The translations under genes were made by a program, and so were the position numbers. From assembly GCF_004323735.1 (NCBI RefSeq), contig NZ_CP036455.1, forward strand, positions 5,203,101 through 5,267,100: a stretch of DNA of 64,000 nt. Reading direction: 5' to 3'. The notes under the pieces are model-generated. The model was not told the DNA's origin. It ran no database searches and saw nothing but the letters and a program-made list of their open reading frames with translations. This DNA comes from Streptomonospora litoralis. GTDB lineage: Bacteria; Actinomycetota; Actinomycetes; Streptosporangiales; Streptosporangiaceae. Below are positions 1-64,000 of the stretch, piece by piece; position 1 is the stretch's first letter; each line of letters opens with the position of its first letter.

Positions 1-52
1 CGCCGACCGCGCTCGGGTGCCTGACGCCCCGCTTGCCCGGCAGCGCGGGGGT

Positions 53-475
53 TCAGCCGATGTGGGAGGCGGACGGGTCGGGGTACCAGCGCTGGGCCCA
101 CTCCCGGACCGCGTCGAGGACCGGTTCGAGGGCGCGGCCCTTGTCGGTGAGGTGGTACTCGACCTGTGGCGGGGCGGTGGACAGCACCTCGCGGGCGACG
201 ATCCCCTCGGTTTCCAGGGAGCGCAGCCGCTGGGCGAGCATGGTGTCGCTCAGGCCGGGCACGGACTCCCGGATCTGGGAGTAGTGCAGCCGTCCGGTCA
301 GCAGGACGCGCAGGATCGCCCCGGTCCAGCGGGCCCCGATGAGTTCGATGGCGGCGTGGAAGCGCGCGCAGACGCGTTGCGGTTCTACCGCGGCACCGGA
401 GGTGCGTCGCGCGGCGGACGCGGTGCGGGTCGGTGCTGCGGCCGCGGCCCCGGCGGTCAGCACATGGTCGGGCAC
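53..475 (-). CDS. HxlR-family transcriptional regulator
   Basis: A 140-residue winged-helix DNA-binding protein of the HxlR (MarR-like) family. The family core is visible: IGARWTGAILRVLL near residues 46-59, then the recognition and wing part with RLRSLETEGIV and VEYHLTDKGRAL. I chose the GTG at 475 because GGGAGGAG lies about 8 bases upstream; the longer frame to 625 would run through a strong inverted repeat and has no good ribosome binding site. Cys36 lies just before the DNA-binding core, where some HxlR proteins (HypR type) carry a redox-sensing cysteine; a sensing role is inference. It follows the tctA terminator in the same orientation. The regulated genes are probably outside the window. 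Confidence 0.88.
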   Translation of the reverse strand: MPDHVLTAGAAAAAPTRTASAARRTSGAAVEPQRVCARFHAAIELIGARWTGAILRVLLTGRLHYSQIRESVPGLSDTMLAQRLRSLETEGIVAREVLSTAPPQVEYHLTDKGRALEPVLDAVREWAQRWYPDPSASHIG

Positions 476-595
476 TTTCGTCTGCTCCTCCCCGTCGAGC
501 GACCGGTCGGCACGTGGGCCCGGGTTGCGGAGCCGCGGAGTGAGGCGGCGTCCGCTGCTTGACCGAATCGGCCGGATACCGGCGCCACACGCCAT

Positions 596-632
596 CGGAC
601 CGGTGGCCCACCCAAGGTAGCCCACCGGTCCG
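596..632 (-). terminator. Strong hairpin after tctA
   Basis: A perfect inverted repeat with arms 596-608 and 620-632 (core CGGACCGGTGG) around an 11-base loop. It starts 33 bases after the tctA stop codon and lies upstream of the hxlR start, so it probably ends the CoA-transferase/tct transcript. There is no long T run, which is common for terminators in high-GC actinobacteria. Confidence 0.6.
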
Positions 633-664
633 ACGCGTCCGCAGGCGGCCTCGCCGCCGATACG

Positions 665-2311
665 TCAGGGCTCCTTCGCGGCCTCGTCGCTGCGGCCCGC
701 GCCCGCGTGCTCGGAATCGTCGGGCGTGTGCCGCTCCGCGGATTCACCGGACCGCGGGGCCTTCGCGGAGTCGGCTTCCCCGGTCGTCCCACCGCGGCGC
801 ATTTCGACCGCGCGGGCCAGTCCGCTCTTCACGGCCGGACCGACGGCCGGGACACACAGCAGCACGACCATCACGCCCAGCAGGATCAGCGACGGCGTGC
901 GCTGCAGGAACACCTCCATGCCGCCGTCGAGCAGCAGCGTCTGGCGCAGCGTCTGCTCGGCGATGGGCCCCAGCACCAGCGCGATCACCGTCGCCGCGGG
1001 CGTCAGGCCGTACATCCGCATGAAGAACCCCAGCACACCGCAGGCGAACATGATGCCCACCTCGACGACGCTGCCGTTGACGGCGAACGCCCCGAACGCG
1101 CACAGGATGATGACGATCGGCCCCAGCGTGCGGAACGGCGTCTTGGTGACGGTGGCGAACAGCGGGATCGCGAACACGCTCACCAGCAGCAGCATCACGT
1201 TGCCCAGGTACATGCTGGAGATCAGTCCCCAGGCGAACTCCGGCTCCTGGGTCATCAGCAGCGGGCCCGGCTGCAGGCCCCACATCAGGAAGCCGCCCAG
1301 CAGCACGGCGGTGGAGGCCGAACCGGGGATTCCCAGGGTCAGCAGCGGGACCATCGCGCCGGTCGCCGCGGCGTTGTTCGCCGTCTCCGGGGCGGCCAGG
1401 CCCTCGGCGGCGCCCTTGCCGAAACGCTCGGGGCGCTTGGACAGACCCTTCTCGATGCTGTAGGCGATGAGCGAGGAGACGGTGGCGCCGGCGCCGGGGA
1501 TCACACCGAGCACGAACCCCAGCGGCGTGTTGCGCGCGATGGGGCCGCGCACCAGGCGCCACTCCTCCCTGCTGGGCCAGAAGGCGCTGGAGCGCCGGTC
1601 CAGCCGGATCGGCGACGCGCCCCCGCGGTGCCCGCCGCGGTAGAGCGTCCACAGGATCTCCCCGAGTCCGAACAGGCCGATGGCCACGGGGATGAAGTCG
1701 ATCCCGTTGATCAGCTCCGTGGAGCCGAAGGTGTAGCGCTGCGTGCCGCCGCCGACGTCGATGCCCACGGTGCCGATGGCGAAGCCGATCAGCACCGAGA
1801 CCAGCCCGCGCAGCCAGTTGCGGCCCACCAGGACGACGAGGGTGAGCAGCCCGATGACCACCAGCAGGAAGATCTCGGGCGGGCCGAACGACGCGGCCAC
1901 CCCCGCCATCACCGGCGCCGTGATGCTCAGCAGCACGACCGCGACCGTGCCCGCGCAGAACGACGCCACAGCCGCGATGACCAGCGCCGGACCGGCGCGC
2001 CCCTGCTGGGCCATGGGGTGGCCCTCCAGGATGGTGGCCACCCCGGCCGAGTCTCCGGGGGTGTTGATCAGCACCGCCGTGATCGTGTTGCCGTACATAG
2101 CGCCGTAGTAGACGGCGGCGAGCATGACGATCGCCGTGGTGGGCTCCAGGCCGAAGGTCAGCGGGAGCAGGATCGCCAGCCCCGCCGAGGCGCCCAGGCC
2201 GGGGATGGCACCGACGAACATGCCCACGAGCACGCCGATGCACAAGAAGAGGAGGGTGGTGGGCGAGAGCACCCCGATGATGCCGTTCACCAGGTTGGTG
2301 AAGATGTCCAT
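665..2311 (-). CDS. tctA: Tripartite tricarboxylate transporter, large permease TctA
   Basis: The 548-residue large membrane subunit of a TTT-family secondary transporter, which imports a carboxylate together with TctB and a binding protein. About 11-12 hydrophobic segments are visible. The two family glycine motifs are present: GAIPGLGASAGLAILLPLTF near residue 34 and GVIPGAGATVSSLIAYSIEK in the second half, reflecting the internal duplication of TctA. A hydrophilic tail of about 45 residues extends beyond the usual family end of roughly 500 residues. It is the last gene of the order CoA-transferase, crotonase, tctC, tctB, tctA, starting 45 bases after tctB. The substrate cannot be read from the sequence; the neighbours suggest an organic acid that is activated to a CoA thioester. 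Confidence 0.95.
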   Translation of the reverse strand: MDIFTNLVNGIIGVLSPTTLLFLCIGVLVGMFVGAIPGLGASAGLAILLPLTFGLEPTTAIVMLAAVYYGAMYGNTITAVLINTPGDSAGVATILEGHPMAQQGRAGPALVIAAVASFCAGTVAVVLLSITAPVMAGVAASFGPPEIFLLVVIGLLTLVVLVGRNWLRGLVSVLIGFAIGTVGIDVGGGTQRYTFGSTELINGIDFIPVAIGLFGLGEILWTLYRGGHRGGASPIRLDRRSSAFWPSREEWRLVRGPIARNTPLGFVLGVIPGAGATVSSLIAYSIEKGLSKRPERFGKGAAEGLAAPETANNAAATGAMVPLLTLGIPGSASTAVLLGGFLMWGLQPGPLLMTQEPEFAWGLISSMYLGNVMLLLVSVFAIPLFATVTKTPFRTLGPIVIILCAFGAFAVNGSVVEVGIMFACGVLGFFMRMYGLTPAATVIALVLGPIAEQTLRQTLLLDGGMEVFLQRTPSLILLGVMVVLLCVPAVGPAVKSGLARAVEMRRGGTTGEADSAKAPRSGESAERHTPDDSEHAGAGRSDEAAKEP

Positions 2312-2356
2312 ACTGGGCTCCGAGGATCTGCGGTCTCGGCTTTTCGAAAGGGCGCT

Positions 2357-3118
2357 CTAGTAGAGCGGGAGGATGCCGGGTGGCAGTTGCGCGTTGAGGA
2401 GGAAGACGAACACCGCGTACAGCGCCACCGGGAAGGCGGCCCCGATCAGCACGGAACGCACCGGGTGCGACCGGTCGCACACCAGCAGGGACGCGATGAG
2501 CGCGACCGAACCGGTGACCACGGCGCCGACCGGCACCATCACGGTGACGAAGACCGCGAGGATCGCGCACAGCGCCAGGACCGCCCACGGGTGGCGCCGC
2601 GTTTCGTCGGCGCCGGTGGCCTGGTCGTCGGCGGATGCGGTCTGCGTAGCGGACGGGGACGCGCTACCGGCCTCCCGTTCGGCGGTGTCGGCCTCCGGCG
2701 GTCCGGCTTCGGCCGCCGCCTGCGCCCGGTCGGCGGCCGCCCGCCGGTCGGCGCGCAGACTCTGCACGACGCACAGCCCGACCGCCGCCACTCCCAGCAC
2801 TCCGATGATCCGGGGGAAGAGCCCGGGTCCGACGCGGCCGGCCATCGTCTGCCACTCCATGCCGAAGGCCATGACGGTGTAACCCAGCAGCAGCGCCCCC
2901 AGCACAAGGTAGAAGGCGGACTGCCCTGACACCGGCGACCGGCGCCGCCCGGCGGCGGCGCCGGCCCCCGTTCCGGGGGTTCCGGCGCCGCCGGTCGCGG
3001 GCTCATGGCCGCCCGGCTCGCGCCGGCCGTCCCCGGCGTGTCCGGCGCCGCCCGGTTCCCGCTCGGCGGATGCACGCTGGAACGGCAGCCGCACCCGCGA
3101 CGTCGGCGTCTTCGCCAT
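2357..3118 (-). CDS. tctB: Tripartite tricarboxylate transporter, small permease TctB
   Basis: The 253-residue small membrane subunit of the TTT transporter (DUF1468/TctB family), with four hydrophobic segments: around residues 67-85, 97-117, 177-200 and 203-245. Two stretches look inserted relative to the usual size of about 150-180 residues: an N-terminal Gly/Pro/Ala-rich segment of about 60 residues, and a polar Ala/Glu-rich loop between helices 2 and 3. The start codon overlaps the tctC stop by one base (TGATG), which implies translational coupling. Together with TctA it forms the transport channel. Confidence 0.92.
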   Translation of the reverse strand: MAKTPTSRVRLPFQRASAEREPGGAGHAGDGRREPGGHEPATGGAGTPGTGAGAAAGRRRSPVSGQSAFYLVLGALLLGYTVMAFGMEWQTMAGRVGPGLFPRIIGVLGVAAVGLCVVQSLRADRRAAADRAQAAAEAGPPEADTAEREAGSASPSATQTASADDQATGADETRRHPWAVLALCAILAVFVTVMVPVGAVVTGSVALIASLLVCDRSHPVRSVLIGAAFPVALYAVFVFLLNAQLPPGILPLY

Positions 3119-4104
3119 CAGATGGCCCCCTGCGCCTTCAGCTTCTCCTCGAACTGCGTGGCGGTGTCCTCCAGGTAGGTGCTGAAGTCGTCACCCCAGC
3201 GGACGTTCGCGGTGAGGTGGTTCTTGTCCAGGTACTCCTGCCAGGCGTCGGTCTTGACCACCTTCTTCATGGTCTTGATCCACCACTCGCGGGCGTAGTC
3301 GGGAGCCTCGGGCGGCAGGATCAGCCCGCGCGGCATGGAGACCAGCCCCTCGTAGCCCTTCTCCTTGCCGGTGGGCACGTCGGGCAGCGCCTTCATGGGC
3401 TCCTGGCCGGTGAACAGCAGCGGGTGCACGTCGCCGCTCTCGACCTGGCCCATGATGGAGCCCGGGTTGGAGACCATCGCGTCGAGCGAGCCCGATGACA
3501 GCGCCGTCTGCAGCTGCCCCTCCTCGTTGAAGGGGATGTACTCGATCTCGTAGCCGGCCTGTTCGGCCAGGGCGGCGTGGATGATGAAGTCGACGTTGAC
3601 CGTGCCGATGCCGCCGACCGAGACCTTTCCCTCCTCCTTGGCGTGGGCGACCCAGTCCTCCCAGTTCGCCAGGTCGCTCGAACCGGGGGTGACGAACAGC
3701 ATGTCGTCGGTGGCGAACAGCCCGATGTGGGTGAAGTCGTCGTAGGTCCAGCCGGTGTCGGCCTGCAGCGGGGTGGTGATGAACGACCCGGAGGTGGTCG
3801 AGATGACGTAGGGGTCGCCGGAGTTGCTGAGCAGGTGGCCCCACCCCTTGGCCCCGCTGCCGCCCTCGCGGTTCTCCACCACGATGTCGGAGGGGTAGAG
3901 GTTCTCCTCGTTGAGGATCTCGACGATGGTGCGGGACATGATGTCGTTGCCGCCGCCGGGCCCGAAGGCGACCGTCCAGTCCAGTTCCTTGCTGGGGTAG
4001 TTGTCGGGGTTCTCCTGGGCCGCGGTGCCCGCGCCGCAGGCGGTGACGGTGGCCAGCACTGTGGTGGCCGAGGCGAGTAGGAGTGCTGTCTTCTTCATCG
4101 GCAT
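3118..4104 (-). CDS. tctC: TTT-family substrate-binding lipoprotein TctC
   Basis: A 328-residue extracytoplasmic solute-binding protein of the Bug/TctC family, which captures the carboxylate and hands it to TctA/TctB. The N-terminus is a lipoprotein signal peptide (MPMKK, hydrophobic core, lipobox TVTAC at about residue 23), so it is membrane-tethered as usual in Gram-positive bacteria. The Bug fold signatures are visible, including WTVAFGPGGGND after the linker and a C-terminal PPEAPDYAREWW segment. AAGGAGG sits about 7 bases before the ATG at 4104. It is the first transporter gene, 160 bases after the crotonase gene, so an extra promoter in that gap is possible. Confidence 0.94.
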   Translation of the reverse strand: MPMKKTALLLASATTVLATVTACGAGTAAQENPDNYPSKELDWTVAFGPGGGNDIMSRTIVEILNEENLYPSDIVVENREGGSGAKGWGHLLSNSGDPYVISTTSGSFITTPLQADTGWTYDDFTHIGLFATDDMLFVTPGSSDLANWEDWVAHAKEEGKVSVGGIGTVNVDFIIHAALAEQAGYEIEYIPFNEEGQLQTALSSGSLDAMVSNPGSIMGQVESGDVHPLLFTGQEPMKALPDVPTGKEKGYEGLVSMPRGLILPPEAPDYAREWWIKTMKKVVKTDAWQEYLDKNHLTANVRWGDDFSTYLEDTATQFEEKLKAQGAI

Positions 4105-4264
4105 GGCGGTGCCTCCTTGCCGGCACGGTGCGCTGTCATGGGGGTCTGGGACAGTGGTCCGCGTGGGACGGGTGCCGTCGCAGGGACGGGGCTTGGGGGG
4201 TACGGGCCGGTGCCCGCCCCGCCGGTACTCGGGCCGGCCGCGCCGCGGCAGAGGCGCGCCGGCG

Positions 4265-5047
4265 TCAGGACCAGGTGAACTCGGGCGCGCGCTTCTCCAG
4301 GAAGGCGCGCACGCCCTCGGCGTAGTCCTCGGTGTCGAAGGACGCGTTGCGCAGCTCGGTGGTCTCGGCGTCGTCGCGGCGCTGGCCGGCCACGATGCGG
4401 CGGACGATGTCCTTCGCCGCGCGGACGCTGTACTGGGCCCGCCCGCTGACCAGCTCGGCGAAGCCGTAGACCTCCTCGGCCAGGTCGCCGGGCTCGGTGA
4501 CCGCGTCGGCGAGCCCGGTGCGCAGCGCGTGCTGGGCGTCGACGCGTTCGCCGGAGAACAGGATCCACTTGGCCTGGGCGGGCCCCACCAGGTCGACCAA
4601 CCGCCGCGTGGACTCCAGGCTGTAGACGAGGCCGAGCTTGGAAGGCGTGATGGCGAACTGCGCGGCGGTGTCGCAGAACCGCAGGTCGCAGGCGAGCGCG
4701 AGGCCGCAGCCGCCGCCTACGCAGTAACCGTGCACCATGGCCGCGGTCGGCTTGGCCATGCCCTCCAGCGCCTGCTCGGCGGCGGCGACCTGCTCGTTGT
4801 AGGAGCGGGCGCTCTCGGCGTCGGCGCGGACTTCGCGGAACTCGCTGATGTCGGCGCCGGCGGCGAACGCCTTGGTGCCGGCGCCGCGCACCACCAGCAC
4901 CTTGACGCGGGGGTCGTCGTCGATGCCGCGCAGCAGCCCGGGCAGTTCGCGGTACATCTCCAGCCGGATGGCGTTGCGGCTGTCGGGCCGGTCGAGGGTG
5001 AGCGTCGCGACCGCGCCGGAGTACTCGACCTTCAGGTCGTCGGACAT
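4265..5047 (-). CDS. Crotonase-superfamily CoA enzyme, non-canonical active site
   Basis: A 260-residue crotonase-fold enzyme acting on a CoA thioester. The CoA-binding and oxyanion-hole elements are present (AAGADISEF at 62-70 and GGGCGLALACD at 111-121). However, the two glutamates of enoyl-CoA hydratases are missing: the first position is Gly115, and the second falls on Pro135 within FAITPSKLG. A Tyr follows at 142. This pattern recalls methylmalonyl-CoA decarboxylase (FSMTPVNLGVPY in the E. coli enzyme, from memory) more than a hydratase, so an annotation as enoyl-CoA hydratase would be doubtful. It starts 7 bases after the CoA-transferase stop, with GGAAGG upstream, and is clearly co-transcribed with it. 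Confidence 0.88.
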   Translation of the reverse strand: MSDDLKVEYSGAVATLTLDRPDSRNAIRLEMYRELPGLLRGIDDDPRVKVLVVRGAGTKAFAAGADISEFREVRADAESARSYNEQVAAAEQALEGMAKPTAAMVHGYCVGGGCGLALACDLRFCDTAAQFAITPSKLGLVYSLESTRRLVDLVGPAQAKWILFSGERVDAQHALRTGLADAVTEPGDLAEEVYGFAELVSGRAQYSVRAAKDIVRRIVAGQRRDDAETTELRNASFDTEDYAEGVRAFLEKRAPEFTWS

Positions 5048-5054
5048 GGGCTGC

Positions 5055-6269
5055 CTACCTTCCCTGCATGTCGGGGTGCTCGTCGAAGGCCACGCTGTCG
5101 GCGTAGAGCGCCTCGATCTCGTCCTCGGTGAGGCCGGCGTCGGCGAGGACGTCTGTGGTGTGCTGGCCCAGCCAGGGGGCGGGGCCCTGGATGTCGAACT
5201 CCAGGGAGCTGAACTTGGCGGGCGGCGCGATGGTCTGCATCGGCCCGATGATGGGATGCTCGACGTTGCCGATCATCCCGCGAGCGAGGATGTGCGGGTC
5301 GGCCAGTGCTTCGGCGTAGGTGAGCACGGGCCCGCCGGGCACGCCGGCGCGGTCGAGGATCTTGATCCACTCGGCGGTGGTGCGGGTGGCGGTGACCTCC
5401 TCGATCTCCTCCTGGAGCTCGTCGATGTGCTCCATGCGCGCCGTGAGGGTCGCGAAGCGCTCGTCCTCCAGCCAGTGCGGCCGCTCCAGTCCGTCGACGA
5501 CGAGCCGGCGCCACAACCGGTCGTTGTTAGCTCCGATCGTCACATAGCCGTCCGCTGTGCGGTAGGCCTGGTAAGGCGTCGACCGGCGGTGACGGGTGCC
5601 GGTGGGCGCCGGCTCCTCGCCGCTGCCGAAGTAGGCGCCCGACTCCCACACGGTCCACGCCAGTCCGGCGTCGACGAGGGAGATGTCGATGTAGTCGCCC
5701 TCGCCCGTGGCCCGCCGGTTCAGTTCGGCGGCGAGGATCGAGTAGATCGCGGTGGCGCCGGCGGCGATGTCGTTGATGGCGATGCCGACCTTGGCGGGGC
5801 GGCCGTCGGGGTGGCCGGTCATGCGCAGGAACCCCACGGCGCCCTGCGCCATGATGTCGAAGCCCGGCCGGTCGCGGTAGGGGCCGGTCTGGCCGAATCC
5901 GCTGATGGAGCAGTAGAGCAGGGAGTCGTTGACCTCGCGCAGGGACTCGTGGTCGATGCCCAGGCGCTTGACCACGCCCGGCCGGAAGTTCTCGATGACC
6001 AGGTCGGCTCGGGCGGCCATGCGGTGGAACGCGGCACGGCCGCGCTCGTCCTTGAGGTCGAGGGAGACGCTGCGTTTGCTGCGGTTGGGCATACCGAAGG
6101 GGTAGCTCTCGCCGTTGACCTTGGGGGCCAGCCGGCGGGAGTCGTCACCTGTGCCGGGTTGCTCCACTTTGACGACGTCGGCCCCGAGCTCCGCAAGCAC
6201 CATCGTGCAGTAGGGCCCGGAGAGGAAGCGGGTGAGATCGAGCACCCGGAATCCGTCGAGCGGCTTCAT
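5055..6269 (-). CDS. Class III CoA-transferase (CaiB/BaiF family)
   Basis: A 404-residue family III CoA-transferase, which moves CoA from a donor thioester to a free carboxylic acid. Family marks include the N-terminal [18 protein letters not shown], the [11 protein letters not shown] segment near 90-100, SGFGQTGPY near 123-131, and YIDISLVDA, where Asp195 aligns with the catalytic aspartate of formyl-CoA transferase. Length is typical. It is the first gene of the minus-strand operon and is divergent from the IclR regulator. With the tct genes downstream, the likely job is activation of an imported carboxylate, which the crotonase then processes. Confidence 0.93.
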
Positions 6270-6297
6270 CCACGCACCTGATTTCCTGTCTTAACGC

Positions 6298-6336
6298 GCA
6301 TCCCGTATAGTGGGATGCAATCCCGTATAACAGGAA
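6298..6336. promoter_or_regulatory. Operator cluster between CoA-transferase and IclR genes
   Basis: The sequence ATCCCGTATA occurs at 6300-6309 and again at 6320-6329, 20 bp apart (two helical turns). Between them lies GGGAT at 6312-6316, which makes inverted repeats with both copies (ATCCC-N7-GGGAT and GGGAT-N3-ATCCC). TATA-like -10 elements on both strands fall inside the same block. This arrangement suits binding of an IclR dimer pair that represses or activates the catabolic operon and its own gene. Confidence 0.62.
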
Positions 6337-6363
6337 CGTACGATTGCTCACACGTTAACGTCA

Positions 6364-7197
6364 ATGGGTTGGGCGAAATTGAGCGAGACGACGGAAGGCC
6401 GCGCCGCCGCCGGCGCGCAGGGCAACGGGGCCGCGAAGCCGGGCGTGCAGGCGATCGACCGCGCCGTGGCCATCCTGAAGTGCTTCAGTCCGCGCAGGCC
6501 GGAGATGGGCATCAGCGACCTCGCCCGCGCGACCGGGCTGTCCACCAGCACCACCCACCGCATCCTGGCGTCGATGCAGGCGAACGGGCTGGTGCGGCAG
6601 ACCGCCCAGCGCCAGTACGCCTTGGGATCGCTGCTCGTGCAGCTCGCCCGCAGCGGGGCGTTTCCCACGACCCTGCGCGACGCCGCGATGGGCGCGATGC
6701 GGGAGCTGCGGGCGCTCACCGACGAGACCGTGGGGCTGCACGAACTGCTGCCGAGCAACGAACGCGCCGTCGTCGACCAGGTCGAGAGCCACCACGCGCT
6801 GCGGCGGACCTATACCGAGATGGGCGTGCCCATCCCGCTGGTCTACGGCGCACCGGGTAAGGCGTTGCTGGCGTTCCTGCCGCGCCAGGAGGCGGAGGCG
6901 CTGCTGGCCGGTCCGATCGAGGCGGTGACGCCGGCGACCGTCACCGACCCGGAACGCCTGCGCGCGGAACTCGAAGAGGCCCGCCGCGCCGGCTACGCCT
7001 GCTCGTACTCCGAGCGCACGCCCGGCATCCGCACCGTCGCCGCGCCCGTCTTCGACCACGAGTCCCGGGTGGTCGGCTGCATCAGCGTCAGCGGCCCCGA
7101 ATCCCGGATGCCCGAGGAGCGCATGCACGAACTGGGCCCGCAGGCGCGGCGCACCGCGCGGACGGTGTCGGAGGTGCTGGGGTGTGCGCAGCCGTGA
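6364..7197 (+). CDS. IclR-family transcriptional regulator
   Basis: A 277-residue regulator with an N-terminal winged helix (GVQAIDRAVAILKCF, then ISDLARATGLSTSTTHRILASM with the recognition helix) and a C-terminal IclR effector domain (GAPGKALLAFLP, SERTPGIRTVAAPVFD, VVGCISVSGP). It is divergent from the CoA-transferase/crotonase/tct operon, so it probably controls that operon in response to the substrate or its CoA ester. No clear ribosome binding site precedes the ATG at 6364, and the putative -10 element lies close by, so a short-leader or leaderless transcript is possible. Confidence 0.93.
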   Translation: MGWAKLSETTEGRAAAGAQGNGAAKPGVQAIDRAVAILKCFSPRRPEMGISDLARATGLSTSTTHRILASMQANGLVRQTAQRQYALGSLLVQLARSGAFPTTLRDAAMGAMRELRALTDETVGLHELLPSNERAVVDQVESHHALRRTYTEMGVPIPLVYGAPGKALLAFLPRQEAEALLAGPIEAVTPATVTDPERLRAELEEARRAGYACSYSERTPGIRTVAAPVFDHESRVVGCISVSGPESRMPEERMHELGPQARRTARTVSEVLGCAQP

Positions 7198-7300
7198 GGT
7201 GCTGCGGCGCCCTCAGCCGGGCGGGCGGCGTGCGCGCCGGTCGCGCGGAAACCCGCGGCCGAGCGGGACCGCGGCGGCGAGCCGCGCCTGACCCGCGCTG

Positions 7301-8086
7301 TCAACCTTCGCTGTCGGCGCCGCGGTCGGGCTGACGCTCGCCGCCGGTGAGGCGGTCGCGGGCGGCGATCTCCTCGCGGAGCAGGCGGACCTCGTCGGCC
7401 AGTTCGGCGACCTGGGCGCGCGTGGCGGCGGCGTTCTCCTGGTTCTCGTTGAACTTGTCGACGAACCAGGAGGCCAGCGTCGCGGTCACCACACCCAGCA
7501 GGGCGATCCCCGCGGTGAACAGCACGCCCGCCACCAGCCGGCCGCTCGCCGTCACCGGGTACAGATCGCCGTAACCCACGGTCGTCACCGTCGTGGCCGC
7601 CCACCACAGCGCCTGGGGGAACGTCTGGATGAGCGCGTCCGGCGCGCCGCGTTCGGCGTCCAGCACGGCCAGCGCAGCGCAGAACACCACGAGGAAGGCC
7701 GCGGCCGCCGCGTAGCGGGCGACGCTGGCGCGCAGGGTCGTCCCGGCTCGCTTGTTCACCAGGCTCAGCACCATGACGACCTGGACCAGCCGCAGCGATC
7801 GCAGCATCGGCAGGAGCAGCACGAACAGGTCGAACCAGTTCCGCTTGACGAACGCCCAGCGCCCGGGCGCCAGCCACACCCGGATCGCGTAGTCCGCCGC
7901 GAACAGCGCCCACACGACGGTCAGCACCGCCTCGCAGACGCCTTCCCACAGGGCGGGCAGGTCGGGATCGAGGATCGGCCAGGCGTAGGCGGCCAGGAAG
8001 ACGACCGCGGCCGCCAGCATCGGCACCAATGTCCGTCTGCGCCACGTATCCAATGCCGCACCGCTGCGTGCGCTCGCCTCTTTCAT
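7301..8086 (-). CDS. Two-pore-type or Kv-like potassium channel
   Basis: A 261-residue ion channel of the voltage-gated-like superfamily. The selectivity filter TVGYGD is at 169-174, flanked by a pore helix (FPQALWWAATTVTT) and a final inner helix (VAGVLFTAGIALLGVVTATLASWF). Upstream hydrophobic segments form the S1-S4-like part, but the S4-like helix (LRSLRLVQVVMV) has only a few positive charges, so strong voltage dependence is doubtful. The C-terminus (about 213-245) is a predicted coiled coil that could assemble tetramers. I chose the ATG at 8086 because the upstream extension is polar and lacks a ribosome binding site. Monocistronic. Confidence 0.88.
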   Translation of the reverse strand: MKEASARSGAALDTWRRRTLVPMLAAAVVFLAAYAWPILDPDLPALWEGVCEAVLTVVWALFAADYAIRVWLAPGRWAFVKRNWFDLFVLLLPMLRSLRLVQVVMVLSLVNKRAGTTLRASVARYAAAAAFLVVFCAALAVLDAERGAPDALIQTFPQALWWAATTVTTVGYGDLYPVTASGRLVAGVLFTAGIALLGVVTATLASWFVDKFNENQENAAATRAQVAELADEVRLLREEIAARDRLTGGERQPDRGADSEG

Positions 8087-8239
8087 CTGCTGTGCGCCTT
8101 TCGAGCCGTGTCGCGGGCGCGGCGGCACAGGCATCCGGGCTGTGCCGCGCGCCGAATCGACATCGGCAACGCTAACCAGGAGGGCTTCGGCGCTGCGCAC
8201 GCGGGTGGGGTCTGACGCACCCGCCGCGCCCGGACGGGC

Positions 8240-8276
8240 CCGCGGGGCGCCGGAGCGGATCTCCGGCGCCCCGCGG
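8240..8276 (-). terminator. Terminator of the sugar ABC operon
   Basis: A perfect 16-bp inverted repeat (8240-8255 and 8261-8276, core GGGGCGCCGGAG) with a 5-base loop, beginning 11 bases after the stop codon of the last ABC permease gene. It is a very stable GC stem without a T tract. Confidence 0.8.
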
Positions 8277-8287
8277 CGGTCGGCGGG

Positions 8288-9133
8288 CTACTTGACCGCG
8301 CCGGCCGACAGTCCGGACACGAGGTGCCGCTGGACCAGCATGAACGCGACGATCACCGGCAGGGAGATCGTCAGGGACGCGGCCAGCAACTGGTTCCACA
8401 GGGTGTCGACCTGGCTGGTGTAGAGCTTGAGGCCGATGGACAGGGTCCGGGTCTCGGTGTCGGTCAGCACCGAGGCGAACAGCACCTCACCCCAGGCCGT
8501 GATGAAGGCGAACACGCCGACGGCGAGGATGCCGGGGCGGGCCACCGGCAGGATGACCCGCACGAGCGCGCCGATCCGGCTGGTGCCGTCGATCATCGCC
8601 GCCTCTTCCAACCCCTCGGGGATGGCCTGGATGTAGCCCGCCAGCATCCAGATCGAGAACGGCAGGGCGAAGGTCAGGTAGGTGATGATCAGCCCGGTGT
8701 AGGAGCCGGTGAGCTGGATGCCGAGGATCTCCTCCCCCTGCACGAAGATCAGGAACAGCGGGAGCAGGAAGAGGATGCCGGGGAACATCTGCGTCGACAG
8801 CACCGTCATGCTGAACACCCGCTTGCCGCGGAAGCGCAGCCGCGCCAGCGGGTACGCCGCCAGCACCGAGATGATCAGCGCCAGCACCGTCGCCGTGATC
8901 GTCACGACGAGGCTGTTGGTGAGGTAGCGGGCCAGCGGGATCGTCGACCACATGTCGACGTAGGGCTGGAAGGTGATGCGGTCGGGGAGCCAGGTGAACA
9001 GCCCCCGCACGTTCTCCAGGGGCTTCACCGACGTCACCACCAGCACATACAGCGGCAGCACGGTGAAGACGGTGAGGAACGCCAGGGTGATCCGGCGGAA
9101 CCAGCGGAAACCGGTTGTCTCAGTCATTGCCAC
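8288..9133 (-). CDS. Carbohydrate ABC transporter permease (MalG type)
   Basis: A 281-residue inner-membrane permease of the CUT1 (MalG-like) family with six hydrophobic segments. The EAA loop that contacts the ATPase is visible (EEAAMIDGTSRIGALVRVILPVARPG region, about residues 176-201). It ends with the family-typical short tail GLSAGAVK. It overlaps the upstream permease gene by 14 bases and is the last gene of the operon. No ATPase gene is in the operon, so the importer must share a housekeeping MsiK-type ATPase encoded elsewhere, as is known for many actinobacterial CUT1 systems. Confidence 0.93.
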   Translation of the reverse strand: MAMTETTGFRWFRRITLAFLTVFTVLPLYVLVVTSVKPLENVRGLFTWLPDRITFQPYVDMWSTIPLARYLTNSLVVTITATVLALIISVLAAYPLARLRFRGKRVFSMTVLSTQMFPGILFLLPLFLIFVQGEEILGIQLTGSYTGLIITYLTFALPFSIWMLAGYIQAIPEGLEEAAMIDGTSRIGALVRVILPVARPGILAVGVFAFITAWGEVLFASVLTDTETRTLSIGLKLYTSQVDTLWNQLLAASLTISLPVIVAFMLVQRHLVSGLSAGAVK

Positions 9134-10115
9134 GCCCCTTGGGCAGCACCATCCGGACGTAGACCGCCGAAGCGATGATCAGCACGATCAGCAGCAGGAC
9201 GCTCATCGCGGCCCCAAGCCCGAAGTTCCAGTTGACGAAGGAGTGCTCGTAGATCAGCGGCGAGATCAGCCGCGCCGCTTCCGGTGAGGTGTCCCCGAAC
9301 AGCAGATAGGGGATGTTGAACTCGTTGAACGTCCACAGCCCCATGACCAGCAGGACCACGGCGTTGGCCGACCGCACCATGGGCAGGGTGATGCCGGTGA
9401 ACCGCTTCCAGGTCGAGGCGCCGTCGATGGCGGCGGCCTCGTACATGTCCGCGGGGATGCTCTGCAGCGCGGCCAGCAGCATCAGGAACGCGAACGGCCA
9501 CAGCCGCCAGATCGAGACGATCACCAGCACCCAGAACGAGTTCCCGCCGATCAGCCAGAACGGGCGGTCGTCCAGCAGACCGAGGTCCTCGACCAGCAGC
9601 CGGTTGATCATCCCGTCGCGCTGGTTGAACATGAACGCCCAGATGATCGCGGCGACGTAGACCGGCAGCGCGTAGGGCACCAGGAACAGCGTGCGCAGCA
9701 CCCCGCGTCCGCGGAAGCGGGAGTTGAGCGCGACCGCCGCAGCCATGCCCAGCGCCCACGACAGACCCACCACCAGCGCGGTGTAGAGGACCGTGCGGAA
9801 CAGGCTCTCGAACAGGGCGCCGCCGAGCGAGCCGCTGGGGTCGAGTCCCCGGATGAAGTTCTCCAGCCCCACGAACGGCGCCGACGTCCAGTTGCGGATC
9901 GTGAGCTGTGTCAGGGACAGGAACGCGATGTAGATCCCCAGCAGCATGGGGATGATGTGGATCAGCAGCTCCATCACGGCCGCCGGCAGCACCATGCCGT
10001 AGGGCAGGAACGACGAGCGTGGCCGTCGCCGCTTTCGGGCGGAGCCGCGTCCGGAGTCGGCCTTCGGGGCCTCCTCCTCGGCGCGGGACCGCGGTTGTTC
10101 GGTAGTCGACATCAA
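9120..10115 (-). CDS. Carbohydrate ABC transporter permease (MalF type)
   Basis: A 331-residue CUT1 permease partner (MalF-like). A charged N-terminal stretch of about 45 residues rich in Arg and Glu precedes six hydrophobic segments. The EAA loop is YEAAAIDGASTWKRFTGITLPMVRSA (about residues 222-247). It lies 72 bases after the binding-protein gene and overlaps the MalG-type gene. Either of two adjacent ATG codons (10115, 10112) could serve as start. The pair forms the channel for the sugar delivered by the lipoprotein encoded upstream. Confidence 0.92.
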   Translation of the reverse strand: MMSTTEQPRSRAEEEAPKADSGRGSARKRRRPRSSFLPYGMVLPAAVMELLIHIIPMLLGIYIAFLSLTQLTIRNWTSAPFVGLENFIRGLDPSGSLGGALFESLFRTVLYTALVVGLSWALGMAAAVALNSRFRGRGVLRTLFLVPYALPVYVAAIIWAFMFNQRDGMINRLLVEDLGLLDDRPFWLIGGNSFWVLVIVSIWRLWPFAFLMLLAALQSIPADMYEAAAIDGASTWKRFTGITLPMVRSANAVVLLVMGLWTFNEFNIPYLLFGDTSPEAARLISPLIYEHSFVNWNFGLGAAMSVLLLIVLIIASAVYVRMVLPKGRGND

Positions 10116-10187
10116 GGGCCTCCATCGAACGGCCGCCCCGCCTCAGCGGGCGGGGCGGCCGGCGAGATGCACTGACCTGGTTCGCGG

Positions 10188-11507
10188 CTAGTTGGCGGCG
10201 TCCATCTGCGTCTCGGCCTCTTCCATGGCCGCGCGGATGTCGTCCTCGGTGATCTCGCTACCGGTCGCCGCGTCGGAGTACAGCCCGGCGATCTGCTCGC
10301 CCAGCACGGTCTCCATCTGCCCCTCTTCGGGGATGAGCGGCATCGGGGAGGCGTGCTCGGTCAGGATGGTGCGGAAGGTCTGCATGGAGTCCGTCTGCAT
10401 GGCCTCGTCGTCGTAGGCCTTGGTGGCGACGGGCAGCGTCTGGAACTCCTGGGAGAGGTAGACCTGCTCCTCGGGGCTGGTCAGGTGCTCCACCAGCTGC
10501 AGCGCACCCTCCTTGTTCTCGGTGTCGTTGAAGACGCTGATGTTGATGCCGGCGGCGTGGCTCTGGATCGGCTTGCCCGGCAGCGGGTCCAGCATCGGGA
10601 TCTGGGCGATCTCGTAGTTGTCGAAGTCGCGCGAGGCCAGCGTGGTGCGGGCGCTGCCCTGCATCATCATCATGGCCGCGCGCCCGTCGACGAAGTCGCC
10701 GATGGACTGGGTTCCGTCGCTGAACTCCGCGTTGCTGGTGTCGACGATGTTCTCCTGGGCCATCATGTCGACCCGCATCTTCACGGCGTCGATCACCTCC
10801 TGGGAGGTGAAGTTCGGGCCGTCGTTCCACAGCTGCCCGCCGTACTGCTGCGCCAGAACGTGGGCGAAGTGGGAGTTCTGCCGCTCGCTGCCGGCCTCCA
10901 TCGTGAAGCCGTACTGGTCGGGCTCGCCGTCGCCGTCGGTGTCCTTGGTCAGCTCGTTGGCGGTGTCGATGAACTCCTCCCAGGTCGAGGGCGGCTCCTC
11001 GATGCCCGCCTCCTCGAACATGGTGGGGTTGTAGAACAGCGCGTAGGAGAGGCCGTAGAGCGGCACCGAAGTCGGCGCTTCGCCTTCGGCGCCGCCGGTG
11101 GCGAAGCTGGTCTCGACGAAGCGGCCCTGGCCGCCGACCGCCTCCAGGTCCGCGCCCTCGTAGGGCACGAACGCGCCGGTCTCCTGCAGGCTGGCCGCCC
11201 AGGTGTTGCCGATGTTGAGCACGTCGGGGCCGTCTCCGCTGCTGACCGCGGTGAGGATGCGGTTGTACAGCTCACTCCACGGGATGACCTCGAGTTCGAC
11301 CTCGATGCCGGTCTCCTCGGTGAAGCGGTCCAGGGCGGGCTTGAGGACCTTCTTGTCCTCCTCGACGCTGGCCCCCTGGTTACTCGCCCAGTAGGTCAGC
11401 GTCTGGTCGCCGCCGCCGGACCCCTCGTCGGAGCCGCACGCGGTCAGTGCCGCGACGAGGCCGAGCGCGGTGGAGGCGGACAGTACTGCTTTGGCGGGAA
11501 TCTTCAC
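10188..11507 (-). CDS. Sugar ABC transporter substrate-binding lipoprotein
   Basis: A 439-residue family 1 extracellular solute-binding protein. I chose the GTG at 11507, preceded by GGAG, because translation from there gives a clean lipoprotein signal: KIPAKAVLSAS, a hydrophobic core, then the lipobox LTAC at about residue 24 followed by a Gly/Ser linker. A longer frame to 11711 exists but starts in polar, Arg-rich sequence across the promoter region. The fold shows LTYWASNQG near the mature N-terminus and typical GDGPDVLNIGNTWAASL and AAGINISVF segments. The ligand is probably an oligosaccharide; its identity is not readable. Confidence 0.93.
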   Translation of the reverse strand: MKIPAKAVLSASTALGLVAALTACGSDEGSGGGDQTLTYWASNQGASVEEDKKVLKPALDRFTEETGIEVELEVIPWSELYNRILTAVSSGDGPDVLNIGNTWAASLQETGAFVPYEGADLEAVGGQGRFVETSFATGGAEGEAPTSVPLYGLSYALFYNPTMFEEAGIEEPPSTWEEFIDTANELTKDTDGDGEPDQYGFTMEAGSERQNSHFAHVLAQQYGGQLWNDGPNFTSQEVIDAVKMRVDMMAQENIVDTSNAEFSDGTQSIGDFVDGRAAMMMMQGSARTTLASRDFDNYEIAQIPMLDPLPGKPIQSHAAGINISVFNDTENKEGALQLVEHLTSPEEQVYLSQEFQTLPVATKAYDDEAMQTDSMQTFRTILTEHASPMPLIPEEGQMETVLGEQIAGLYSDAATGSEITEDDIRAAMEEAETQMDAAN

Positions 11508-11670
11508 GACCAACTCCGTTTCTCTGGTCATGCGAGCCTGCCGTCGTCTTCGGCGGTGACAGGACCGATGGGGCCGTTTACCTGACTGCCGGCTGTCGCT
11601 GCGGTGGGATGGGGTTGGTGGGGCCGGTGCTATCGCGTACGCCGACGGCCACCGGAGCACCCAGAGGCAA

Positions 11671-11684
11671 GTAAACCGGCTTAC
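11671..11684. promoter_or_regulatory. Candidate LacI-type operator
   Basis: GTAAACCGGCTTAC is an imperfect palindrome with central CCGG (12 of 14 positions symmetric), the typical shape of LacI-family operators. It lies in the 230-base gap between the lacI-type gene and the binding-protein gene, about 165 bases upstream of the latter, and so could control the ABC operon. Confidence 0.5.
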
Positions 11685-11737
11685 CGCGTGAGTGTAGGAG
11701 AAATCACGCACGTACAGGAGAGGGGGTTATAGAGTCG

Positions 11738-12763
11738 TTACCCTGCAGATTCTCTGATCTGCAGCTCGCCGCCGAGTGTCGTCGACGCCGGAGCCTCCTG
11801 GCCCTTGAGCATGTCCAGCAGCAGGCGGGCGCCCGCACTACCCAGCGCGCGGTGCTTGCTGCGCACCGTCGTCAGCGGCGGCGACGTGAACGAGGCCAGC
11901 GCGATGTCGTCGAAGCCCGCCACGGCCATGTCGCCGGGGATGCTCAGACCGGCGTCGCCGAGGACCGAGTAGCCGCCGATGGCCATCAGGTCGCTGCCGT
12001 AGAAGATCGCCGTGGGGCGTTCGGGCAGAGCGAGAATGCGCTCGGTGGCCTGCGCGCCGCCCTCGATGGTGTAGCTGCCGTACTCCACCGGCCCCGGATC
12101 CACTCCCGCGTCGCGCGCCGCCTTCTCCCAGTGCCACCGGCGCTGGAGCGCGTGCAGCATCCCGGGGTCGCCCTGGACGTGGGCGATGCGGCGGTGGCCG
12201 CCGGCGACCAGATGGCGCACCAGCCCGCGTATGGCGTCCTCGGAGTCGTTGGTGATGGTCGGGAAGTCCGACGAGCCCTCGGGCGCCCCGACGACCACCG
12301 CCGGCGCGCCCAGGCGGCGCAGCATCGCCGGGCGCTCGTCGTCCACCCGCAGGTCGGTGACGAGGAAGCCGTCGACGAAGCGGTCGTTGAACAGCCGCTC
12401 GTAGGTGGCGGCCTCGGTGTGCGCATCGGGCACGAATCTGATCACCGTGGCGTGCTCCTCGCCGGAGAGCACCGACTCGATTCCGGAGAGGAACGAGGCG
12501 AAGAACGCGTCGAAGTCGAGAATCTCCGGCGGGCGGCGCACGACCAGGCCGATCGTGCCCAGCGGCTTGCCGTTGAGGGCGCGCGCGGCGTAGCTCGGGC
12601 TCCAGCCCAGCTCCACGGCGGCCTGGCGGATGCGCTCGCGGGTACCGGAGCTGACACCGGTCCCGTTGTTGAGCGCGCGGGACACCGCGCCCTTGGTCAC
12701 CCCAGCACGCTTGGCGACGTCGCTGATCGTGGGGCGCTTGCGTCCCGTCCTTCCGGCCGTCAT
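11738..12763 (-). CDS. LacI-family transcriptional regulator of the sugar ABC operon
   Basis: A 341-residue LacI/GalR repressor. The N-terminal helix-turn-helix is clear (TISDVAKRAGVTKGAVSRALN at about 12-32, followed by the hinge helix SPSYAARALNGK). The periplasmic-binding-protein-like effector domain follows (LGTIGLVVRRP, DGFLVTDLRVDD, RRIAHVQGDPG, FYGSDLMAIGG, VAGFDDIALASFTSPPLTTVR). The ATG at 12763 gives the normal family length; the open frame continues upstream but in Arg/Pro-rich shadow sequence. It sits just upstream of, and in the same direction as, the binding-protein and permease genes, so it is their probable local regulator. Confidence 0.93.
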   Translation of the reverse strand: MTAGRTGRKRPTISDVAKRAGVTKGAVSRALNNGTGVSSGTRERIRQAAVELGWSPSYAARALNGKPLGTIGLVVRRPPEILDFDAFFASFLSGIESVLSGEEHATVIRFVPDAHTEAATYERLFNDRFVDGFLVTDLRVDDERPAMLRRLGAPAVVVGAPEGSSDFPTITNDSEDAIRGLVRHLVAGGHRRIAHVQGDPGMLHALQRRWHWEKAARDAGVDPGPVEYGSYTIEGGAQATERILALPERPTAIFYGSDLMAIGGYSVLGDAGLSIPGDMAVAGFDDIALASFTSPPLTTVRSKHRALGSAGARLLLDMLKGQEAPASTTLGGELQIRESAG

Positions 12764-13151
12764 GGGGACAAATGGTAGTCCGCCCGCGCCCCCCGTCCGC
12801 TCGCGCGGCGGGTGCGCGGCGCAGGAGCGCAGGCCGGGAAGGCGGGGAAAGGTAGTGACGGAGGGGTATGAGCGGGCGCGGGGAGGGGCAGTGTCGGGGG
12901 CCGGACCCGATCCGCGGGGCGGTCGGCCACATTCGGCTCCGCGGCGGGCACGATGAGGAAGATGAGAGCGTCGACCGCCGACCGATGAGTCGCGGGCGCC
13001 ACGGGAGTCTGCATTGGCGTTGGGGACGGCTGCGGCTTGCGGCCTTCGAGCCCTGTACCAGCTCGGTCCGGGGCCGGCGCCGAGGCCGGATCCGGCCCCG
13101 CAAACAGCGTCCACCGCATACGCCACTCCCACCCAACGGAAGGAACCCACC
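12764..13151. other. Intergenic region between LacI and GyrI-like genes
   Basis: A 388-base divergent gap. GGAAGGA precedes the GyrI-like ATG by about 8 bases. Open frames crossing the gap have Arg/Pro-rich shadow composition and no supported starts. I see no RNA gene or clear operator in it. Confidence 0.5.
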
Positions 13152-13640
13152 ATGCAGCAGCCCGCCACCGACGCGAGCGAGTACGAACCGCGCCTCGTCT
13201 CGGCCCAGCCGTCCACCACCGCAGTCCTCCGGGCCACCGTCGAGCAGAAGGACCTGGCGAACTTCTTCGACCACTCGTTCGGCATGCTGGCACCGGCGAT
13301 CGCGGCCCAGGGCGCGAACATCACCGGTCCCGCGTTCGGCCTGTACCACGGAAACTTCGAAGACCCGCTCGACATCGAGGTCGGCTTCCCTGTCGACCGC
13401 CAGGTGGAGCAGAAGGACGACGTCGCGGCGAGCACGCTGCCCGCCGGCCGCGTCGCCCGAATGACCCACGCGGGAGCCTTCGACGGCCTGCCCGCCTCGT
13501 GGAACCGGCTGCACAGGTGGGTCGAGGAGCAGGGCTTGACCGCGCGGTCGTTCCAGTGGGAGGTCTACGTAACCGAGCCGTCGCCGGACATGAACCCGGA
13601 TGACCTGCGGGTGGAGTTGAACGTGCCGCTACTCGACTGA
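13152..13640 (+). CDS. GyrI-like small-molecule-binding domain protein
   Basis: A 162-residue stand-alone GyrI-like (effector-binding, SOUL/BmrR-type) domain. Supporting features are the paired repeats VLRATVEQKDLANFFDHSFGMLAPAI, the PAFGLYHGNF strand, the DIEVGFPVD segment and ASTLPAGRVARMTHAGAFDGLPASWNRLHRWVE followed by WEVYVTEP. In the family these domains bind amphipathic small molecules, or sometimes hydrolyse cyclopropanoid toxins; here there is no attached DNA-binding domain. The ATG at 13152 has GGAAGGA upstream. It is divergent from the LacI gene and not clearly part of an operon. Confidence 0.82.
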   Translation: MQQPATDASEYEPRLVSAQPSTTAVLRATVEQKDLANFFDHSFGMLAPAIAAQGANITGPAFGLYHGNFEDPLDIEVGFPVDRQVEQKDDVAASTLPAGRVARMTHAGAFDGLPASWNRLHRWVEEQGLTARSFQWEVYVTEPSPDMNPDDLRVELNVPLLD

Positions 13641-13784
13641 GCCGGACGGGGCCGGGGCGGCGATCGCCGTGCGGACCGGTCCGCGCCGGGAACGGTTCCG
13701 GGCGCGGTCGCCGCGGCGGATCGGCGCGCACCGGGCGCCGCACATCGATGGAAGGAAGCATCGAAGAGCGTCGGTGATGGAATC

Positions 13785-14003
13785 ATGACCGAGGCCGCTT
13801 CCGCTTCCTCCTCCAGCGCCGCTTCCGTCCCCGGCTCCGGTGCGGCGGCGCTCGATCCCGCCGACGCCGCCGAGTACGCCTCCTGGTTCGCCTGCCTGGC
13901 AGGAATCGCCGGCACTCCGATGCCGCTTCCCGGGACTGAGATGGATCTGGAATGGGGCATCCAGCGCTGGGCACAAGGCCTGCGGCCCGGACGCGGATAC
14001 TGA
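13785..14003 (+). CDS. Small hypothetical protein
   Basis: A 72-residue open frame starting at an ATG with only a weak GGAATC upstream. The N-terminus is Ala/Ser-rich and low in complexity. The second half looks protein-like (DAAEYASWFACLAGIAG, then EMDLEWGIQRWAQGL). I do not recognise it. It lies 32 bases before the Vsr gene at the edge of the accessory island. It may be a real small gene or chance coding in high-GC DNA. Confidence 0.4.
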   Translation: MTEAASASSSSAASVPGSGAAALDPADAAEYASWFACLAGIAGTPMPLPGTEMDLEWGIQRWAQGLRPGRGY

Positions 14004-14035
14004 ACCGGCGCGTGCGCCCTCTACACTCGCCTGGC

Positions 14036-14509
14036 ATGGGCGCGTTCAACGATCAGTCGGAGGCGGAGTCTGACTGGGCACCCCCCAAGGGCTCGTGGGC
14101 TTCTTCGGCAGCGAACCGGCGGAGCATGCTGGGCAACCGGAACAAGAACACCCGGCCGGAGGTTCAACTTCGCAGGCTCGTCCACGCTGAGGGACTGCGC
14201 TATCGGGTCGCCGCCAAGCCCCTGGCAAAGATGCGGCGCACGGCGGACATGGTATTCCGGCCGACACGGGTCGCTGTGTTCATCGATGGCTGCTTCTGGC
14301 ACGGATGCCCAGAGCATTTTGTGCCGCCGAAGACGAACCCTGAGTACTGGGAGCAGAAGATCGGCGGGAACATGGCCCGGGACCGCGATACGGACGCACG
14401 TTTGGAGGGCGAGGGCTGGCTGGTGCTCCGGTTCTGGGAACACCAGGCGCCTGAGGAGTGTGCGCGCACCGTCTGCGAAAGCGTCCTAGAACGCAAGAAC
14501 CTGCTGTAG
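14036..14509 (+). CDS. vsr: Very short patch repair endonuclease
   Basis: A 157-residue Vsr-family nickase, which nicks next to T:G mismatches made when 5-methylcytosine deaminates and starts repair. Typical marks: NRRSMLGNRNKNTRPEVQLR near the N-terminus, TADMVFRPTRVAVFIDGCFWHGCPEH (Asp71 corresponds to the catalytic Asp of E. coli Vsr; Cys86, His89 and Cys91 lie in the zinc/active-site region), and GWLVLRFWEHQ. Length matches the family. It is convergent with the cytosine methyltransferase gene and overlaps its 3' end by 24 bases, so the pair probably acts on the same recognition sequence. Confidence 0.93.
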   Translation: MGAFNDQSEAESDWAPPKGSWASSAANRRSMLGNRNKNTRPEVQLRRLVHAEGLRYRVAAKPLAKMRRTADMVFRPTRVAVFIDGCFWHGCPEHFVPPKTNPEYWEQKIGGNMARDRDTDARLEGEGWLVLRFWEHQAPEECARTVCESVLERKNLL

Positions 14510-15832
14510 TTGTCTGGTTCCGCCAGCCTGACCTGGCTCCTCCCGGCAAACCAGCCGCCGCTGCGGAGCATCAATCGCGCTCCCGTCACGATTGTCGTAG
14601 GCATGAAGCGCGGCGTAGACGGCTTCTGCGACGGCGCAAGCCACCGGCGGCGGGAATGCGTTGCCGACCTGCCGGTAGCGGGCCGTCTTCCCGCCGCTGA
14701 AGAAGTAGTCCTCTGGGAAACCTTGAATCAGCGCCGCTTGCTGAACCGTGAGCTTCGGGCCAACAGGGCCGAGCAAGTCGCGTTCGGCATCGACCATCAT
14801 CTCCGGGTCATTGGCCACGCCGTTGGCGTCAATCCCCAATTCGGCCCATGCCTTTTTCGCCCGAGTCGGACCGAGATCCGCTCCGCCGTGCTTTTTAGAC
14901 CCGCCGACTAGGGTCGGGGCTACAGTCCCCTTCTCCGCCGCCTGCTGCTTCCACTTCTCGAAGGCGGCATCGGCTTGCCTCTTCGGAACCACAGCCTTCG
15001 CACGCTTGAAGCGCTCCCGCATGGAGTCCTCCAGCACAGCAAGCACAGTCCGGGTGGAGAAGTCCTGCAAGCGAATCGGCTTGAAGTAAGGGGCTTCTTC
15101 ATCCCGCATGGCAACGAGGACCGCTCTCGGCCTGAGCTGGGGAACCTCGAACTCCTTGGCCTCGAGTACCTCCCACCCCAGGACGGTATACCCCATGCCC
15201 TCAAGCTGCTTTTCAATGTATACACGATAGTCGGCGAACTTGTCGGCCGGCTCCAGCAGCCCGCGAACGTTCTCAATCATCACAGCACGCGGCTGCAATG
15301 ACTCGACCAGTTTGAGCATCGCGGGGAATAGGTCCCGCTCATCATTGCGACCGAGCCTCTTGCCGGCGAACGAAAACGGCGGGCAAGGGACTCCGCCAGC
15401 CAGCAGCGCCAACTCCCCCGGCTGAGCATAGCCCTGGGCAAGAAGCTCGGCACCGCCGAACTCAGTGAGGTCCTCCCTTAGAACCAGCTTCTCTGGCTCG
15501 CCCCAGGCACGCAGCTCTGCATTGCGCCGCAGTGTCTCGCAGGCGTGGCTGTCGACCTCGATCAGAGCTTTATGGTGGAACCCAGCCTGCTCGAGCCCCA
15601 GGGCCTGCCCACCTGCCCCAGCGCAGATCTCAATCGACGTGTACTCCTCCTGGTCGCTGCCGGCCACCCGATGCCTCTCTGAAGCTAGTGCTGGGCTTCC
15701 GCCAGGAAGCCGGTCCAGCCACTCGAACATTGCTTCGACTGATCCGTTGATCCTGACGCACCCGCACGCTGCGATCAAGTCTTGACTCGGTGCTCCCAGC
15801 ATCCCGCTGATGCCACAGAGCCACATGAGCAT
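14486..15832 (-). CDS. DNA (cytosine-5) methyltransferase
   Basis: A C5-cytosine methyltransferase of up to 448 residues. Motif I SIEICAGAGGQALGLEQAGF begins at 66, motif IV GGVPCPPFSFAGKRLG has the catalytic Cys150, motif VI is IENVRG at 186-191, motif VIII is QLRPRAVLVAMR, and motif X is YRQVGNAFPPPVACAVAEA. The set is complete, so the enzyme should be active. The target is unknown; the Vsr partner fits a Dcm-like site. The true start is uncertain: ATG codons at 15832, 15802 and 15730 are all possible and all lie before motif I. It is 69 bases downstream of an HTH/coiled-coil gene. No cognate type II nuclease is recognisable next to it, apart from the divergent HNH/ParB/helicase operon. Confidence 0.93.
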   Translation of the reverse strand: MLMWLCGISGMLGAPSQDLIAACGCVRINGSVEAMFEWLDRLPGGSPALASERHRVAGSDQEEYTSIEICAGAGGQALGLEQAGFHHKALIEVDSHACETLRRNAELRAWGEPEKLVLREDLTEFGGAELLAQGYAQPGELALLAGGVPCPPFSFAGKRLGRNDERDLFPAMLKLVESLQPRAVMIENVRGLLEPADKFADYRVYIEKQLEGMGYTVLGWEVLEAKEFEVPQLRPRAVLVAMRDEEAPYFKPIRLQDFSTRTVLAVLEDSMRERFKRAKAVVPKRQADAAFEKWKQQAAEKGTVAPTLVGGSKKHGGADLGPTRAKKAWAELGIDANGVANDPEMMVDAERDLLGPVGPKLTVQQAALIQGFPEDYFFSGGKTARYRQVGNAFPPPVACAVAEAVYAALHAYDNRDGSAIDAPQRRLVCREEPGQAGGTRQLQQVLAF

Positions 15833-15901
15833 GCGGCGTCGATGCTACCGGCGCCTACATGCTCGCCGGGTGGGGAATCTCAGTGAACAGGGTCAGCTCA
15901 A

Positions 15902-16813
15902 CTAGGAGCCGGATGACACGTCTGCCTCGATTGAGATCGCTTCGTGGCGGTAGCCGGCGTCAAGGAACAGGCGCACGGTCTTCAATGCACGGCCGGTGTC
16001 TGCCTCCGCACTCCAAGCAACATCGGCAAGGAAGCTTTCGAGGAGGCTCTCCGCACACTCTGCCTTGCACGAGTCGACAAAAGCCAGCAAGGACTCCGCC
16101 GAGTGTCCGGTCGCGATAGCCCGTGCTACAAGGAGCGCGTCAGGCAGCCGGCCGGCGCGCCAGTGTCCCCGCGCGGTATCGATGTCGGCTCGCTCATCAG
16201 CAGTCGGAACCGCTCCGACAAGGTCGGCGGCGCTTTGGTTGCGCCGGTCCCCCTCGGCTGGGGGGACCGGCGCAACCATCACCTCGCTGTCCCCCGCCAC
16301 TGACTCAACTCGCTCCGAGGATTCCGCGCCGGCCCGTACTCCGGTGGGAACGGCGCTGGCATCGGCGGTATGCCCGCGCTCCAAGTCCTCGATTGCCTGC
16401 TCAAGTTCAGCAAGCTGGCGCGCAGCGTCGGCCTGCTGCGGGGCGCCTGAAGCTTCGCGCTCCAGATCCCTCTTCTCCTTGCGCAGCTCAGCCACGAGCT
16501 TTCCGCGCACCTCAGTACAGCTCCACTCGAAGAGCAGCAGGGCCAGGCTGCCGAAACTGCGTCCGGGTTTGCTCTCCAGGTCAGCGCCATAGCGGGCTTC
16601 GCGGTAGAGCCGCCAAAGGAAGACGGCCGAAGGAGTCTGCCTGAGCCCCATGCGCTTGTAGTAGCCGGGTCTGGAGGTATTCGTCAGCGTAGCTATCTCC
16701 TTGCTCCGGTAGCCCGAACACTGGAGGACGCGCGCCACCTCCTTCATCGCCTCGATGAACGATGCGGCTTCTGGTCTTCCACAGGCCTGCGGGACAGCCT
16801 CACGACTTGCCAC
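15902..16813 (-). CDS. Unknown HTH and coiled-coil protein
   Basis: A 303-residue protein I do not recognise. The N-terminal part (about 35-55, GYRSKEIATLTNTSRPGYYK) looks like a helix-turn-helix. It is followed by a conserved-looking helical segment, a coiled coil rich in Glu/Arg/Lys/Leu (about 103-147), a polar linker, and a C-terminal all-helical part with repeated Ala/Leu (LPDALLVARAIATGH, ESLLESFLADVAWSAEADTGRALKTVRLFLDAGY). I chose the GTG at 16813 because AGGAG sits about 7 bases upstream; an ATG at 16831 is also in frame. It is transcribed toward the methyltransferase gene and is divergent from the HNH operon, so it could be a regulator or a structural partner of the island. Confidence 0.75.
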   Translation of the reverse strand: MASREAVPQACGRPEAASFIEAMKEVARVLQCSGYRSKEIATLTNTSRPGYYKRMGLRQTPSAVFLWRLYREARYGADLESKPGRSFGSLALLLFEWSCTEVRGKLVAELRKEKRDLEREASGAPQQADAARQLAELEQAIEDLERGHTADASAVPTGVRAGAESSERVESVAGDSEVMVAPVPPAEGDRRNQSAADLVGAVPTADERADIDTARGHWRAGRLPDALLVARAIATGHSAESLLAFVDSCKAECAESLLESFLADVAWSAEADTGRALKTVRLFLDAGYRHEAISIEADVSSGS

Positions 16814-16911
16814 GGGAGGTCTCCTAAGCATGAGGTGGGGAGTGGATAAAACATCCCAGACCCGCGCATTGTAGTACCACCGAACGCAAGTATAGGAATA
16901 TCTGGAGACTT

Positions 16912-16924
16912 ATTGTTCAACAAT
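16912..16924. promoter_or_regulatory. Palindrome ATTGTT-C-AACAAT
   Basis: A perfect odd-centred inverted repeat with 6-base arms in the divergent promoter region. It is a possible operator for the HTH protein encoded on the left. Confidence 0.45.
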
Positions 16925-17000
16925 CCAACGATCATGCAATAAACACCTCCAGGACTGCCCCATATGTCCCAATATAGGCCGTTCTGCACTGTTCAGGGAG

Positions 17001-17020
17001 TGTCTCGGTTATCTGAGACA
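17001..17020. promoter_or_regulatory. Inverted repeat TGTCTC-N8-GAGACA
   Basis: Six-base arms around an 8-base centre, a spacing that puts the half-sites 14 bp apart centre to centre. It lies about 185 bases before the HNH operon start and could bind a dimeric regulator. Confidence 0.4.
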
Positions 17021-17205
17021 GTTCCTCCTGGAATTTCCAACGCCATAGGCTCTAGAGTCGGCAGCACGCGCCGAACAGGCGACTCTTGCCGGGCCCCCGA
17101 TGCGCTCATCCAGGTATGCGGTACATGCGTCGGCGAGCCCGGTCCGGCACGAAGGATCGTCTCCGTGCAAGCAGTGATGCTCCGATGAAACAGGAGGTCC
17201 GAGCG

Positions 17206-17907
17206 TTGGATATTTCTTGGCGAGACCTGCAGGGATCCATGAAGTCGGCTGCCCTTTGGCTGGTCCAGGAGGTGGGGGAAGGAAACATCTTCACCAAGGA
17301 AGGCCTGAGGGCAGCCTTTCCTGACAAGACCCAGATCGATCGGCGCGTCCGCGAGCTCCGGAAGCACGGCTGGGTCATCAATACAAGCAAGGAAGAGCCC
17401 GCGCTCGAGGCCAATGAGCAGCGCTTCGTCAAGGAAGGAAGGCCGGTGTGGGAAGCCGGGCAGGCGACGCTCAACCAGGGAGCGGCCGTATCTGCCGCCG
17501 AGCGGCGCCGCGTGATGGAACGGGACGGCCACATGTGCCAGTCGTGCGGCATCGTCGCGGGCGACGCCTATGCCGACGACGAGTTCTCGAACGCCCAGCT
17601 CACGATCGCGCGCCGGAAAGTGTCCTCCGCTGAAGGCGGATCCACCGTTGAGCTTGTCACCGAGTGCGACCGCTGCCGGATCGGAGGCCGGGCGGTCACA
17701 GCCGATCCCGGCTACGTGATCCAGCGGGCAGGCAGCCTGAAGGGGATCGAGAACGAGATCTTCCGTGCATGGGTAGCAGCCGGCGAACGCGAGTTCAGCA
17801 AGCTGGAACTGCTCTGGGGGGACCTCCAGTCCCTTCCGCCAGAATCCCGCGCGGAGGCTAAAGAGGCCATCCTCCGTGGTGGCAGCGGCGGAACTCCCAT
17901 CGGATAG
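17206..17907 (+). CDS. HNH-like zinc protein with winged-helix N-terminus
   Basis: A 233-residue protein. The N-terminal part (about 10-60: SAALWLVQEVGEGNIFTKEGLRAAF, then DRRVRELRKHGWVI) resembles a winged helix. The middle has the HNH endonuclease frame: RRVMERDGHMCQSCG (Cys111, Cys114), a GGSTVELVTECDRC segment (Cys154, Cys157) and the expected GG before it. The residues where the catalytic Asp-His normally sit read Ala135-Arg136, so it may bind DNA and zinc without cutting. I chose the TTG at 17206 because AGGAGG lies 8 bases upstream. It is the first gene of an operon with the ParB-like and SNF2-like genes. Confidence 0.78.
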   Translation: MDISWRDLQGSMKSAALWLVQEVGEGNIFTKEGLRAAFPDKTQIDRRVRELRKHGWVINTSKEEPALEANEQRFVKEGRPVWEAGQATLNQGAAVSAAERRRVMERDGHMCQSCGIVAGDAYADDEFSNAQLTIARRKVSSAEGGSTVELVTECDRCRIGGRAVTADPGYVIQRAGSLKGIENEIFRAWVAAGEREFSKLELLWGDLQSLPPESRAEAKEAILRGGSGGTPIG

Positions 17908-17972
17908 GCACCCGAGCCCACCAGGAGTATGCCGGTTCCGGCCGGTGCCATAGGAGACGTGAGGGAAATAAA

Positions 17973-19415
17973 TTGGCTTCACACGAGGATTTTGGAACGC
18001 CGCCGGAAGGCGCGGCCACCAGCAGGATCGTTGAGGAGCGGATCGCGGAGCGATCCAAGCAAGGGCTGCGCGAGACGTTCACGGTAAATTTCAGAGACAA
18101 GCAGATGCCGGTCGAGATTATCGATATCGAGCTCGACTCGCTGTTCTTGAATCCGGGGACCCACCGCGTCAAGGCTCAGCGCGATCTCGAGCCCGACATG
18201 GACCAAGAGCTGCGGGACAACCCCTGGGGCGCAGTCGGCCAGGGTTACCTGCGGAGACTGCTGGCGGCGACACCTGCCAACCCGACTGTGCCCGACCCTG
18301 AATTCAACGACCTCAAGGAGAACCTCGACAAGGAAGGTCAGAACGACGCCGGCCTCATCACCAGGTGGGGCGTTCTTGTCGACGGAAACACCCGGGCTGT
18401 CGCGCTCAAGGAGCTAGGCAAGCAGACCATGCGCGTTGGTGTGCTTCCGGAATCCGCGACGTGGAAGGACGTCTCGGCGGTCGAGCTGAACTTGCAGATG
18501 CGGCTCGACCAGCGCCGGGACTACACCTACATCAACAGGCTGCTCGCTTACGAGGAGCTGCACGACGGAGGGCGCGCGCCTGAGCAGATCGCCCGAATGT
18601 TCCGCGTCCAGAGGAAGACGGTCCTCCGGGACCTGTGGGTTCTGAACGAACTCCGCGACCTGATCGATCGCAGCCGGATCGGCAAGCAGTCGCTGCGGTT
18701 GATGGACTTCGAGGAAGACCAGGAAAAGCTTCGGGAGCTGCACCGGAAGTACGACGAGCTTCGTCGGACGGACCCCGATGCCGCTGAAGCTATGAAAGAA
18801 TACCGGCTTTCCGCGTTGGTGCTGAAGTTCTCGAAAACGGATCTGCGGTTGGTTGAGGACGACTTCCACCGTCGCTATCTGGAGCGTCATTTGTCCGAAC
18901 CCGTGAGAGAGGAACTAGCTCAAGAGGAAGAGGAGAGCCCCGCGGCAAGCGTTCAAATCCCCGGCCTGGGGACGTCCGTAGCCCCTGCTTCTGGACCTCA
19001 GAGCACTGGGCACGCAGCCGCACGGCGGCTGACCGACGTGCTACTCCAAGCCAAGGCCCGAGCTGGCGGCTCCACGCTCGGTGAAGGTGACCCGGCTGCT
19101 GCCCAGCGCTTGGACGAAGTCAAGGAGGCGATGAAAAGCTCGCTCAAGCTGGCCGGCTCGAACGCACGCGTCAAAAAGCAGGAGCGAGCGACAGCCGAAC
19201 GCGTAACGACTGCTGCGGAAGAGATCCGCCAATGCAGCCACGAACTGGTGCAGTCGCGGGCGAAGCAGGCCCTCGATGTTGAGGCTTTCGATGACGCACT
19301 TATGGACCTGCGGGACAGTCTCCACCAGCTTGCGAGGCATGCGTCGAAGCTCAGCAGCGAAGCGGGCGACGGGGTGGAGTGGCTGCTCGACGCGATGAAG
19401 AAGGGCAACTCCTGA
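17973..19415 (+). CDS. ParB/Srx-fold protein with HTH and long helical tail
   Basis: A 480-residue protein. The ParB/Srx-like domain covers about 45-165 and contains the signature VDGNTRAVALKELG (136-149), where ParB-type CTPase/nuclease domains bind their ligand. A ParB-type helix-turn-helix follows (RAPEQIARMFRVQRKTVLRDLWVL, 201-224). The C-terminal third (about 340-480) is charged and helical, perhaps oligomerising. There is no parA partner and no parS-like context, so chromosome partition is unlikely. The TTG at 17973 has GAGGG about 8 bases upstream. The stop overlaps the start of the helicase gene (TGATG), so the two proteins are translationally coupled and probably work together. Confidence 0.85.
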   Translation: MASHEDFGTPPEGAATSRIVEERIAERSKQGLRETFTVNFRDKQMPVEIIDIELDSLFLNPGTHRVKAQRDLEPDMDQELRDNPWGAVGQGYLRRLLAATPANPTVPDPEFNDLKENLDKEGQNDAGLITRWGVLVDGNTRAVALKELGKQTMRVGVLPESATWKDVSAVELNLQMRLDQRRDYTYINRLLAYEELHDGGRAPEQIARMFRVQRKTVLRDLWVLNELRDLIDRSRIGKQSLRLMDFEEDQEKLRELHRKYDELRRTDPDAAEAMKEYRLSALVLKFSKTDLRLVEDDFHRRYLERHLSEPVREELAQEEEESPAASVQIPGLGTSVAPASGPQSTGHAAARRLTDVLLQAKARAGGSTLGEGDPAAAQRLDEVKEAMKSSLKLAGSNARVKKQERATAERVTTAAEEIRQCSHELVQSRAKQALDVEAFDDALMDLRDSLHQLARHASKLSSEAGDGVEWLLDAMKKGNS

Positions 19416-21247
19416 TGCCTGCCGCGAAGGCATCCCTACGGCTGCTGTTCAACGCCACTCGCACAGGTGTACTGCTAGAGGCGAGCGAGGAGCGCAAGAC
19501 CGCCCTCGCCCGCCTTGCGCTCAAGTTTCCCGGTGCCGGCCGTCCGGCCCCGTGTGCGCTCGAGATCCCAATCGATGAATTCCTTGCTGGAATCGAGACT
19601 CTCGCCGCGTGGCCCGACCCCGCAGGCGTCGAGTGGGAGCCGACGCTTGCGGAACTGGTCCAAGAGGAGCTCGCATACGCCCAGGAGGCTGCCGCGCGGC
19701 TTGCCGACGGCACCTCCGGGCCAACTGTCGCTCAGGAGGAGGTCGGCGGCTTCCTCGGCGCGGGCTGGCGCGCTGACCTGACGTCGTTCCAGCGCCGGGA
19801 CATCGCCCAACTGCTCGCCGCGAGCCACGCCGCCAACTTCAGCGTTCCCGGCGCTGGAAAAACGCGGGTCGCGCTGGCTATCTATGCCGCCCGGCGCGAG
19901 GAAGGCAAGATCCGGCGTGCCTTGGTCGTTGCTCCGAAGTCGGCCTTCGAGTCCTGGGCAGCGGAGGCCGATCTGTGCTTCGAAAACAGCCCGAAGGTTG
20001 CTTTCGTCGACAGCGGGGGGCTGCTTGCCCAGGCTGAGATCCTCGTTGTCAACTACGAGCGCCTGCCGCGAATGGCCGAAATGCTGGCAGGGTGGCTCAG
20101 TGCCGCTCCGTCGATGATCGTGCTCGACGAGGCCCACCGTATGAAGCTGGGGCTGAAGGGAGCATACGGCGCCGCCTGCATGGAACTCGGCCCGCTAGCG
20201 CGGTGCCGAATGATCCTGACAGGAACGCCCGCCCCGAACGGAGCGAAAGACCTTGAGAACCTCATGTCGTTCGTCTGGCCGGGGCAGGGGCGGCGGAAGG
20301 TGCAGCATGCGGTCGCGGGTGGCGACCTCGCACACGCGAGCCGGGTACTGCGCCCGCTCTTCTCGCGAACCACTAAAGCTGAACTCGGTCTGCCGAAGGT
20401 CGACTTCAAGGTCGCGCGGGTGGAACTGCCCCCGTTGCACAACGAAATCTACGCCGCGCTGTGCGGCCAGTTCTCCCAGCGCGCCGCCGCTTCGCAGTCC
20501 GACCTTGACTCCATCGGCAGGTCGACTCTCCAACTGATCATGGCAGCCACCAGCCCAGCGCTGCTGGCCGAAGGAACAACGCGATATGAGCCGCTCGAGC
20601 ACCAGGTTCCCGCTCTCGACCCTGACGAGAACGCGTCACTTCTCTCACTGCTCCATCGGCTTCCCCAGTACGAGATGTCCCCGAAGTACAAGGAGCTGCT
20701 TCGGATTGTCTCCAAAAACCGGCAGGAAGGAAAGAAGACGCTTGTCTGGTCGACCTTCATTCGCAATCTCACTACCGCTGGCCGGCTCCTCGCCGAGTAC
20801 AACCCCGCTCTGGTACACGGCGGAGTTACCGACCGCGAGGTGCAGCTCGCCCAGTTCCGCACCGATCCGGACTGCTGGGTCCTCCTCTCCAATCCGGCGA
20901 CCCTGGGCGAAGGCATCAACCTCCACCACCACTGCCACGACGCCGTGTACATCGACCGTGACTTCATAGCTGGACGGTTTCTGCAGAGCCTCGACCGGAT
21001 CCACCGTCTCGGCCTGCCGCCCGATGCGGAAACGAACGTGACACTGCTTGTAGCGAACGGAACAGTCGATGAGGTCGTGGCAGAGCGCCTAGCGGGAAAA
21101 CTCGAGTTCATGGGACAAATCCTCGATGACCCTGGCGTGCAGGCCTTGGCAGACCCGTATGAGGAAGTGTCTTATGCCGATGGCATGACCGACCGGGATG
21201 TCCAGGTATTGATGGCCCATGCGGCATCCGTTTCGTCCAAGGGGTAA
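19415..21247 (+). CDS. SNF2-like superfamily 2 helicase/translocase
   Basis: A 610-residue SF2 ATPase of SNF2-like type. After an N-terminal domain of about 120 residues come motif Q-like TSFQRRDI (124-131), Walker A VPGAGKT (144-150), DEAH (238-241), LTGTP (268-272), a central insertion, and the second RecA domain with LVWSTFIRNL (about 443-452), LSNPATLGEGINL and motif VI QSLDRIHRLG (524-533). All key residues are present. Such enzymes translocate on double-stranded DNA and drive restriction or remodelling complexes. The ATG at 19415 overlaps the ParB-like gene stop. Confidence 0.9.
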   Translation: MPAAKASLRLLFNATRTGVLLEASEERKTALARLALKFPGAGRPAPCALEIPIDEFLAGIETLAAWPDPAGVEWEPTLAELVQEELAYAQEAAARLADGTSGPTVAQEEVGGFLGAGWRADLTSFQRRDIAQLLAASHAANFSVPGAGKTRVALAIYAARREEGKIRRALVVAPKSAFESWAAEADLCFENSPKVAFVDSGGLLAQAEILVVNYERLPRMAEMLAGWLSAAPSMIVLDEAHRMKLGLKGAYGAACMELGPLARCRMILTGTPAPNGAKDLENLMSFVWPGQGRRKVQHAVAGGDLAHASRVLRPLFSRTTKAELGLPKVDFKVARVELPPLHNEIYAALCGQFSQRAAASQSDLDSIGRSTLQLIMAATSPALLAEGTTRYEPLEHQVPALDPDENASLLSLLHRLPQYEMSPKYKELLRIVSKNRQEGKKTLVWSTFIRNLTTAGRLLAEYNPALVHGGVTDREVQLAQFRTDPDCWVLLSNPATLGEGINLHHHCHDAVYIDRDFIAGRFLQSLDRIHRLGLPPDAETNVTLLVANGTVDEVVAERLAGKLEFMGQILDDPGVQALADPYEEVSYADGMTDRDVQVLMAHAASVSSKG

Positions 21248-21431
21248 TCTCCAGATGGCAGCGGCGTCGCCCCAGCCACTACATTGTGTATGTCGGCGCA
21301 AACCCAGCGCCCTCGCCTTGTGCTGTGTAAGTCTTCTGTTGCAAAAACGTAACTCCTTTGCCTCCGCCGAGGCGCAGTCTCATGGAAGAATGCCAGAACT
21401 AGCTCCCCCAGTGCAGGTAGAATGAGCGGGC

Positions 21432-21818
21432 ATGATCTTCAAATTGAACGGTAAGGACGTCAACGACTTCAATGACGTCGCTGATACCCTCCGCGCAGGA
21501 AACGGGTATGGACACGCTTATATGGTCGACCTGCGCAACCTCACCGGATGGAAGAAGCTCTCCGGGAACATCCGCAAGGAAATCAGTTCAAGTCTCTATG
21601 CAGTCGGGGTTGGCCACCTCCCGCAGGAACTCCCCGGTAACCAGAACGAGGAAGTTCGGCTATACGCCTTGGATAGCCGTATTGGGGAAATAGTCGCAGC
21701 GGTCCTAAGCCCTTCCTACCGTGGGGACACGCTACTACAGGACCTGGTAGCAGATAGTAGCGACGCAGGCGGAAAATTGAAACGTATCCGTCAAATCCTC
21801 AACTCTCCCCACGGGTAA
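21432..21818 (+). CDS. Unknown 128-residue protein at the end of the island
   Basis: A 128-residue soluble protein with no family I recognise. It starts FKLNGKDVNDFNDVADTLRAG, continues with GYGHAYMVDLRNLTGW, and ends in DAGGKLKRIRQIL. The composition is balanced and unlike the high-GC shadow frames, so I think it is real. It follows the helicase gene in the same direction after a 184-base gap and may be expressed separately. The ribosome binding site (GAGCGGG) is weak. Confidence 0.65.
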   Translation: MIFKLNGKDVNDFNDVADTLRAGNGYGHAYMVDLRNLTGWKKLSGNIRKEISSSLYAVGVGHLPQELPGNQNEEVRLYALDSRIGEIVAAVLSPSYRGDTLLQDLVADSSDAGGKLKRIRQILNSPHG

Positions 21819-22084
21819 CCGCTCTGGGATATCAGTTCGCCGGAAGCCCAGCATTAACGCCTTTACCCTGGTTTCTTCTTGCCAGCGGGAAGTGAGCGAG
21901 GACGATCGGGGTTCGATGGTGCTGGGCGGCCTCGTCCAACGAAGATGGGATAGGGGCATGGATCGTTCTGGTGATCAGGGCCCCAAAGATTCTGCCCTCG
22001 CGACGACCGTGCCCGTACGTGCGGAGCTGGCGGCCTTGCCTCTGGACATTTCCACCCGCACCATGAACACACCGGTTTTGCCCC

Positions 22085-22243
22085 TCACAGAGACAGCAGA
22101 ACCTCCACAAGCCCGAAAGCCATCCCCACGATTCCGACGATGACACTCGTCACGGCGATCCAGCGCGCTCGGCGTACCTCGGTCTGGGCCTCTTGTGCCG
22201 AGTGGCGCTGCTCGGACAGTTGCGTAGTCAGGATTTCCGACAT
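22085..22243 (-). CDS. 52-residue single-pass membrane protein
   Basis: A short open frame from the ATG at 22243 to a TGA at 22087-22085. Residues 1-27 are polar and helical (SEILTTQLSEQRHSAQEAQ, then VRRARW). Residues 28-52 form one hydrophobic segment (IAVTSVIVGIVGMAFGLVEV) ending LLSL. It starts 18 bases after the stop of the preceding gene, in the same direction, so it is probably the third gene of a small operon. The positive-inside rule suggests a cytoplasmic N-terminus. I do not recognise a family; the shape recalls holin-like or toxin-type membrane peptides, but nothing shows that function. Confidence 0.6.
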   Translation of the reverse strand: MSEILTTQLSEQRHSAQEAQTEVRRARWIAVTSVIVGIVGMAFGLVEVLLSL

Positions 22244-22261
22244 CTCTTGCAGTAGAAGCAA

Positions 22262-22696
22262 CTAATCGTGGCTGGTGGGGGCGTCGCCCAGCCGTTGCAG
22301 GGACACCTCCAGTCCGACCCGGAGATACCTCGCCCTCGCCGTTTCGGTCGCCGTCCGCGCAGTGGACCGGCTCCGCTTCTTCGGAGGGCCGTGGCTTTCC
22401 GGAGGACGTGGCATTCCCGGTGGGGGTCCTGGGGGTCCCCCGTGTCCACGCTGCGCCGGGTCCCACGGTTGCGGGACAGCGGTCGGCGGCGGCCCTGCCT
22501 GCGGGGGCGCTCCCCCAGGTACAGGGCCACCGTGGGGACCAGAGGCACCGCCCGGAGGCTGTGACGTGTCGACGGCTCCGCCGGACGGATCGATCGCGGT
22601 GATGGCACGCGCAACCACCGTTCGCGTCCGCTCGACGGTCCAGGCCACCGTCCCGTCGGGGCTCGGGGGTCTTCGCTCATGGCCCCTCAGCATCAT
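22262..22696 (-). CDS. Proline/glycine-rich hypothetical protein
   Basis: A 144-residue protein. The first 45 residues look structured (TVAWTVERTRTVVARAITAIDP), the middle is a Pro/Gly-rich linker of about 55 residues, and the last 35 are basic and helical (ARYLRVGLEVSLQRLGD). Two adjacent ATG codons (22696, 22693) could start it. It lies between two small genes on the same strand, 92 bases after the 99-residue gene and 18 bases before the 52-residue membrane protein. Function unknown. Confidence 0.55.
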   Translation of the reverse strand: MMLRGHERRPPSPDGTVAWTVERTRTVVARAITAIDPSGGAVDTSQPPGGASGPHGGPVPGGAPPQAGPPPTAVPQPWDPAQRGHGGPPGPPPGMPRPPESHGPPKKRSRSTARTATETARARYLRVGLEVSLQRLGDAPTSHD

Positions 22697-22788
22697 GGTT
22701 TCCACACCGCTACGCAATGGCGCCGTGGAACACGGGTAAACGGCCGCGCGCCGAGAGCGATGGGGAAGGCTCTCGACGCGCGGCGTCA

Positions 22789-23088
22789 CTACATCTGGGG
22801 TGGTCGGCGGGAGACGTATGCTCCGTCGCCGGCCTGATCGAAGTGGGATGCGAACCACGACGACGACAGCAGCGACGGGCGGCAGGCCCGCGCGGGAGGC
22901 TCCTCCAGTTCGCGGACGAATGCCTCGACATCGGGATGGACGACTGTGGGCGCGTGGTCGGCGTCGGGGTCGTTGGCGGTGGCGATCCACAGGTTCTCGG
23001 TGCGGCGGATGCTCCACGTTGCGCCGTATCGGGTCTGGAGCATCGCCAGTAGGGCCGTATAGGCGTTCCGCTCGGACACGGCGCTCAC
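22789..23088 (-). CDS. 99-residue hypothetical protein divergent from the XRE gene
   Basis: A small soluble protein with a protein-like core (NAYTALLAMLQTRYGATWSI, then ENLWIATANDPD and HPDVEAFVRELEEPP). I chose the GTG at 23088, with GGGGCGAG upstream; a second GTG at 23079, with AGGTGA upstream, is equally possible. It is divergent from the XRE-type regulator gene with a 275-base gap. A small partner gene beside a TPR-type XRE regulator is a common actinobacterial arrangement, but this is not a recognisable DUF397 protein. Confidence 0.55.
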   Translation of the reverse strand: MSAVSERNAYTALLAMLQTRYGATWSIRRTENLWIATANDPDADHAPTVVHPDVEAFVRELEEPPARACRPSLLSSSWFASHFDQAGDGAYVSRRPPQM

Positions 23089-23363
23089 CTCGCCCCGGCC
23101 ATGGGGACGGGCGCCTGGGCGAGGTCCGGGCGGACTGCGATCAGCTCGTGCAGCGGTCCGCTGATGGATTCCCGGACGCCGTCGAGTCCGTCGCCGAACC
23201 GCTCGAGCTCCTGTATAGCTGGTGGCCACGCCCCCGGACGCCTGGCCGCGTCGCGGGGGTCTCTTCTGCCAGCCAGAATTCATGAAAACAAAACCGCGCG
23301 AAAGTGTGACCTTGTTGCCTACTCTTGAAGGACAACGGTCAACACTCACTGGAGCTCAGCCCC

Positions 23364-23753
23364 ATGACCGATACCCAATTCGGGAACATCGTTCGCCGCG
23401 CCATGGATGTCCGCGGCTGGTCCCTGCGAGAACTCGCCCGTCAGGTGCACTACGATGCGGGTTACCTTTCTCGGGTCATATCAGGAAAAAAGCGCCCTTC
23501 GGCCGAGCTTGCCCAACTCCTGGATGAGGCGCTGGGGGCAGAAGGCGCTCTCATCCAACTCGGCACTGCTGTGGCGCCTGACCGTGAGCACCTACCGCAT
23601 ACCAGGCCGACACCGTCCCGCGTTGATACTGAGACGGTGGCTAGCTTCGCGACGGTTCTGGCCGCGCAACGGCGGCTTGACGATGCCGTGGGATCGGCGG
23701 CTGTGCTTGCCCCGACCCTCGCCCAACTCGAGAATGTTGAACCCCTAGCGCAC
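23364..23753 (+). pseudogene. XRE-family regulator, 5' part, split by insertion sequences
   Basis: The first 130 codons of an XRE-type regulator: an N-terminal helix-turn-helix (ELARQVHYDAGYLSRVISGKK, about residues 19-39) and a linker (TVASFATVLAAQRRLDDAVG) leading into the helical repeat domain. The ATG at 23364 is preceded by TGGAG. The frame is cut after the codons for Leu-Ala-His by the ISAs1-family element and ends at a stop inside it. The missing 3' part is at 26199-26816 and joins in frame after removal of both elements, giving a protein of 335 residues. Confidence 0.9.
23745..23753. repeat. Left copy of 9-bp target duplication (CTAGCGCAC)
   Basis: CTAGCGCAC directly precedes the left end of the ISAs1-family element. 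The right copy is CTA at 25049-25051 plus TAGCGCAC at 26191-26198, split by the IS630-family element at its TA. Both copies are in the reading frame of the XRE gene. Confidence 0.9.
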
Positions 23754-25048
23754 CAGGGCTGATTCAAAGTCATCTGGTGGGAGCGATGATCCAGGTCACG
23801 GCATCATGACGATCGCGGCGATCGGCCGACATACAACAACGGAGCTCCTGTAGAAGCGCGGGGACATCACTCTCCGGCTCCACAGGAACTCCGTTGCCCC
23901 ACCAGTCTGCCACGCCCCAGCCCGCCATCGGCGACTTCGCCCAAAGCCTCACCGCCGTGGACGACCCGCGCAACGAACGCGGTATCCGCCACGAAATCGG
24001 CACCGTTCTGGCCGTCGCCCTGTGCGCACTGCTGTGCGGATCCCGCTCTCTGCGCGCGATCGGCCAGTGGGCCGCCAACACGCCGCACCAAACCCGCACC
24101 CGCCTGGGCTGCCGCATCACCGACCCGGAACTGGGCGTGCGCACCGCGCCCAGCACCTCCACCATCCGCCGGGTCCTTCTGGCCGTAGCACCCGCGAGCG
24201 TGGCCGCCCTGGCCCGCCCCGAGGTGGCCGACACCCTGGCCATCGACGGCAAGACCCTGCGCGGCTCGGCCACCGCCGATCAGGCTGCCGCCCACGTCCT
24301 GGCGGCCCTGGATGCCGGCGGCCGCATCGCCGCCCAGGTCCCCGTGGCCGACAAGACCAGCGAGATCGCCGCCGTACAGGACCTGCTGGGACCGCTCGAC
24401 ATCGGCGGGGCCGTGGTCACCGCCGACGCGCTGCACACCCAGAGGGCCACCGCCCGCTATCTCACCGAGCAGCGCGGAGCCGACTACATCCTCACGATCA
24501 AGCGCAACCAGCCCACGCTGTTTGACAAGGTCAGAAGGTTGCCGTGGGCACAGGCCCCCACAGGCGACACCGACCGCCACCGGGGCCACGGCCGGGCCGA
24601 GACCCGCACCGTCAAAGCGCTGAGCATCGAGGGCCTCGGATTCCCCTACGCGGCTCAAGCGGTGCGCATCCGCCGCCACGTCACCGACCTGCGCACCGGA
24701 AAGGTGTCATGGACCTGCGCTTATGCGGTCACCAGCCTCGGGGCCGAGCGGGCCGGGGCCGCCCGGCTGGGCGCTCTGGTGCGCGGCCACTGGGCGATCG
24801 AGGCGCTGCACCATGTCCGCGATACCACCTTCGCCGAGGACTCCTGCAAGGTCCGCAGCGGCCACGGGCCGGCCAACCTCGCCGCATTGCGCAGCCTGGC
24901 CGCGCTGCTGCTCTCCGCGCTGGGGCGTCCGACCATCCCCGATGCGATCCGGTGGGTCTCCTACGCGTGCTTCACCCGCCCGCTCGATCTCATCGGGATC
25001 GCCTGACCAGCGAGAACTGAGACGATCAACGACTTTGAATCACCCCTG
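23754..25048 (+). mobile_element. ISAs1-family insertion sequence
   Basis: A complete 1295-bp element. The ends are near-perfect inverted repeats: CAGGGCTGATTCAAAGTC on the left, and on the right the complement of CAGGGGTGATTCAAAGTC (17 of 18 match). It is flanked by a 9-bp duplication, which fits the 8-10 bp known for this family. It carries a single transposase gene and interrupts the XRE regulator gene. Confidence 0.92.
23894..25006 (+). CDS. ISAs1-family transposase
   Basis: A 370-residue DDE transposase. The N-terminal ISAs1 domain is clear (DPRNERGIRHEIGTVLAVAL, then RSLRAIGQWA). The catalytic core has LAIDGKTLRGS (first Asp), VVTADALHTQ (second Asp), YILTIKRNQP and the GHWAIEALHHVRDTTFAEDSC segment, which holds the Glu. 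The frame is uninterrupted and starts at a TTG, so the element may still be active. The element's inverted repeats lie just outside this gene. Confidence 0.93.
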   Translation: MPHQSATPQPAIGDFAQSLTAVDDPRNERGIRHEIGTVLAVALCALLCGSRSLRAIGQWAANTPHQTRTRLGCRITDPELGVRTAPSTSTIRRVLLAVAPASVAALARPEVADTLAIDGKTLRGSATADQAAAHVLAALDAGGRIAAQVPVADKTSEIAAVQDLLGPLDIGGAVVTADALHTQRATARYLTEQRGADYILTIKRNQPTLFDKVRRLPWAQAPTGDTDRHRGHGRAETRTVKALSIEGLGFPYAAQAVRIRRHVTDLRTGKVSWTCAYAVTSLGAERAGAARLGALVRGHWAIEALHHVRDTTFAEDSCKVRSGHGPANLAALRSLAALLLSALGRPTIPDAIRWVSYACFTRPLDLIGIA

Positions 25049-26146
25049 CTAGTGTTCTGCGCCTGAAATCCGTTTCAGATATCTGGCGAGGGAGTCGAGG
25101 ACCTCTTCGGCGGTCTTGCGCCAGACGAACGGGCGAGGCTCGGTGTTCCACCGCTCGATCCAATCGCGCACGTCCTTCTCCAGCGCGGCCACGCTCTTGT
25201 GCACCCCGCGGCGGGTGAGCTGGGCAGTGAGATAGCCGAACCAGCGCTCGACCTGGTTGATCCAGGAGGAACCGGTCGGGGTGAAGTGCACATGGAAGCG
25301 TGGATGGCGGGCCAGCCACTGGTGGATCAGCGGGGTCTTGTGCGTGGCGTAGTTGTCGCAGACCAAGTGGATGTCCAACTCGGCCGGGACCGCCTTGTCG
25401 ATGCTGATGAGGAACTTCTTGAACTCGGCCGCGCGGTGCCGGCGGTGCAGCTCGGTGATGACGGTGCCGTCGGCGATGTTGAAGGCGGCGAACAGGCTGG
25501 TGGTGCCGTGGCGGACGTAGTCGTGGGTGACCCGTTCGGGCGCACTCGGCATCATCGGCAGCACCGGCTGGGAGCGGTCCAGGGCCTGCATCTGCGACTT
25601 CTCGTCCACGCACAGCACCACCGCCCGCTCGGGCGGGTTGTGATACAGCCCGACCACGTCGACCACCTTCTCCACGAACAGCGGGTCGGTGGAGATCTTG
25701 AAGCCCTCGGTGCGGTGCGGCTTCAGGTCGAAGTGCCGCCAGATCCGCCCGATGGTCGACCGGCTCAGCCCGCTGCGCCGCGCCATCGAGGCCCGCGACC
25801 AATGGGTGGCATCGGGCGGGGTCTGCTCCAGGGTCAGTTCGACGACCTGCTGGACCTGGTCGAGCAGGATCGAGGGCGGCCGGCCCGGCCGGGGCTCATC
25901 GGCCAGCCCGGCCAGGCCGTGCTCGATGAACCGGCCCCGCCACTTGGCCACGGTCGGCACAGAGATCCCCAACTCGGCGGCCACGTCCTTGTTGAACGCC
26001 TCGGGCTCCGCGCATGCCAAGACAATCCGGCAGCGCAACGCGTAGGCCTGGGTCGAGGTCGCCGCCCGCGCCCCGCGCACCAGCTCCCGGCGGTCGGCCT
26101 CGGTCACCGTCAACTCGGCCTTCTTCGGCCGACCCGTCTTCACCAT
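25049..26146 (-). CDS. IS630-family transposase
   Basis: A 365-residue transposase of the IS630/Tc1-mariner superfamily. The N-terminus has a helix-turn-helix (NKDVAAELGISVPTVAKWRGRF) and a second HTH (ARRSGLSRSTIGRIWRHF). The DDE core shows VVLCVDEKSQMQALDRSQP (first Asp), DIHLVCDNYATHKTP (second Asp) and SSWINQVERWFGYL (Glu). The frame is intact. The stop codon TAG is completed by the target sequence: TA comes from the duplicated target dinucleotide and G from the flanking CTAG. Confidence 0.94.
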   Translation of the reverse strand: MVKTGRPKKAELTVTEADRRELVRGARAATSTQAYALRCRIVLACAEPEAFNKDVAAELGISVPTVAKWRGRFIEHGLAGLADEPRPGRPPSILLDQVQQVVELTLEQTPPDATHWSRASMARRSGLSRSTIGRIWRHFDLKPHRTEGFKISTDPLFVEKVVDVVGLYHNPPERAVVLCVDEKSQMQALDRSQPVLPMMPSAPERVTHDYVRHGTTSLFAAFNIADGTVITELHRRHRAAEFKKFLISIDKAVPAELDIHLVCDNYATHKTPLIHQWLARHPRFHVHFTPTGSSWINQVERWFGYLTAQLTRRGVHKSVAALEKDVRDWIERWNTEPRPFVWRKTAEEVLDSLARYLKRISGAEH

Positions 26147-26190
26147 CTCCGAAGCCTACACTTATGAAACGGATTTCAGGCGCAGAACAC
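25052..26190 (-). mobile_element. IS630-family insertion sequence nested in the ISAs1 target duplication
   Basis: A complete 1139-bp element with perfect 26-bp terminal inverted repeats (25052-25077 and 26165-26190; outer bases GTGTTCTGCGCCTG). It is flanked by TA at 25050-25051 and 26191-26192, the dinucleotide duplication usual for the family, within the common target CTAG. It inserted into the TA of the right-hand 9-bp duplication of the ISAs1 element, so it arrived second. Confidence 0.93.
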
Positions 26191-26198
26191 TAGCGCAC

Positions 26199-26816
26199 GA
26201 ATCGGAAGTTCTACGTGGAGTTGCCGCCGAGTGGGTAAGGTTCGCCGGCTGGCTCCACGCTTCCCTCCGGGACGATCGGGAAGCGGTGAGGCTGTTCGTC
26301 CGAGCCGAAGAACTGGCAGACGAGGCGCAGGAGCCGGTCACAGCCGCCCTTGCGGTCAGCTTCCGCGGTTACGTCGCCCGGCAACGCGGCAACTGGCCCG
26401 GCGTAGTACGAGCAGCGGTAGCCGCAAGAGAAACCCCAGGGGCGCACTACACACAACGCACCTTCGATGCACTGCAAGCTGCACAGGGCTACGCGGGCCT
26501 AGCTAAGTCCCTGCGAGAATCGGACGGCAATGGGGAACGGGGGCAGCGGGAGAACGCGCGGCGCATGCTCGGTGAAGCATCAGCCATGATCGACGACATG
26601 GCGGGGGATGATGCGGAACCTCCGCCTTCCGTCTACTGGTACACCCCAACATTTTTCCGGATGAATATCGGGCTGACGCACTTCACCCTCGGCGATATGA
26701 CAGCAGCAGTCGACTATCTGAGCGCGGGTCTTGCCGACCTCCGGGACGACCACAAGGCAACCGAGTGGGCTCGGGAGTACTGGGAGGTGCTGAGTCAGGC
26801 ACGGGCCTTCTCGTAG
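26199..26816 (+). pseudogene. XRE-family regulator, 3' part
   Basis: The remaining 205 codons of the split regulator, resuming with Glu-Ser-Glu-Val directly after the right duplication copy. The sequence is helical and repeat-like (WLHASLRDDREAVRLFVRAE, LAVSFRGYVARQRGNW, GEASAMIDDMAGDD, FTLGDMTAAVDYLSAGL), as in the TPR-type sensor half of actinobacterial XRE regulators. Without its DNA-binding half it is probably inactive; an internal ATG at 26286 could only yield a fragment of about 176 residues. Confidence 0.88.
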
Positions 26817-26857
26817 GCGCGTTCGCACGCCCGCAGACCGCGAATGGTTTCACCCGG

Positions 26858-27511
26858 TCATGCCAACCCCGCATCGTGCGCCAGGAGTGCTATCTGAGTC
26901 CGGTTGTCCATATCCAGCTTGGTGAGGATGCTCGACACGTGGGCCTTCACCGTCGCGACGCTCATGTAGAGGCGGGCGGCGATTTCGGCGTTGGCGTGGC
27001 CCTCAGCTACGGCTTGGACGACTTCGCGTTCCCGGGGGCTCAGGGACTCCAAGGCGGTGCGGGCTCGTTCGTGGGCGCCGGCTTGGGTGGCGGCGCGGTC
27101 CATGAGGCGACGGGTGATGCGGGGCGAGAGGATCGGGTCTCCGGCGGCGACCTTGCGGACCGCGTCGACGATCTCCGTCGGCGGAGTGTCCTTGAGCAGG
27201 AAGCCGCCCGCTCCGGCACGCAGGGCGTGCAGGATGTTCTCGTCGGTGTCGAAGGTGGTCAGCACGACGACCTCGGGCGGGCGCGGGCGGGCGCGCAGTC
27301 TGCGTGTGGCGGTGATGCCGTCCACCCGCGGCATGCGCAGGTCCATCAGCACGACGTCGGGGGTGTGCTTGTCGGCTGCTGCGCAGACCTCGTCGCCGTC
27401 GGCGGCCTCGGCGACGACGGAGATGCCGTGGACGCCGTCGAGCATCATGGTCAGTCCGCCGCGGACGAGGGCGTCGTCGTCGACGATGAGGACCCGCAGC
27501 GCACCGCTCAT
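26858..27511 (-). CDS. NarL/LuxR-type response regulator
   Basis: A 217-residue response regulator. The receiver domain has the acidic pair at 11-12, the phospho-accepting Asp57 (VVLMDLRMP), Thr85 and Lys107 (GFLLKDTPP). The C-terminal LuxR-type helix-turn-helix covers about 150-210 (LSPREREVVQAVAEGHANAEIAARLYMSVATVKAHVSSIL). Its ATG overlaps the kinase stop by four bases (ATGA), so the two are co-translated. It probably acts on genes outside the two-gene operon, perhaps the divergent DUF6069 gene. Confidence 0.95.
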   Translation of the reverse strand: MSGALRVLIVDDDALVRGGLTMMLDGVHGISVVAEAADGDEVCAAADKHTPDVVLMDLRMPRVDGITATRRLRARPRPPEVVVLTTFDTDENILHALRAGAGGFLLKDTPPTEIVDAVRKVAAGDPILSPRITRRLMDRAATQAGAHERARTALESLSPREREVVQAVAEGHANAEIAARLYMSVATVKAHVSSILTKLDMDNRTQIALLAHDAGLA

Positions 27512-28839
27512 GCGGGCCAGGGTAGCCGGGCGTGCAGCCGGAAGCGGTCGCCGCTGCGGCCGTGGTCGAGCCGCCCGCCGGCGAGCTGCACCCGCTCGGT
27601 GAGTCCGACGAGGCCGGTGCCGCTGCCGACGACAATGCCGCTGGTGGTTGCGGCGCCGCTACCGGGCGCCAGCTCCCCGCCGTTCGAGGCGGCACCCGCT
27701 GCCGCTCCTCCGCCCACGCCCTCAATCGGCCCGGCGTCGGCCTCCGCGCCGGCATCGGCCGCTGCATCGCCCGCTGCGTCGGCCACCCCATTCACCACGA
27801 CGACCTCCAGCCCCTCGCCCGGCCGCCCCACCACGTGCACGTCCACGTCGCGGCCGGGCGCGTGCTTGCGCGCGTTGGTCAGCCCTTCCTGCACGACCCG
27901 GTAGGCCGTTCGCCCAACAGAGGCGGGCAACTCGTCGGGCTCGGCGACCTCCTCGCGCAGCCGCACCCGCACGCCCGCCGCGCGGGACTCCTCGACCAGG
28001 TCGGGGATGTCGGCCCGGCGGGGCCGGCGCCCCGCGGCGTGGTCGCGCTCCTGCGCAGCGTCCTCATCGCGCAGCACCAGGATGACCTCCCGCAGCTCGT
28101 CCAGCGCCTCGTGAACACCGGCGCGCACCACGCCCGCGGCGCGCGACAGCCGCTCCGGCGGCGAGTCGGGGCGGTACTCCAGCGCGCCGGCGTAGGTAGC
28201 CAGCAGGGACAGCCGGTGCGCGAGCACGTCATGCATCTCGCGGGCCATACGCGTGCGCTCCGCCATGCGGGCCTCGGCGACCCGGCGCCCCTGCTCGGCC
28301 TCGGCGCGCCGCGCACGCTCCCGCAGCGACTCGACGAGGGCGCGGTTGGCGCGCGCCAGGGCTCCCCAGCCGACCATCGCGCCGTACCCGACGGTGATCA
28401 GCACCAGCCACCAGCCGTAGGAGAGCCCGCTGTTGGGCTGCCATAGCCCTTGGACCGCGTGGGCCGCGACGCCGGCCGCGGCGACCGCGAGCGCGACCGG
28501 CAGCGGGCGGCGGTGCGCCACCTGAAGGGCCGCGAGGGTGGCCGGCGGTGTCACCGCTGGTGTCAGCGCCGCCAGCGCCACCAGACCGATCGCAACGGGG
28601 ACCGGGCGCCACAGCAGCAGCGGAGCCAGGACGCAGGCGAGGGCGCCCACGGCGATGTCCAGCAGCAGCGGTGCGGCGGCGGTTTGCGACGTGTAGCGGC
28701 CCCAGATGGTCAGGGCGACCAGGACGGCGGAGGCGGCGGCCACGCCGGCCATCGCGAGCGGGCGCGGCCCTGGCGCGCCGGAGCAAGTCGGCACGGGCGC
28801 CGCGACCGCCGTCGGATGGGGTCTGACCTCGTCGTTCAC
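27508..28839 (-). CDS. Sensor histidine kinase (DesK/NarX type, HisKA_3)
   Basis: A 443-residue kinase. Four to five hydrophobic segments lie in residues 28-165. A helical linker leads to the HisKA_3 dimerisation domain, with the phosphorylated His203 in MAREMHDVLAHRLSLL. The ATPase domain has the N-box VVQEGLTNARKHAPG (Asn322) and the G-box GTGLVGLTERV (about 408-418). Between them, residues about 352-403 are a Gly/Ala-rich low-complexity insertion where most homologues have a short ATP lid. The signal is unknown. It is the upstream partner of the NarL-type regulator. Confidence 0.93.
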   Translation of the reverse strand: MNDEVRPHPTAVAAPVPTCSGAPGPRPLAMAGVAAASAVLVALTIWGRYTSQTAAAPLLLDIAVGALACVLAPLLLWRPVPVAIGLVALAALTPAVTPPATLAALQVAHRRPLPVALAVAAAGVAAHAVQGLWQPNSGLSYGWWLVLITVGYGAMVGWGALARANRALVESLRERARRAEAEQGRRVAEARMAERTRMAREMHDVLAHRLSLLATYAGALEYRPDSPPERLSRAAGVVRAGVHEALDELREVILVLRDEDAAQERDHAAGRRPRRADIPDLVEESRAAGVRVRLREEVAEPDELPASVGRTAYRVVQEGLTNARKHAPGRDVDVHVVGRPGEGLEVVVVNGVADAAGDAAADAGAEADAGPIEGVGGGAAAGAASNGGELAPGSGAATTSGIVVGSGTGLVGLTERVQLAGGRLDHGRSGDRFRLHARLPWPA

Positions 28840-29080
28840 CGGGCAAGGCTAACCGGCGCCCGTCGAGAGCCGACACCTACCGAAGTCGGTATTTCCATCG
28901 ACTCCGGAAGGGGGCGCGCTAGCCGCGCGCCTGATGTGCGCCAGGGGTGCGGCCGACCAGTCTGGTGGGCGGACGTCGGCGGACTCGCGCCCCGAAGGCG
29001 CGGCCGCCGACGTAGGGCCGCCCGACCCGGGCGGCGCGCCGAGCGGCCCGATGGGCCACCTGCCAGCTGAGGAGAAGCCC

Positions 29081-29542
29081 ATGTCCAGCCCGGTCAGCCG
29101 AGCCGAGTCCGCGACCGCCTCCACCCCGCACCCGGCCGACGGCGGCTCGCGTCGTCGGCCGGCCGTACGCCGCGCGGCCGCGCTGGCCGGAGCGGCCGCC
29201 GCGTCGCTGGCCTGCTGGGCAGTGGCGGCCCCGGTCGCCGGGATCGACCTCACCGCCTACAAGGGCGGCGCGGTCCAACCGGTCGGCGCGGGTTCGGTCG
29301 TGTTCGCGGCGCTGCTGGCCGGATCGGCGGCGTGGCTGCTGATGGCGGTGCTGGAGCGGACGGTGCAGCGCCCGCGGCGGATTTGGACGGTCGCCGCGGT
29401 CGCTGTGCTGGTGCTGTCGCTGGCGGGTCCGCTCGTGTCGGCCGCCGGTACCGCGAGCATGCTGGTCCTCATGGGCCTGCACGCGGTTCCGGCGGCCGTG
29501 CTGATCCCGGTGATGGGACCGACGGCGGCCGCCCGCCGATAA
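29081..29542 (+). CDS. DUF6069 family membrane protein
   Basis: A 153-residue integral membrane protein with four hydrophobic segments: near residues 30-52, 67-90, 100-120 and 124-145. The N-terminus is polar and Arg-rich. The layout (AGIDLTAYKGGAVQPVGAGSVVFAALLAG, LLMAVLERT, and a final GLHAVPAAVLIPVM) matches actinobacterial DUF6069 proteins, whose function is unknown. The ATG at 29081 has GGAG upstream. It is divergent from the two-component genes. Confidence 0.78.
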   Translation: MSSPVSRAESATASTPHPADGGSRRRPAVRRAAALAGAAAASLACWAVAAPVAGIDLTAYKGGAVQPVGAGSVVFAALLAGSAAWLLMAVLERTVQRPRRIWTVAAVAVLVLSLAGPLVSAAGTASMLVLMGLHAVPAAVLIPVMGPTAAARR

Positions 29543-29847
29543 GCCTGAGCGCGGCACCGCCGCCGCCCACCTCAACATGCAGCGACCCGGTCGGAGCCCG
29601 GCCACCGGTGGCGGGCCTCAGGCACGGTGTGGTGCGGCGTGCGCTCGGCGGCAAGCTGTCTCGCTCGCTGCGCTCACTGCGACCCATTTGCCGCAGCCTC
29701 TGTTGTGGCGGCTTTCAGGGTGGTTTGGCAGGGGGTGCCTGGCTATAGGTCTGTCTGACGCCCGACACCGCGTCCGCCCTCGCAAAGCTACGGAGGCGGG
29801 ACGCCGTCGTCCCGTCCCCGTAGGTATCGCGATAGGCGGATGCGCCG
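29543..29847. other. Intergenic region between DUF6069 and CsbD genes
   Basis: A 305-base convergent gap. A small hairpin (CGGGAC at 29797-29802 pairing with GTCCCG at 29809-29814, extended weakly by ACGG/CCGT outside) could end transcription from both sides. No tRNA or gene is seen. Confidence 0.45.
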
Positions 29848-30117
29848 TCAGCGGCGGTCGGCGTCCGGCCCTTCGTCGGTGCGGCGGTCGTTTTCGGGGC
29901 CGCGGTCTCCCGAGTCGCCGGAATCGCCGCGCAGGCCCTCGGTGAAGCCGCGGGCGGTGTCCTTGACGTCCTCCTTGGCCTCGCGGACGTGGCCCTTGGC
30001 CTGCTCGCCGCGGCCTTCGCTCTTCAGGCGCTCATTGCCGGTCACCTTGCCGGCGGCCTCCTTGAGTTTGCCGCGCACCTGCTCGCCCTTGCTTTCGCCT
30101 TTCTCGCCGGTGCTCAT
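29848..30117 (-). CDS. CsbD-family stress protein
   Basis: An 89-residue highly charged hydrophilic protein of the CsbD family (KGEQVRGKLKEAAGKVTGNERL, GRGEQAKGHVREAKEDVKD), general-stress proteins of unknown mechanism. The C-terminal 25 residues are Asp/Gly/Arg-rich and outside the family core. I chose the ATG at 30117, which has GGAGG about 6 bases upstream. Monocistronic. Confidence 0.92.
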   Translation of the reverse strand: MSTGEKGESKGEQVRGKLKEAAGKVTGNERLKSEGRGEQAKGHVREAKEDVKDTARGFTEGLRGDSGDSGDRGPENDRRTDEGPDADRR

Positions 30118-30205
30118 GTGGTCCTCCAAACGCCGCCCGAGTCCGCCGACTCCGGCGGCATAACGGAATCCGGCTTTTGTGTCCACTGCCGCATCCGGGG
30201 GCGCG

Positions 30206-30868
30206 CTATGCACCGCGATTTCGCACGCGTCGGTCGCCGGCGCCATCGACCGTGCACCCCACGGCCGGCAGGATCGCCTCGTCCACGACGGCCTCGATGT
30301 AGGCGTCGTCGGGCTTCGCGTGCGCGTCGATGCCGTACTTGAGCAGCAGGGCCTCGCCGATGTCGACGACGACGGGTGTCAGCCGCGCCGGATCTATGTG
30401 CCCGTGGTCGGCATAGTGCTGCAGCACGGTACGGGTGAAGCGACCGCCGCGGGCGTCGAAGACCTCCTCGTAGAGGCGCTTGTGCAGCTCGGGACGGCGC
30501 TCCGCCTCGTCCACCACGGATCGCAGCGCCATGCCGAACCGCCGCTGCATCAGGCCGTCGCGCATGAGCGTGAGTGCCGCCACGAGGTCGCCGCGCAGGT
30601 CGTCGGCGCCCGGCGAGGGGCGCTCCACCGGATACTCCCGGTAGAGGGCACCGAGCACGATGTCCTCCGGCGACGTCCAGCGCCGGTACAGCGAGGTCTT
30701 GGCGGTGCCGGCGCGGCGTGCGATGCCCTCCATTGTGACCCGGGCCAGGCCGACTTCCGCGGTCTCGTCCAGCGCGGCGGCGTAGATGGCCCCTTCCAAT
30801 TCGGCACCGCGGCGCCGCCGTGCCGGCGAGGATCCGCCGCTTGCGGATGTCCGCTTCCGGTCGCTCAC
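30206..30868 (-). CDS. TetR-family transcriptional regulator
   Basis: A 220-residue TetR-type repressor. The N-terminal DNA-binding domain is clear (EGAIYAAALDETAEVGLARVTMEGIARRAGTAKTSLYRRW, about residues 25-64), and a helical ligand domain follows (LRSVVDEAERRPELHKRLYEEVF). It starts at a GTG with GGAG upstream. It is divergent from the DUF418 gene, with two operator palindromes between them, and so probably represses both. Confidence 0.93.
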   Translation of the reverse strand: MSDRKRTSASGGSSPARRRRGAELEGAIYAAALDETAEVGLARVTMEGIARRAGTAKTSLYRRWTSPEDIVLGALYREYPVERPSPGADDLRGDLVAALTLMRDGLMQRRFGMALRSVVDEAERRPELHKRLYEEVFDARGGRFTRTVLQHYADHGHIDPARLTPVVVDIGEALLLKYGIDAHAKPDDAYIEAVVDEAILPAVGCTVDGAGDRRVRNRGA

Positions 30869-30885
30869 ACCGCTCCGCTTCCTTA

Positions 30886-30934
30886 GATACGCAAGCGTAT
30901 CTTATAGTCCGGTATTTAGATACGCCACCGTATC
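30886..30934. promoter_or_regulatory. Two TetR operator palindromes
   Basis: GATACGC-AA-GCGTATC at 30886-30901 is a perfect palindrome. GATACG-CCAC-CGTATC at 30919-30934 repeats the same half-sites. Their centres are 33 bp apart, about three helical turns, between the divergent tetR-type and DUF418 genes. This is a textbook layout for a TetR dimer-pair site. Confidence 0.82.
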
Positions 30935-30966
30935 CAATCCAGACCGGCTCTTGCGAGGACCCGCCC

Positions 30967-32181
30967 ATGTCCCATGAAACCGACGCCGCGGCACGCGGCG
31001 AACCCTCGACCGGATCCGCCGCGCTGCCCGCGACGCAGCGCTCGCTCGCCCCCGACCTGGCGCGCGGCTTCATGCTGCTCGTCATCGCGACCGTCCATGC
31101 CCACCTGTTCCGCGACGTGACCGGCGGAGGCGGGTTCTCGCTCGACGGCCCGCTGGACGTCGCGGCCACCGCGCTTATGGCGCTGTTCGGTGAGAACCGG
31201 GGCTATCCCATGTTCGCCGCGCTGTTCGGCTACGGGCTCGCGCAGATCCACCTGCGGCGCAGGGCCGAAGGGCGCGAGTGGCCGTGGGTGCGCCGACTGC
31301 TGCGCCGAAGGGGGCGCTGGCTGGTGGTCATCGGCCTCGCCCACACCGCCCTGCTGTTCTACGGCGACATCATCGCCGTATACGGGCTCATCGCGCTGCT
31401 GTTCACCGCGTTTCTGCGGATGAGCGACCGGCGCTTGCTCGCCCACGCATTTGCCTGGCTGGCGGCGGGCAGCCTGTGCTATGCGGTGGTCTCCGAACTG
31501 CTGTTCTCCGCCGCGGAGAGCACGGCGGGCGCGGGCGATCTCACCTGGCTGACCGACATGGCGATGCGCCTGGCGATACTGCCCGGCTTCCTGCCGCTGA
31601 TGCTGGTGATCTCGGTCTTTCCGTTCCTGGTGGGCGTGTGGGCCGCGCGGCGCCGCCTGCTGGACGAGCCCGAGCGCCATCTTCCACTCCTGCGGCGGGT
31701 GGCCGTGTGGGGTGTCGGCACGGCCGTGGTCGGCGGTGTGCCGCAGGCCCTGGTCAACCTGGCAGTCTGGGACGCCGGTCCCGTGACCGCGGCGGCGGTG
31801 TTCTGGGTCCACCTGATCACCGGCTATGCAGGAGGCTTCGGCTACGCGGCGGTGATCGCGCTGATCGCCGTGCGGCTGAACCGGCGCCCCGACGAGCGGC
31901 GCGGCCCCGTGGTCGGCGCGCTGGCGGCGACGGGACAGCGTTCGATGACCTGCTACCTGATGCAGTCCGTGGCCTGGGCCGTGGTGGTACCGCCCTACGC
32001 CCTCGGCATCGGGCCCGCTCTGGGAGACGCGCAGGCGGTGGCGCTGGGCATCGGCGTGTGGCTGGCCACGGTCGTGATCGCCGACGCCATGCGCCGCGCC
32101 GGGTTCCGGCGGGGGCCCGCCGAGTGGTTCCTGCGCCGGATGACGTACGGGCGCCCGAGCGCCCCCGCCGGGGCGGGGTAG
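30967..32181 (+). CDS. DUF418 domain membrane protein
   Basis: A 404-residue polytopic membrane protein of the DUF418/YeiB type. It has about eight to ten hydrophobic segments (PDLARGFMLLVIATVHAHLF at the start, GYPMFAALFGYGLAQ, LLFYGDIIAVYGLIALLFTAFL), and the C-terminal DUF418 part has ATGQRSMTCYLMQSV and WFLRRMTYG. The family may export or act on small molecules, but no function is established. The TetR-type operators directly upstream suggest induction by a compound, perhaps as a resistance determinant. Confidence 0.9.
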   Translation: MSHETDAAARGEPSTGSAALPATQRSLAPDLARGFMLLVIATVHAHLFRDVTGGGGFSLDGPLDVAATALMALFGENRGYPMFAALFGYGLAQIHLRRRAEGREWPWVRRLLRRRGRWLVVIGLAHTALLFYGDIIAVYGLIALLFTAFLRMSDRRLLAHAFAWLAAGSLCYAVVSELLFSAAESTAGAGDLTWLTDMAMRLAILPGFLPLMLVISVFPFLVGVWAARRRLLDEPERHLPLLRRVAVWGVGTAVVGGVPQALVNLAVWDAGPVTAAAVFWVHLITGYAGGFGYAAVIALIAVRLNRRPDERRGPVVGALAATGQRSMTCYLMQSVAWAVVVPPYALGIGPALGDAQAVALGIGVWLATVVIADAMRRAGFRRGPAEWFLRRMTYGRPSAPAGAG

Positions 32182-32284
32182 GCGCCGCCGGTGCACGACC
32201 CCGCGTGCCGCTTTCACGCCCGACGCGGGCGGGAAGGCGGCGATCGGCGCGGGTGGACGAGCGGACGGCCGGTGCGCTGCGCAG

Positions 32285-33202
32285 TCAGGACTTGCGGGCG
32301 ACGATCCCGACCTGGGCGACGCGCTGCGGGCCGCCGTCGGCCTCGGCGGAGTCGGGGCGCCACTCGGCGCAGGACACCACGCCCGGTTCCAGGATCTCCA
32401 GCCCGTCGACGAAGGCGGAGATCTCAGCGACGGTGCGCGGAGTGATGGGCGGCGTGGCGTTCTCGTTCCAGAACTCCATCGCCGCGGCGTTGGCCTCGCC
32501 GCCCATCTCCAGCGTCGGGTGGGTCAGCGCGACGTGGCTGCCCGGCGGCAGGGCGTCCACCAGTCTGCCGACGACGGCCGCGGCCTCCTCCGTGTCGAGG
32601 ACGAAGTTGAGGACGCCCAGCAGTATGAGCCCGATCGGCCGGTCGAAGTCGAGGGTGGACCGGGCCGTCTCCAGAATCCGCTCGGGGTCGCGGATGTCGG
32701 CCTCGATGTAGTCGGTGACGCCCGGCGGCCTCGACGTAAGCAGCGCCTGGGCGTGCACAAGCACCAGCGGGTCGTTGTCGACGTAGACCACCCGCGACTC
32801 GGGCGCGACGGCCTGGGCCACCTCGTGGGTGTTGTCGGCGGTGGGCAGCCCGGTGCCGACGTCGAGGAACTGGCGCAGCCCGACACCGCCCACGAGGTGG
32901 TGCACCACCCGCCGCAGGAAGGCGCGATCGGCGCGGGCGACGTCGACGATGCTGGGGAACAGCGAGCGGACGTGGTCGCCGGCGCCGCGGTCGGGCCCGT
33001 AGTTGTCCTTGCCGCCCAGCCAGTAGTTCCACACCCGCGCGTTGTGGGCCACGCTGGTGTCGATACCGGCGGGCGATGCGGCTCGCGGTTCCCGCCCGCC
33101 CTCGGCGGCCCGCCAGGGCTCCGTGACACCGTTCCCAGCGGCCTCCGCCCCGGCCGACCGGGCGCTGCCGCCCGGAGTTCCTGATTCGTCTGATTCGTAC
33201 AC
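32285..33202 (-). CDS. DUF574-type SAM-dependent methyltransferase
   Basis: A 305-residue protein of the S-adenosyl methyltransferase family PF04672, abundant in actinobacteria. The family start is clear (SVAHNARVWNYWLGGKDNYGPDR, about 50-72), followed by the SAM site QFLDVGTGLPTADNTHEVAQ, VVYVDNDPLVLVHAQALL and GLILLGVLNFVLD. An N-terminal polar extension of about 48 residues precedes the core. AGGGTGA lies upstream of the ATG. The substrate is unknown; many members are encoded near secondary-metabolism or regulatory genes. Confidence 0.93.
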   Translation of the reverse strand: MYESDESGTPGGSARSAGAEAAGNGVTEPWRAAEGGREPRAASPAGIDTSVAHNARVWNYWLGGKDNYGPDRGAGDHVRSLFPSIVDVARADRAFLRRVVHHLVGGVGLRQFLDVGTGLPTADNTHEVAQAVAPESRVVYVDNDPLVLVHAQALLTSRPPGVTDYIEADIRDPERILETARSTLDFDRPIGLILLGVLNFVLDTEEAAAVVGRLVDALPPGSHVALTHPTLEMGGEANAAAMEFWNENATPPITPRTVAEISAFVDGLEILEPGVVSCAEWRPDSAEADGGPQRVAQVGIVARKS

Positions 33203-33307
33203 GCGGTCACCCTAACGCCGGATTCCGCGACCGCAAGCGCACCGCGCAACGGGATACCGGCGGCGCTGTGTCCCGGCTTTTCACGGGGCGGAGGAGACTC
33301 CTGCGGC

Positions 33308-35401
33308 TCACAGCTGCTCCAGGGCATCGGCGGCTGTGGCGCGGAGCTGGGGAGCCAGCAGTTCGGCGTAGGTGGCGGTGAGGTGGTTGCTGTCGCGGTA
33401 GACCAGGACGTTGCCGATCACGGGCGGGCAGGTGTCGCCGATGCAGAACTCGTCGCTGAGGTCGATCACCTCGGCGTCCTCGTCGTTGGCCGCGGCGATC
33501 AACTGCGGGTCCTGTTCGGAGAAGGCGTCTGCGGTCGCCGTCATGCACTCGGGGGACTCGCGGGAGTGGCGGGAGACGCACTCGGGCACTCGCTCGCCGG
33601 TGCGGGGGGTGTCGCGGATCGCCACCACCTGGCTGCCGGCGTCCTCCAGCGGGCCCCACAACCGGCTCATCCCGGTGGCGATGTCGAGTTTGCTCTCGGA
33701 CTCCGTGGCCGAATCGGCCGCGTCGGCACCGACACTGGAGCTCGTGAACACCACGTCGGGCTTGACGTCGGTGGTCAGCTCCTCCATCACCGTCTTGTTC
33801 CACTCGGCGCACTCGTCGTAGCCCTTGCCGTTGAGCTCGATAGTGGTGAGGGTGAAGGCGCACGAGGACTTGGCGTAGATGTGCAGCCGCCAGCCTTGTT
33901 CCTCGGCGATCTTGCGTAGCGCGGGCACCCATTGGGCGGCGTGGGAGTCGCCGGTCACGGCGACGGTGGTCTCGGCCTCGTCGGGGCCGTAGACGCACTT
34001 CTGGAGCGTGGTCAGCCGGGGCGACGCCTGGCACTCGTCGTAGACGTCGGGCAGGTCCTCGTTCGCGGCCACCGGCGAGGGGTAGATCTGCTCGTCGGTC
34101 GACCCGAACGGGTCGGACGTGCCCAGTGCCGCCGGACCGACGTGCACGACGGGATCGAACTCGACGCTGCGCAGCCACTCGTAGCGCGCGAACTGCGCGG
34201 CGCCGATCAGCCCCACCACCAAGGCCGCGGTGACGGCGAAGGCAGCGGCGGCGCGGCCGCTGCGCAGCAGCCCGTGGCGGCGCACCGGGTCCTCTACGGC
34301 CACCTTGGTGCCCCAGGCCAGCAGGACCGACGCGATCACCACGGCCACGCCGGAGAGCAGGGGCAGCTCGTCCGACTCCCTCAGGCTCAGGGCGAAGACG
34401 ATGACCGGCCAATGCCACAGGTACAGCGCATAGGAGATGTCCCCGCCGAATCGGGCGGGCGCGCTCGACAGCAGCCCGTAGGCGGAGTAGCGCGGGTGGT
34501 GCTCGCCGGCGGCGATCACCGCCGCCGCGCCGAGCACCGGAACGGCGGCCGCGATGCCCGGGAACGGCGTCTGGCCGCTGTAGGTCCAGGCGGCCCAGCC
34601 GATGGCGGCCAGCCCCGCCCAGGCCAGAGCCCAGCGCGCCCACACCGCTCCGATGCCGTAGCGGGTCAGCACTACGGCCAGCACGCCTCCGGCCGCCAGC
34701 TCCCACATCCGCGTCTGCGGCAGGAAGTAGGCGGGCTGCGGATCGGCCGCGGTCATGACCACCGAACACACCAGCGAGGCGACCAGTACCGTCCCGGCTG
34801 CCGCCAGCACCACCCGGCGCCGTCCCAGCCGCTGGTCGCTGCGCAGCCCCAGCATGGCCCAGCCCGCGAACAGCAGCGGCCACAGCAGGTAGAACTGCTC
34901 CTCCACCGCCAGCGACCAGAAGTGCTGCACCGGGCTGGCCGCGGTCTCGGCCGACAAGTAGTCCACCGACTGGTCGGCCAAGAGCAGGTTCTCCACGTAG
35001 AACGCCGAGGCCGCCAGCTCCTTGGCGATCTCGGCCAGGCGCGGGGCGGGCAGCAGCCAGAACGCCGCCACTCCCGTGACCGCCAGCACCACGCTCGCCG
35101 CCGGGAGGATGCGGCGGATGCGGCGCGCGTAGAACCGGGACAGCGACACGCGCCCGTGCTCGCGCGCCTCGCGCAGCAGCAGCGAGGTGATCAGGAAACC
35201 CGAGATCACGAAGAAGACGTCGACACCGATATAGCCGCCGGGCAGCAGGTCGTGGTCGACGTGGTAGACGAGCACGAGCCCGACCGCCACGGCACGCAGC
35301 CCCTGCACCTCGGGCAGAAAGCGGCGGGATGCGCCGGACGCGGGTCCGGACGCCGACGCGGACGATGAGAGGGCCGTTGCATTATGTGCTTTAATGGTCA
35401 C
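33308..35401 (-). CDS. OafA-type acyltransferase with C-terminal SGNH domain
   Basis: A 697-residue membrane enzyme that O-acylates cell-surface polysaccharide. The acyltransferase-3 domain (about residues 28-370, ten or more hydrophobic segments) begins LPEVQGLRAVAVGLVLVYHVDHDLLPGGYIGVDVFFVISGFLIT, containing the catalytic His. The C-terminal SGNH domain has the nucleophile motif VTGDSHAAQWVPAL and the terminal Asp-x-x-His of VYRDSNHLTATYAELL. I chose the GTG at 35401; an ATG at 35476 in frame lacks a ribosome binding site. Monocistronic. Probable targets are peptidoglycan, teichoic acid or an exopolysaccharide. Confidence 0.92.
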   Translation of the reverse strand: MTIKAHNATALSSSASASGPASGASRRFLPEVQGLRAVAVGLVLVYHVDHDLLPGGYIGVDVFFVISGFLITSLLLREAREHGRVSLSRFYARRIRRILPAASVVLAVTGVAAFWLLPAPRLAEIAKELAASAFYVENLLLADQSVDYLSAETAASPVQHFWSLAVEEQFYLLWPLLFAGWAMLGLRSDQRLGRRRVVLAAAGTVLVASLVCSVVMTAADPQPAYFLPQTRMWELAAGGVLAVVLTRYGIGAVWARWALAWAGLAAIGWAAWTYSGQTPFPGIAAAVPVLGAAAVIAAGEHHPRYSAYGLLSSAPARFGGDISYALYLWHWPVIVFALSLRESDELPLLSGVAVVIASVLLAWGTKVAVEDPVRRHGLLRSGRAAAAFAVTAALVVGLIGAAQFARYEWLRSVEFDPVVHVGPAALGTSDPFGSTDEQIYPSPVAANEDLPDVYDECQASPRLTTLQKCVYGPDEAETTVAVTGDSHAAQWVPALRKIAEEQGWRLHIYAKSSCAFTLTTIELNGKGYDECAEWNKTVMEELTTDVKPDVVFTSSSVGADAADSATESESKLDIATGMSRLWGPLEDAGSQVVAIRDTPRTGERVPECVSRHSRESPECMTATADAFSEQDPQLIAAANDEDAEVIDLSDEFCIGDTCPPVIGNVLVYRDSNHLTATYAELLAPQLRATAADALEQL

Positions 35402-35665
35402 AGAGCGCGTTTCCGGGTGGGAATACGGGAGTCTCGGGGGATCGCCCGGCCGGGGGTGCGGACCGAGCAACCCCATCGTGTCGTGACACTCTTGTTACAT
35501 ACAAGGCGTTACCCGGAATTTATGTGAATAGTCTCAGAAGTATGTGAATCTTCCCAGGAAACGTGGATCCCCGGCAGCCGCGGGGATCGGCGGCCGCGGT
35601 CACCGTGCGAGGGGCCTGATGCCGCGGCCCGCGGTGTCGCGGAGGTGCTCTGGCATCCTGGGGGC

Positions 35666-36394
35666 ATGGACCGGCCCGGGGTGTCCCTGCGCTTCGCGGA
35701 GGAGTTGCGGTTCCTGCTCTCCCCGCGCAACCGGGATCCCGAGGTCGAGGTGGTCCACGACCCCACCGCGACGCTGGGCCATCTGGTGCAGTCCGCCGGT
35801 GTTCCGCTCACCGAAGTCGGGGGCCTGCTTGCCGCTGGCCGCGAGATCGGGCGCGACAGCCGGTCCGAACCCGGGCTGACCGTCGACGTCCTGGGGATAA
35901 CCCGGCCGCAGCGGCTGCCGTTCGACCCGCCGCGGTTCCTGCTCGACGTCCACCTGGGCGCGCTCGCCCGCCGCCTGCGCCTGGTCGGCGTGGACGCCGC
36001 CTACGACAACGACCGGGACGACGACACCCTGATCGCCATGGCGAACGAGCAGCGGCGCGCGCTGCTGACCCAGGACCGCCGCCTGCTGCACCGCCGGGCG
36101 CTGGACGCCGGGGCGTTCGTGCGCGGGCGCAAGCCCGACGACCGGATGCGGGACGTACTCGACCGCTTCGCGCCGCCCCTGGCGCCGTGGAGCCGCTGCA
36201 CGGCGTGCAACGGCCTGCTGCTGCCGGCGGCCAAGGAGGCGGTGTCCCACCTGCTGGAACCGGGCACGCGGGCCACCTACAGCACCTTCGCCCGCTGCCG
36301 CGAGTGCGGCCGCGTGTACTGGCCGGGCGCCCACCACGTGCGGCTGGAGTCGATCGTCGAGACCGCGCGCGCGGTGGTCGCCGCCGCCGAGTAG
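35666..36394 (+). CDS. Mut7-C RNase-domain protein with ubiquitin-like N-terminus
   Basis: A 242-residue protein. Residues 1-85 resemble a ubiquitin-like (MoaD/ThiS-type) fold. From about 90 on is the Mut7-C domain: a PIN-like nuclease part (FLLDVHLGALARRLRLVGVDAAYDN, then RRALLTQDRRLLHRR with conserved Asp residues) and a zinc ribbon with paired cysteines (SRCTACNGLLL and ARCRECGRVYWPG). The domain order is the usual one for bacterial Mut7-C proteins, thought to be ribonucleases. Monocistronic, starting at the ATG with GGGG upstream. Confidence 0.9.
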   Translation: MDRPGVSLRFAEELRFLLSPRNRDPEVEVVHDPTATLGHLVQSAGVPLTEVGGLLAAGREIGRDSRSEPGLTVDVLGITRPQRLPFDPPRFLLDVHLGALARRLRLVGVDAAYDNDRDDDTLIAMANEQRRALLTQDRRLLHRRALDAGAFVRGRKPDDRMRDVLDRFAPPLAPWSRCTACNGLLLPAAKEAVSHLLEPGTRATYSTFARCRECGRVYWPGAHHVRLESIVETARAVVAAAE

Positions 36395-36557
36395 AGCGGC
36401 GCACCGCAAGGCGCGGCCCCCGAGCCGGGCGGAGTCCGAAGCTGCGGGCCTGGGAACGGGCTCCGATCCCGCGGGAACTCCCGGCACGTTCCATCCGACT
36501 ACTGAAGCGACGGCCACACCCGCTGTCCGCTCACCGAAGCGGCCGACACGAAAACGG

Positions 36558-37976
36558 ATGGGGACCCCCATGCCCATCGACGACCACTCTCAGTCCACCA
36601 TCGATCCCGAGCGGCCATCGCCGACCGCCGCGAAGCCTCCCCCGTCTCGTTCGTGGTGGGCTCCGCTGCGCGCGCTGCTGCTGCGGATGCACTTCTACGC
36701 CGGCGTGCTGGTGGCGCCGTTCATCTTCGTCGCCGCCGCGAGCGGCCTGCTCTACGTGTGGACGCCGCAGGTGGAGGAGCTCGTCTACGACCGCGAGCTG
36801 CACGTCGCGGCCGTCGGTGAGGCCCGCCTGCCGCTGGAGGAGCAGGTGGCCGCGGCGTCCGGCTCGCTGCCGCAGGGGACGCTGACCGCGGTGCGCCCGG
36901 GCGACGAACCGCAGGACACGACCCGGGTGCTCTTCGACGTCGACGGACTTCCCACCGACAGCCACAGCCGAGCCGTGTTCGTCGATCCCTACACCGCCGA
37001 GGTCCGCGGCACGCTGACCTCCTACGGCGGCAGCGGCGCTTTGCCCGTGCGCACCTGGATCGACCTGCTGCACCGCAACCTCCACCTGGGCGACTTCGGC
37101 CGGGTCTACAGTGAGCTGGCGGCGAGCTGGATGTGGCTGATCGCCGCGGGCGGCACCGCGCTGTGGATCTCGCGCCGGCGCCGCAGGCGGCGCGTGCGCA
37201 CCACGCTGCTGCCCGAGCCCAAGGCCCGCGGGATGCGCCGCACCATGTCCTTCCACGGCTCGATCGGGCTGTGGCTGCTGGTGGGGCTGCTGTTCCTGTC
37301 GGCGACCGGGCTGACGTGGTCGCAGTTCGCCGGTCCGAACGTGGCGGCGATCCGCGGGGCGATGTCCTGGGAGACGCCGGCGGTCTCCACCGAGCTACCG
37401 GCCGAATCCCAGACCGCCGCCTCCGAGGGCGACGTCGGCGTGGACCGCGTGCTGCAGACCGCCCGCGAAAACGGCCTGGACGGCCCCGTGGAGGTGACCT
37501 ACCCGGCCGGTGAGACCGCCGTCTACACCGTGCAGCAGCTGGACAGCAGCTGGCCCGTCCGCGCGGACTCGATCGCGGTCGACCCGGCCGCGGGCACGGT
37601 CGTCGACGAGGTCCGATTCGCCGACTGGCCGCTGATGGCCAAGCTCGCCGGCCTGGGCATCGACGCCCACATGGGCCTCCTGTTCGGCGTGGCCAACCAG
37701 CTGGTGCTCACCGCGCTGGCGCTGGGGCTGATGGTCGTGATGGTGCTGGGCTACCGCATGTGGTGGCGCCGCCGCCCGACCCCGGACGCCCGCTTCTCCA
37801 TGGGCCGCCCCGTCCCGCGCGGTGCCTGGTCGGCCCTGCCGTGGCAACTGAAATGCGCCGTCGCGGCCGTCACCGTCGCCATCGGGGTGCTGATGCCGGT
37901 GCTCGGGGTCTCGCTGGTGCTGTTCCTGGTCGTGGACACCGTCCTGGCCGCCGGCCGCCCCGAGTCCGCGCCCTGA
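36558..37976 (+). CDS. PepSY-associated TM protein
   Basis: A 472-residue membrane protein of the PepSY-TM family. It has hydrophobic segments near 40-65, 180-205, 230-250, 385-405 and 440-462, and extracellular PepSY repeats (GTLTAVRPGDEPQDTTRVLFDV, AVFVDPYTAEVRGTL). Histidines typical of the family are present in LHRNLHLGDFGRVY and MSFHGSIGLWLLVG, and in GIDAHMGLLFGVANQ. Some members take part in iron or haem-related reduction; that role is only inferred. A second ATG at 36570, with GGGGAC upstream, is an alternative start. Confidence 0.9.
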   Translation: MGTPMPIDDHSQSTIDPERPSPTAAKPPPSRSWWAPLRALLLRMHFYAGVLVAPFIFVAAASGLLYVWTPQVEELVYDRELHVAAVGEARLPLEEQVAAASGSLPQGTLTAVRPGDEPQDTTRVLFDVDGLPTDSHSRAVFVDPYTAEVRGTLTSYGGSGALPVRTWIDLLHRNLHLGDFGRVYSELAASWMWLIAAGGTALWISRRRRRRRVRTTLLPEPKARGMRRTMSFHGSIGLWLLVGLLFLSATGLTWSQFAGPNVAAIRGAMSWETPAVSTELPAESQTAASEGDVGVDRVLQTARENGLDGPVEVTYPAGETAVYTVQQLDSSWPVRADSIAVDPAAGTVVDEVRFADWPLMAKLAGLGIDAHMGLLFGVANQLVLTALALGLMVVMVLGYRMWWRRRPTPDARFSMGRPVPRGAWSALPWQLKCAVAAVTVAIGVLMPVLGVSLVLFLVVDTVLAAGRPESAP

Positions 37977-38526
37977 CAGCCCCGGCACCCGCCGCCCGGC
38001 CGGGCCTCCCGCGCCGCCCCGGCCGGGCGCCCGGAGGGCGGCGGGTGGACGGTGCCGCAGGACCGGCAGCTCACCCTGCCCGAGTCCGGGGAGAGGGAGC
38101 GGTTTTTACCACAGCCGAGGCGGTCGGCAGCGGCGGTTTTCGCGGAATTCACCGGTGATCGAATTCCGACGGCAACCCCGATCGCCCCTACTCTGTTTCC
38201 AGAATCGCCCGGTATTTCCGCTTTCTCACGCACCTGCCGAATAGCCCCCGAACGCACACCGATCCCGCGAACCCAAGCGACCTGCACCGTTCCCGCGGAT
38301 TCCGCGAACGCCGGATCCGCTGTCACGATTTCCCGGAATCCGCGGGGAGGGCGCCGATAAACTCGCGACGACGGCGTGGTCGGCGACGGCCGCGACTCAC
38401 CGCGGAAGGGCGCATGGCAGTGCCCGGATGCGGCCGTATTCGACGCTCGGCTCGTCCCTCCCTCCTCGGCTCCCGCTTCCGCGGTAGCCCTTGCGGTCCC
38501 TCCCCTCGCGTTCGAAAGGCATCTCC
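37977..38526. other. Intergenic region after the PepSY gene
   Basis: A 550-base gap. It begins with a hairpin-forming block (CCCGCCGCCC at 37988-37997 pairing with GGGCGGCGGG at 38036-38045, with nested GGCCGGGC repeats), probably the terminator of the PepSY gene. The rest includes a stretch with less G and C (about 38100-38340) containing GAATTC repeated 10 bases apart at 38137-38142 and 38159-38164 or near there. No gene or RNA is supported. Confidence 0.4.
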
Positions 38527-38781
38527 ATGCCCGCAGCCACGACCCGCGCCGAACCGAACGTCCAGGCCCAAGACGGCCGACCGGACCGCAACCGTCCGCG
38601 ACCGCGCCCACCCGAGAACCCCGCGGCGCCGCACGAGCCCGCGTCCCTGGATGCCGCGCAGAACGCGGCGCTGGCCTCCCTCATCCGCCGACTCGCCGAC
38701 GTGCGTCCCGACATCGTCGCCGCAGAGCCCGCGCCGGGCCGATGCGGTGCAGGCTCTCCCGCACCGGGTACCCGCCGCTGA
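38527..38781 (+). CDS. Possible small hypothetical protein
   Basis: An 84-residue frame from an ATG with GAAAGG about 9 bases upstream. The N-terminal half is Arg/Pro/Asn-rich and disordered; the middle has a helical stretch (LDAAQNAALASLIRRLADVRPDI). It ends exactly at the foot of a long perfect hairpin. I do not recognise it, and it may be chance coding; the terminator behind it is the best argument that something is transcribed here. Confidence 0.33.
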   Translation: MPAATTRAEPNVQAQDGRPDRNRPRPRPPENPAAPHEPASLDAAQNAALASLIRRLADVRPDIVAAEPAPGRCGAGSPAPGTRR

Positions 38782-38836
38782 TCTGCGTACCCGTGGTCGT
38801 CGCCGGGGCGGACCACGACCACGGGTACGCAGATCA
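38779..38836. terminator. 22-bp perfect hairpin, probable bidirectional terminator
   Basis: Arms 38779-38800 and 38815-38836 are perfect complements (core ATCTGCGTACCCGTGGTCG) around a 14-base loop. It lies between the possible small gene and the 3' end of the LacI gene, where two transcripts converge. Confidence 0.7.
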
Positions 38837-38850
38837 CGGGTGGCGCCGCG

Positions 38851-39879
38851 CTACGGCCGGCCCAGCGTGCTCTCCCGGCGGACGAGGGCGAAGCCCGGGC
38901 GGACGTGGCGGGGTTCGGCGTGCCTGGCCTCCTCGCCGCCGTCGAGGCGGGCCAGCAGGGCGTCGACCGCGGCCTGTGCTATCCCCTGCTTGTGCGGGGC
39001 GATAGTGGTCAGCGACGCCGAGCAGTAGCGGCCGTCCTCTATGTTGTCGAAGCCGATGACGGCGACGTCCTCGGGCACGCGCAGGCCGCGTTCCGTCAGC
39101 GTGCGCATGGCTCCGATGGCGACCATGTCGTTGTAGCAGAACGCCGCGTCCGGCGAGGCGCCCGAGTCCAGGAGCCGGGCCATCGCCTGGGCGCCGTCCT
39201 CGCGGGTGTAGCCGTCGGTGGTGGCGACCAGGCCGTGCCCGTCGCCCTCCAGCGCGGCCGACTCCGCCATCACCTCCCGCCATCCGCGCAGCCGCAGGTG
39301 GGCGGTCTGGCGCGCGCGGCCGTGGCGGGCGCCGATGAAGGCGACGCGGCGGCGCCCCAGGTCGAGCAGGTGCTGGGTGGCCGTGCGTGCGGCGGTGACG
39401 TTGTCGATGGCGATGTGGTCGTAGGGCGCCTCGTACTCCCGCTCACCCAGCAGTACCAGCGGCGCGTCGTGGCCGCGGGCGAGCAGGTCCTCGTTCTCCA
39501 GCTCGATGGGGCTGAGGATGAGGCCGTCGATCAGCCGCGCCCGGAACCCCTGCGCGAAGAGGACCTCCTGGTCGCGCCGCCCGTTGGTGTGGTCGAGCAG
39601 CACGATGTAGTCGAGGCCGGCCGCGTAGCTGATCACGGCGTCGGCGAGTTCGGCGAAGTAGGGATTGCCCAGCTCGGGCAGTGCCAGGGCGATGATCCCG
39701 GTGCGGCCCTTGCGCAGGTGGCGCGCTGTGAGGTTGGGCCGGTAGCCCAGTTCGTCGATGACCTGCTGCACCCGCTGCCGGGTGGCCGGGGTGACGTGCC
39801 GGTAGCCGTTGACCACGTTGGACACGGTCTTGACCGATACACCCGCCCGCTCGGCGACGTCCTTCAGGCTGATGACCAC
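38851..39879 (-). CDS. LacI-family regulator divergent from the furanosidase gene
   Basis: A 342-residue LacI/GalR regulator. The helix-turn-helix is at the very N-terminus (SLKDVAERAGVSVKTVSNVVNG, about 4-25), with the hinge RPNLTARHLRKGRTG and an effector domain (IIALALPELGNPYFAELADAV, VLLDHTNGRRDQE, IAIDNVTAARTATQHLLDLG, FCYNDMVAIGAMR, VIGFDNIEDGRYCSASLTTIAPH). Length is typical. It is divergent from the secreted GH2 gene and the YtfQ-type transporter, and so is their likely repressor, with an arabinose- or galactose-type sugar as inducer. Confidence 0.94.
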   Translation of the reverse strand: MVISLKDVAERAGVSVKTVSNVVNGYRHVTPATRQRVQQVIDELGYRPNLTARHLRKGRTGIIALALPELGNPYFAELADAVISYAAGLDYIVLLDHTNGRRDQEVLFAQGFRARLIDGLILSPIELENEDLLARGHDAPLVLLGEREYEAPYDHIAIDNVTAARTATQHLLDLGRRRVAFIGARHGRARQTAHLRLRGWREVMAESAALEGDGHGLVATTDGYTREDGAQAMARLLDSGASPDAAFCYNDMVAIGAMRTLTERGLRVPEDVAVIGFDNIEDGRYCSASLTTIAPHKQGIAQAAVDALLARLDGGEEARHAEPRHVRPGFALVRRESTLGRP

Positions 39880-40302
39880 AGCGCCCCCTTCGCACGCGCG
39901 CCCTGCCCGCTCACATCCGCGCCGTCCGGCTCCGAGACTACGAGCGGATCGGCGCGGCGCGGCGCCGGTTGAAGGCGCTTACCGACGTACGGGCAGGCCG
40001 GGTCATCGGCTTGCTCGGGGGATGCCCGTGCCCGGTGTCGATGCTGACTTTTCCATCGTTATACAACACAGACGGCCGCCCCGTACAAGGGTGCTGCTCA
40101 CCGGATGTTCTCCGGAGGACGGATCTGCGGCGCAACATCCGGTGCGTTCGCGGATCGGCAACCGGGGTCTGGACAGCCACGTGTGACTGTGCTCTCATCA
40201 TGGATGCAACCGTGTTTCCCACGTTGTAAAAGCGTGGGAGCACCGTCCGCGGCCCGCGTGGCGGGCCGCCCGGTGTATCCCCCTGCGACCCGGAGGCTTC
40301 GG
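39880..40302. other. Divergent control region between LacI and GH2 genes
   Basis: A 423-base gap. It contains a candidate minus-strand promoter (annotated separately) and, nearer the GH2 gene, TCCCACG at 40217-40223 with CGTGGGA at 40233-40239, overlapping a looser CGTG-TTTCC-CACG repeat at 40211-40223. Either repeat could be the LacI operator or an mRNA leader hairpin. GGAGG lies 6 bases before the GH2 ATG. Confidence 0.45.
40060..40088 (-). promoter_or_regulatory. Candidate promoter of the LacI gene
   Basis: On the minus strand TTGTAC (40088-40083) and TGTATA (40065-40060) are separated by 17 bases, matching a primary-sigma -35/-10 pair. It lies about 180 bases upstream of the LacI start. 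Confidence 0.38.
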
Positions 40303-42642
40303 ATGAGACGCTTGCCGCCCGACCTCGACCCCCCGTCCCCCGACTCCCGCCCCGCTGCCCGCTCCCGCCGCCCCCGCACCCTGCTGACCACGCTGGTCGC
40401 CGCCGCGGCCCTGGTCATGCCCCTCGCGGTCGCCTCCCCCGCCCAGGCCGCCGAGTGGAGCCCGCTCGAACCCCCGCTTGAGACTCCCTGGACCGACGAC
40501 GTATCGCCGAGCAACGCCCTGCCGGAGTACCCGCGGCCGCAGATGGTGCGCGACGACTGGCGAAACCTCAACGGCGAGTGGGAATGGGAGCCGGCCCAGG
40601 AGGGCGAGGCTCCCCCGTTCGGCCGAACCCTCGACCGCAGCATCCTCGTCCCCTACCCGGTCGAATCCGCCCTCTCCGGGATCGGCGAGGACACCGACCG
40701 GATGTGGTACCGGCGCACCTTCACCGTCCCCGAGGACTGGAAGGGCCGGCACGTCAAGCTCAACTTCGACGCCGTGGACTGGCGCGCCGACGTGTGGATC
40801 AACGGCACCAAGGTGGGCGACCACCGCGGCGGCTACGACCGGTTCTCCCTCGATGTCACCGACGCCCTGCGGCGGGGTGAGCAAAACGAGGTGATCGTCG
40901 GCGTGCACGACCCCACCGACTCCGGACAGCAGGCGGTGGGCAAGCAGCGCAACAACCCCGGCGGCATCTTCTACACCTCCTACTCCGGCATCTGGCAGAC
41001 GGTGTGGATGGAACCGGTCCGCCCCGCGCACACCACCCGCGTCGACCTCACCCCCGACATCGAGGGCGAGACGCTGAACGCCGTGGTGCACGCCGTTCGC
41101 GCGGGCGGCGTCACCGCACAGGCCACCGTCCGCGACGGGGAGACCGTGGTCGGCAGGGCGAGCGGCGCACCCGGCTCCACGATCGAGGTGCCGGTGCCCG
41201 ACCCCCACCTGTGGTCGCCCGACGACCCGTTCCTCTACGACGTGGAGGTCGTCCTCAAGCGCGGCGGCAAGGTCTGGGACCGGGTCGAGAGCTACGCCGG
41301 CATGCGCTCCATCGGCACCAAGATGGTCGACGGCGTGCTGCGCCCCGTTCTCAACGGCGAGTACGTCTTCCAGATGGGTCCGCTGGACCAGGGCTACTGG
41401 CCCGACGGGATCTCCACGGCCCCCACCGACGAGGCGCTGAAGTTCGACATCCAGGCCGCCAAGGACCTGGGCTTCAACACCATCCGCAAGCACGTCAAGG
41501 TCGAGCCCGACCGCTGGTACTACTGGGCCGACCGCATGGGCATGCTGGTCTGGCAGGACATGCCCTCCATGGCGCACCAGCCCGGCCAGGCGGCGCAGGA
41601 CCAGTACGAGCACGAACTGCGGGAGATGATCGACCAGCACCGCAGCTTCCCCTCCATCACGCAGTGGATCCCCTTCAACGAGGGCTGGGGGCAGTACGAG
41701 GGCGCCCGCATCACCGAGGACGTCCAGGAGATGGACCCCTCGCGGCTGGTCACCGGCGCATCCGGGTGGTACGACACCGGCAACGGCGACGCCATCGACT
41801 CGCACATCTACGTCGGCCCCGGCGATCCCGAACCGGCCACCGACTCCCGCATCTCGGTGCTGGGCGAGTACGGCGGCCTGGGCCTGCGGCTCGACGGACA
41901 CGAGTGGAGCCCCGGAAACGGGTTCGGCTACGAGATGGTCTCCGACAGCGAGGCGCTGACCACGCGCTACGAGGGGCTGACCGCGGGGGTGCAGCGGCTG
42001 GAACGCACCAACGGGATCTCCGCGGCCATCTACACCGAGATCACCGACGTCGAGAACGAGTTGAACGGGTTGTGGACCTATGACCGACGTCAGCTCAAGG
42101 TGGACGCCGCCCGGGTGCGGGCCGCACACCGGGATCTGATCGCCGGGCGCCCGGTCGGCGGATCGGCGGAGCTGCCCGCCGGCGAACTGCGCTCGCTGCG
42201 CGTCACCACCCCCGGCTACGACAACCGCTACATCCGCCACCAGGATTCGCTCGGCTTCACCGAGGTCGTCGACGAATCCAGCTCCGACCTGCTCAAGCGG
42301 GACGCGACGTGGCGGATCGTGCCCGGTCTGGCCGACGACGAGTGCTACTCCCTCGAATCGTTGAACTACCCCGACGAGTACCTGCGCCACCGCGAGTCCC
42401 GCGTCCGGCGCGAGGCCTCCGACGGCTCCGAGCTGTTCCGCGAGGACGCCACCTGGTGCGCGGTGCCCGGCCTGTCCGGCTCCGGGGTGTCGCTGCGCTC
42501 CTACAACTTCCCCGACCAGTACCTGCGCCACTACGACTCCGAGTTGTGGCTCGCCGGCGTCGGCGGCCCCGAGCCCTACGAGACGTCCGCGAACTTCAAG
42601 CGGGACGCCACGTGGGCGGTCGAGTCGCCTTGGGCGCAGTGA
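40303..42642 (+). CDS. Secreted GH2 glycosidase with AbfB (CBM42) module
   Basis: A 779-residue exported enzyme. The N-terminus has an Arg-rich region, a hydrophobic core and a signal-peptidase site (SPAQAAEW, about residue 50). The GH2 sandwich domain (WYRRTFTVPEDWKGRHVKLNFDAVDWRADVWINGTKVG) and immunoglobulin-like domain precede the TIM barrel, with the acid/base Glu460 (IPFNEGWGQYE) and the nucleophile Glu522 (LGEYGGLG). Residues about 640-779 form an AbfB beta-trefoil (repeats YIRHQDSLGF, YLRHRESRVR and YLRHYDSELW), which binds arabinofuranose side chains. It probably trims arabinan- or arabinogalactan-type glycans outside the cell. GGAGG precedes the ATG. Confidence 0.93.
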   Translation: MRRLPPDLDPPSPDSRPAARSRRPRTLLTTLVAAAALVMPLAVASPAQAAEWSPLEPPLETPWTDDVSPSNALPEYPRPQMVRDDWRNLNGEWEWEPAQEGEAPPFGRTLDRSILVPYPVESALSGIGEDTDRMWYRRTFTVPEDWKGRHVKLNFDAVDWRADVWINGTKVGDHRGGYDRFSLDVTDALRRGEQNEVIVGVHDPTDSGQQAVGKQRNNPGGIFYTSYSGIWQTVWMEPVRPAHTTRVDLTPDIEGETLNAVVHAVRAGGVTAQATVRDGETVVGRASGAPGSTIEVPVPDPHLWSPDDPFLYDVEVVLKRGGKVWDRVESYAGMRSIGTKMVDGVLRPVLNGEYVFQMGPLDQGYWPDGISTAPTDEALKFDIQAAKDLGFNTIRKHVKVEPDRWYYWADRMGMLVWQDMPSMAHQPGQAAQDQYEHELREMIDQHRSFPSITQWIPFNEGWGQYEGARITEDVQEMDPSRLVTGASGWYDTGNGDAIDSHIYVGPGDPEPATDSRISVLGEYGGLGLRLDGHEWSPGNGFGYEMVSDSEALTTRYEGLTAGVQRLERTNGISAAIYTEITDVENELNGLWTYDRRQLKVDAARVRAAHRDLIAGRPVGGSAELPAGELRSLRVTTPGYDNRYIRHQDSLGFTEVVDESSSDLLKRDATWRIVPGLADDECYSLESLNYPDEYLRHRESRVRREASDGSELFREDATWCAVPGLSGSGVSLRSYNFPDQYLRHYDSELWLAGVGGPEPYETSANFKRDATWAVESPWAQ

Positions 42643-43005
42643 CCCCGAAGGCCCGGACCGCGCCTGCCGGCCGCGACCGGGCCTGACACGAACCGCAACC
42701 GCTGGTGCCGCCCGCCGACGATCCCTGCGGCGGGCGGCGCCGGCGCCGCGGCAGCGCGGACACGGCACGTCCGGGTGCCCGCGGGAGACGACCCCGCGGA
42801 CACCGTCCGCACAGCTCGGCGACCCCGTCCACCCAGTGGACCGGCGCCCGCCCCGACCCCCGTCCCACCCCCGACACGCCCCCATCCGCCCGGCTTCGTC
42901 CGGGCGCCGACCCCCGATTCGCGTCTATCCGCGGCCCTCGGCTACCGGCACGCGCACCGCGCGGCCCCGATCGGCTCGCACATCCTTCTCTGGTGGAGGC
43001 TGGAC
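42643..43005. other. Intergenic region between GH2 and ytfQ-type genes
   Basis: A 363-base gap with the GH2 terminator near its start (42707-42738). The rest is extremely G/C-rich and must hold the promoter of the transporter operon, which I cannot place. GGTGGAGG lies about 6 bases before the next ATG. No gene is supported. Confidence 0.45.
42707..42738 (+). terminator. Terminator of the GH2 gene
   Basis: A perfect 11-bp stem (GCCGCCCGCCG at 42707-42717 and its complement at 42728-42738) with a 10-base loop, 64 bases after the GH2 stop. Confidence 0.65.
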
Positions 43006-44115
43006 ATGGCAATTGATCTCCTCGACCGCGCCGGGCGCTCCCGCCGCCGCACGGCAACGGTCTTCACCGCGGTCACCTGCACGGCGCTGACCCTGCTCGC
43101 GTCGTCCTGCGCGCGCAGCGAGGACGACGTCGCGGCCGACCAGCCCTCGGGCGACGCCTCGGCCCGGGCCCAGCAGCTCGACGAGGCCGCGGGCAGCGAC
43201 CAGACCTGCAACATCGAGCAGTTCGGCATGGAGAAGTTCGACCTGCAGGACATGACGGTCGGCTTCTCCCAGTCGGAGGCGGAGTCCAACCCCTTCCGCA
43301 TCACCGAGACGGCCTCCATCGAGGACGAGGCGAAGAAGCGCGGCGTCGAGCTGATCACCGCCAACGCCCAGTCGGACTTCGCCCAGCAGATCAGCGACGT
43401 GCAGGGCCTGATGTCCCAGGGAGCCGAGCTGCTGATCATCGCGCCGCTCAACTCCGACGGCTGGGAGCCGGTGCTGGCCGAGGCCGAGCGCAAGCAGGTG
43501 CCGATCGTCACCATCGACCGCGAGATCAACGGCAACCCCTGCGAGGACTACGTCACCTTCATCGGCTCCGACTTCGTCGAGCAGGGCAGGCGCGCCGCCG
43601 ACCAGATGATCGAGGCCCTCGGCGGCGAGGGCAAGGTCGCCATCCTGCTGGGAACGCCGGGCAACAACGTCACCACCGAGCGCACCAAGGGCTTCAAGGA
43701 CCGCGTCGAGGAGAAGGCCCCCGGCATCGAGGTCGTCTTCGAGCAGACCGGCGAGTTCACGCGCCAAGGCGGCCAGTCGGTCACCGAGCAGCTCATCCAG
43801 TCCAACCCCGACATCGACGGCGTCTACGCCGAGAACGACGAGATGGGCATCGGCGCAGTGACCGCGCTGCGCGGGGCCGGCAAGCAGCCCGGCGACGTCA
43901 AGATCGTCACCGTGGACGGCACGAAGACCGCGGTGCAGAACATCATCGACGGCTGGATCTACGCGGTGGTCGAGTCCAACCCGCGGTTCGGCCCGCTGGC
44001 GTTCGACGCCCACGAGTCCTTCGGCAAGGGCGAGGACGTCCCGGTCGAGCTGATCATCTCCGACCGGGTGTACACCCAGGAGAACGCCGAGGAACAACTG
44101 CCCAACGCGTACTGA
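43006..44115 (+). CDS. ytfQ: Sugar-binding lipoprotein, YtfQ type
   Basis: A 369-residue periplasmic-binding-protein-like lipoprotein. The signal peptide ends at a lipobox-like LASSC with Cys35. The mature part matches the galactofuranose-binding YtfQ pattern: MTVGFSQSEAESNPFRITET, VELITANAQSDFAQQISDVQ, LLIIAPLNSDGWEPVLAEA, EQTGEFTRQGGQSVTEQL, GVYAENDEMGIGAVTAL and AVVESNPRFGPLAFDA. It heads a four-gene transporter operon directly downstream of the GH2/AbfB gene. The substrate is probably a furanose or pyranose form of galactose or arabinose. Confidence 0.88.
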   Translation: MAIDLLDRAGRSRRRTATVFTAVTCTALTLLASSCARSEDDVAADQPSGDASARAQQLDEAAGSDQTCNIEQFGMEKFDLQDMTVGFSQSEAESNPFRITETASIEDEAKKRGVELITANAQSDFAQQISDVQGLMSQGAELLIIAPLNSDGWEPVLAEAERKQVPIVTIDREINGNPCEDYVTFIGSDFVEQGRRAADQMIEALGGEGKVAILLGTPGNNVTTERTKGFKDRVEEKAPGIEVVFEQTGEFTRQGGQSVTEQLIQSNPDIDGVYAENDEMGIGAVTALRGAGKQPGDVKIVTVDGTKTAVQNIIDGWIYAVVESNPRFGPLAFDAHESFGKGEDVPVELIISDRVYTQENAEEQLPNAY

Positions 44116-44136
44116 GGCGACCAGGCGCCCGGAGGG

Positions 44137-44175
44137 GCCCGGGCCGGCGGGGCGCTGCGTCCCGCCGGCCCGGGC
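44137..44175 (+). terminator. Attenuator hairpin between binding protein and ATPase genes
   Basis: A perfect 15-bp stem (arms 44137-44151 and 44161-44175, core CCCGGGCCGGCGG) with a 9-base loop, 21 bases after the binding-protein stop. A stem here usually causes partial termination or protects the upstream mRNA, so that binding protein is made in excess over the membrane parts. Confidence 0.72.
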
Positions 44176-44238
44176 GGCCGGGCCCGCGGCCCTTCTTTCG
44201 ATCCGGCGAGGGGCCATGGAGCAGAGGAGGAAGGAACG

Positions 44239-45984
44239 GTGGCGATGACCGCTACCGCAGCGCAGGACCACACCGGCGGGACCGGCGGCATTCTGTCGAC
44301 TCGCGGCCTCACCAAGCGCTTCCCGGGCGTGCTCGCCCTCGACGGCGTCGACTTCGACCTCTCGCCCGGAGAGGTGCACGCCTTGGTCGGCGAGAACGGG
44401 GCGGGCAAGTCCACGCTCATCAAGGTGCTCACCGGCGTGCACGCGGCCGACGCCGGCGAGGTGCGCTACCGGGGCGAGGCCGTCCGCTTCGAGACGCCGC
44501 TGCGCGCGCAGCGGGCCGGGATCTCCACCATCTACCAGGAGGTGAACCTGATCCCGCTGCTGAGCGTGGCCCGCAACCTGTTCCTGGGCCGCGAACCGCG
44601 GCGCTTCGGACTGATCGACTTCCCGCGGATGCACCGCGAAGCGGCCCGCATCCTGCGCGACTACGGGGTCGACGTCGACGTGACCGGCCACCTGGACGGG
44701 CTGTCCATGGGGGCGCGGCAGATGGTGGCCCTGGCCCGCGCCGTCGTCGCGGACGCCCGCGTGGTCATCATGGACGAGCCCACGTCCTCGTTGGAGCCGC
44801 GCGAGGTCGAGACGCTCTTCTCGGTCATCGGCACCCTGCGCGAACGCGGCATCACGGTGATCTACGTCAGCCACCGGCTCGACGAGCTTTACCGCATCTG
44901 CGACCGCGTCACGGTGCTGCGCGACGGCCGCGTCGTGCATACGGGCGCCATGGCCGGTCTGGAGCGGCTGCGGCTCATCTCGCTGATGCTGGGCAGGGAG
45001 ATGGACCAGGTCGAGCGGCAGGGCGCCACCACCTTCGGCGGTGCGCACGAGCAGCGCTCGGCCGAACCGGTGCTGGTGGCCGAGGGGCTCGACGCGCGGC
45101 AGCAGCTGCACGGCGTCTCGCTGCGGATCCACCAGGGCGAGGTGCTCGGCCTTGGCGGGCTGCTGGGTTCTGGGCGCACGGAGACCGCGCGGGCGATCGC
45201 CGGGGCGCTGCCGCTGCGCTCGGGCCGGGTGAGTGTGGCCGGGGTGCCGCTGCGGCGGCGCTCGACGGCCGCGGCGATCGCCGCCGGGATCAGCATGCTG
45301 CCCGAGGACCGCAAGAGCGAAGGGATCATCCCCGAACTGTCGGTGCGGGAGAACATCGCCCTGGCGGCGATGCCGCGGCTGTCGCGCTTCGGGCTGGTCT
45401 CCGAGCGGCGGATCGACAGCGTGGTGGACGTGTTCGTGAAGCGGCTGCGCATCAAGTCCGCCGGTACCCGGCAGAAGGTCTCCGAACTGTCCGGCGGCAA
45501 CCAGCAGAAGGTCCTGCTGGCCCGCTGGCTGGCGCTCAACCCCAAGGTCCTGCTGCTCGACGAGCCCACCCGCGGTATCGACGTGGGCGCCAAGGCCGAG
45601 GTGCAGCGCCTGATCGACGAACTGGCCGCCGAAGGGCTGGGGGTCATGCTGATCTCCTCCGATCTGGAGGAGCTGATCGAAGGCTCCGACCGGGTGGTGG
45701 TGCTCAAGGACGGCGGCGTGGTGGGCGAGCTGGCCGGCGACGAGGTCACCGAGGGCGCGCTGATGCAGGCCATCGCCGAAGCCGACGGAGGCGGCCCCGG
45801 CGACCCCGGCGACCCGGACGCCGCGGAGGAAGGCGCGCCCGCGGCCACAGATCCGGGCGGCGTGTCCGAGCACCCGTCCGGCAGCGCCTCCGGCGGGCGC
45901 GGGTCCTCGTCCGGAACCGGTTCCGACACGCAGGCCGCAGCGGGCGCCGCCGGAGGCGCCACCGGAGAGGGGGGCCGCCGATGA
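44239..45984 (+). CDS. ytfR: Sugar ABC transporter ATPase with two ATPase domains, YtfR type
   Basis: A 581-residue CUT2-family ATPase with two fused nucleotide-binding domains. The first has Walker A VGENGAGKST (from about 50), a signature in the place of LSGGQ reading LSMGARQMV, and Walker B VVIMDEPTSSLE. The second has the usual degenerate P-loop (GLLGSGRTETAR), a complete signature LSGGNQQKV and LLLDEPTRGIDVGAK. A Gly/Ala/Pro/Ser-rich tail of about 65 residues follows the last domain and is unusual for the family. The start is GTG at 44239 or ATG at 44245, both behind AGGAGG. The stop overlaps the first permease gene. Confidence 0.92.
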   Translation: MAMTATAAQDHTGGTGGILSTRGLTKRFPGVLALDGVDFDLSPGEVHALVGENGAGKSTLIKVLTGVHAADAGEVRYRGEAVRFETPLRAQRAGISTIYQEVNLIPLLSVARNLFLGREPRRFGLIDFPRMHREAARILRDYGVDVDVTGHLDGLSMGARQMVALARAVVADARVVIMDEPTSSLEPREVETLFSVIGTLRERGITVIYVSHRLDELYRICDRVTVLRDGRVVHTGAMAGLERLRLISLMLGREMDQVERQGATTFGGAHEQRSAEPVLVAEGLDARQQLHGVSLRIHQGEVLGLGGLLGSGRTETARAIAGALPLRSGRVSVAGVPLRRRSTAAAIAAGISMLPEDRKSEGIIPELSVRENIALAAMPRLSRFGLVSERRIDSVVDVFVKRLRIKSAGTRQKVSELSGGNQQKVLLARWLALNPKVLLLDEPTRGIDVGAKAEVQRLIDELAAEGLGVMLISSDLEELIEGSDRVVVLKDGGVVGELAGDEVTEGALMQAIAEADGGGPGDPGDPDAAEEGAPAATDPGGVSEHPSGSASGGRGSSSGTGSDTQAAAGAAGGATGEGGRR

Positions 45985-46943
45985 CCGCGATCGACATGCC
46001 CGCGGTGCACATCGACCGCGACCGGATCATCCCGTGGCTGCAGGAGTACGGCGTCTACGTCGGTGTGGCGGCCCTGCTGGTGTTCAACTTCGTGTTCACC
46101 CCGAACTTCCTCTCGGTCGAGAACTTCCGCACCCAGGCGGTGCAGGTCACCCCGGTGCTCATCCTCTCGCTGGGGATGGCGCTGGTCATCGCCACCGGCG
46201 GCATCGACCTGTCGGTGGGTTCGGTGATGGCGCTGGCCGCTGCGATGATCTCGCTGTACCTGGGCTACGGGCCGGTGGTGGCGATCCTCGTCGCACTCGC
46301 GGCGGGCGCCGCCGCGGGCGCGGTCAACGGCGCGCTGGTCGCCTTCGCCGGGGTGCAGGCCATCGTGGCGACACTGGCGATGATGATCGGCGGGCGCGGC
46401 CTGTCACTGGTGCTTCTGCCCCAGCTGGAGGGCATCCGCAACGCCGGCATCCGCGAACTGGGCTCGGGCGACGTGCTGGGCGTGCCCTACCTGGTGTGGG
46501 TCTCGGTGGCGCTGATCGCGGTGGTCGTCTTCGTGGTGCGCCGGACCGTCTTCGGCCGCCGGCTGGTGGCCATCGGCGGCAACCGCCGCGCGAGCGACCT
46601 GTCGGGCCTGCCGGTGCGGCGCACGCTGCTGGCCGTCTACATGCTGTGCGGACTGTTCGCCGCCGTCGCCGGAGTGCTGGCGACCGCACGGTTGCAGGCC
46701 AGCGACCCCAATTCGCTCGGCCGACTCATCGAACTCTCCGCGATTACGGCCGTGGTCGTCGGCGGCACCCCGCTGCACGGCGGCCGGGTGCGCATCGCCG
46801 GCACCGTCGCCGGCGCGGTGCTGATGCAGCTGCTCGTGTCGACCCTGATCAAGCACGACCTGCCGCCGTCGTGGACGCAGATCGCGCAGACCGCGGTGAT
46901 TATCGCGGCCGTCTACGTGGCGAGGGAGCGGGGGAAGAGATGA
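45981..46943 (+). CDS. ytfT: Sugar ABC transporter permease, YtfT type
   Basis: A 320-residue CUT2 permease with eight to ten hydrophobic segments. The family motif is ATGGIDLSVGSVMALAAAM, and later segments read GGNRRASDLSGLPVRRTLLAVYMLCGLFAAVAGVL and AVVVGGTPLHGGRVRIAGTVAGAVLMQLL. It overlaps the ATPase gene by four bases and the second permease gene by four bases, so the three are tightly coupled. With the next gene it forms a heterodimeric channel. Confidence 0.91.
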   Translation: MTAIDMPAVHIDRDRIIPWLQEYGVYVGVAALLVFNFVFTPNFLSVENFRTQAVQVTPVLILSLGMALVIATGGIDLSVGSVMALAAAMISLYLGYGPVVAILVALAAGAAAGAVNGALVAFAGVQAIVATLAMMIGGRGLSLVLLPQLEGIRNAGIRELGSGDVLGVPYLVWVSVALIAVVVFVVRRTVFGRRLVAIGGNRRASDLSGLPVRRTLLAVYMLCGLFAAVAGVLATARLQASDPNSLGRLIELSAITAVVVGGTPLHGGRVRIAGTVAGAVLMQLLVSTLIKHDLPPSWTQIAQTAVIIAAVYVARERGKR

Positions 46944-47986
46944 CCACGGTGAAAAGCGCGGCGGCGGCGCCTGGATCCGACGCCTCGGGACCGGGCGGGC
47001 CGGCCGGACGGCGGCCGCCTTCCCGCGGGTGGGGCGGCGGTTCGGCCGCCGACCTCGTCCAGCGGCACGGCGCTCTGGTGGTCCTGATCCTGGTGCTGGC
47101 GGTCGCGGCGCTGACGTTCGACGGCTTTCTGAGCGTGGGCAACCTGAATCACATCGCGGTCGGCGCGGCCTTCCCCGCGATCATCGCGCTGGGGATGACC
47201 TTCGTGATCATCACCGGCGGCATCGACCTGTCGGTCGGTACGGTGTTCGCCCTCGCCGGGGTGCTCGCGGCGTGGGCGTCGCAGTACGGGAGCCTGGCCG
47301 CGCTGGCGCTGCCCCTGGTGGTGTGCGCGCTGATCGGGCTCCTCAACGGTGTGCTGATCGCCGTCGCACGGCTTGCCCCGTTCATCGTCACCCTGGCGAC
47401 CATGCTGGGTGCGTGGGGGCTGATGCTGGCGGTGTCCGACGAGGGCACCGAGACCTACGTCGTCCCCGACGGCCTGGCGATAACCCCTCTGGTGCAGGAC
47501 CGCATCTTCGGGATCGGCTACCCGGTCTTCCTGGTGATCGTCCTCTTCGCCGTCGGCGGTGTCCTGCTGCGGCGCACGGGGTGGGGGCAGAACGTCTACG
47601 CGGTCGGCGGCAACGAGGACGCGGCGGCGCTGCTGGGCGTGCCGGTGGTGCGCACCAAGGTGGCCGCCTACACGCTCTCCGGCCTGCTGGCCGGGCTGGC
47701 CGGCGCGCTGAACGCGGTGTGGCTGGGCTCTGGGGTGACGATCTTCGGGATCGGCATCGAGCTGGACGCCATCTCCGCGGTGGTCATCGGCGGCACCCTG
47801 CTCGCCGGCGGCTACGGGTTCGTGTCGGGATCGCTGGTCGGTGTGCTGCTGCTGGAGTCCATCCAGAACATCATCAACGCGATCAGCGGCCTCAGCTCGG
47901 CCTACCAGCAGGTGGTCAGCGGCTCTTTCCTGATCGTGGTGGTCCTCGCGCAGAACTACCTGAGCCGGCGGAAGCGGCGGCGCTGA
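46940..47986 (+). CDS. yjfF: Sugar ABC transporter permease, YjfF type
   Basis: A 348-residue CUT2 permease. A polar Gly/Pro/Arg-rich N-terminus of about 42 residues precedes the membrane part, which carries ITGGIDLSVGTVFALAGVLA and GGTLLAGGYGFVSGSLVGVLLL. It ends SRRKRRR. It starts at the ATG overlapping the previous stop (ATGA); the frame is open far upstream inside the first permease gene, but that is a shadow. Two different permease genes after one double ATPase are the mark of YtfQRT-YjfF systems. Confidence 0.91.
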   Translation: MTTVKSAAAAPGSDASGPGGPAGRRPPSRGWGGGSAADLVQRHGALVVLILVLAVAALTFDGFLSVGNLNHIAVGAAFPAIIALGMTFVIITGGIDLSVGTVFALAGVLAAWASQYGSLAALALPLVVCALIGLLNGVLIAVARLAPFIVTLATMLGAWGLMLAVSDEGTETYVVPDGLAITPLVQDRIFGIGYPVFLVIVLFAVGGVLLRRTGWGQNVYAVGGNEDAAALLGVPVVRTKVAAYTLSGLLAGLAGALNAVWLGSGVTIFGIGIELDAISAVVIGGTLLAGGYGFVSGSLVGVLLLESIQNIINAISGLSSAYQQVVSGSFLIVVVLAQNYLSRRKRRR

Positions 47987-48314
47987 GTCCCGGCGGTACC
48001 GGAGGGCGCCGGCGCCACCGCGCTTTCCGGTACCGCCGCCGGCCCGCATCCCGGCCGCCGCAACGGCGGCGTCGGCACCCGCGCGGAAAGCGCGTTTGGG
48101 CATCGCCGAATCCACGGTGCGCCCTTACCGCGGCGCGACATTCGGCGCCCTTCGTCACGGCATCCGCCCTGGTCAGCACATTGCAACCAGCCCTCGGTTC
48201 TTGACCGAACCGTGATCTTCGGTTTACCGCATCCCGCTCGGGTAGCCCCCCGGGTGAAGCCTCAACGGGGCCCGCAGCAGGCGGAGCCCGGACAGGAACG
48301 AGGAGGCCGAAGAC
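47987..48314. other. Intergenic region after the furanose transporter operon
   Basis: A 328-base gap holding the operon terminator (47991-48038) and, further on, a stretch around 48120-48220 with somewhat more A and T that may contain the promoter of the next pair. GAGGAGG lies upstream of the ATG at 48315. No gene is supported. Confidence 0.45.
47991..48038 (+). terminator. Terminator of the furanose transporter operon
   Basis: CGGCGGTACCGGA at 47991-48003 pairs perfectly with 48026-48038 (13 bp); the loop contains a further GGCGCC repeat. It starts 5 bases after the last stop codon. Confidence 0.75.
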
Positions 48315-48908
48315 ATGAACACCGGCCTGATCATCACGGTCGTCGTGATCGTCGTACTGGTCGTCGCCGTCGCGGCGGCGGTGGCCTTCGCGGTGCCGTG
48401 GCAGCGCAGCCGCCGACTGCGGACGCGCTTCGGACCCGAGTACGACCGCGCCGTCCGGGAGCACGGCGGCCGCCGCGAGGCGGAACGCGCACTGGCCGAG
48501 CGCGAGAAGCGCCATGCCAAGCTGGACCTCCAGCCCCTCTCCGACAGCTCCCGCCGACAGTACGAGGCGGGCTGGAACCGGGTGCAGGAGCAGTTCGTCG
48601 ACACTCCGGCCGAGGCCGTCCGCGAGGGGCACGAGCTCCTCACGCGGCTGATGACCGAGCGCGGGTACCCCACGGAGGACGACGACCAGCGCGTGGCCGA
48701 CCTGTCGGTCGAGCACGCCGGAACCGTCGACCGCTACCGCGAGGCACGCGCCATCAGCGAACGCAACGCCGCAGGCGAGGCGACGACCGAGGACCTGCGC
48801 GCCGCGATGGTGCACTACCGCGCGCTGTTCAACGAACTTCTCAGCGACGGCTCGGGGACATCGGCCGAGCCCGACACCGCGGACCGCGGCGACTCCGCCG
48901 CCCACTGA
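48315..48908 (+). CDS. Membrane-anchored protein with a shared FVD-motif domain
   Basis: A 197-residue protein with one N-terminal transmembrane helix (residues about 4-28) and a charged, helical cytoplasmic part. The C-terminal domain (about 80-185) has YEAGWNRVQEQFVDTPAEAVREGHELLTRLM and ends in AMVHYRALFNELLSD. The same domain plan occurs in the next gene. Similar proteins are widespread in actinobacteria, often beside stress genes, but no function is known to me. The ATG at 48315 has GAGGAGG-type sequence upstream. Confidence 0.78.
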   Translation: MNTGLIITVVVIVVLVVAVAAAVAFAVPWQRSRRLRTRFGPEYDRAVREHGGRREAERALAEREKRHAKLDLQPLSDSSRRQYEAGWNRVQEQFVDTPAEAVREGHELLTRLMTERGYPTEDDDQRVADLSVEHAGTVDRYREARAISERNAAGEATTEDLRAAMVHYRALFNELLSDGSGTSAEPDTADRGDSAAH

Positions 48909-48964
48909 TACGCGAACCCGCCCCGGACGCGTCCGCGCGTCCGGGTTGAAGGGAGCCCCTCCCC

Positions 48965-49720
48965 ATGGAGAACCCGCTGAAGCGCAAGAACGAGTCCCAG
49001 ACGGACGCCGGTGCCGACGGCGCCCAACCGATGCCGGGCGGCTCCGGCCCCGGCGAGCAGGGCCGCCATCGCACCGAGGAGACCGCTGCATCCGGGCAGG
49101 CCGTGACCGGGCAGATGTCGCCCGGCCAGAGCGGCACGGCCGCGCGACCCGCGGGACCTCCCTCCGGCGAGTCCGCGGGCGCGGCTCCCTCAGCTGCCCA
49201 GCAGCCGGGGACGGCCGCGGCCTCCGACGGTTCGCAGGCGGAAACCGCGCCCGGCAGCGCCTCGGCCCCAGGAGGCACCGAGTCCACCGGCACCGTGCCC
49301 GCCCAGGGCGGCCGAAGCGGCCAGAGCGCGCCGAACGGCCAGCACGCCCAGACCGACGGGACCGGCAAGTCGGACGCGCCGGCGCAGTCCGGCGGGACCG
49401 CCCGGGCCTCTCGCGCCTCCGGCGGCGCCGACACCGCAGACCAGGGCGTGACCCTCTTCTCCGACGAGGACCAGCGCCGGTTCCAGGAGAAGTGGCGCGA
49501 CGCCCAGGGCGACTTCGTCGACGACCCGCGCTCGGCCGTGGGTACCGCCGACGAACTCGTGGACGAGGTGCTGCGGACGCTGAACGAGAAGTTCGCCGCG
49601 CACAAGCGCACGCTGGAGGAGCAGTGGTCCGAGCAGGGCGAGGCCGACACCGAGGCCCTGCGCAAGGCCATGCGGGGCTACCGGACGTTCTTCCGGCAGC
49701 TGCTGCAGACCAACGACTGA
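48965..49720 (+). CDS. Hypothetical protein, soluble paralogue of the upstream gene
   Basis: A 251-residue protein. Residues 1-155 are a low-complexity Gly/Ala/Ser/Thr/Pro-rich region, probably disordered. Residues about 160-251 repeat the domain of the upstream protein (FQEKWRDAQGDFVDDPRSAVGTADELVDEVL, ending AMRGYRTFFRQLLQ), so the two genes look like a tandem duplication with different N-termini: a membrane anchor in one, a disordered arm in the other. They are 56 bases apart and co-directional. GAAGGGAG precedes the ATG. Confidence 0.78.
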   Translation: MENPLKRKNESQTDAGADGAQPMPGGSGPGEQGRHRTEETAASGQAVTGQMSPGQSGTAARPAGPPSGESAGAAPSAAQQPGTAAASDGSQAETAPGSASAPGGTESTGTVPAQGGRSGQSAPNGQHAQTDGTGKSDAPAQSGGTARASRASGGADTADQGVTLFSDEDQRRFQEKWRDAQGDFVDDPRSAVGTADELVDEVLRTLNEKFAAHKRTLEEQWSEQGEADTEALRKAMRGYRTFFRQLLQTND

Positions 49721-49768
49721 TCCCCGATCGCCGACCAGGCGGGCCGCTGCGACCCCGCGCCCGCCGAC

Positions 49769-49795
49769 GGGGGCCGCCCGACGCGGGCGGCCCCC
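49769..49795. terminator. Bidirectional terminator
   Basis: A perfect 12-bp stem (GGGGGCCGCCCG at 49769-49780 and its complement at 49784-49795) with a 3-base loop, followed by GCTTT. It sits between the convergent hypothetical gene and the quinone reductase gene. Confidence 0.8.
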
Positions 49796-49829
49796 GCTTT
49801 CGCGGTTGCCGGCACCGCGGCCGGCGGAC

Positions 49830-50690
49830 TCACCCGGCGGGCCGACCGGGGTACCGCGGGCCGCTGCCGTCCTTCGCCTCGGAAGCGGAGGGGACGGGGA
49901 CACCGTCGGCACCGAGCCCGGCCCGGTGGACGGCCACACCCTCGCGCCCCGGCGCCAACTCCGGGCTGAGCACCAGGTCGTCGTCGTAGTCGGCGCTGTT
50001 CTCGTGCCGGTAGGCGATGGGCTCCGCGGTCTCCAGCTCGGCGAGCCGCTTGCCCAGTTCGGCGGCGTGGCCGGCGAAGTCGTCGCCGCGGGCGCGGTCG
50101 GCGCCGTAGACCACGAAAGGCGGCAGCGCGGCGGCGCCGGTGTACCAGAAGGTTCCGTGCAGCAGCGGGAAGAGGACCTCCTCGACGTGGCCGTGCACGC
50201 CGCGCGGGCCGAAACCGGACTCGCGCGCTCCGACGGAGGTGACGATGAGGGCGCGCTTGCCGACGAGTCCGCCGTCACCGTAGCGCCGGGTCCGGCCCGC
50301 ATCGTCCTTGAGGCCGAAGGCGAAGCCCTGCACGAGTACGCGGTCGAACCACCCTTTGAGGATGGCCGGCGGGCCGAACCACCACAGCGGGAAGTGGAAC
50401 ACCAGCACGTCGGCCCATTCGACCTTCTCCTGCTCGGCGCGGACGTCCGCGCTGAGGCGCTGCTCCCGGTAGGCGCGCTCCTGCTCGTCCCCGACGAACA
50501 GCCGGTCGCACCCCGCTCCGCCCACGCCGCGGACGTCGTCGGCGTCGACGACGGGCTTGAACCCCATCGCGTAGAGGTCGCAGACGCGGTACTCGTGGCC
50601 CAGGGCCGCCAGCTGGTCCAGCCCGGCGTCCATGAGGGAGCCGTTCAGGGAGCGCCGTTCGGGGTGGGCGAACACCCAGAGGATCTTCAT
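49830..50690 (-). CDS. NAD(P)H quinone oxidoreductase, flavodoxin fold
   Basis: A 286-residue flavodoxin-fold reductase of the NQO/MdaB/KefF type, which uses FAD or FMN to reduce quinones with two electrons. The start ILWVFAHPERRSLNGSL is the flavin-binding segment, followed by DVLVFHFPLWWFGPPAILKGWFDRVL and GKRALIVTSVG, then LHGTFWYTGAAALPPFVVY. It is longer than most relatives (about 200-250 residues); the last 40 residues are a polar tail. I chose the ATG at 50690, which begins the fold; the frame is open further upstream in shadow sequence. Monocistronic. Confidence 0.92.
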   Translation of the reverse strand: MKILWVFAHPERRSLNGSLMDAGLDQLAALGHEYRVCDLYAMGFKPVVDADDVRGVGGAGCDRLFVGDEQERAYREQRLSADVRAEQEKVEWADVLVFHFPLWWFGPPAILKGWFDRVLVQGFAFGLKDDAGRTRRYGDGGLVGKRALIVTSVGARESGFGPRGVHGHVEEVLFPLLHGTFWYTGAAALPPFVVYGADRARGDDFAGHAAELGKRLAELETAEPIAYRHENSADYDDDLVLSPELAPGREGVAVHRAGLGADGVPVPSASEAKDGSGPRYPGRPAG

Positions 50691-51333
50691 GACCCGATCC
50701 TGCACCAGCGGCGGTCGTCGGCACGAGTGCGCAGCGCGGCGGTGGCGCTCCGCGGGAGCGGAAACGAATGGGAAACGGCCGCGGAAAGAATGTCTGGCCA
50801 CAAACGGCCACCTCCTTGCGGACGGACCCGAATCCGTCTGTCGCAGGCGCGGTCGTCGTGTTCCCGGAAATCCCGGCGCCCGCCGACCCGCCGCATGGAC
50901 CGCCATTCCGTGCCACCGGCGCAAGGCCATACCAGGTACGCGGCCGATTCGGGTGCGCTCCCGCGATCGGGGGCCGCTGCTTTCCGCGGACAGCCCCGGT
51001 GCGATCGGTCGGCCGGAACGGCCCAATCCCGGCGCAACACGGGGACCGCCGCCCCGGATCCGGCGGTCCTCCGACCGCAGGGGCACCTTTTTCCCGGCAA
51101 CCGTTCGCGGTAAGGTTTTCGGCGCGCCGACTCCGTGAATTCGCATTCCGCAGCCACACGAGCAGCGGGCCGCGGTACGCAGGAATCGGTGTTGACCAGG
51201 CATTCCTCGCCGCTCGCGGCATGCTCGACCGGTGCCCCTCCCCGGTCGGCGACCTCGTTCGAAAAGGCAGCGCCGCCGCGGGGCGGCGACCCGGCGTTCT
51301 GCACCCCTGAGGAACGACAGGAGACCGGCAACC
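50691..51333. other. Intergenic region before the envelope cluster
   Basis: A 643-base divergent gap, the longest in the window. Open frames crossing it are Arg/Pro/Gly-rich shadows without ribosome binding sites. I see no RNA gene. It must hold the promoters of the quinone reductase gene and of the cluster at 51.3-60.1 kb, but I cannot place them with confidence. Confidence 0.45.
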
Positions 51334-53445
51334 GTGCGCTATCAGCGGAATTCGGAGCGCAGTCGCCTCGGCAAGGGAACGACGGCGGGCGCTGTCACGC
51401 TCCTCGCGACCGGACTCGTCGGCAGCGCGGTCTTCGGCGTCGGCGCGTTCAGCCACCTCGACGAACTGTCCGACGGCTCCACCTGGCTGTGGAGCCGGGT
51501 CACCGGCGAGGTCATCCGCGTCAACGCGAACAACGGCCGGGTCGATCTCGTCCAGGCGGTGGAGGGCGCGGAGGACCATCCGGTGCGCCTCGCGCAGAAC
51601 AACCGCCATCTGGTCGTGCACGACCTCGACACCGGCTCGCTGACCTCGGTGAACCTGGCCCGCATGGACTTCTCGGGGCAGAGCGACATCGGCGCCGACG
51701 ACAACCACTTCGTTCTGGGCCGCGACTCCGCCGTCGTCATCGCCAAGAAGCGCGGCGAGGTCCGCCGGATGAATCCGGAGACCCTGGAGCCCGTGGGCGA
51801 ACCCCTGCAGCTGGCCGGTCCGCTGGTGGGCGGGCGGTTCGACGGCGAGGGCAGGCTGTGGGTGGCGGCCCCGTCGCAGGGCACGGTCGTGGGCATCGAC
51901 ACCGGGCGGGAGCAGCCCGAGGTCGTGGAGAGCGTGCCTGTCAGCGAACCCGGCGACGACCTCGGCCTCAGCGTTCTCGATTCCGGCGCCCTCGCGGTCA
52001 ACCGCGACTCCGACGAGGTGAGCGTGGTCTCCGGCGGCTCCGCCGCCACCGTCGACTCCCCGATCGGCCTCAGCGGGGCGAAGGTCCCCGAACGCACCGC
52101 GGGCGGGCTGGCCTCCATCACGGTCCCCGACACCGCGTCCGTGGTCGCGGTGGGCGACCTCGCCGGCGAGCCGCATGTGCGGGCGTTCACCGTGCACGGC
52201 ACACGTCCCGCGGCCGCGCTGCCCTTCGCCGACGAGGTATACGTGCCCTACGCCGAAGAGGGCCTGGTCCGCAAGTTCTCCAGCACAGGCACCCAGCGCA
52301 CGACCATCCGCGTCCCCGACGCCGACAAGAGCCCGCTGGAGCTGGAGGTCCGCGACGGCCACCTGTTCATCAACGCGCCAGAGTCGGAATCGGCGCTGGT
52401 CGTCGACTCCGACGGGCACGTGCGCAAGGTGAGCAAGTACGACCCGGAGCCCGGAGGCGAGGGCCCCGGTGCGGGCGAGGGGGACGGCGACGCCGAGGAC
52501 TCGGGGGACGACAGCGGCGAGCAGTACGTCGACGGCCCCGACGACGGAGGTTACGTCCCCGAGCAGCCCGACCTGCCCGACGCGAGCACACCCGAGGACC
52601 TGCCCGAGCCCCCGGATCCCCGCGACGACGGCGAGCACGAGGGGCGCGGCGACCGCGGCGACCAGGATGACGAGGCGCGGCCCGAGGAGCACGAGGACGG
52701 CTACGAGGAGCAGCCGCGGGTGGAGCAGCCGCCTCCGCCCCCGCCGCAGCCCGAGCAGCAGGCGTCCGAAGACCCGCTCGGCGACGACGGCGGCGGTTTC
52801 GGTGAAGGCGGTGGCCCCGAATCCGGCGGCATCGGCGGCGAGGACGACGCTCCCGGTCAGGGCTCGGACGACGGCCTGCTGCCCGGCCCGGATGGCGGCC
52901 AGGGCGGGGGCGAGGAAGACGAGGACGAGGAACCCGGTCTTCCCGGATGGAACGACGAGGACGACCAACAGGACGACCAACAGGACGGCGAGCAGGACGG
53001 GGACGAAACGGGCGGGGACGGCAACGGTTCCGAGGGCGAGGACGACGGCTCGGAACAAGGCGGGAACGAAGACGAGGGCAACGACGGCGAGGACGACGGA
53101 TCGGGCGAGCCCGGCGACGAGGACGACGGCACCGGTGGCCCGGACGGCGACCCGACTCCCGATCCCGGCGATGACGACGGCGGCGGGACCGCCCCGGAAC
53201 CGACACCCGATCCGGGCGGCGGCCCGGGCGACGACGAAACCCCTCCGCCCGAGCCGGAGCCCGACCCCGAGCCGGAGCCCGAACCAGAGCCCGAACCGGA
53301 CCCTGGCGACGACGGCGACACACCGCCCCCCGAGCCCCAGCCCGATCCGGAGCCTGAACCGGACCCCGCGCCCGGCGACGCCGGCGAGGACGGCCAGTCC
53401 TCCCCGCCGCCGGACCCCTCCGCCGCGGAGACGCCGACGCAGTAG
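51334..53445 (+). CDS. Membrane-anchored propeller-like protein with acidic Pro-rich tail
   Basis: A 703-residue protein. One transmembrane helix (about 15-38) is followed by about 320 residues of repeated short strands (SRVTGEVIRVNANNGRVDLV, DLDTGSLTSVNLARMD, FDGEGRLWVAAPSQGTVVGID), like an NHL/SMP-type beta-propeller. From about 375 to the end runs a low-complexity tail of Asp, Glu, Gly and Pro, ending in Glu-Pro/Asp-Pro repeats. Orthologues in such clusters often end in FN3 domains, absent here. The start is the GTG at 51334 behind AGGAG. It is the first gene of the MoxR cluster and probably acts outside the membrane, near the wall. Confidence 0.82.
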   Translation: MRYQRNSERSRLGKGTTAGAVTLLATGLVGSAVFGVGAFSHLDELSDGSTWLWSRVTGEVIRVNANNGRVDLVQAVEGAEDHPVRLAQNNRHLVVHDLDTGSLTSVNLARMDFSGQSDIGADDNHFVLGRDSAVVIAKKRGEVRRMNPETLEPVGEPLQLAGPLVGGRFDGEGRLWVAAPSQGTVVGIDTGREQPEVVESVPVSEPGDDLGLSVLDSGALAVNRDSDEVSVVSGGSAATVDSPIGLSGAKVPERTAGGLASITVPDTASVVAVGDLAGEPHVRAFTVHGTRPAAALPFADEVYVPYAEEGLVRKFSSTGTQRTTIRVPDADKSPLELEVRDGHLFINAPESESALVVDSDGHVRKVSKYDPEPGGEGPGAGEGDGDAEDSGDDSGEQYVDGPDDGGYVPEQPDLPDASTPEDLPEPPDPRDDGEHEGRGDRGDQDDEARPEEHEDGYEEQPRVEQPPPPPPQPEQQASEDPLGDDGGGFGEGGGPESGGIGGEDDAPGQGSDDGLLPGPDGGQGGGEEDEDEEPGLPGWNDEDDQQDDQQDGEQDGDETGGDGNGSEGEDDGSEQGGNEDEGNDGEDDGSGEPGDEDDGTGGPDGDPTPDPGDDDGGGTAPEPTPDPGGGPGDDETPPPEPEPDPEPEPEPEPEPDPGDDGDTPPPEPQPDPEPEPDPAPGDAGEDGQSSPPPDPSAAETPTQ

Positions 53446-53516
53446 ATGCGCGGCGCCCCGCCGCGGGCGCCGCACCCGGTGCCACCCCGACCCGACGCAC
53501 GACCTGAGAAGAGACA

Positions 53517-54563
53517 TTGACGACTTCGGTTCCGCAGGCCGATTCGGCCCCGCCCTCCAGCGGCCGCCGCGCCGGCGACGCGCCTGAGGCCCCGCTGACC
53601 GAGTCCGAGGCCGCCGAGCACGCGGCCCGGTTCCACCGCCTGGCCGCCGAGGTCGGGTCCGCGGTCCTGGGCAAAACCGACATGGTCCGCCTCGCCCTGG
53701 TGGCCATGCTCAGCGAAGGCCATGTGCTGCTGGAGGACGTGCCCGGTGTCGGCAAGACCACGCTGGCCCGGGCGATCGCCGCCGCGACCGACGGCGAATG
53801 GCACCGTATCCAGTTCACCCCCGACCTGCTGCCCTCCGACGTCACCGGGGTCCCGGTGTTCAACCAGGACACCCGCGAGTTCCAGTTCCACCCGGGACCG
53901 GTGTTCGGCAACGTCGTCATCGCCGACGAGATCAACCGCGCCTCGCCCAAAGCGCAGTCGGCGCTGCTGGAGGTCATGGAGGAGCGCCAAGTCACCGTCG
54001 ACGGCAAGCGGTACCCGGTGCCGCGCCCGTTCCTGGTGGTGGCGACCCAGAACCCGGTGGAGATGGACGGCACCTACCGGCTGCCGGAGGCCCAGCTGGA
54101 CCGCTTCCTCATCCGGCTGTCGCTGGGGTACCCCGACGCCGACTCCGAGTTGGCGATCATGCGCGGCGACCGGCTCACGGCCACGGCGGACCTGCAGACC
54201 GTGGTCGACGCGGACCGGCTCGCCGAGACCACCGCGGCCGCCGAGCGGGTGCACATCCACGAGGCCATCTACCGCTACGCGCTGGACCTCGCGCACACGA
54301 GCCGCGGGCACGACGAGATCCACGTGGGTGTCTCGCCCCGCGCCACCGCGGCGCTGATGCGGGCGCTGCGCATGTTCGTCCTCACCGAGGGCCGTCACTA
54401 CGCCACCCCGGAGGACGTGAAGGCGCTGGCGGTGCCGGTATGGGCGCACCGGCTGGTCCTGGCCGCGGGATCGGCGGTCAGCGGCCGCAGTCCGGCGGAC
54501 GTCATGGCAGACATCGTCGACCGGACGCCCACCCCGCAACCGGTGCAGTTCGGCGGTGGGTGA
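53517..54563 (+). CDS. MoxR-family AAA ATPase
   Basis: A 348-residue MoxR-type chaperone ATPase. Walker A is EDVPGVGKTTLARAI, Walker B is VVIADEINRASPK, and downstream are the sensor segments FLVVATQNPVEMDGTYRLPEAQLDRF and GVSPRATAALMRALRMFVL. An Ala/Ser-rich start of about 30 residues precedes the core. It begins at a TTG with GAGAAGAG upstream. MoxR proteins usually remodel or load cofactors onto partner complexes, here most likely the DUF58 protein encoded next, with which it overlaps by 8 bases. Confidence 0.93.
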   Translation: MTTSVPQADSAPPSSGRRAGDAPEAPLTESEAAEHAARFHRLAAEVGSAVLGKTDMVRLALVAMLSEGHVLLEDVPGVGKTTLARAIAAATDGEWHRIQFTPDLLPSDVTGVPVFNQDTREFQFHPGPVFGNVVIADEINRASPKAQSALLEVMEERQVTVDGKRYPVPRPFLVVATQNPVEMDGTYRLPEAQLDRFLIRLSLGYPDADSELAIMRGDRLTATADLQTVVDADRLAETTAAAERVHIHEAIYRYALDLAHTSRGHDEIHVGVSPRATAALMRALRMFVLTEGRHYATPEDVKALAVPVWAHRLVLAAGSAVSGRSPADVMADIVDRTPTPQPVQFGGG

Positions 54564-55770
54564 GGCGCCCCGCGGCTCGCGCGGACGCACCGGCGCGGTG
54601 AAACCGGGGGCGGCCGGCGGCGCCGCGCTTCCCACCGTGCGCGGCTGGCTGGTGCTTGCGGGCGGCGCCGCGCTGCTCGCCGCCGGTGCCGCGTTCGGTT
54701 ATCGGGAACTGATCGTGCTGGGCGCGGTCCCGTTCGCGGTGCTGGTGGTGTCGGTGGTCCTGGTGGGCCGGCTGCGGCCGATGCGGGTATGGCGCTCGGT
54801 GCCGGCACCGCGGGTGTCGCCCGGCGACGAGATCGAGGTCCTGCTCGGCACGGCCGAGGACGGCCGCGGGCGCGGTGCGCACCTGCTCGCCGATCGCGTG
54901 AGCGGTCCCACCGGGACGCGGTCGGTGGAGCTGCCCGCCGCCCGCCCCGGCGACAGCGGCCCGGTGGGCTACCGACTGGTCGCCGAGCGGCGCGGCGTGC
55001 TCGACCTGGGGCCGCTGGAGTCGCGGCGGCGCGACCCGCTGGGCCTGGTGGCGACCCGGCGCACCTCCGGCGGCACCGAGCGGGTCTGGGTGCACCCCCG
55101 TTGGGACCCGCTGGGCACGATGCCGGTCGGCCGCAGCGACGACCCGCAGGGCGTGTTCGACGGCGGGCGCGCCGGCAGCGTCAGCTTCCACACGCTGCGC
55201 GACTACGTCGCCGGCGACGACGTGCGGCACATCCACTGGCGCAGCTCGGCTCGCCACGGCAAGCTCATGGTCCGCGAGCACCTGGACACCTCGCACACCC
55301 GGCTCACCGTCGTCGCCGACGACCGCGGCGGCGCGGCCGGCGACGAACTCGCGGCGCTGGACGAGGTCTGCGGAGCAGCGGCGGCCGTGGCGGCGACGTC
55401 GGTCGCCGGCCGGTGGGCCTGCGAGTTGCGCCTGGTCAGCGGGCGGTCGTTGGAGAGCACCGGGCGGCTGGCGCCGCTGCTGGACTTGCTGGCCGAGGCC
55501 CGCATCAGCGCGGACGCCGAGTTGCCCGAGGAGCTGTGGCGGCTGCGCAACCGCCCCTTCGGCGACACGGTCGTGCTGGTCAGCGCGTCGATCACGGGGG
55601 CGGAAGCGCGCCTGTTCGCCCGACTGGGCGACCTCTACCCGCGGCTCGTGCTGATCGCGCTGCGGTCGTACGGTCGGCCGATCGGCGCGATCCCCGGCGT
55701 CACGGTGGTCGACGCCCGCGACGCCCGCGACCTGGCCGCACGCTGGGACGGCGAGCGGTGGTCGGCATGA
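54556..55770 (+). CDS. DUF58 domain membrane protein
   Basis: A 404-residue protein with two hydrophobic segments near the N-terminus (about 28-70) and the DUF58 domain in the second half: DPLGLVATRRTSGGTERVWVHPRWDPL, then FHTLRDYVAGDDVRHIHWRSSARHGKLMVREHL, a von-Willebrand-like fold often with MIDAS features. It starts at a GTG overlapping the MoxR gene and its stop overlaps the next start (ATGA). MoxR-DUF58-transglutaminase sets are widespread, but their biochemical role is not settled. Confidence 0.92.
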   Translation: MGEAPRGSRGRTGAVKPGAAGGAALPTVRGWLVLAGGAALLAAGAAFGYRELIVLGAVPFAVLVVSVVLVGRLRPMRVWRSVPAPRVSPGDEIEVLLGTAEDGRGRGAHLLADRVSGPTGTRSVELPAARPGDSGPVGYRLVAERRGVLDLGPLESRRRDPLGLVATRRTSGGTERVWVHPRWDPLGTMPVGRSDDPQGVFDGGRAGSVSFHTLRDYVAGDDVRHIHWRSSARHGKLMVREHLDTSHTRLTVVADDRGGAAGDELAALDEVCGAAAAVAATSVAGRWACELRLVSGRSLESTGRLAPLLDLLAEARISADAELPEELWRLRNRPFGDTVVLVSASITGAEARLFARLGDLYPRLVLIALRSYGRPIGAIPGVTVVDARDARDLAARWDGERWSA

Positions 55771-58043
55771 CGGCCCCGGTGGAGGCGGCGGGGGACGCGG
55801 TGCGCAAGTTCGTGCGCGCCGCGGCGGTTCCGGTCGCTCTCGCGGCCGCGGGGGCGGCGCCCGGACTCGCCGTCGCGCCGGGTTACGTGCAGCCGCTCGC
55901 GGTCGCGGCCCTGCTCAGCGGCTGGGCGGTGGCGGCCGTGTCGGTGACGGTGCTGCTGCGTCGACGGCTGAGCGCGGTCGCGACCCTGCTGGCGGGACTG
56001 CCGGTCGCGATAGGCGGGGTGACGGCGCTGGTGGCGACGGTGCCCGGACCGCGCGAGCATCTGCTGTGGGGCACGGTGGACGCGGTCGCCCACTCCGGCG
56101 CCCGCATCCTGACCAGCTCGCTGCCGACCGCCGTCGCCGCGGACACGCTCGCGCTGCCCGCCTCGGGCGTCTGGCTGGCGGCTGCCGCGTCCGTGCTGGC
56201 GGTGCGCGGCGGGCACCCGCTGACCGCGCTGCTGTGCCCGCTACTGGCGCTGGCGGGCGCCGCCGTGCTCAACGGGCCCGAGGTGCGACCGGCGTACTAT
56301 CCCGCCGCGCTGTTCGCCCTCGCGGCCGTCGTAGTACTGGCGGCCGCGGTGGACTCCGGTGCGGCGCGGGGCACAGACGGCGCCGGCGGCGACTCCCCCG
56401 ACACGGGTGCGGCGGTGCGTCCCATCGCCGACGGCACCGGCGGCAGGCGGTGGGCCCGCGCGCTGCCGCGGGCGCTGAGCCTCGCCGGAGTCCTGGCGCT
56501 GGTGGCCGCGCTGACGGCCTACGTCGGACCGCTGGCGCTCTACGGTACGCCGTTCCGTCCCGCCGACCCCCGCGCCGCCGTCGCGCCGCCGGAGCGGGAC
56601 ACCCCGGCGGTGAGCCCGCTGAGCTACCTGGCCGCCTGGTCGGCCGAGCCGGGGCAGCGGCTGCTGCGCGTCACCTCCGAGGTGCCCACGGAGTTGCGGT
56701 GGGCGACCCTCTCCGACTTCGACGGGGTGACGTGGCTGCCCGCCGGGCGTTACCGCGCTTCGTCGGAGGTGCTCCCCGATCTGGAGCACGAAGTGCCGCC
56801 GGGCGATCCCCGGCTGGTCACCGTGGACGTAGAGGGGCTTCCCGGTCACTGGCTGCCGGTGGCCGGCGTGCCGCACCGGGTGGAAGGGGTCGCCGTCGCG
56901 TTCGAGCCGTCCTCGGCGACGCTGCGCACCAGGACGGGACCGGTCGACGGACTGCAGTACACCGCGCTGGGCCACGCGCCCGAGTACAAGGAGGCCGATC
57001 TCAAGGAGGCCGGCAAACCCGACCGGCAGGAGTTCGCGCCGTATCTGGCACTGCCCGAGGGGGCGCCACCGGAGATCGAGCGGATCGCCGCGGCCTACGG
57101 CGACGGCACCCCCTACCAGCGCGCGAACTGGCTGGCGGGCCATCTGCGCGGCAACTACGGCTTCGACCCCGAGGCGCCGGGCGGGCACGGCTACGCCAAT
57201 CTCGCAAAGCTGCTGGTACCCCCGCACGAGCAGGGCGGCGGCGGAACGTCGGGGCAGTTCGCCAGCGCCTTCGCACTGCTGGCGCGCGCCTCCGGGCTGC
57301 CCAGCCGCGTGGTCGTCGGCTTCGGGCGGGGCACGCCCGCCGACGGCGGCGGCCGACTCGTCCGCTCCGGCGACGCCGTGGCCTGGGGCGAGGTCTACCT
57401 GGAGGGGGTGGGCTGGGCACCGTTCGACGTCACCCCCGGCGATCCGAAGCGGAACGGCGCCACGTCGGAGTCCGCGGCCGGCGGGGGCGGCGGTGCCACC
57501 GGCGGCCAAGCGGGCGCCGGGGCGCATCAGGAGGAGGCCGGATTCTTCCGGGTGACCGGCGCGCCGCTGGACGTCGCCTACGCCTGGGGGCTGGTCGGCC
57601 GTACCGCAGCGGGCATCGCCGCGGCGCTCGTCCTGGGCGCGCTGCTGGCGGGCACCCTGCGCGGCGCTCGGCGCGGCGTCCGGCTCGGTGCGCGCGATCC
57701 GCGCCGCCGCCTCGACGGCGCTTGGTGGGAGCTGCGCGACAGCCTGCGGCTGGCAGGAGCGGCGCCGCGGCCCTCCGACACCGTCTCCGACGTGCTGGCG
57801 CGCTCCGACGAACTGCTGCCGCCCGCCGAGGGCGGCAGCCGCGCCTGGACGCTGGGCAGGACGCTGAACGCGACGGCGTTCGTCCCCCCGCAGGAGCGCC
57901 CCGGCCGGGTCGGCGCCGACGACGCGGCCGCCGCCTCCGCTGAAGTACGTGCCTACACAGCGGCTCTGCGGCACCGACTCGCCTGGGGCCGCCGCCTGAT
58001 GTGGTGGCTCGACCCCCGCCCGCTTTTCTGGAGGCGCCGATGA
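55767..58043 (+). CDS. TgpA-like membrane protein with degenerate transglutaminase domain
   Basis: A 758-residue protein. About six hydrophobic segments occupy residues 15-270, followed by an extracellular transglutaminase-like domain and a C-terminal membrane helix near 605-630. In active members the core reads G-x-C then HAW then Asp. Here the Cys position is Ser495 (within GTSGQFASAFALLARASGLPSR), the His position is Val538 (in AVAWGEVYL), and only Asp554 of the triad remains. The fold is therefore probably kept for binding rather than peptide cross-linking or hydrolysis. It overlaps the DUF58 gene by four bases. Confidence 0.9.
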   Translation: MTAPVEAAGDAVRKFVRAAAVPVALAAAGAAPGLAVAPGYVQPLAVAALLSGWAVAAVSVTVLLRRRLSAVATLLAGLPVAIGGVTALVATVPGPREHLLWGTVDAVAHSGARILTSSLPTAVAADTLALPASGVWLAAAASVLAVRGGHPLTALLCPLLALAGAAVLNGPEVRPAYYPAALFALAAVVVLAAAVDSGAARGTDGAGGDSPDTGAAVRPIADGTGGRRWARALPRALSLAGVLALVAALTAYVGPLALYGTPFRPADPRAAVAPPERDTPAVSPLSYLAAWSAEPGQRLLRVTSEVPTELRWATLSDFDGVTWLPAGRYRASSEVLPDLEHEVPPGDPRLVTVDVEGLPGHWLPVAGVPHRVEGVAVAFEPSSATLRTRTGPVDGLQYTALGHAPEYKEADLKEAGKPDRQEFAPYLALPEGAPPEIERIAAAYGDGTPYQRANWLAGHLRGNYGFDPEAPGGHGYANLAKLLVPPHEQGGGGTSGQFASAFALLARASGLPSRVVVGFGRGTPADGGGRLVRSGDAVAWGEVYLEGVGWAPFDVTPGDPKRNGATSESAAGGGGGATGGQAGAGAHQEEAGFFRVTGAPLDVAYAWGLVGRTAAGIAAALVLGALLAGTLRGARRGVRLGARDPRRRLDGAWWELRDSLRLAGAAPRPSDTVSDVLARSDELLPPAEGGSRAWTLGRTLNATAFVPPQERPGRVGADDAAAASAEVRAYTAALRHRLAWGRRLMWWLDPRPLFWRRR

Positions 58044-58184
58044 GGACAGGGCGCGGCCCGGTCGGCTCTGCCGGCCGCACTCGCCGCACCGGCGGCCGGG
58101 GCCCCGCGTCCCGAGCCGTACGGCAGCGGAGGGTGCGGGCGGCTACTGCGCAACGGCCGGGCGGCCGCGGACAGGAGGCGCGCC

Positions 58185-60134
58185 ATGAGTGACCACTCGG
58201 ATCGTGGGCGACCGGCGGCGTGGAGCGTTCCCGGGGTGCACACGCCCGAGCCACTGTACAGCGGTGCGGACTCCGTGCTGTACCGGGCCAAGCGCGGGCC
58301 CGGCGACGTTTCCGTGGTGGTCAAGCTCGCCCGCTCCCGGGGTCCCTTCGAGCAGCGCGACGAGATCGAGCTGTGGCGGATGCACTCCGCGAACCGCGGA
58401 GTCCACTCGCTGCTGCAGCACGGCACGACCGAGGGGGGCCGCCCCTACGCGGTCATGGAGGAGTGCCCCGACGGCGACTACGGCCGCATCCTCGCCGAGG
58501 AGGGGCCGCTGTCGCCGACCGAGGCCGTCACCGTGGGCGCGGAGGTGGCCGAGGCGCTGGCCGCGGTGCACTCGCGCGGACTGCTGCACCACGCGGTGGC
58601 GCCGGAGAACATCCTGCGCGCGCGGTTCGGGCCCGCGCTCATCGACTTCGGCTCGGCGCTGACGCTGAACCACCCGTTCCCGCCGGTGCACTACCGCGAC
58701 GGGGTCCTGGAGCACGCGCCGCCGGAGGAGCTGAGCGGCGGCACACCGGGCACCGCCTCGGACGTGTACCGGCTTGCGTCCACGGTGTGGACGCTGCTGG
58801 CCGGGCACGCCCCGTTCGCCGACGGCCGGGAGGTCTCCGCCGCCGCGTACCGGGCCCGCGTGCTCGGTTCCCCGCCGCCTCGCGTGCCGCGGGACGACAC
58901 GCCCGAGTGGCTGCAGCGGGTGCTGCTGTACGCGCTGGCCACCGATCCGGGTGAGCGGCTGAGCAGCGCCACCGACCTCGCGCGGATGCTGCGCAGCGAA
59001 GGCGTGTCAGCGCCTGGCCTCGATTCGCCCGCAGAGCCGCACCGCCGCGAACTCCGGCGGCCCGGCGCCCGTCCACAGGACTGGGGCGCCGCCGGGCCCG
59101 CGGCGGCGGGAGTCTTCCGGGACGGGCAGGGCGAGACGTCGGAACCCGCGCGGAAGCTCCCCGCGGTCGAAGACGCCGCGGAAAGCGGGGACCACCAGTC
59201 CCCGCGCGGCGACCGCGCCGCCCAGGAGGGCGAGATCGACGCCCCTGCGGCGCAGGAGCGGTCCTTCGCCGACCCGGTCGCCCCGTATGTGCGCGAGGCG
59301 GCCGAGTCCGCCGGAACCGCTGCGAAAGAGCCGGAGGTCTCCGCGGGGAAGGAGGGTTTGGACGCCGTACCCGAGCCGCCCTACGCACTCCACGCCGCGG
59401 ACGCGGCTCCTGCCCGCGGCACCGATGGAGATACCGGCGAGGGACTCGGCGTCTCCGCAGGGGGCGGGCCCGCGGCCTACGGCCGGGGCTTTCAGAGGGG
59501 TCCCGGCCGCGGCAGCGGTACCGCGGGCCGTCCGCGCCGCCGTGTGGGCCGCGCGGCCCTCTTCGCGCTCGCCTTGGCGGCGCTGCTCGTGGCGGTCTCC
59601 GGGCTCGCGTGGTGGGCGTCGTCCCTGCTGCCGTCGCTCATGCCCGATGCGCCGCCCCCGCAGGCAGGAGCCGAACCCTCCGCCCAGCGGCAGGCGGAGC
59701 CTTCCGCACCCGGCGGGCAGGCTCCCGCCGCCGACGCCCCCGGAGGCGCCCAGGCCGCCGAGGACGCGGCCCAGGACGCCGAGGGGGACGGCGGCGGGGC
59801 CGCTGCAGCCGGCGCCCGGTCCCCGCAGCCGAGCCCCGGAACCTCCCCGGCCGATTTCGCCCCCACCGACGTGGAACTGCGCGACGGCAACATCAGCGTG
59901 ATGCTGACGTGGGCCGACAACACCCGAGGCGCGGCGACCCATTTCATCGTCGGCGGCCCGGTCGGCGCCGACGAGGACACCACCATGGCGGGACTCGCGG
60001 CGGGAGAGACGGACGTGGAGATCACCGGCCTCAACCCGGAGGTCGAGTACTGCTTCCGCGTGGTGGCGGTGCGCTCCACCGAGCTGGCCGCGACGTCGGA
60101 GGAGGTGTGCACGGACCGCGATACCCGGCAGTGA
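58185..60134 (+). CDS. Receptor-like pseudokinase with C-terminal FN3 domain
   Basis: A 649-residue protein. Residues about 15-275 resemble a bacterial Ser/Thr kinase: VVVKLAR with Lys47, IDFGSA with Asp154, and EHAPPEEL as an APE-like segment. The catalytic loop normally reading HRDLKPEN is HHAVAPEN (135-142), so the catalytic Asp is Ala137 and the Lys is Ala139. There is no proper glycine-rich loop. A long polar linker follows, then one transmembrane helix (about 450-480) and an FN3 domain (about 560-645: VELRDGNISVMLTWADN, VEYCFRVVAV). It follows the TgpA-like gene after 141 bases. Confidence 0.88.
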   Translation: MSDHSDRGRPAAWSVPGVHTPEPLYSGADSVLYRAKRGPGDVSVVVKLARSRGPFEQRDEIELWRMHSANRGVHSLLQHGTTEGGRPYAVMEECPDGDYGRILAEEGPLSPTEAVTVGAEVAEALAAVHSRGLLHHAVAPENILRARFGPALIDFGSALTLNHPFPPVHYRDGVLEHAPPEELSGGTPGTASDVYRLASTVWTLLAGHAPFADGREVSAAAYRARVLGSPPPRVPRDDTPEWLQRVLLYALATDPGERLSSATDLARMLRSEGVSAPGLDSPAEPHRRELRRPGARPQDWGAAGPAAAGVFRDGQGETSEPARKLPAVEDAAESGDHQSPRGDRAAQEGEIDAPAAQERSFADPVAPYVREAAESAGTAAKEPEVSAGKEGLDAVPEPPYALHAADAAPARGTDGDTGEGLGVSAGGGPAAYGRGFQRGPGRGSGTAGRPRRRVGRAALFALALAALLVAVSGLAWWASSLLPSLMPDAPPPQAGAEPSAQRQAEPSAPGGQAPAADAPGGAQAAEDAAQDAEGDGGGAAAAGARSPQPSPGTSPADFAPTDVELRDGNISVMLTWADNTRGAATHFIVGGPVGADEDTTMAGLAAGETDVEITGLNPEVEYCFRVVAVRSTELAATSEEVCTDRDTRQ

Positions 60135-60161
60135 TAGCGGCTGATCGAGTCCTCGTCGCGT

Positions 60162-60659
60162 TTGGAGGCCGTCGTAGATTTCCTGGAGGCAGCGAGCAGT
60201 TTCCTGCAGACGCTGCAGTCGCTGGTACAGAACAACCTGATCGTCATCAGTGCACTCGTCACCCCGGCCGTCGGCATCCTCATCGACCGGCTCAGACGAA
60301 GAAAGACCCGGCTGGAAGGCCAGATCGACACGGAACAGCACAGGTTCGACGCGGAGGACGTCCGGATCCGCGAACTCAAGGCGGACAACGACCGGCGGCA
60401 GGCGCTGGGGCAGCTCGCGGACAACGCGGTCGGCAAGTCTCTGGACAACGTCGCAGAGCACGGCAAGAACCTGCTGATGGACAACTACAACGGACTCGGC
60501 GCCCTGCACGAGCAACGACCGCACGTGCTGCACGCGACGATGGGAGACAAGAAGGACGCGGCAGCCAGGCGCGCGGAGCTCGGGCGCAGGGGTGTGAACA
60601 CCGGAGACCCGCTACCGGGCAGCCTGCACGCCGCCACCAGCCGCGGAAGGCGCCGCTGA
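60162..60659 (+). CDS. Unknown membrane-anchored protein, 165 residues
   Basis: An N-terminal hydrophobic segment (about 10-42: SSFLQTLQSLVQNNLIVISA and onward to LID), then a long charged helical region (RRRKTRLEGQIDTEQHRFDAEDVRIRELKADNDRRQ) that looks like a coiled coil, then a basic tail ending GRRR. No family recognised. The start is uncertain; I took the TTG at 60162. It is the first of four same-direction genes of similar build, beginning 27 bases after the pseudokinase stop, so it may belong to that cluster. Confidence 0.62.
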   Translation: MEAVVDFLEAASSFLQTLQSLVQNNLIVISALVTPAVGILIDRLRRRKTRLEGQIDTEQHRFDAEDVRIRELKADNDRRQALGQLADNAVGKSLDNVAEHGKNLLMDNYNGLGALHEQRPHVLHATMGDKKDAAARRAELGRRGVNTGDPLPGSLHAATSRGRRR

Positions 60660-60687
60660 CACCGCCCCTTCGAACAAGAGGAGACGT

Positions 60688-61059
60688 TTGAGCGACGTAC
60701 AGACACTCGTACTGGGCGCCTGTGTGGGGGTGTTCGTTCTCCGCACGGGGATGGCGGTGTTCATGATCCTGAAAGGCGCCTACAGAAAGCCGCTGTCTTT
60801 CGACTCCGGTTTCCCCCGGGCGTCCCGACTCGCCGACCGGCAGCAGCACTTGCGGCTCGCCGAGATCGCATTGCGAGAGAAGAAGCTCCTGTTGGATCTG
60901 CTTCTTCCCCGATACCGGATGCTCGTCAGCGACCACCAAACCGGTGCGCTCGCCGGCGACCCCTCGCCGGAGGTCGATGAGAAACTCGGTGAACTCGACG
61001 CGGAGGCGGCGGCACACGTGACGCAGGCGCAATCAGGCGAAGGGGGACGGCAGCGTTGA
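60688..61059 (+). CDS. Unknown membrane-anchored protein, 123 residues
   Basis: One N-terminal transmembrane helix (about 5-30: TLVLGACVGVFVLRTGMAVF), then a positively charged helix (SRLADRQQHLRLAEIALREKKLLLDLLLPRYR) and an acidic/polar tail. The TTG at 60688 has AGGAG 4-5 bases upstream. The stop overlaps the next start (TTGA). No family recognised. Confidence 0.68.
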   Translation: MSDVQTLVLGACVGVFVLRTGMAVFMILKGAYRKPLSFDSGFPRASRLADRQQHLRLAEIALREKKLLLDLLLPRYRMLVSDHQTGALAGDPSPEVDEKLGELDAEAAAHVTQAQSGEGGRQR

Positions 61060-61952
61060 GTCCCGAAGTCATCGCCGCGCTGATCGTGACGGCGGGGATT
61101 CTGTTTTTCACGGCCAGCAGATACCTCCCTTCGCTCCGGATGACGGTCGAGAACCTGGCAGACACCCTCAACCGCCAACTGGCGCGCAATCCCACCATGG
61201 GCCGGGCGAAAGCGGACTCGCTGAGCGGCGAAAAACACCGCAGAGACCAGCTCATCCCCATCGAATTCGAATCCGTGCAGAGCCGGCTGGCGGCAGAATA
61301 CCATGCGCTGCAGACAGACATCATAAAACCGGCCGAAGTGCAGCACCGGCAATTCGAGCACTTCGTAGCGGACTTCCAGACGGTGGGCGCCACCGAGCAG
61401 TCACTTGTCGAGATGCTGGATCCGGCCCGGCAGCCCAGGATACGCGCCAGTCCGAACCGGCGGCAGCTGCGCATGCGGCCCGACAAGAAACCCCTCACCG
61501 CCGCGCAGGCCAATACCGCCATTGCGCGGCTGACCGATTACCGGAACAATCTGGCGAGACTCGGCGCGGCGATGCTCGAATACGAGCAGATCGCGCGCTA
61601 CTACGGCGATGAAAGGTCCGCCGCCCCGGTGGGCGAGCCCATCACCCGTGCGGTCGAGGCGATCACCGGGACGCGCCCGTTGAAGACCCCCGAACGACTG
61701 ATCGACGATCTGTCCCCGTACTTCCCGACCGAAAGCCAGAAAGTGATCGACGCGACGGGGATGACCGAGAAGATGACTACGGTCGACGACTCGGGCAAAA
61801 AAGCGGCTGAGATCACCCGAGTCGATGCCGCACACCAGCCGGTGCCACCGAAGAAGGACGACAAGAAGCGCGAAGCAAAGGCGGCGAAACCGGGTAAACG
61901 GGTCCGGCTCCGCAACCGGGACCGGAACTCCCCGAGCAAGCGCAGCCGATGA
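61056..61952 (+). CDS. Unknown membrane-anchored protein, 298 residues
   Basis: One N-terminal transmembrane helix (about 5-24), then a mostly helical cytoplasmic part of about 270 residues (RRDQLIPIEFESVQSRLAAE, EYHALQTDIIKPAEVQHRQFEHFVADF, NTAIARLTDYRNNLARLGAAMLEYEQIARYYG) and a strongly basic tail (KKDDKKREAKAAKPGKRVRL). The basic tail could bind nucleic acid or membrane. It starts at a TTG overlapping the previous stop and overlaps the next start, so the three genes are coupled. No family recognised. Confidence 0.7.
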   Translation: MSPEVIAALIVTAGILFFTASRYLPSLRMTVENLADTLNRQLARNPTMGRAKADSLSGEKHRRDQLIPIEFESVQSRLAAEYHALQTDIIKPAEVQHRQFEHFVADFQTVGATEQSLVEMLDPARQPRIRASPNRRQLRMRPDKKPLTAAQANTAIARLTDYRNNLARLGAAMLEYEQIARYYGDERSAAPVGEPITRAVEAITGTRPLKTPERLIDDLSPYFPTESQKVIDATGMTEKMTTVDDSGKKAAEITRVDAAHQPVPPKKDDKKREAKAAKPGKRVRLRNRDRNSPSKRSR

Positions 61953-62491
61953 CCGTTCGGCGCGCCGCGCCGGAGACCACACAGCAGTACGACGACTCGG
62001 AGGACATCATCGAAGCCTTTGCGGTCAACCTCTGCTTCGCCCTTGCGGCCGCGACAGCGTGCTTTTCGTTTCTGCGCCTGCGCCGGCAGCGGTGGGAGAC
62101 GCCCGACCGCCACATCCTGAACCGCGGCGACGCTCAGAAGGTGTCCCTTCAGCTGCAGGCGACACTCGACGAACGCGCGATCGTGGACCGCAAAGAGCAG
62201 GTGCTCAAGAGCGGGATGGAGGAGGCACTACGGCGGGCCCGCGGCGAGGGCGCCGCCGATCCGCCGGATCCGCCCTGGACTCCGGAGGAGCTAGGTGAAC
62301 TCGACGCGGAGTTCGACGCGATCACCGAGCGGCTGCGGGAGCGGGAACGCGCGATCGACCACGCCACATGGCGGACCCGGCAGCGCAAGGAGGCGATGCT
62401 GCGCGTCGCGGTCCGCGCCGAGTGGGTGTTCCTCGTCCTCTCTCTCATCTGCACGGTGATCGCCGGCTACTACGCCTACACGATGCCGTAG
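61949..62491 (+). CDS. Unknown membrane protein with central coiled coil, 180 residues
   Basis: A hydrophobic segment near residues 20-40 (IEAFAVNLCFALAAATACF), a charged helical middle (about 60-140: LQLQATLDERAIVDRKEQVL, AEFDAITERLRERERAIDHA) and a second transmembrane helix at the end (about 158-177: VFLVLSLICTVIAGYYAY). The ATG overlaps the previous stop (ATGA). The two-helix plan with a long coiled coil between them is the same as in the convergent 150-residue gene at 62522, although the sequences are not obviously alike. Confidence 0.7.
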   Translation: MTVRRAAPETTQQYDDSEDIIEAFAVNLCFALAAATACFSFLRLRRQRWETPDRHILNRGDAQKVSLQLQATLDERAIVDRKEQVLKSGMEEALRRARGEGAADPPDPPWTPEELGELDAEFDAITERLRERERAIDHATWRTRQRKEAMLRVAVRAEWVFLVLSLICTVIAGYYAYTMP

Positions 62492-62521
62492 GGGCCCGCG
62501 GTCGCCTCTCGACGGGATGCG

Positions 62522-62974
62522 TCACACGAGCAGCGCCGCGGCGACCGCCGCGAGCAGCACCAGCACGACGCAACCGAGCATGAAGGCCGCATCCAGCCAG
62601 ACGGCCAGGCTCCGCAGCCGGGCTGCGCGATCGAGTCCGGCGGCCGTCTCGCTCTCGACCTCCTCGCCGCCGATGGCGAGTTCGGCGTCGACTCGGGCGA
62701 GATCGCGGTCGAGCCGAGCCACGACGGCGCCCTTGTCCTCGGTCCCGCCGAGGATACGCGCCTCGGCGTCCTCCAGCAGTCCGCGCTTGGTGCGGTATGC
62801 GCCGTAGCGCAGCTCCTGCATCCGTCTGGTCTGCTCCAACGGGAGGAGTATGGAGGGGTAGTCGTGCCGATGCGACCGGAAGCGCTCGAACGATTCCCGG
62901 AACACGATTCCGCAGATGACGACGGCGATGCCGAGGAACGCCGCACCGACCGCTATCTGAACCGCCTCGTCCAT
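62522..62974 (-). CDS. Unknown membrane protein with central coiled coil, 150 residues
   Basis: An N-terminal transmembrane helix (about 4-25: VQIAVGAAFLGIAVVICGIVF), a charged helical middle (RTKRGLLEDAEARILGG, VVARLDRDLARVDAELAIGGEEVESE) and a C-terminal transmembrane helix (about 128-149: FMLGCVVLVLLAAVAAALLV). It starts 2 bases after the stop of the preceding gene on the same strand and is convergent with the plus-strand set, 30 bases away. Confidence 0.72.
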   Translation of the reverse strand: MDEAVQIAVGAAFLGIAVVICGIVFRESFERFRSHRHDYPSILLPLEQTRRMQELRYGAYRTKRGLLEDAEARILGGTEDKGAVVARLDRDLARVDAELAIGGEEVESETAAGLDRAARLRSLAVWLDAAFMLGCVVLVLLAAVAAALLV

Positions 62975-62976
62975 GG

Positions 62977-63765
62977 TCACAACCGCCTCGCGCTCTGGGT
63001 TCCCGGAGAGCGCGGCTTCTCCGCGCCCCTGGACCGGCGGGCCGTCGCCGGATCCAGCCTCCGTGGCAGTCCCGGGTTCATGTGCACCGCCTGGCGGAAC
63101 CTCCGATCCGAGGTCTGCTCCGCCCGCGGGAGCAACTCTCCGCCTTCGGCGTTCGCCTTGACTCTCCGGTAAAGGCCCTTCTCGTCGATACCCCGGTCGT
63201 CGAGCGCGGCGTTCATCCTGTCGGCGTCCTCGCGGGTGAACCCGATCGGGTCCGTCTCTCCGCTGGGCACGCCGCTTTCGCGACACGCCCGCCGAGCGTC
63301 CTCCATCGACGTCAGTGCCGTATAGAGCTGGTGCGCATTGCGCCGCTTGCGGGGCGATGCGGACCTTCGGTCGAGGAACACCAGCGCGCCGTCCCGGTAC
63401 GCGACCCACCCCGCCCTTCCAAGCCGATCGAGCAGCGCCGCCCGCCGGTTGTCGAAGGCGTCGAACGACTGGCGCGAACGCTTCGCCGACGCGTCCGCGG
63501 ACTCCTTCATCTCCAGCACCGATACGGCGCTGCGCCGGAGCGTGCCGTTCATTCTCGCCCGGCGCGCGTCCTCTCTCGCTCGGGGGAGGTTCGCCTCCGC
63601 TTCGAGCACCAGATTGTTGGAGTCGAAGCGCCTCAGCCTCGCCTCGCTGCGGGCACGGCTGATCGCCGCCCTCCCACCGCGGATGACGCGCCTGACGGCC
63701 AATGCGGCCATCACTCCGGCGAAGAGGCAGACGCCGGCGAGCAGCAGTCCCCCGTACACTCCCAT
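62977..63765 (-). CDS. Unknown membrane-anchored protein, 262 residues
   Basis: One N-terminal transmembrane helix (about 4-26), then a very Arg-rich helical part (AISRARSEARLRRFDSNNLVLEAEANLPRAREDARRARMN), a middle that looks globular (LLDRLGRAGWVAYRDGALVFLDRR, FTREDADRMNAALDDRGIDEKGLYRRV) and a basic Pro/Arg-rich tail. GGGAAGAG precedes the ATG. No family recognised. It is the middle gene of the minus-strand set, matching the 298-residue gene of the plus set in general build. Confidence 0.7.
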   Translation of the reverse strand: MGVYGGLLLAGVCLFAGVMAALAVRRVIRGGRAAISRARSEARLRRFDSNNLVLEAEANLPRAREDARRARMNGTLRRSAVSVLEMKESADASAKRSRQSFDAFDNRRAALLDRLGRAGWVAYRDGALVFLDRRSASPRKRRNAHQLYTALTSMEDARRACRESGVPSGETDPIGFTREDADRMNAALDDRGIDEKGLYRRVKANAEGGELLPRAEQTSDRRFRQAVHMNPGLPRRLDPATARRSRGAEKPRSPGTQSARRL

Positions 63766-63794
63766 AGCGGTCTCTTCCCGCGTTTCGCGTCCGT

Positions 63795-64000
63795 CTAGTG
63801 GGAACCGGGACTCGCGACGCCCGACGAGTCGAGCACCGTCCGGACATAGTGCGCGGTCTCGTCGAACGCGGCAGCGCGCTCCTCAGCGGTCATGCCGTCG
63901 GCGTCCGGTGCGGAGCGCGTCCCCGGCCCGGCGGCATCCGACAGCAGATTCCGCCATGCCAGGAACGCGCCTTCGCATCCACCCAGCTCTCCCCATCGCT
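63795..64000 (-). CDS. Partial gene running off the right edge
   Basis: A C-terminal fragment of 67 codons ending in TAG at 63797-63795. The visible part reads like a soluble helical protein (CEGAFLAWRNLLSD, then MTAEERAAAFDETAHYVRTVLDSSG). It is 29 bases upstream of the 262-residue gene on the same strand, so it is probably the first visible member of that operon. Family unknown; the start is outside the window. Confidence 0.55.
   Translation of the reverse strand, partial: RWGELGGCEGAFLAWRNLLSDAAGPGTRSAPDADGMTAEERAAAFDETAHYVRTVLDSSGVASPGSH

What the first reader, a model, noticed from the sequence alone, without database searches (positions are those of the whole stretch)
14036..21818. Candidate undescribed defence or DNA-modification system: Vsr/C5-methyltransferase plus HNH-ParB-SNF2 operon
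The sequence shows a complete C5-cytosine methyltransferase with a Vsr partner, an unknown HTH/coiled-coil gene, and a divergent operon of an HNH-like protein, a ParB/Srx-fold protein and an SNF2-like helicase coupled by TGATG, followed by an unknown 128-residue gene. Methyltransferase, motor and nuclease-type parts together are the usual ingredients of restriction-type defence. I cannot match this set to DISARM, BREX, Dnd/Ssp, Zorya or classical R-M systems. The inference is that the ParB-like protein recognises DNA state and guides the translocase and the HNH protein on DNA lacking the methylation.
Basis: partly seen in the sequence, partly recalled or inferred. Interest (0 to 1): 0.82.

Follow-up and report, generated by a model that had tools for sequence, protein, structure and literature searches.

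The report
Dead restriction enzyme with motor proteins
A conserved bacterial gene set pairs a DNA methyltransferase with a restriction-enzyme relative that has lost its cutting site, a ParB-like protein and a DNA-translocating motor, which suggests a way of telling self from foreign DNA in which a former cutting enzyme only reads DNA for a motor.

Summary
The genes are real, intact and one conserved system, but the 'HNH nuclease' looks dead. In 86 of 86 other distinct loci from genome searches (Actinomycetota) ParB comes with SNF2, the HNH-like protein and a C5 methyltransferase, and in 83 of 86 with Vsr. HNH-like, ParB and SNF2 co-vary tightly; Dcm and Vsr less so.

The HNH-like protein belongs to a winged-helix/HNH restriction-type family. 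The catalytic His is kept in 0 of 89 ParB-linked rows, but in 8 of 9 readable ParB-less rows and 8 of 11 second copies. ParB-linked rows form one clade.

The design recurs with unrelated enzymes: four alphaproteobacterial plasmids use a type II enzyme relative without its acidic motif residues; Lactiplantibacillus and Priestia plasmids use a Sau3AI relative without the N-terminal part.

Best explanation: a methylation-gated system in which a dead restriction enzyme reads unmethylated sites for ParB and SNF2. The outcome (cutting, silencing, or stripping rival enzymes) is untested, and several loci do not fit. No named system matched as a set in PADLOC 2023, Pfam, NCBIfam or the papers I saw.

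The parts
14036..14509 (+). Vsr (very short patch repair endonuclease)
   Evidence: PF03852 2.7e-16, TIGR00632 above cut-off; in 83 of 86 distinct loci
14486..15832 (-). C5-cytosine methyltransferase (Dcm); true start probably 50-60 codons inside the ORF
   Evidence: PF00145 2.4e-52; in 86 of 86 distinct loci, 84 within 5 kb of ParB
15902..16831 (-). divergent HTH/coiled-coil gene, probable regulator
   Evidence: no convincing family hit; weak C-terminal match to the regulator of locus L015 (6e-4); same place and divergent orientation as the HTH genes found in 71 of 86 loci
17185..17907 (+). winged-helix/HNH restriction-type protein without catalytic His/Asn (proposed reader of unmethylated sites)
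   Evidence: four zinc Cys kept, His/Asn absent; single clade; of three His-keeping relatives scanned, one passes the Pfam HNH cut-off and two fall just under it
17973..19415 (+). ParB-like protein: ParB N-domain, HTH, C-terminal helices
   Evidence: AlphaFold2 model pLDDT 92.4, Foldseek to Noc, KorB and ParB-CDP at 1e-4 to 1e-3
19415..21247 (+). SNF2-type double-stranded DNA translocase, no nuclease domain found
   Evidence: PF00176 4.1e-15; GAGKT, DEAH and QSLDRIHR invariant in 9 of 9 aligned; PDB chromatin remodellers
13630..22807 (.). inserted island holding the system
   Evidence: synteny to sister genomes ends at 13,627-13,655 and resumes at 22,808 (G394) or 26,862 (G396)
21432..21818 (+). 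128-aa ORF, not part of the conserved set
   Evidence: no relative in 88 loci nor in 20 other related genomes

Best explanation
A methylation-gated self/non-self system derived from type II restriction-modification. Dcm methylates host sites and Vsr repairs deaminated 5mC (by family only). A restriction enzyme that has lost catalysis (wH-HNH here; another type II enzyme in Alphaproteobacteria; a Sau3AI C-terminal domain in Bacillota) binds the same site when it is unmethylated (inferred). It recruits or loads the ParB-like protein and the SNF2 translocase onto that DNA (inferred), which then block or process the invader. Where a DUF3883 gene follows SNF2 its product probably makes the cut; in minimal loci such as this window the outcome is either non-nucleolytic or made by an unlinked nuclease (open).
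For: Core of ParB, SNF2, HNH-like and Dcm in 86 of 86 distinct loci. The ParB-linked wH-HNH copy lacks the catalytic His in 89 of 89 rows (87 distinct loci with the window), while 8 of 11 second copies in the same loci and 8 of 9 readable ParB-less rows keep it; the ParB-linked rows are one clade, support 100/99. HNH-like/ParB/SNF2 distances correlate at 0.86-0.95, against 0.34-0.58 with Dcm or Vsr (66 loci, not corrected for species relatedness). Two further lineages pair ParB and SNF2 with a different restriction-enzyme relative that has lost its motif residues or its N-terminal part. DUF3883 lies on the same strand behind SNF2 in 25 of 86 loci (24 within 20 bases or overlapping, one 613 bases away), with a GYD...ExK-type pattern read in 23 of 25.
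Against: No functional data. The canonical CTP motifs of ParB are not kept (GERR is GNTR; ENxxR is ELxLQxR), so a CTP clamp is a guess. 39 of 86 loci have none of the four nuclease families searched. Loci that do not fit: a Streptomyces albidoflavus linear plasmid has ParB and SNF2 with no wH-HNH and no Dcm found; Paracoccus L228 has ParB and SNF2 with no Dcm or known reader found in 16 kb; Lactiplantibacillus argentoratensis L233 has ParB and SNF2 near a full-length Sau3AI enzyme; Exiguobacterium L230 has a ParB-like gene and SNF2 about 4 kb from an AspBHI-N/HNH gene that passes Pfam and looks intact. In the alphaproteobacterial enzyme an Asp remains two residues before the lost one, and the C-terminal extension of the Priestia proteins (about 250 aa) is of unknown function.
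Confidence: 0.56

Rival explanations
1. Anti-restriction module: the methyltransferase, a dead subunit of the cognate restriction enzyme and an SNF2 stripper protect the carrier against active cognate restriction systems, the motor removing restriction enzymes from DNA.
For: NaeI-family genes near 22 of 86 loci; His-keeping wH-HNH/Dcm/Vsr units, mostly with a NaeI-family gene, beside the module in several loci; best PHROG of SNF2 is phrog_62, DNA helicase, 1.3e-62, which I recall as DarB-like; DarB-like methylase-helicases are discussed as acting on injected DNA (passages of PMC5512222).
Against: 39 of 86 loci hold none of NaeI, DUF3883, Z1 or DUF262; DUF3883 with D...ExK in the operon argues for an offensive part.
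Confidence: 0.2
2. ATP-dependent restriction in which the ParB-like domain replaced HNH as the nuclease, SNF2 being the motor.
For: ParB/Srx-superfamily domains with nuclease activity are described (GmrS, Osa, Bce_0392; passages of PMC5512222); pocket residues N139 and R141 invariant in 74 of 74, G138 nearly so.
Against: Closest structures are Noc, KorB and ParB; HTH and C-terminal helices kept; a separate nuclease gene is added in many loci.
Confidence: 0.17
3. Chance or generic defence-island neighbours.
For: The island site holds a different Dcm/Vsr pair in a sister species; four ParB/SNF2 loci outside the 86 do not fit the pattern.
Against: Shared core and co-variation over 86 loci and recurrence in other phyla.
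Confidence: 0.02

Closest known systems
Type II restriction-modification with C5 methyltransferase, Vsr and an HNH-, NaeI- or Sau3AI-type enzyme
   Same: Dcm, Vsr, homologous restriction enzyme, divergent regulator, island site
   Different: the restriction enzyme homologue lacks catalytic residues and is tied to ParB and SNF2
MORC/paraMORC R-M operons with SWI2/SNF2 helicase (Iyer et al. 2008, PMC2292703, passages read)
   Same: cytosine methylase, Vsr, SNF2 helicase and HNH described in such neighbourhoods
   Different: no GHKL ATPase in the core here (one locus, L013, has one beside it); ParB and a dead restriction enzyme instead
CglI/NgoAVII (PMC4267653, search listing only)
   Same: methyltransferase plus restriction protein plus separate ATPase
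   Different: their R protein cleaves; no ParB mentioned in the listing
DISARM, Druantia, Zorya, BREX
   Same: SNF2 scores to ZorD 2.2e-18, DpdE 6.7e-14, HmaA 3.9e-13, DrmD 5.3e-12; Dcm to DruM 2.5e-110 and DrmMII 1.9e-34
   Different: no hit to their other core parts in the lists shown (for Dcm only the best 25 of 58 families were shown)
phage DNA helicases of phrog_62 (recalled as DarB-like)
   Same: SNF2 scores 1.3e-62
   Different: not fused to an adenine methylase; cellular operon

Membership tests
Type II R-M | methyltransferase | tested here: met
   PF00145 2.4e-52
Type II R-M | catalytically competent restriction endonuclease for the same site | tested here: not met
   wH-HNH without catalytic His in 89 of 89 ParB-linked rows; own genome has no NOV_C/DUF3883 match. 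By sequence only; other, unknown nucleases are not excluded
HNH endonucleases | His/Asn of the HNH motif with zinc Cys | tested here: not met
   Cys kept, His/Asn lost. Of three His-keeping relatives scanned L150 passes Pfam HNH (32.6 against 21.4 bits); L149 (21.0) and the L034 second copy (20.9) fall just short
ParB CTPase clamps | ParB fold | tested here: met
   Foldseek Noc/KorB/ParB, best 1.2e-4
ParB CTPase clamps | GERR and ENxxR CTP motifs (recalled) | tested here: not met
   GNTR and ELxLQxR; three Bacillota forms have DGNRR
DISARM | DrmA, DrmB, DrmC | tested here: not met
   no DrmB or DrmC in the lists shown; DrmA only 0.0063 on SNF2; DrmMII and DrmD do score
Druantia | DruE helicase | tested here: not met
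   DruM-like methyltransferase hits only, in the lists shown
Zorya | ZorA/ZorB | tested here: not met
   ZorD-like SNF2 hits only
BREX | PglX and PglZ | tested here: not met
   only BrxH hits on SNF2 (best 1.2e-6) in the lists shown
Dnd/Ssp | DndC/DndD or SspB-D | tested here: not met
   only a 0.021 hit of Vsr to SspC in the lists shown
Any defence system | protection against phage or plasmid | not testable with these tools
   needs bench work

The most novel reading that the evidence does not exclude
A previously undescribed class of immune or anti-mobile-element systems, present in at least three phyla, in which nuclease-dead type II restriction enzymes of unrelated families have independently become readers of unmethylated DNA that load a ParB-like protein and an SNF2 remodeller, acting on foreign DNA without cutting it (a bacterial counterpart of methylation-guided chromatin remodelling).
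Probability: 0.32. Interest if true: 0.95.

Novelty: new variant of a known kind. Interest (0 to 1): 0.85.

Why it matters
It suggests that restriction enzymes can repeatedly be turned from cutters into readers for a motor, and it makes a concrete question testable: what does an SNF2 remodeller do to DNA marked as foreign only by missing cytosine methylation? It would also offer natural dead, sequence-specific, methylation-sensitive DNA-binding proteins, and a model for how translocase-type defences may arise from two-gene restriction systems.

Tried and rejected
ParB as a CTP clamp: kept only as a possibility because canonical motifs are altered (the profile-profile score itself was poor, probability 1%). 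HNH as nuclease: rejected on sequence. 128-aa gene as part of the set: rejected. Fold search of the wH-HNH model gave no significant PDB match, so the HNH reading rests on sequence. Viral contigs: no relative; phage records: two partial matches only. Sequence search of the ParB profile against the PDB gave nothing meaningful. The first genome scan, with the single ParB sequence, found nothing; the alignment query worked. Literature: nothing in the listings, nor in the passages I read, describes this set; DefenseFinder models were not available and PADLOC is of 2023.

Sampling limits: the 80 named loci are the best 80 of 221 by ParB score, so co-occurrence is measured close to this ParB family; duplicates L066=L011 and L086=L015 were removed for the count of 86. 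Four of 110 wH-HNH rows (more than 90 gap positions) were left out of the tree, and near-copies remain in it (for example L152/L153). Distance correlations used 66 loci with at most one called Dcm and plausible lengths. Outside Actinomycetota only plasmid, phage and viral-contig records were examined, so the plasmid setting of those forms is a sampling effect. Of 14 ParB-less relatives of the alphaproteobacterial enzyme 11 were fetched (H25-H27 were not), and one of its four ParB-linked members was put through PADLOC. Of 75 plasmid records with an SNF2 relative I looked at 12. L232 and L234 are near-copies (ParB 99% identical). E-values from my own scripts are for a handful of sequences; database-wide, the window ParB finds Mesorhizobium at 2e-12, Rhizobium 1e-7, Lactiplantibacillus plantarum 5e-7, Azospirillum 4e-6 and Kozakia 1e-5. 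The DUF3883 motif was not readable in L034 and L041.
Full report
What is there. The window lies in a 5.8-Mb genome of two contigs. Between 14,036 and 21,247 it holds Vsr, a C5-cytosine methyltransferase (Dcm), a divergent HTH/coiled-coil gene, and a run of a winged-helix/HNH-like gene, a ParB-like gene and an SNF2 gene, the last two overlapping by TGATG. Above curated cut-offs Pfam identifies Dcm, Vsr and SNF2, and NCBIfam Dcm and Vsr. PADLOC gives DruM (2.5e-110), MTase_II and DrmMII hits to Dcm (best 25 of 58 families shown), a Vsr model, ZorD, DpdE, HmaA and DrmD hits to SNF2, JetA at 0.0027 on ParB, and nothing for the HTH, HNH-like and 128-aa proteins. PHROGs add a weak HNH hit (1.6e-4), ParB hits (best 7e-5) and a strong hit of SNF2 to phrog_62 (1.3e-62).

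It is an island. GC is 60-65% in 2-kb windows against mostly 67-77% elsewhere, with one other dip to 65% near 60-62 kb. Synteny with sister genomes of the genus ends at window 13,627-13,655. In G394 the stretches homologous to window 13,627 and 22,808 lie about 1.1 kb apart; in G396 those homologous to 13,655 and 26,862 lie about 2.3 kb apart. In G250 the same left flank runs into a different Dcm (406 aa, about 25% identical) and another Vsr (58%), so the site is a place of restriction-system turnover.

Conservation. In a class-wide draw ParB is in 9 of 394 genomes; a profile search finds the same 9 at E 1.5e-180 or lower and two marginal hits. All 9 loci have the HNH-like protein and SNF2 beside ParB and a Dcm; 8 of 9 have Vsr. 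Vsr is found in 140 of 394 genomes, one to three copies each, so nearness in 8 of 9 is far above chance. A scan of GTDB contigs gave 221 relatives from 263 stretches, of which the best 80 were kept. Over 86 distinct loci (88 less two duplicates): ParB 86, SNF2 86, HNH-like 86, Dcm 86 (84 within 5 kb), Vsr 83; a recognised HTH gene in 71, divergent and upstream in all 71; DUF3883 in 25, NaeI-family in 22, Z1 in 15, DUF262/GmrSD-N in 6; none of these four in 39 (30 of the 71 loci with more than 6 kb held on both sides). Vsr was not found in L013, L073 and L077. Pairwise distances over 66 loci correlate at 0.95 (ParB-SNF2) and 0.86 (HNH-like with each), but 0.51-0.58 with Dcm and 0.34-0.51 with Vsr (not corrected for species relatedness). 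The trio behaves as one machine, and Dcm/Vsr as a needed but more exchangeable partner.

The HNH-like protein looks dead. In 9 aligned members no His is invariant although the four zinc Cys are; over the 88 loci and the window no conserved column fits a catalytic His. A profile scan of the 88 loci, 14 further stretches and the window gave 110 rows. The ParB-linked copy has the HNH His replaced (often A-R-R) in 89 of 89 rows. Of 11 second copies in the same loci, 8 keep G-H, one has G-R, and two (L021, L076) belong to a third type without it. Of 10 rows from ParB-less stretches, 8 keep G-H (two of them near-identical), one has G-R (L156, beside a Z1 gene), and one does not cover the site. Of these 10 stretches 7 hold both Dcm and Vsr, one Vsr alone at a contig end, two neither; no ParB of this family was found in them, and only one (L155) gave weak SNF2 matches. 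Of three His-keeping relatives scanned, one passes the Pfam HNH cut-off and two fall just under it. In a tree of 106 rows the 88 ParB-linked rows are one clade with support 100/99; the His-keeping label needs three changes. A single loss, kept with ParB and SNF2 across at least six families of Actinomycetota, fits best; the window row has a long branch.

The same trick with other enzymes. Four alphaproteobacterial plasmids (Mesorhizobium, Azospirillum, Rhizobium, Kozakia) carry ParB, SNF2 and DUF3883 genes in this order (in Mesorhizobium a transposase gene lies before DUF3883), with Dcm annotated nearby in three and Vsr in two, preceded by a protein of about 280-320 aa; the Mesorhizobium one matches a PADLOC type II restriction enzyme model at 2.1e-19. 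Of its 14 other plasmid relatives I fetched 11; the 10 annotated ones sit directly behind a Dcm with no ParB or helicase annotated within about 4 kb (L227 has no annotation). All 11 keep a PD-(D/E)XK-like pattern, DY ... (E/D)LKG (my reading of the alignment, no structure); in all four ParB-linked members the Asp is Ile or Val and the Glu/Asp before xK is replaced, although another Asp lies two residues before the first. In Bacillota, Lactiplantibacillus plantarum (with Vsr) and two near-identical Priestia plasmids (no Vsr annotated) carry Dcm, a ParB-like gene, SNF2 and a Sau3AI-like protein. The Lactiplantibacillus protein aligns to residues 261-509 of Sau3AI at about 1e-41, and all three lack the N-terminal part with the ELK motif that three solo Sau3AI homologues keep; the Priestia ones have an extra C-terminal part of about 250 aa. 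That the missing part is the catalytic domain and the rest an allosteric site-binding domain is recalled, not from a call. The ParB relation is distant but real: database-wide the window ParB finds the Lactiplantibacillus one at 5e-7 and the alphaproteobacterial ones at 2e-12 to 1e-5; the Priestia ParB is linked through the Lactiplantibacillus one (35% identical).

Loci that do not fit. A linear plasmid of Streptomyces albidoflavus has ParB (36%) and SNF2 with a divergent HTH gene but no HNH-like or Dcm gene found. Paracoccus L228 has ParB and SNF2 without a recognised reader or Dcm in 16 kb. Lactiplantibacillus argentoratensis L233 has ParB and SNF2, a Dcm fragment and, across two transposase genes, a full-length Sau3AI enzyme with its own Dcm. 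Exiguobacterium L230 has a ParB-like gene and SNF2, with a Dcm and an AspBHI-N/HNH gene that passes Pfam about 4 kb away. Rhizobium sophoriradicis L231 has another SNF2/ParB/DGQHR arrangement.

Mechanism. The ParB model (pLDDT 92.4) has an N-domain, HTH and C-terminal helices; its closest solved structures are Noc, KorB and ParB with nucleotide, but the canonical CTP motifs are altered. SNF2 keeps Walker A, DEAH and QSLDRIHR in 9 of 9, and no nuclease domain was found in it. A dead restriction enzyme is likely to keep recognition of its site; because its partner Dcm methylates that site in the host, binding would mark unmethylated, foreign DNA. I therefore propose that the dead enzyme reads DNA state and that ParB and SNF2 act on it. 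The last step is open: DUF3883 is a plausible cutter where present (25 of 86, and the four alphaproteobacterial plasmids), while minimal loci like this one may act without cutting or with an unlinked nuclease; the own genome has no DUF3883-type match. An anti-restriction role is the main rival. The Dcm target-recognition core is shared with methyltransferases next to NaeI-family enzymes but also with nearly all other rows, so the target guess GCCGGC (recalled) is weak.

Compared with what is known. By sequence the set fails type II R-M for lack of a competent enzyme, and DISARM, BREX, Druantia, Zorya and Dnd/Ssp for lack of core parts in the lists shown. Nearest in idea are R-M operons with SNF2 helicases, cytosine methylases, Vsr and HNH described around MORC proteins (passages of PMC2292703) and the CglI/NgoAVII systems (PMC4267653, search listing only). 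Papers seen in passages: PMC3710099, PMC12839542, PMC10853773, PMC8011034, PMC2292703, PMC5512222; all others in listings only. None of what I saw describes this set.

Noticed in passing
L029, L034, L041, L053, L062, L063: Second units (Dcm, His-keeping wH-HNH, Dcm, Vsr; five of the six with a NaeI-family gene) lie directly beside the dead-HNH module.
   Followed up: partly
L162 (G250), 7681-9550: Same chromosomal site as the window island but holding an unrelated Dcm and another Vsr: a turnover hot spot.
   Followed up: partly
L181 (Streptomyces albidoflavus linear plasmid), 11083-15714: ParB-SNF2 pair of this family with a divergent regulator but no reader or methyltransferase found; possibly a solitary form.
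   Followed up: partly
L230 (Exiguobacterium plasmid), 1-9994: ParB-like and SNF2 genes with a 1120-aa protein, a Dcm and an AspBHI-N/HNH gene that looks intact.
   Followed up: partly
L231, 6212-11461: SNF2, ParB N-terminal, DGQHR and radical SAM genes in a row on a Rhizobium plasmid.
   Followed up: no
L156 (G157), 9841-12180: wH-HNH-like gene (G-R motif) beside a Z1-domain gene without detected Dcm.
   Followed up: no
window 23894-26146: Two transposase-like ORFs (by eye) to the right of the island.
   Followed up: no
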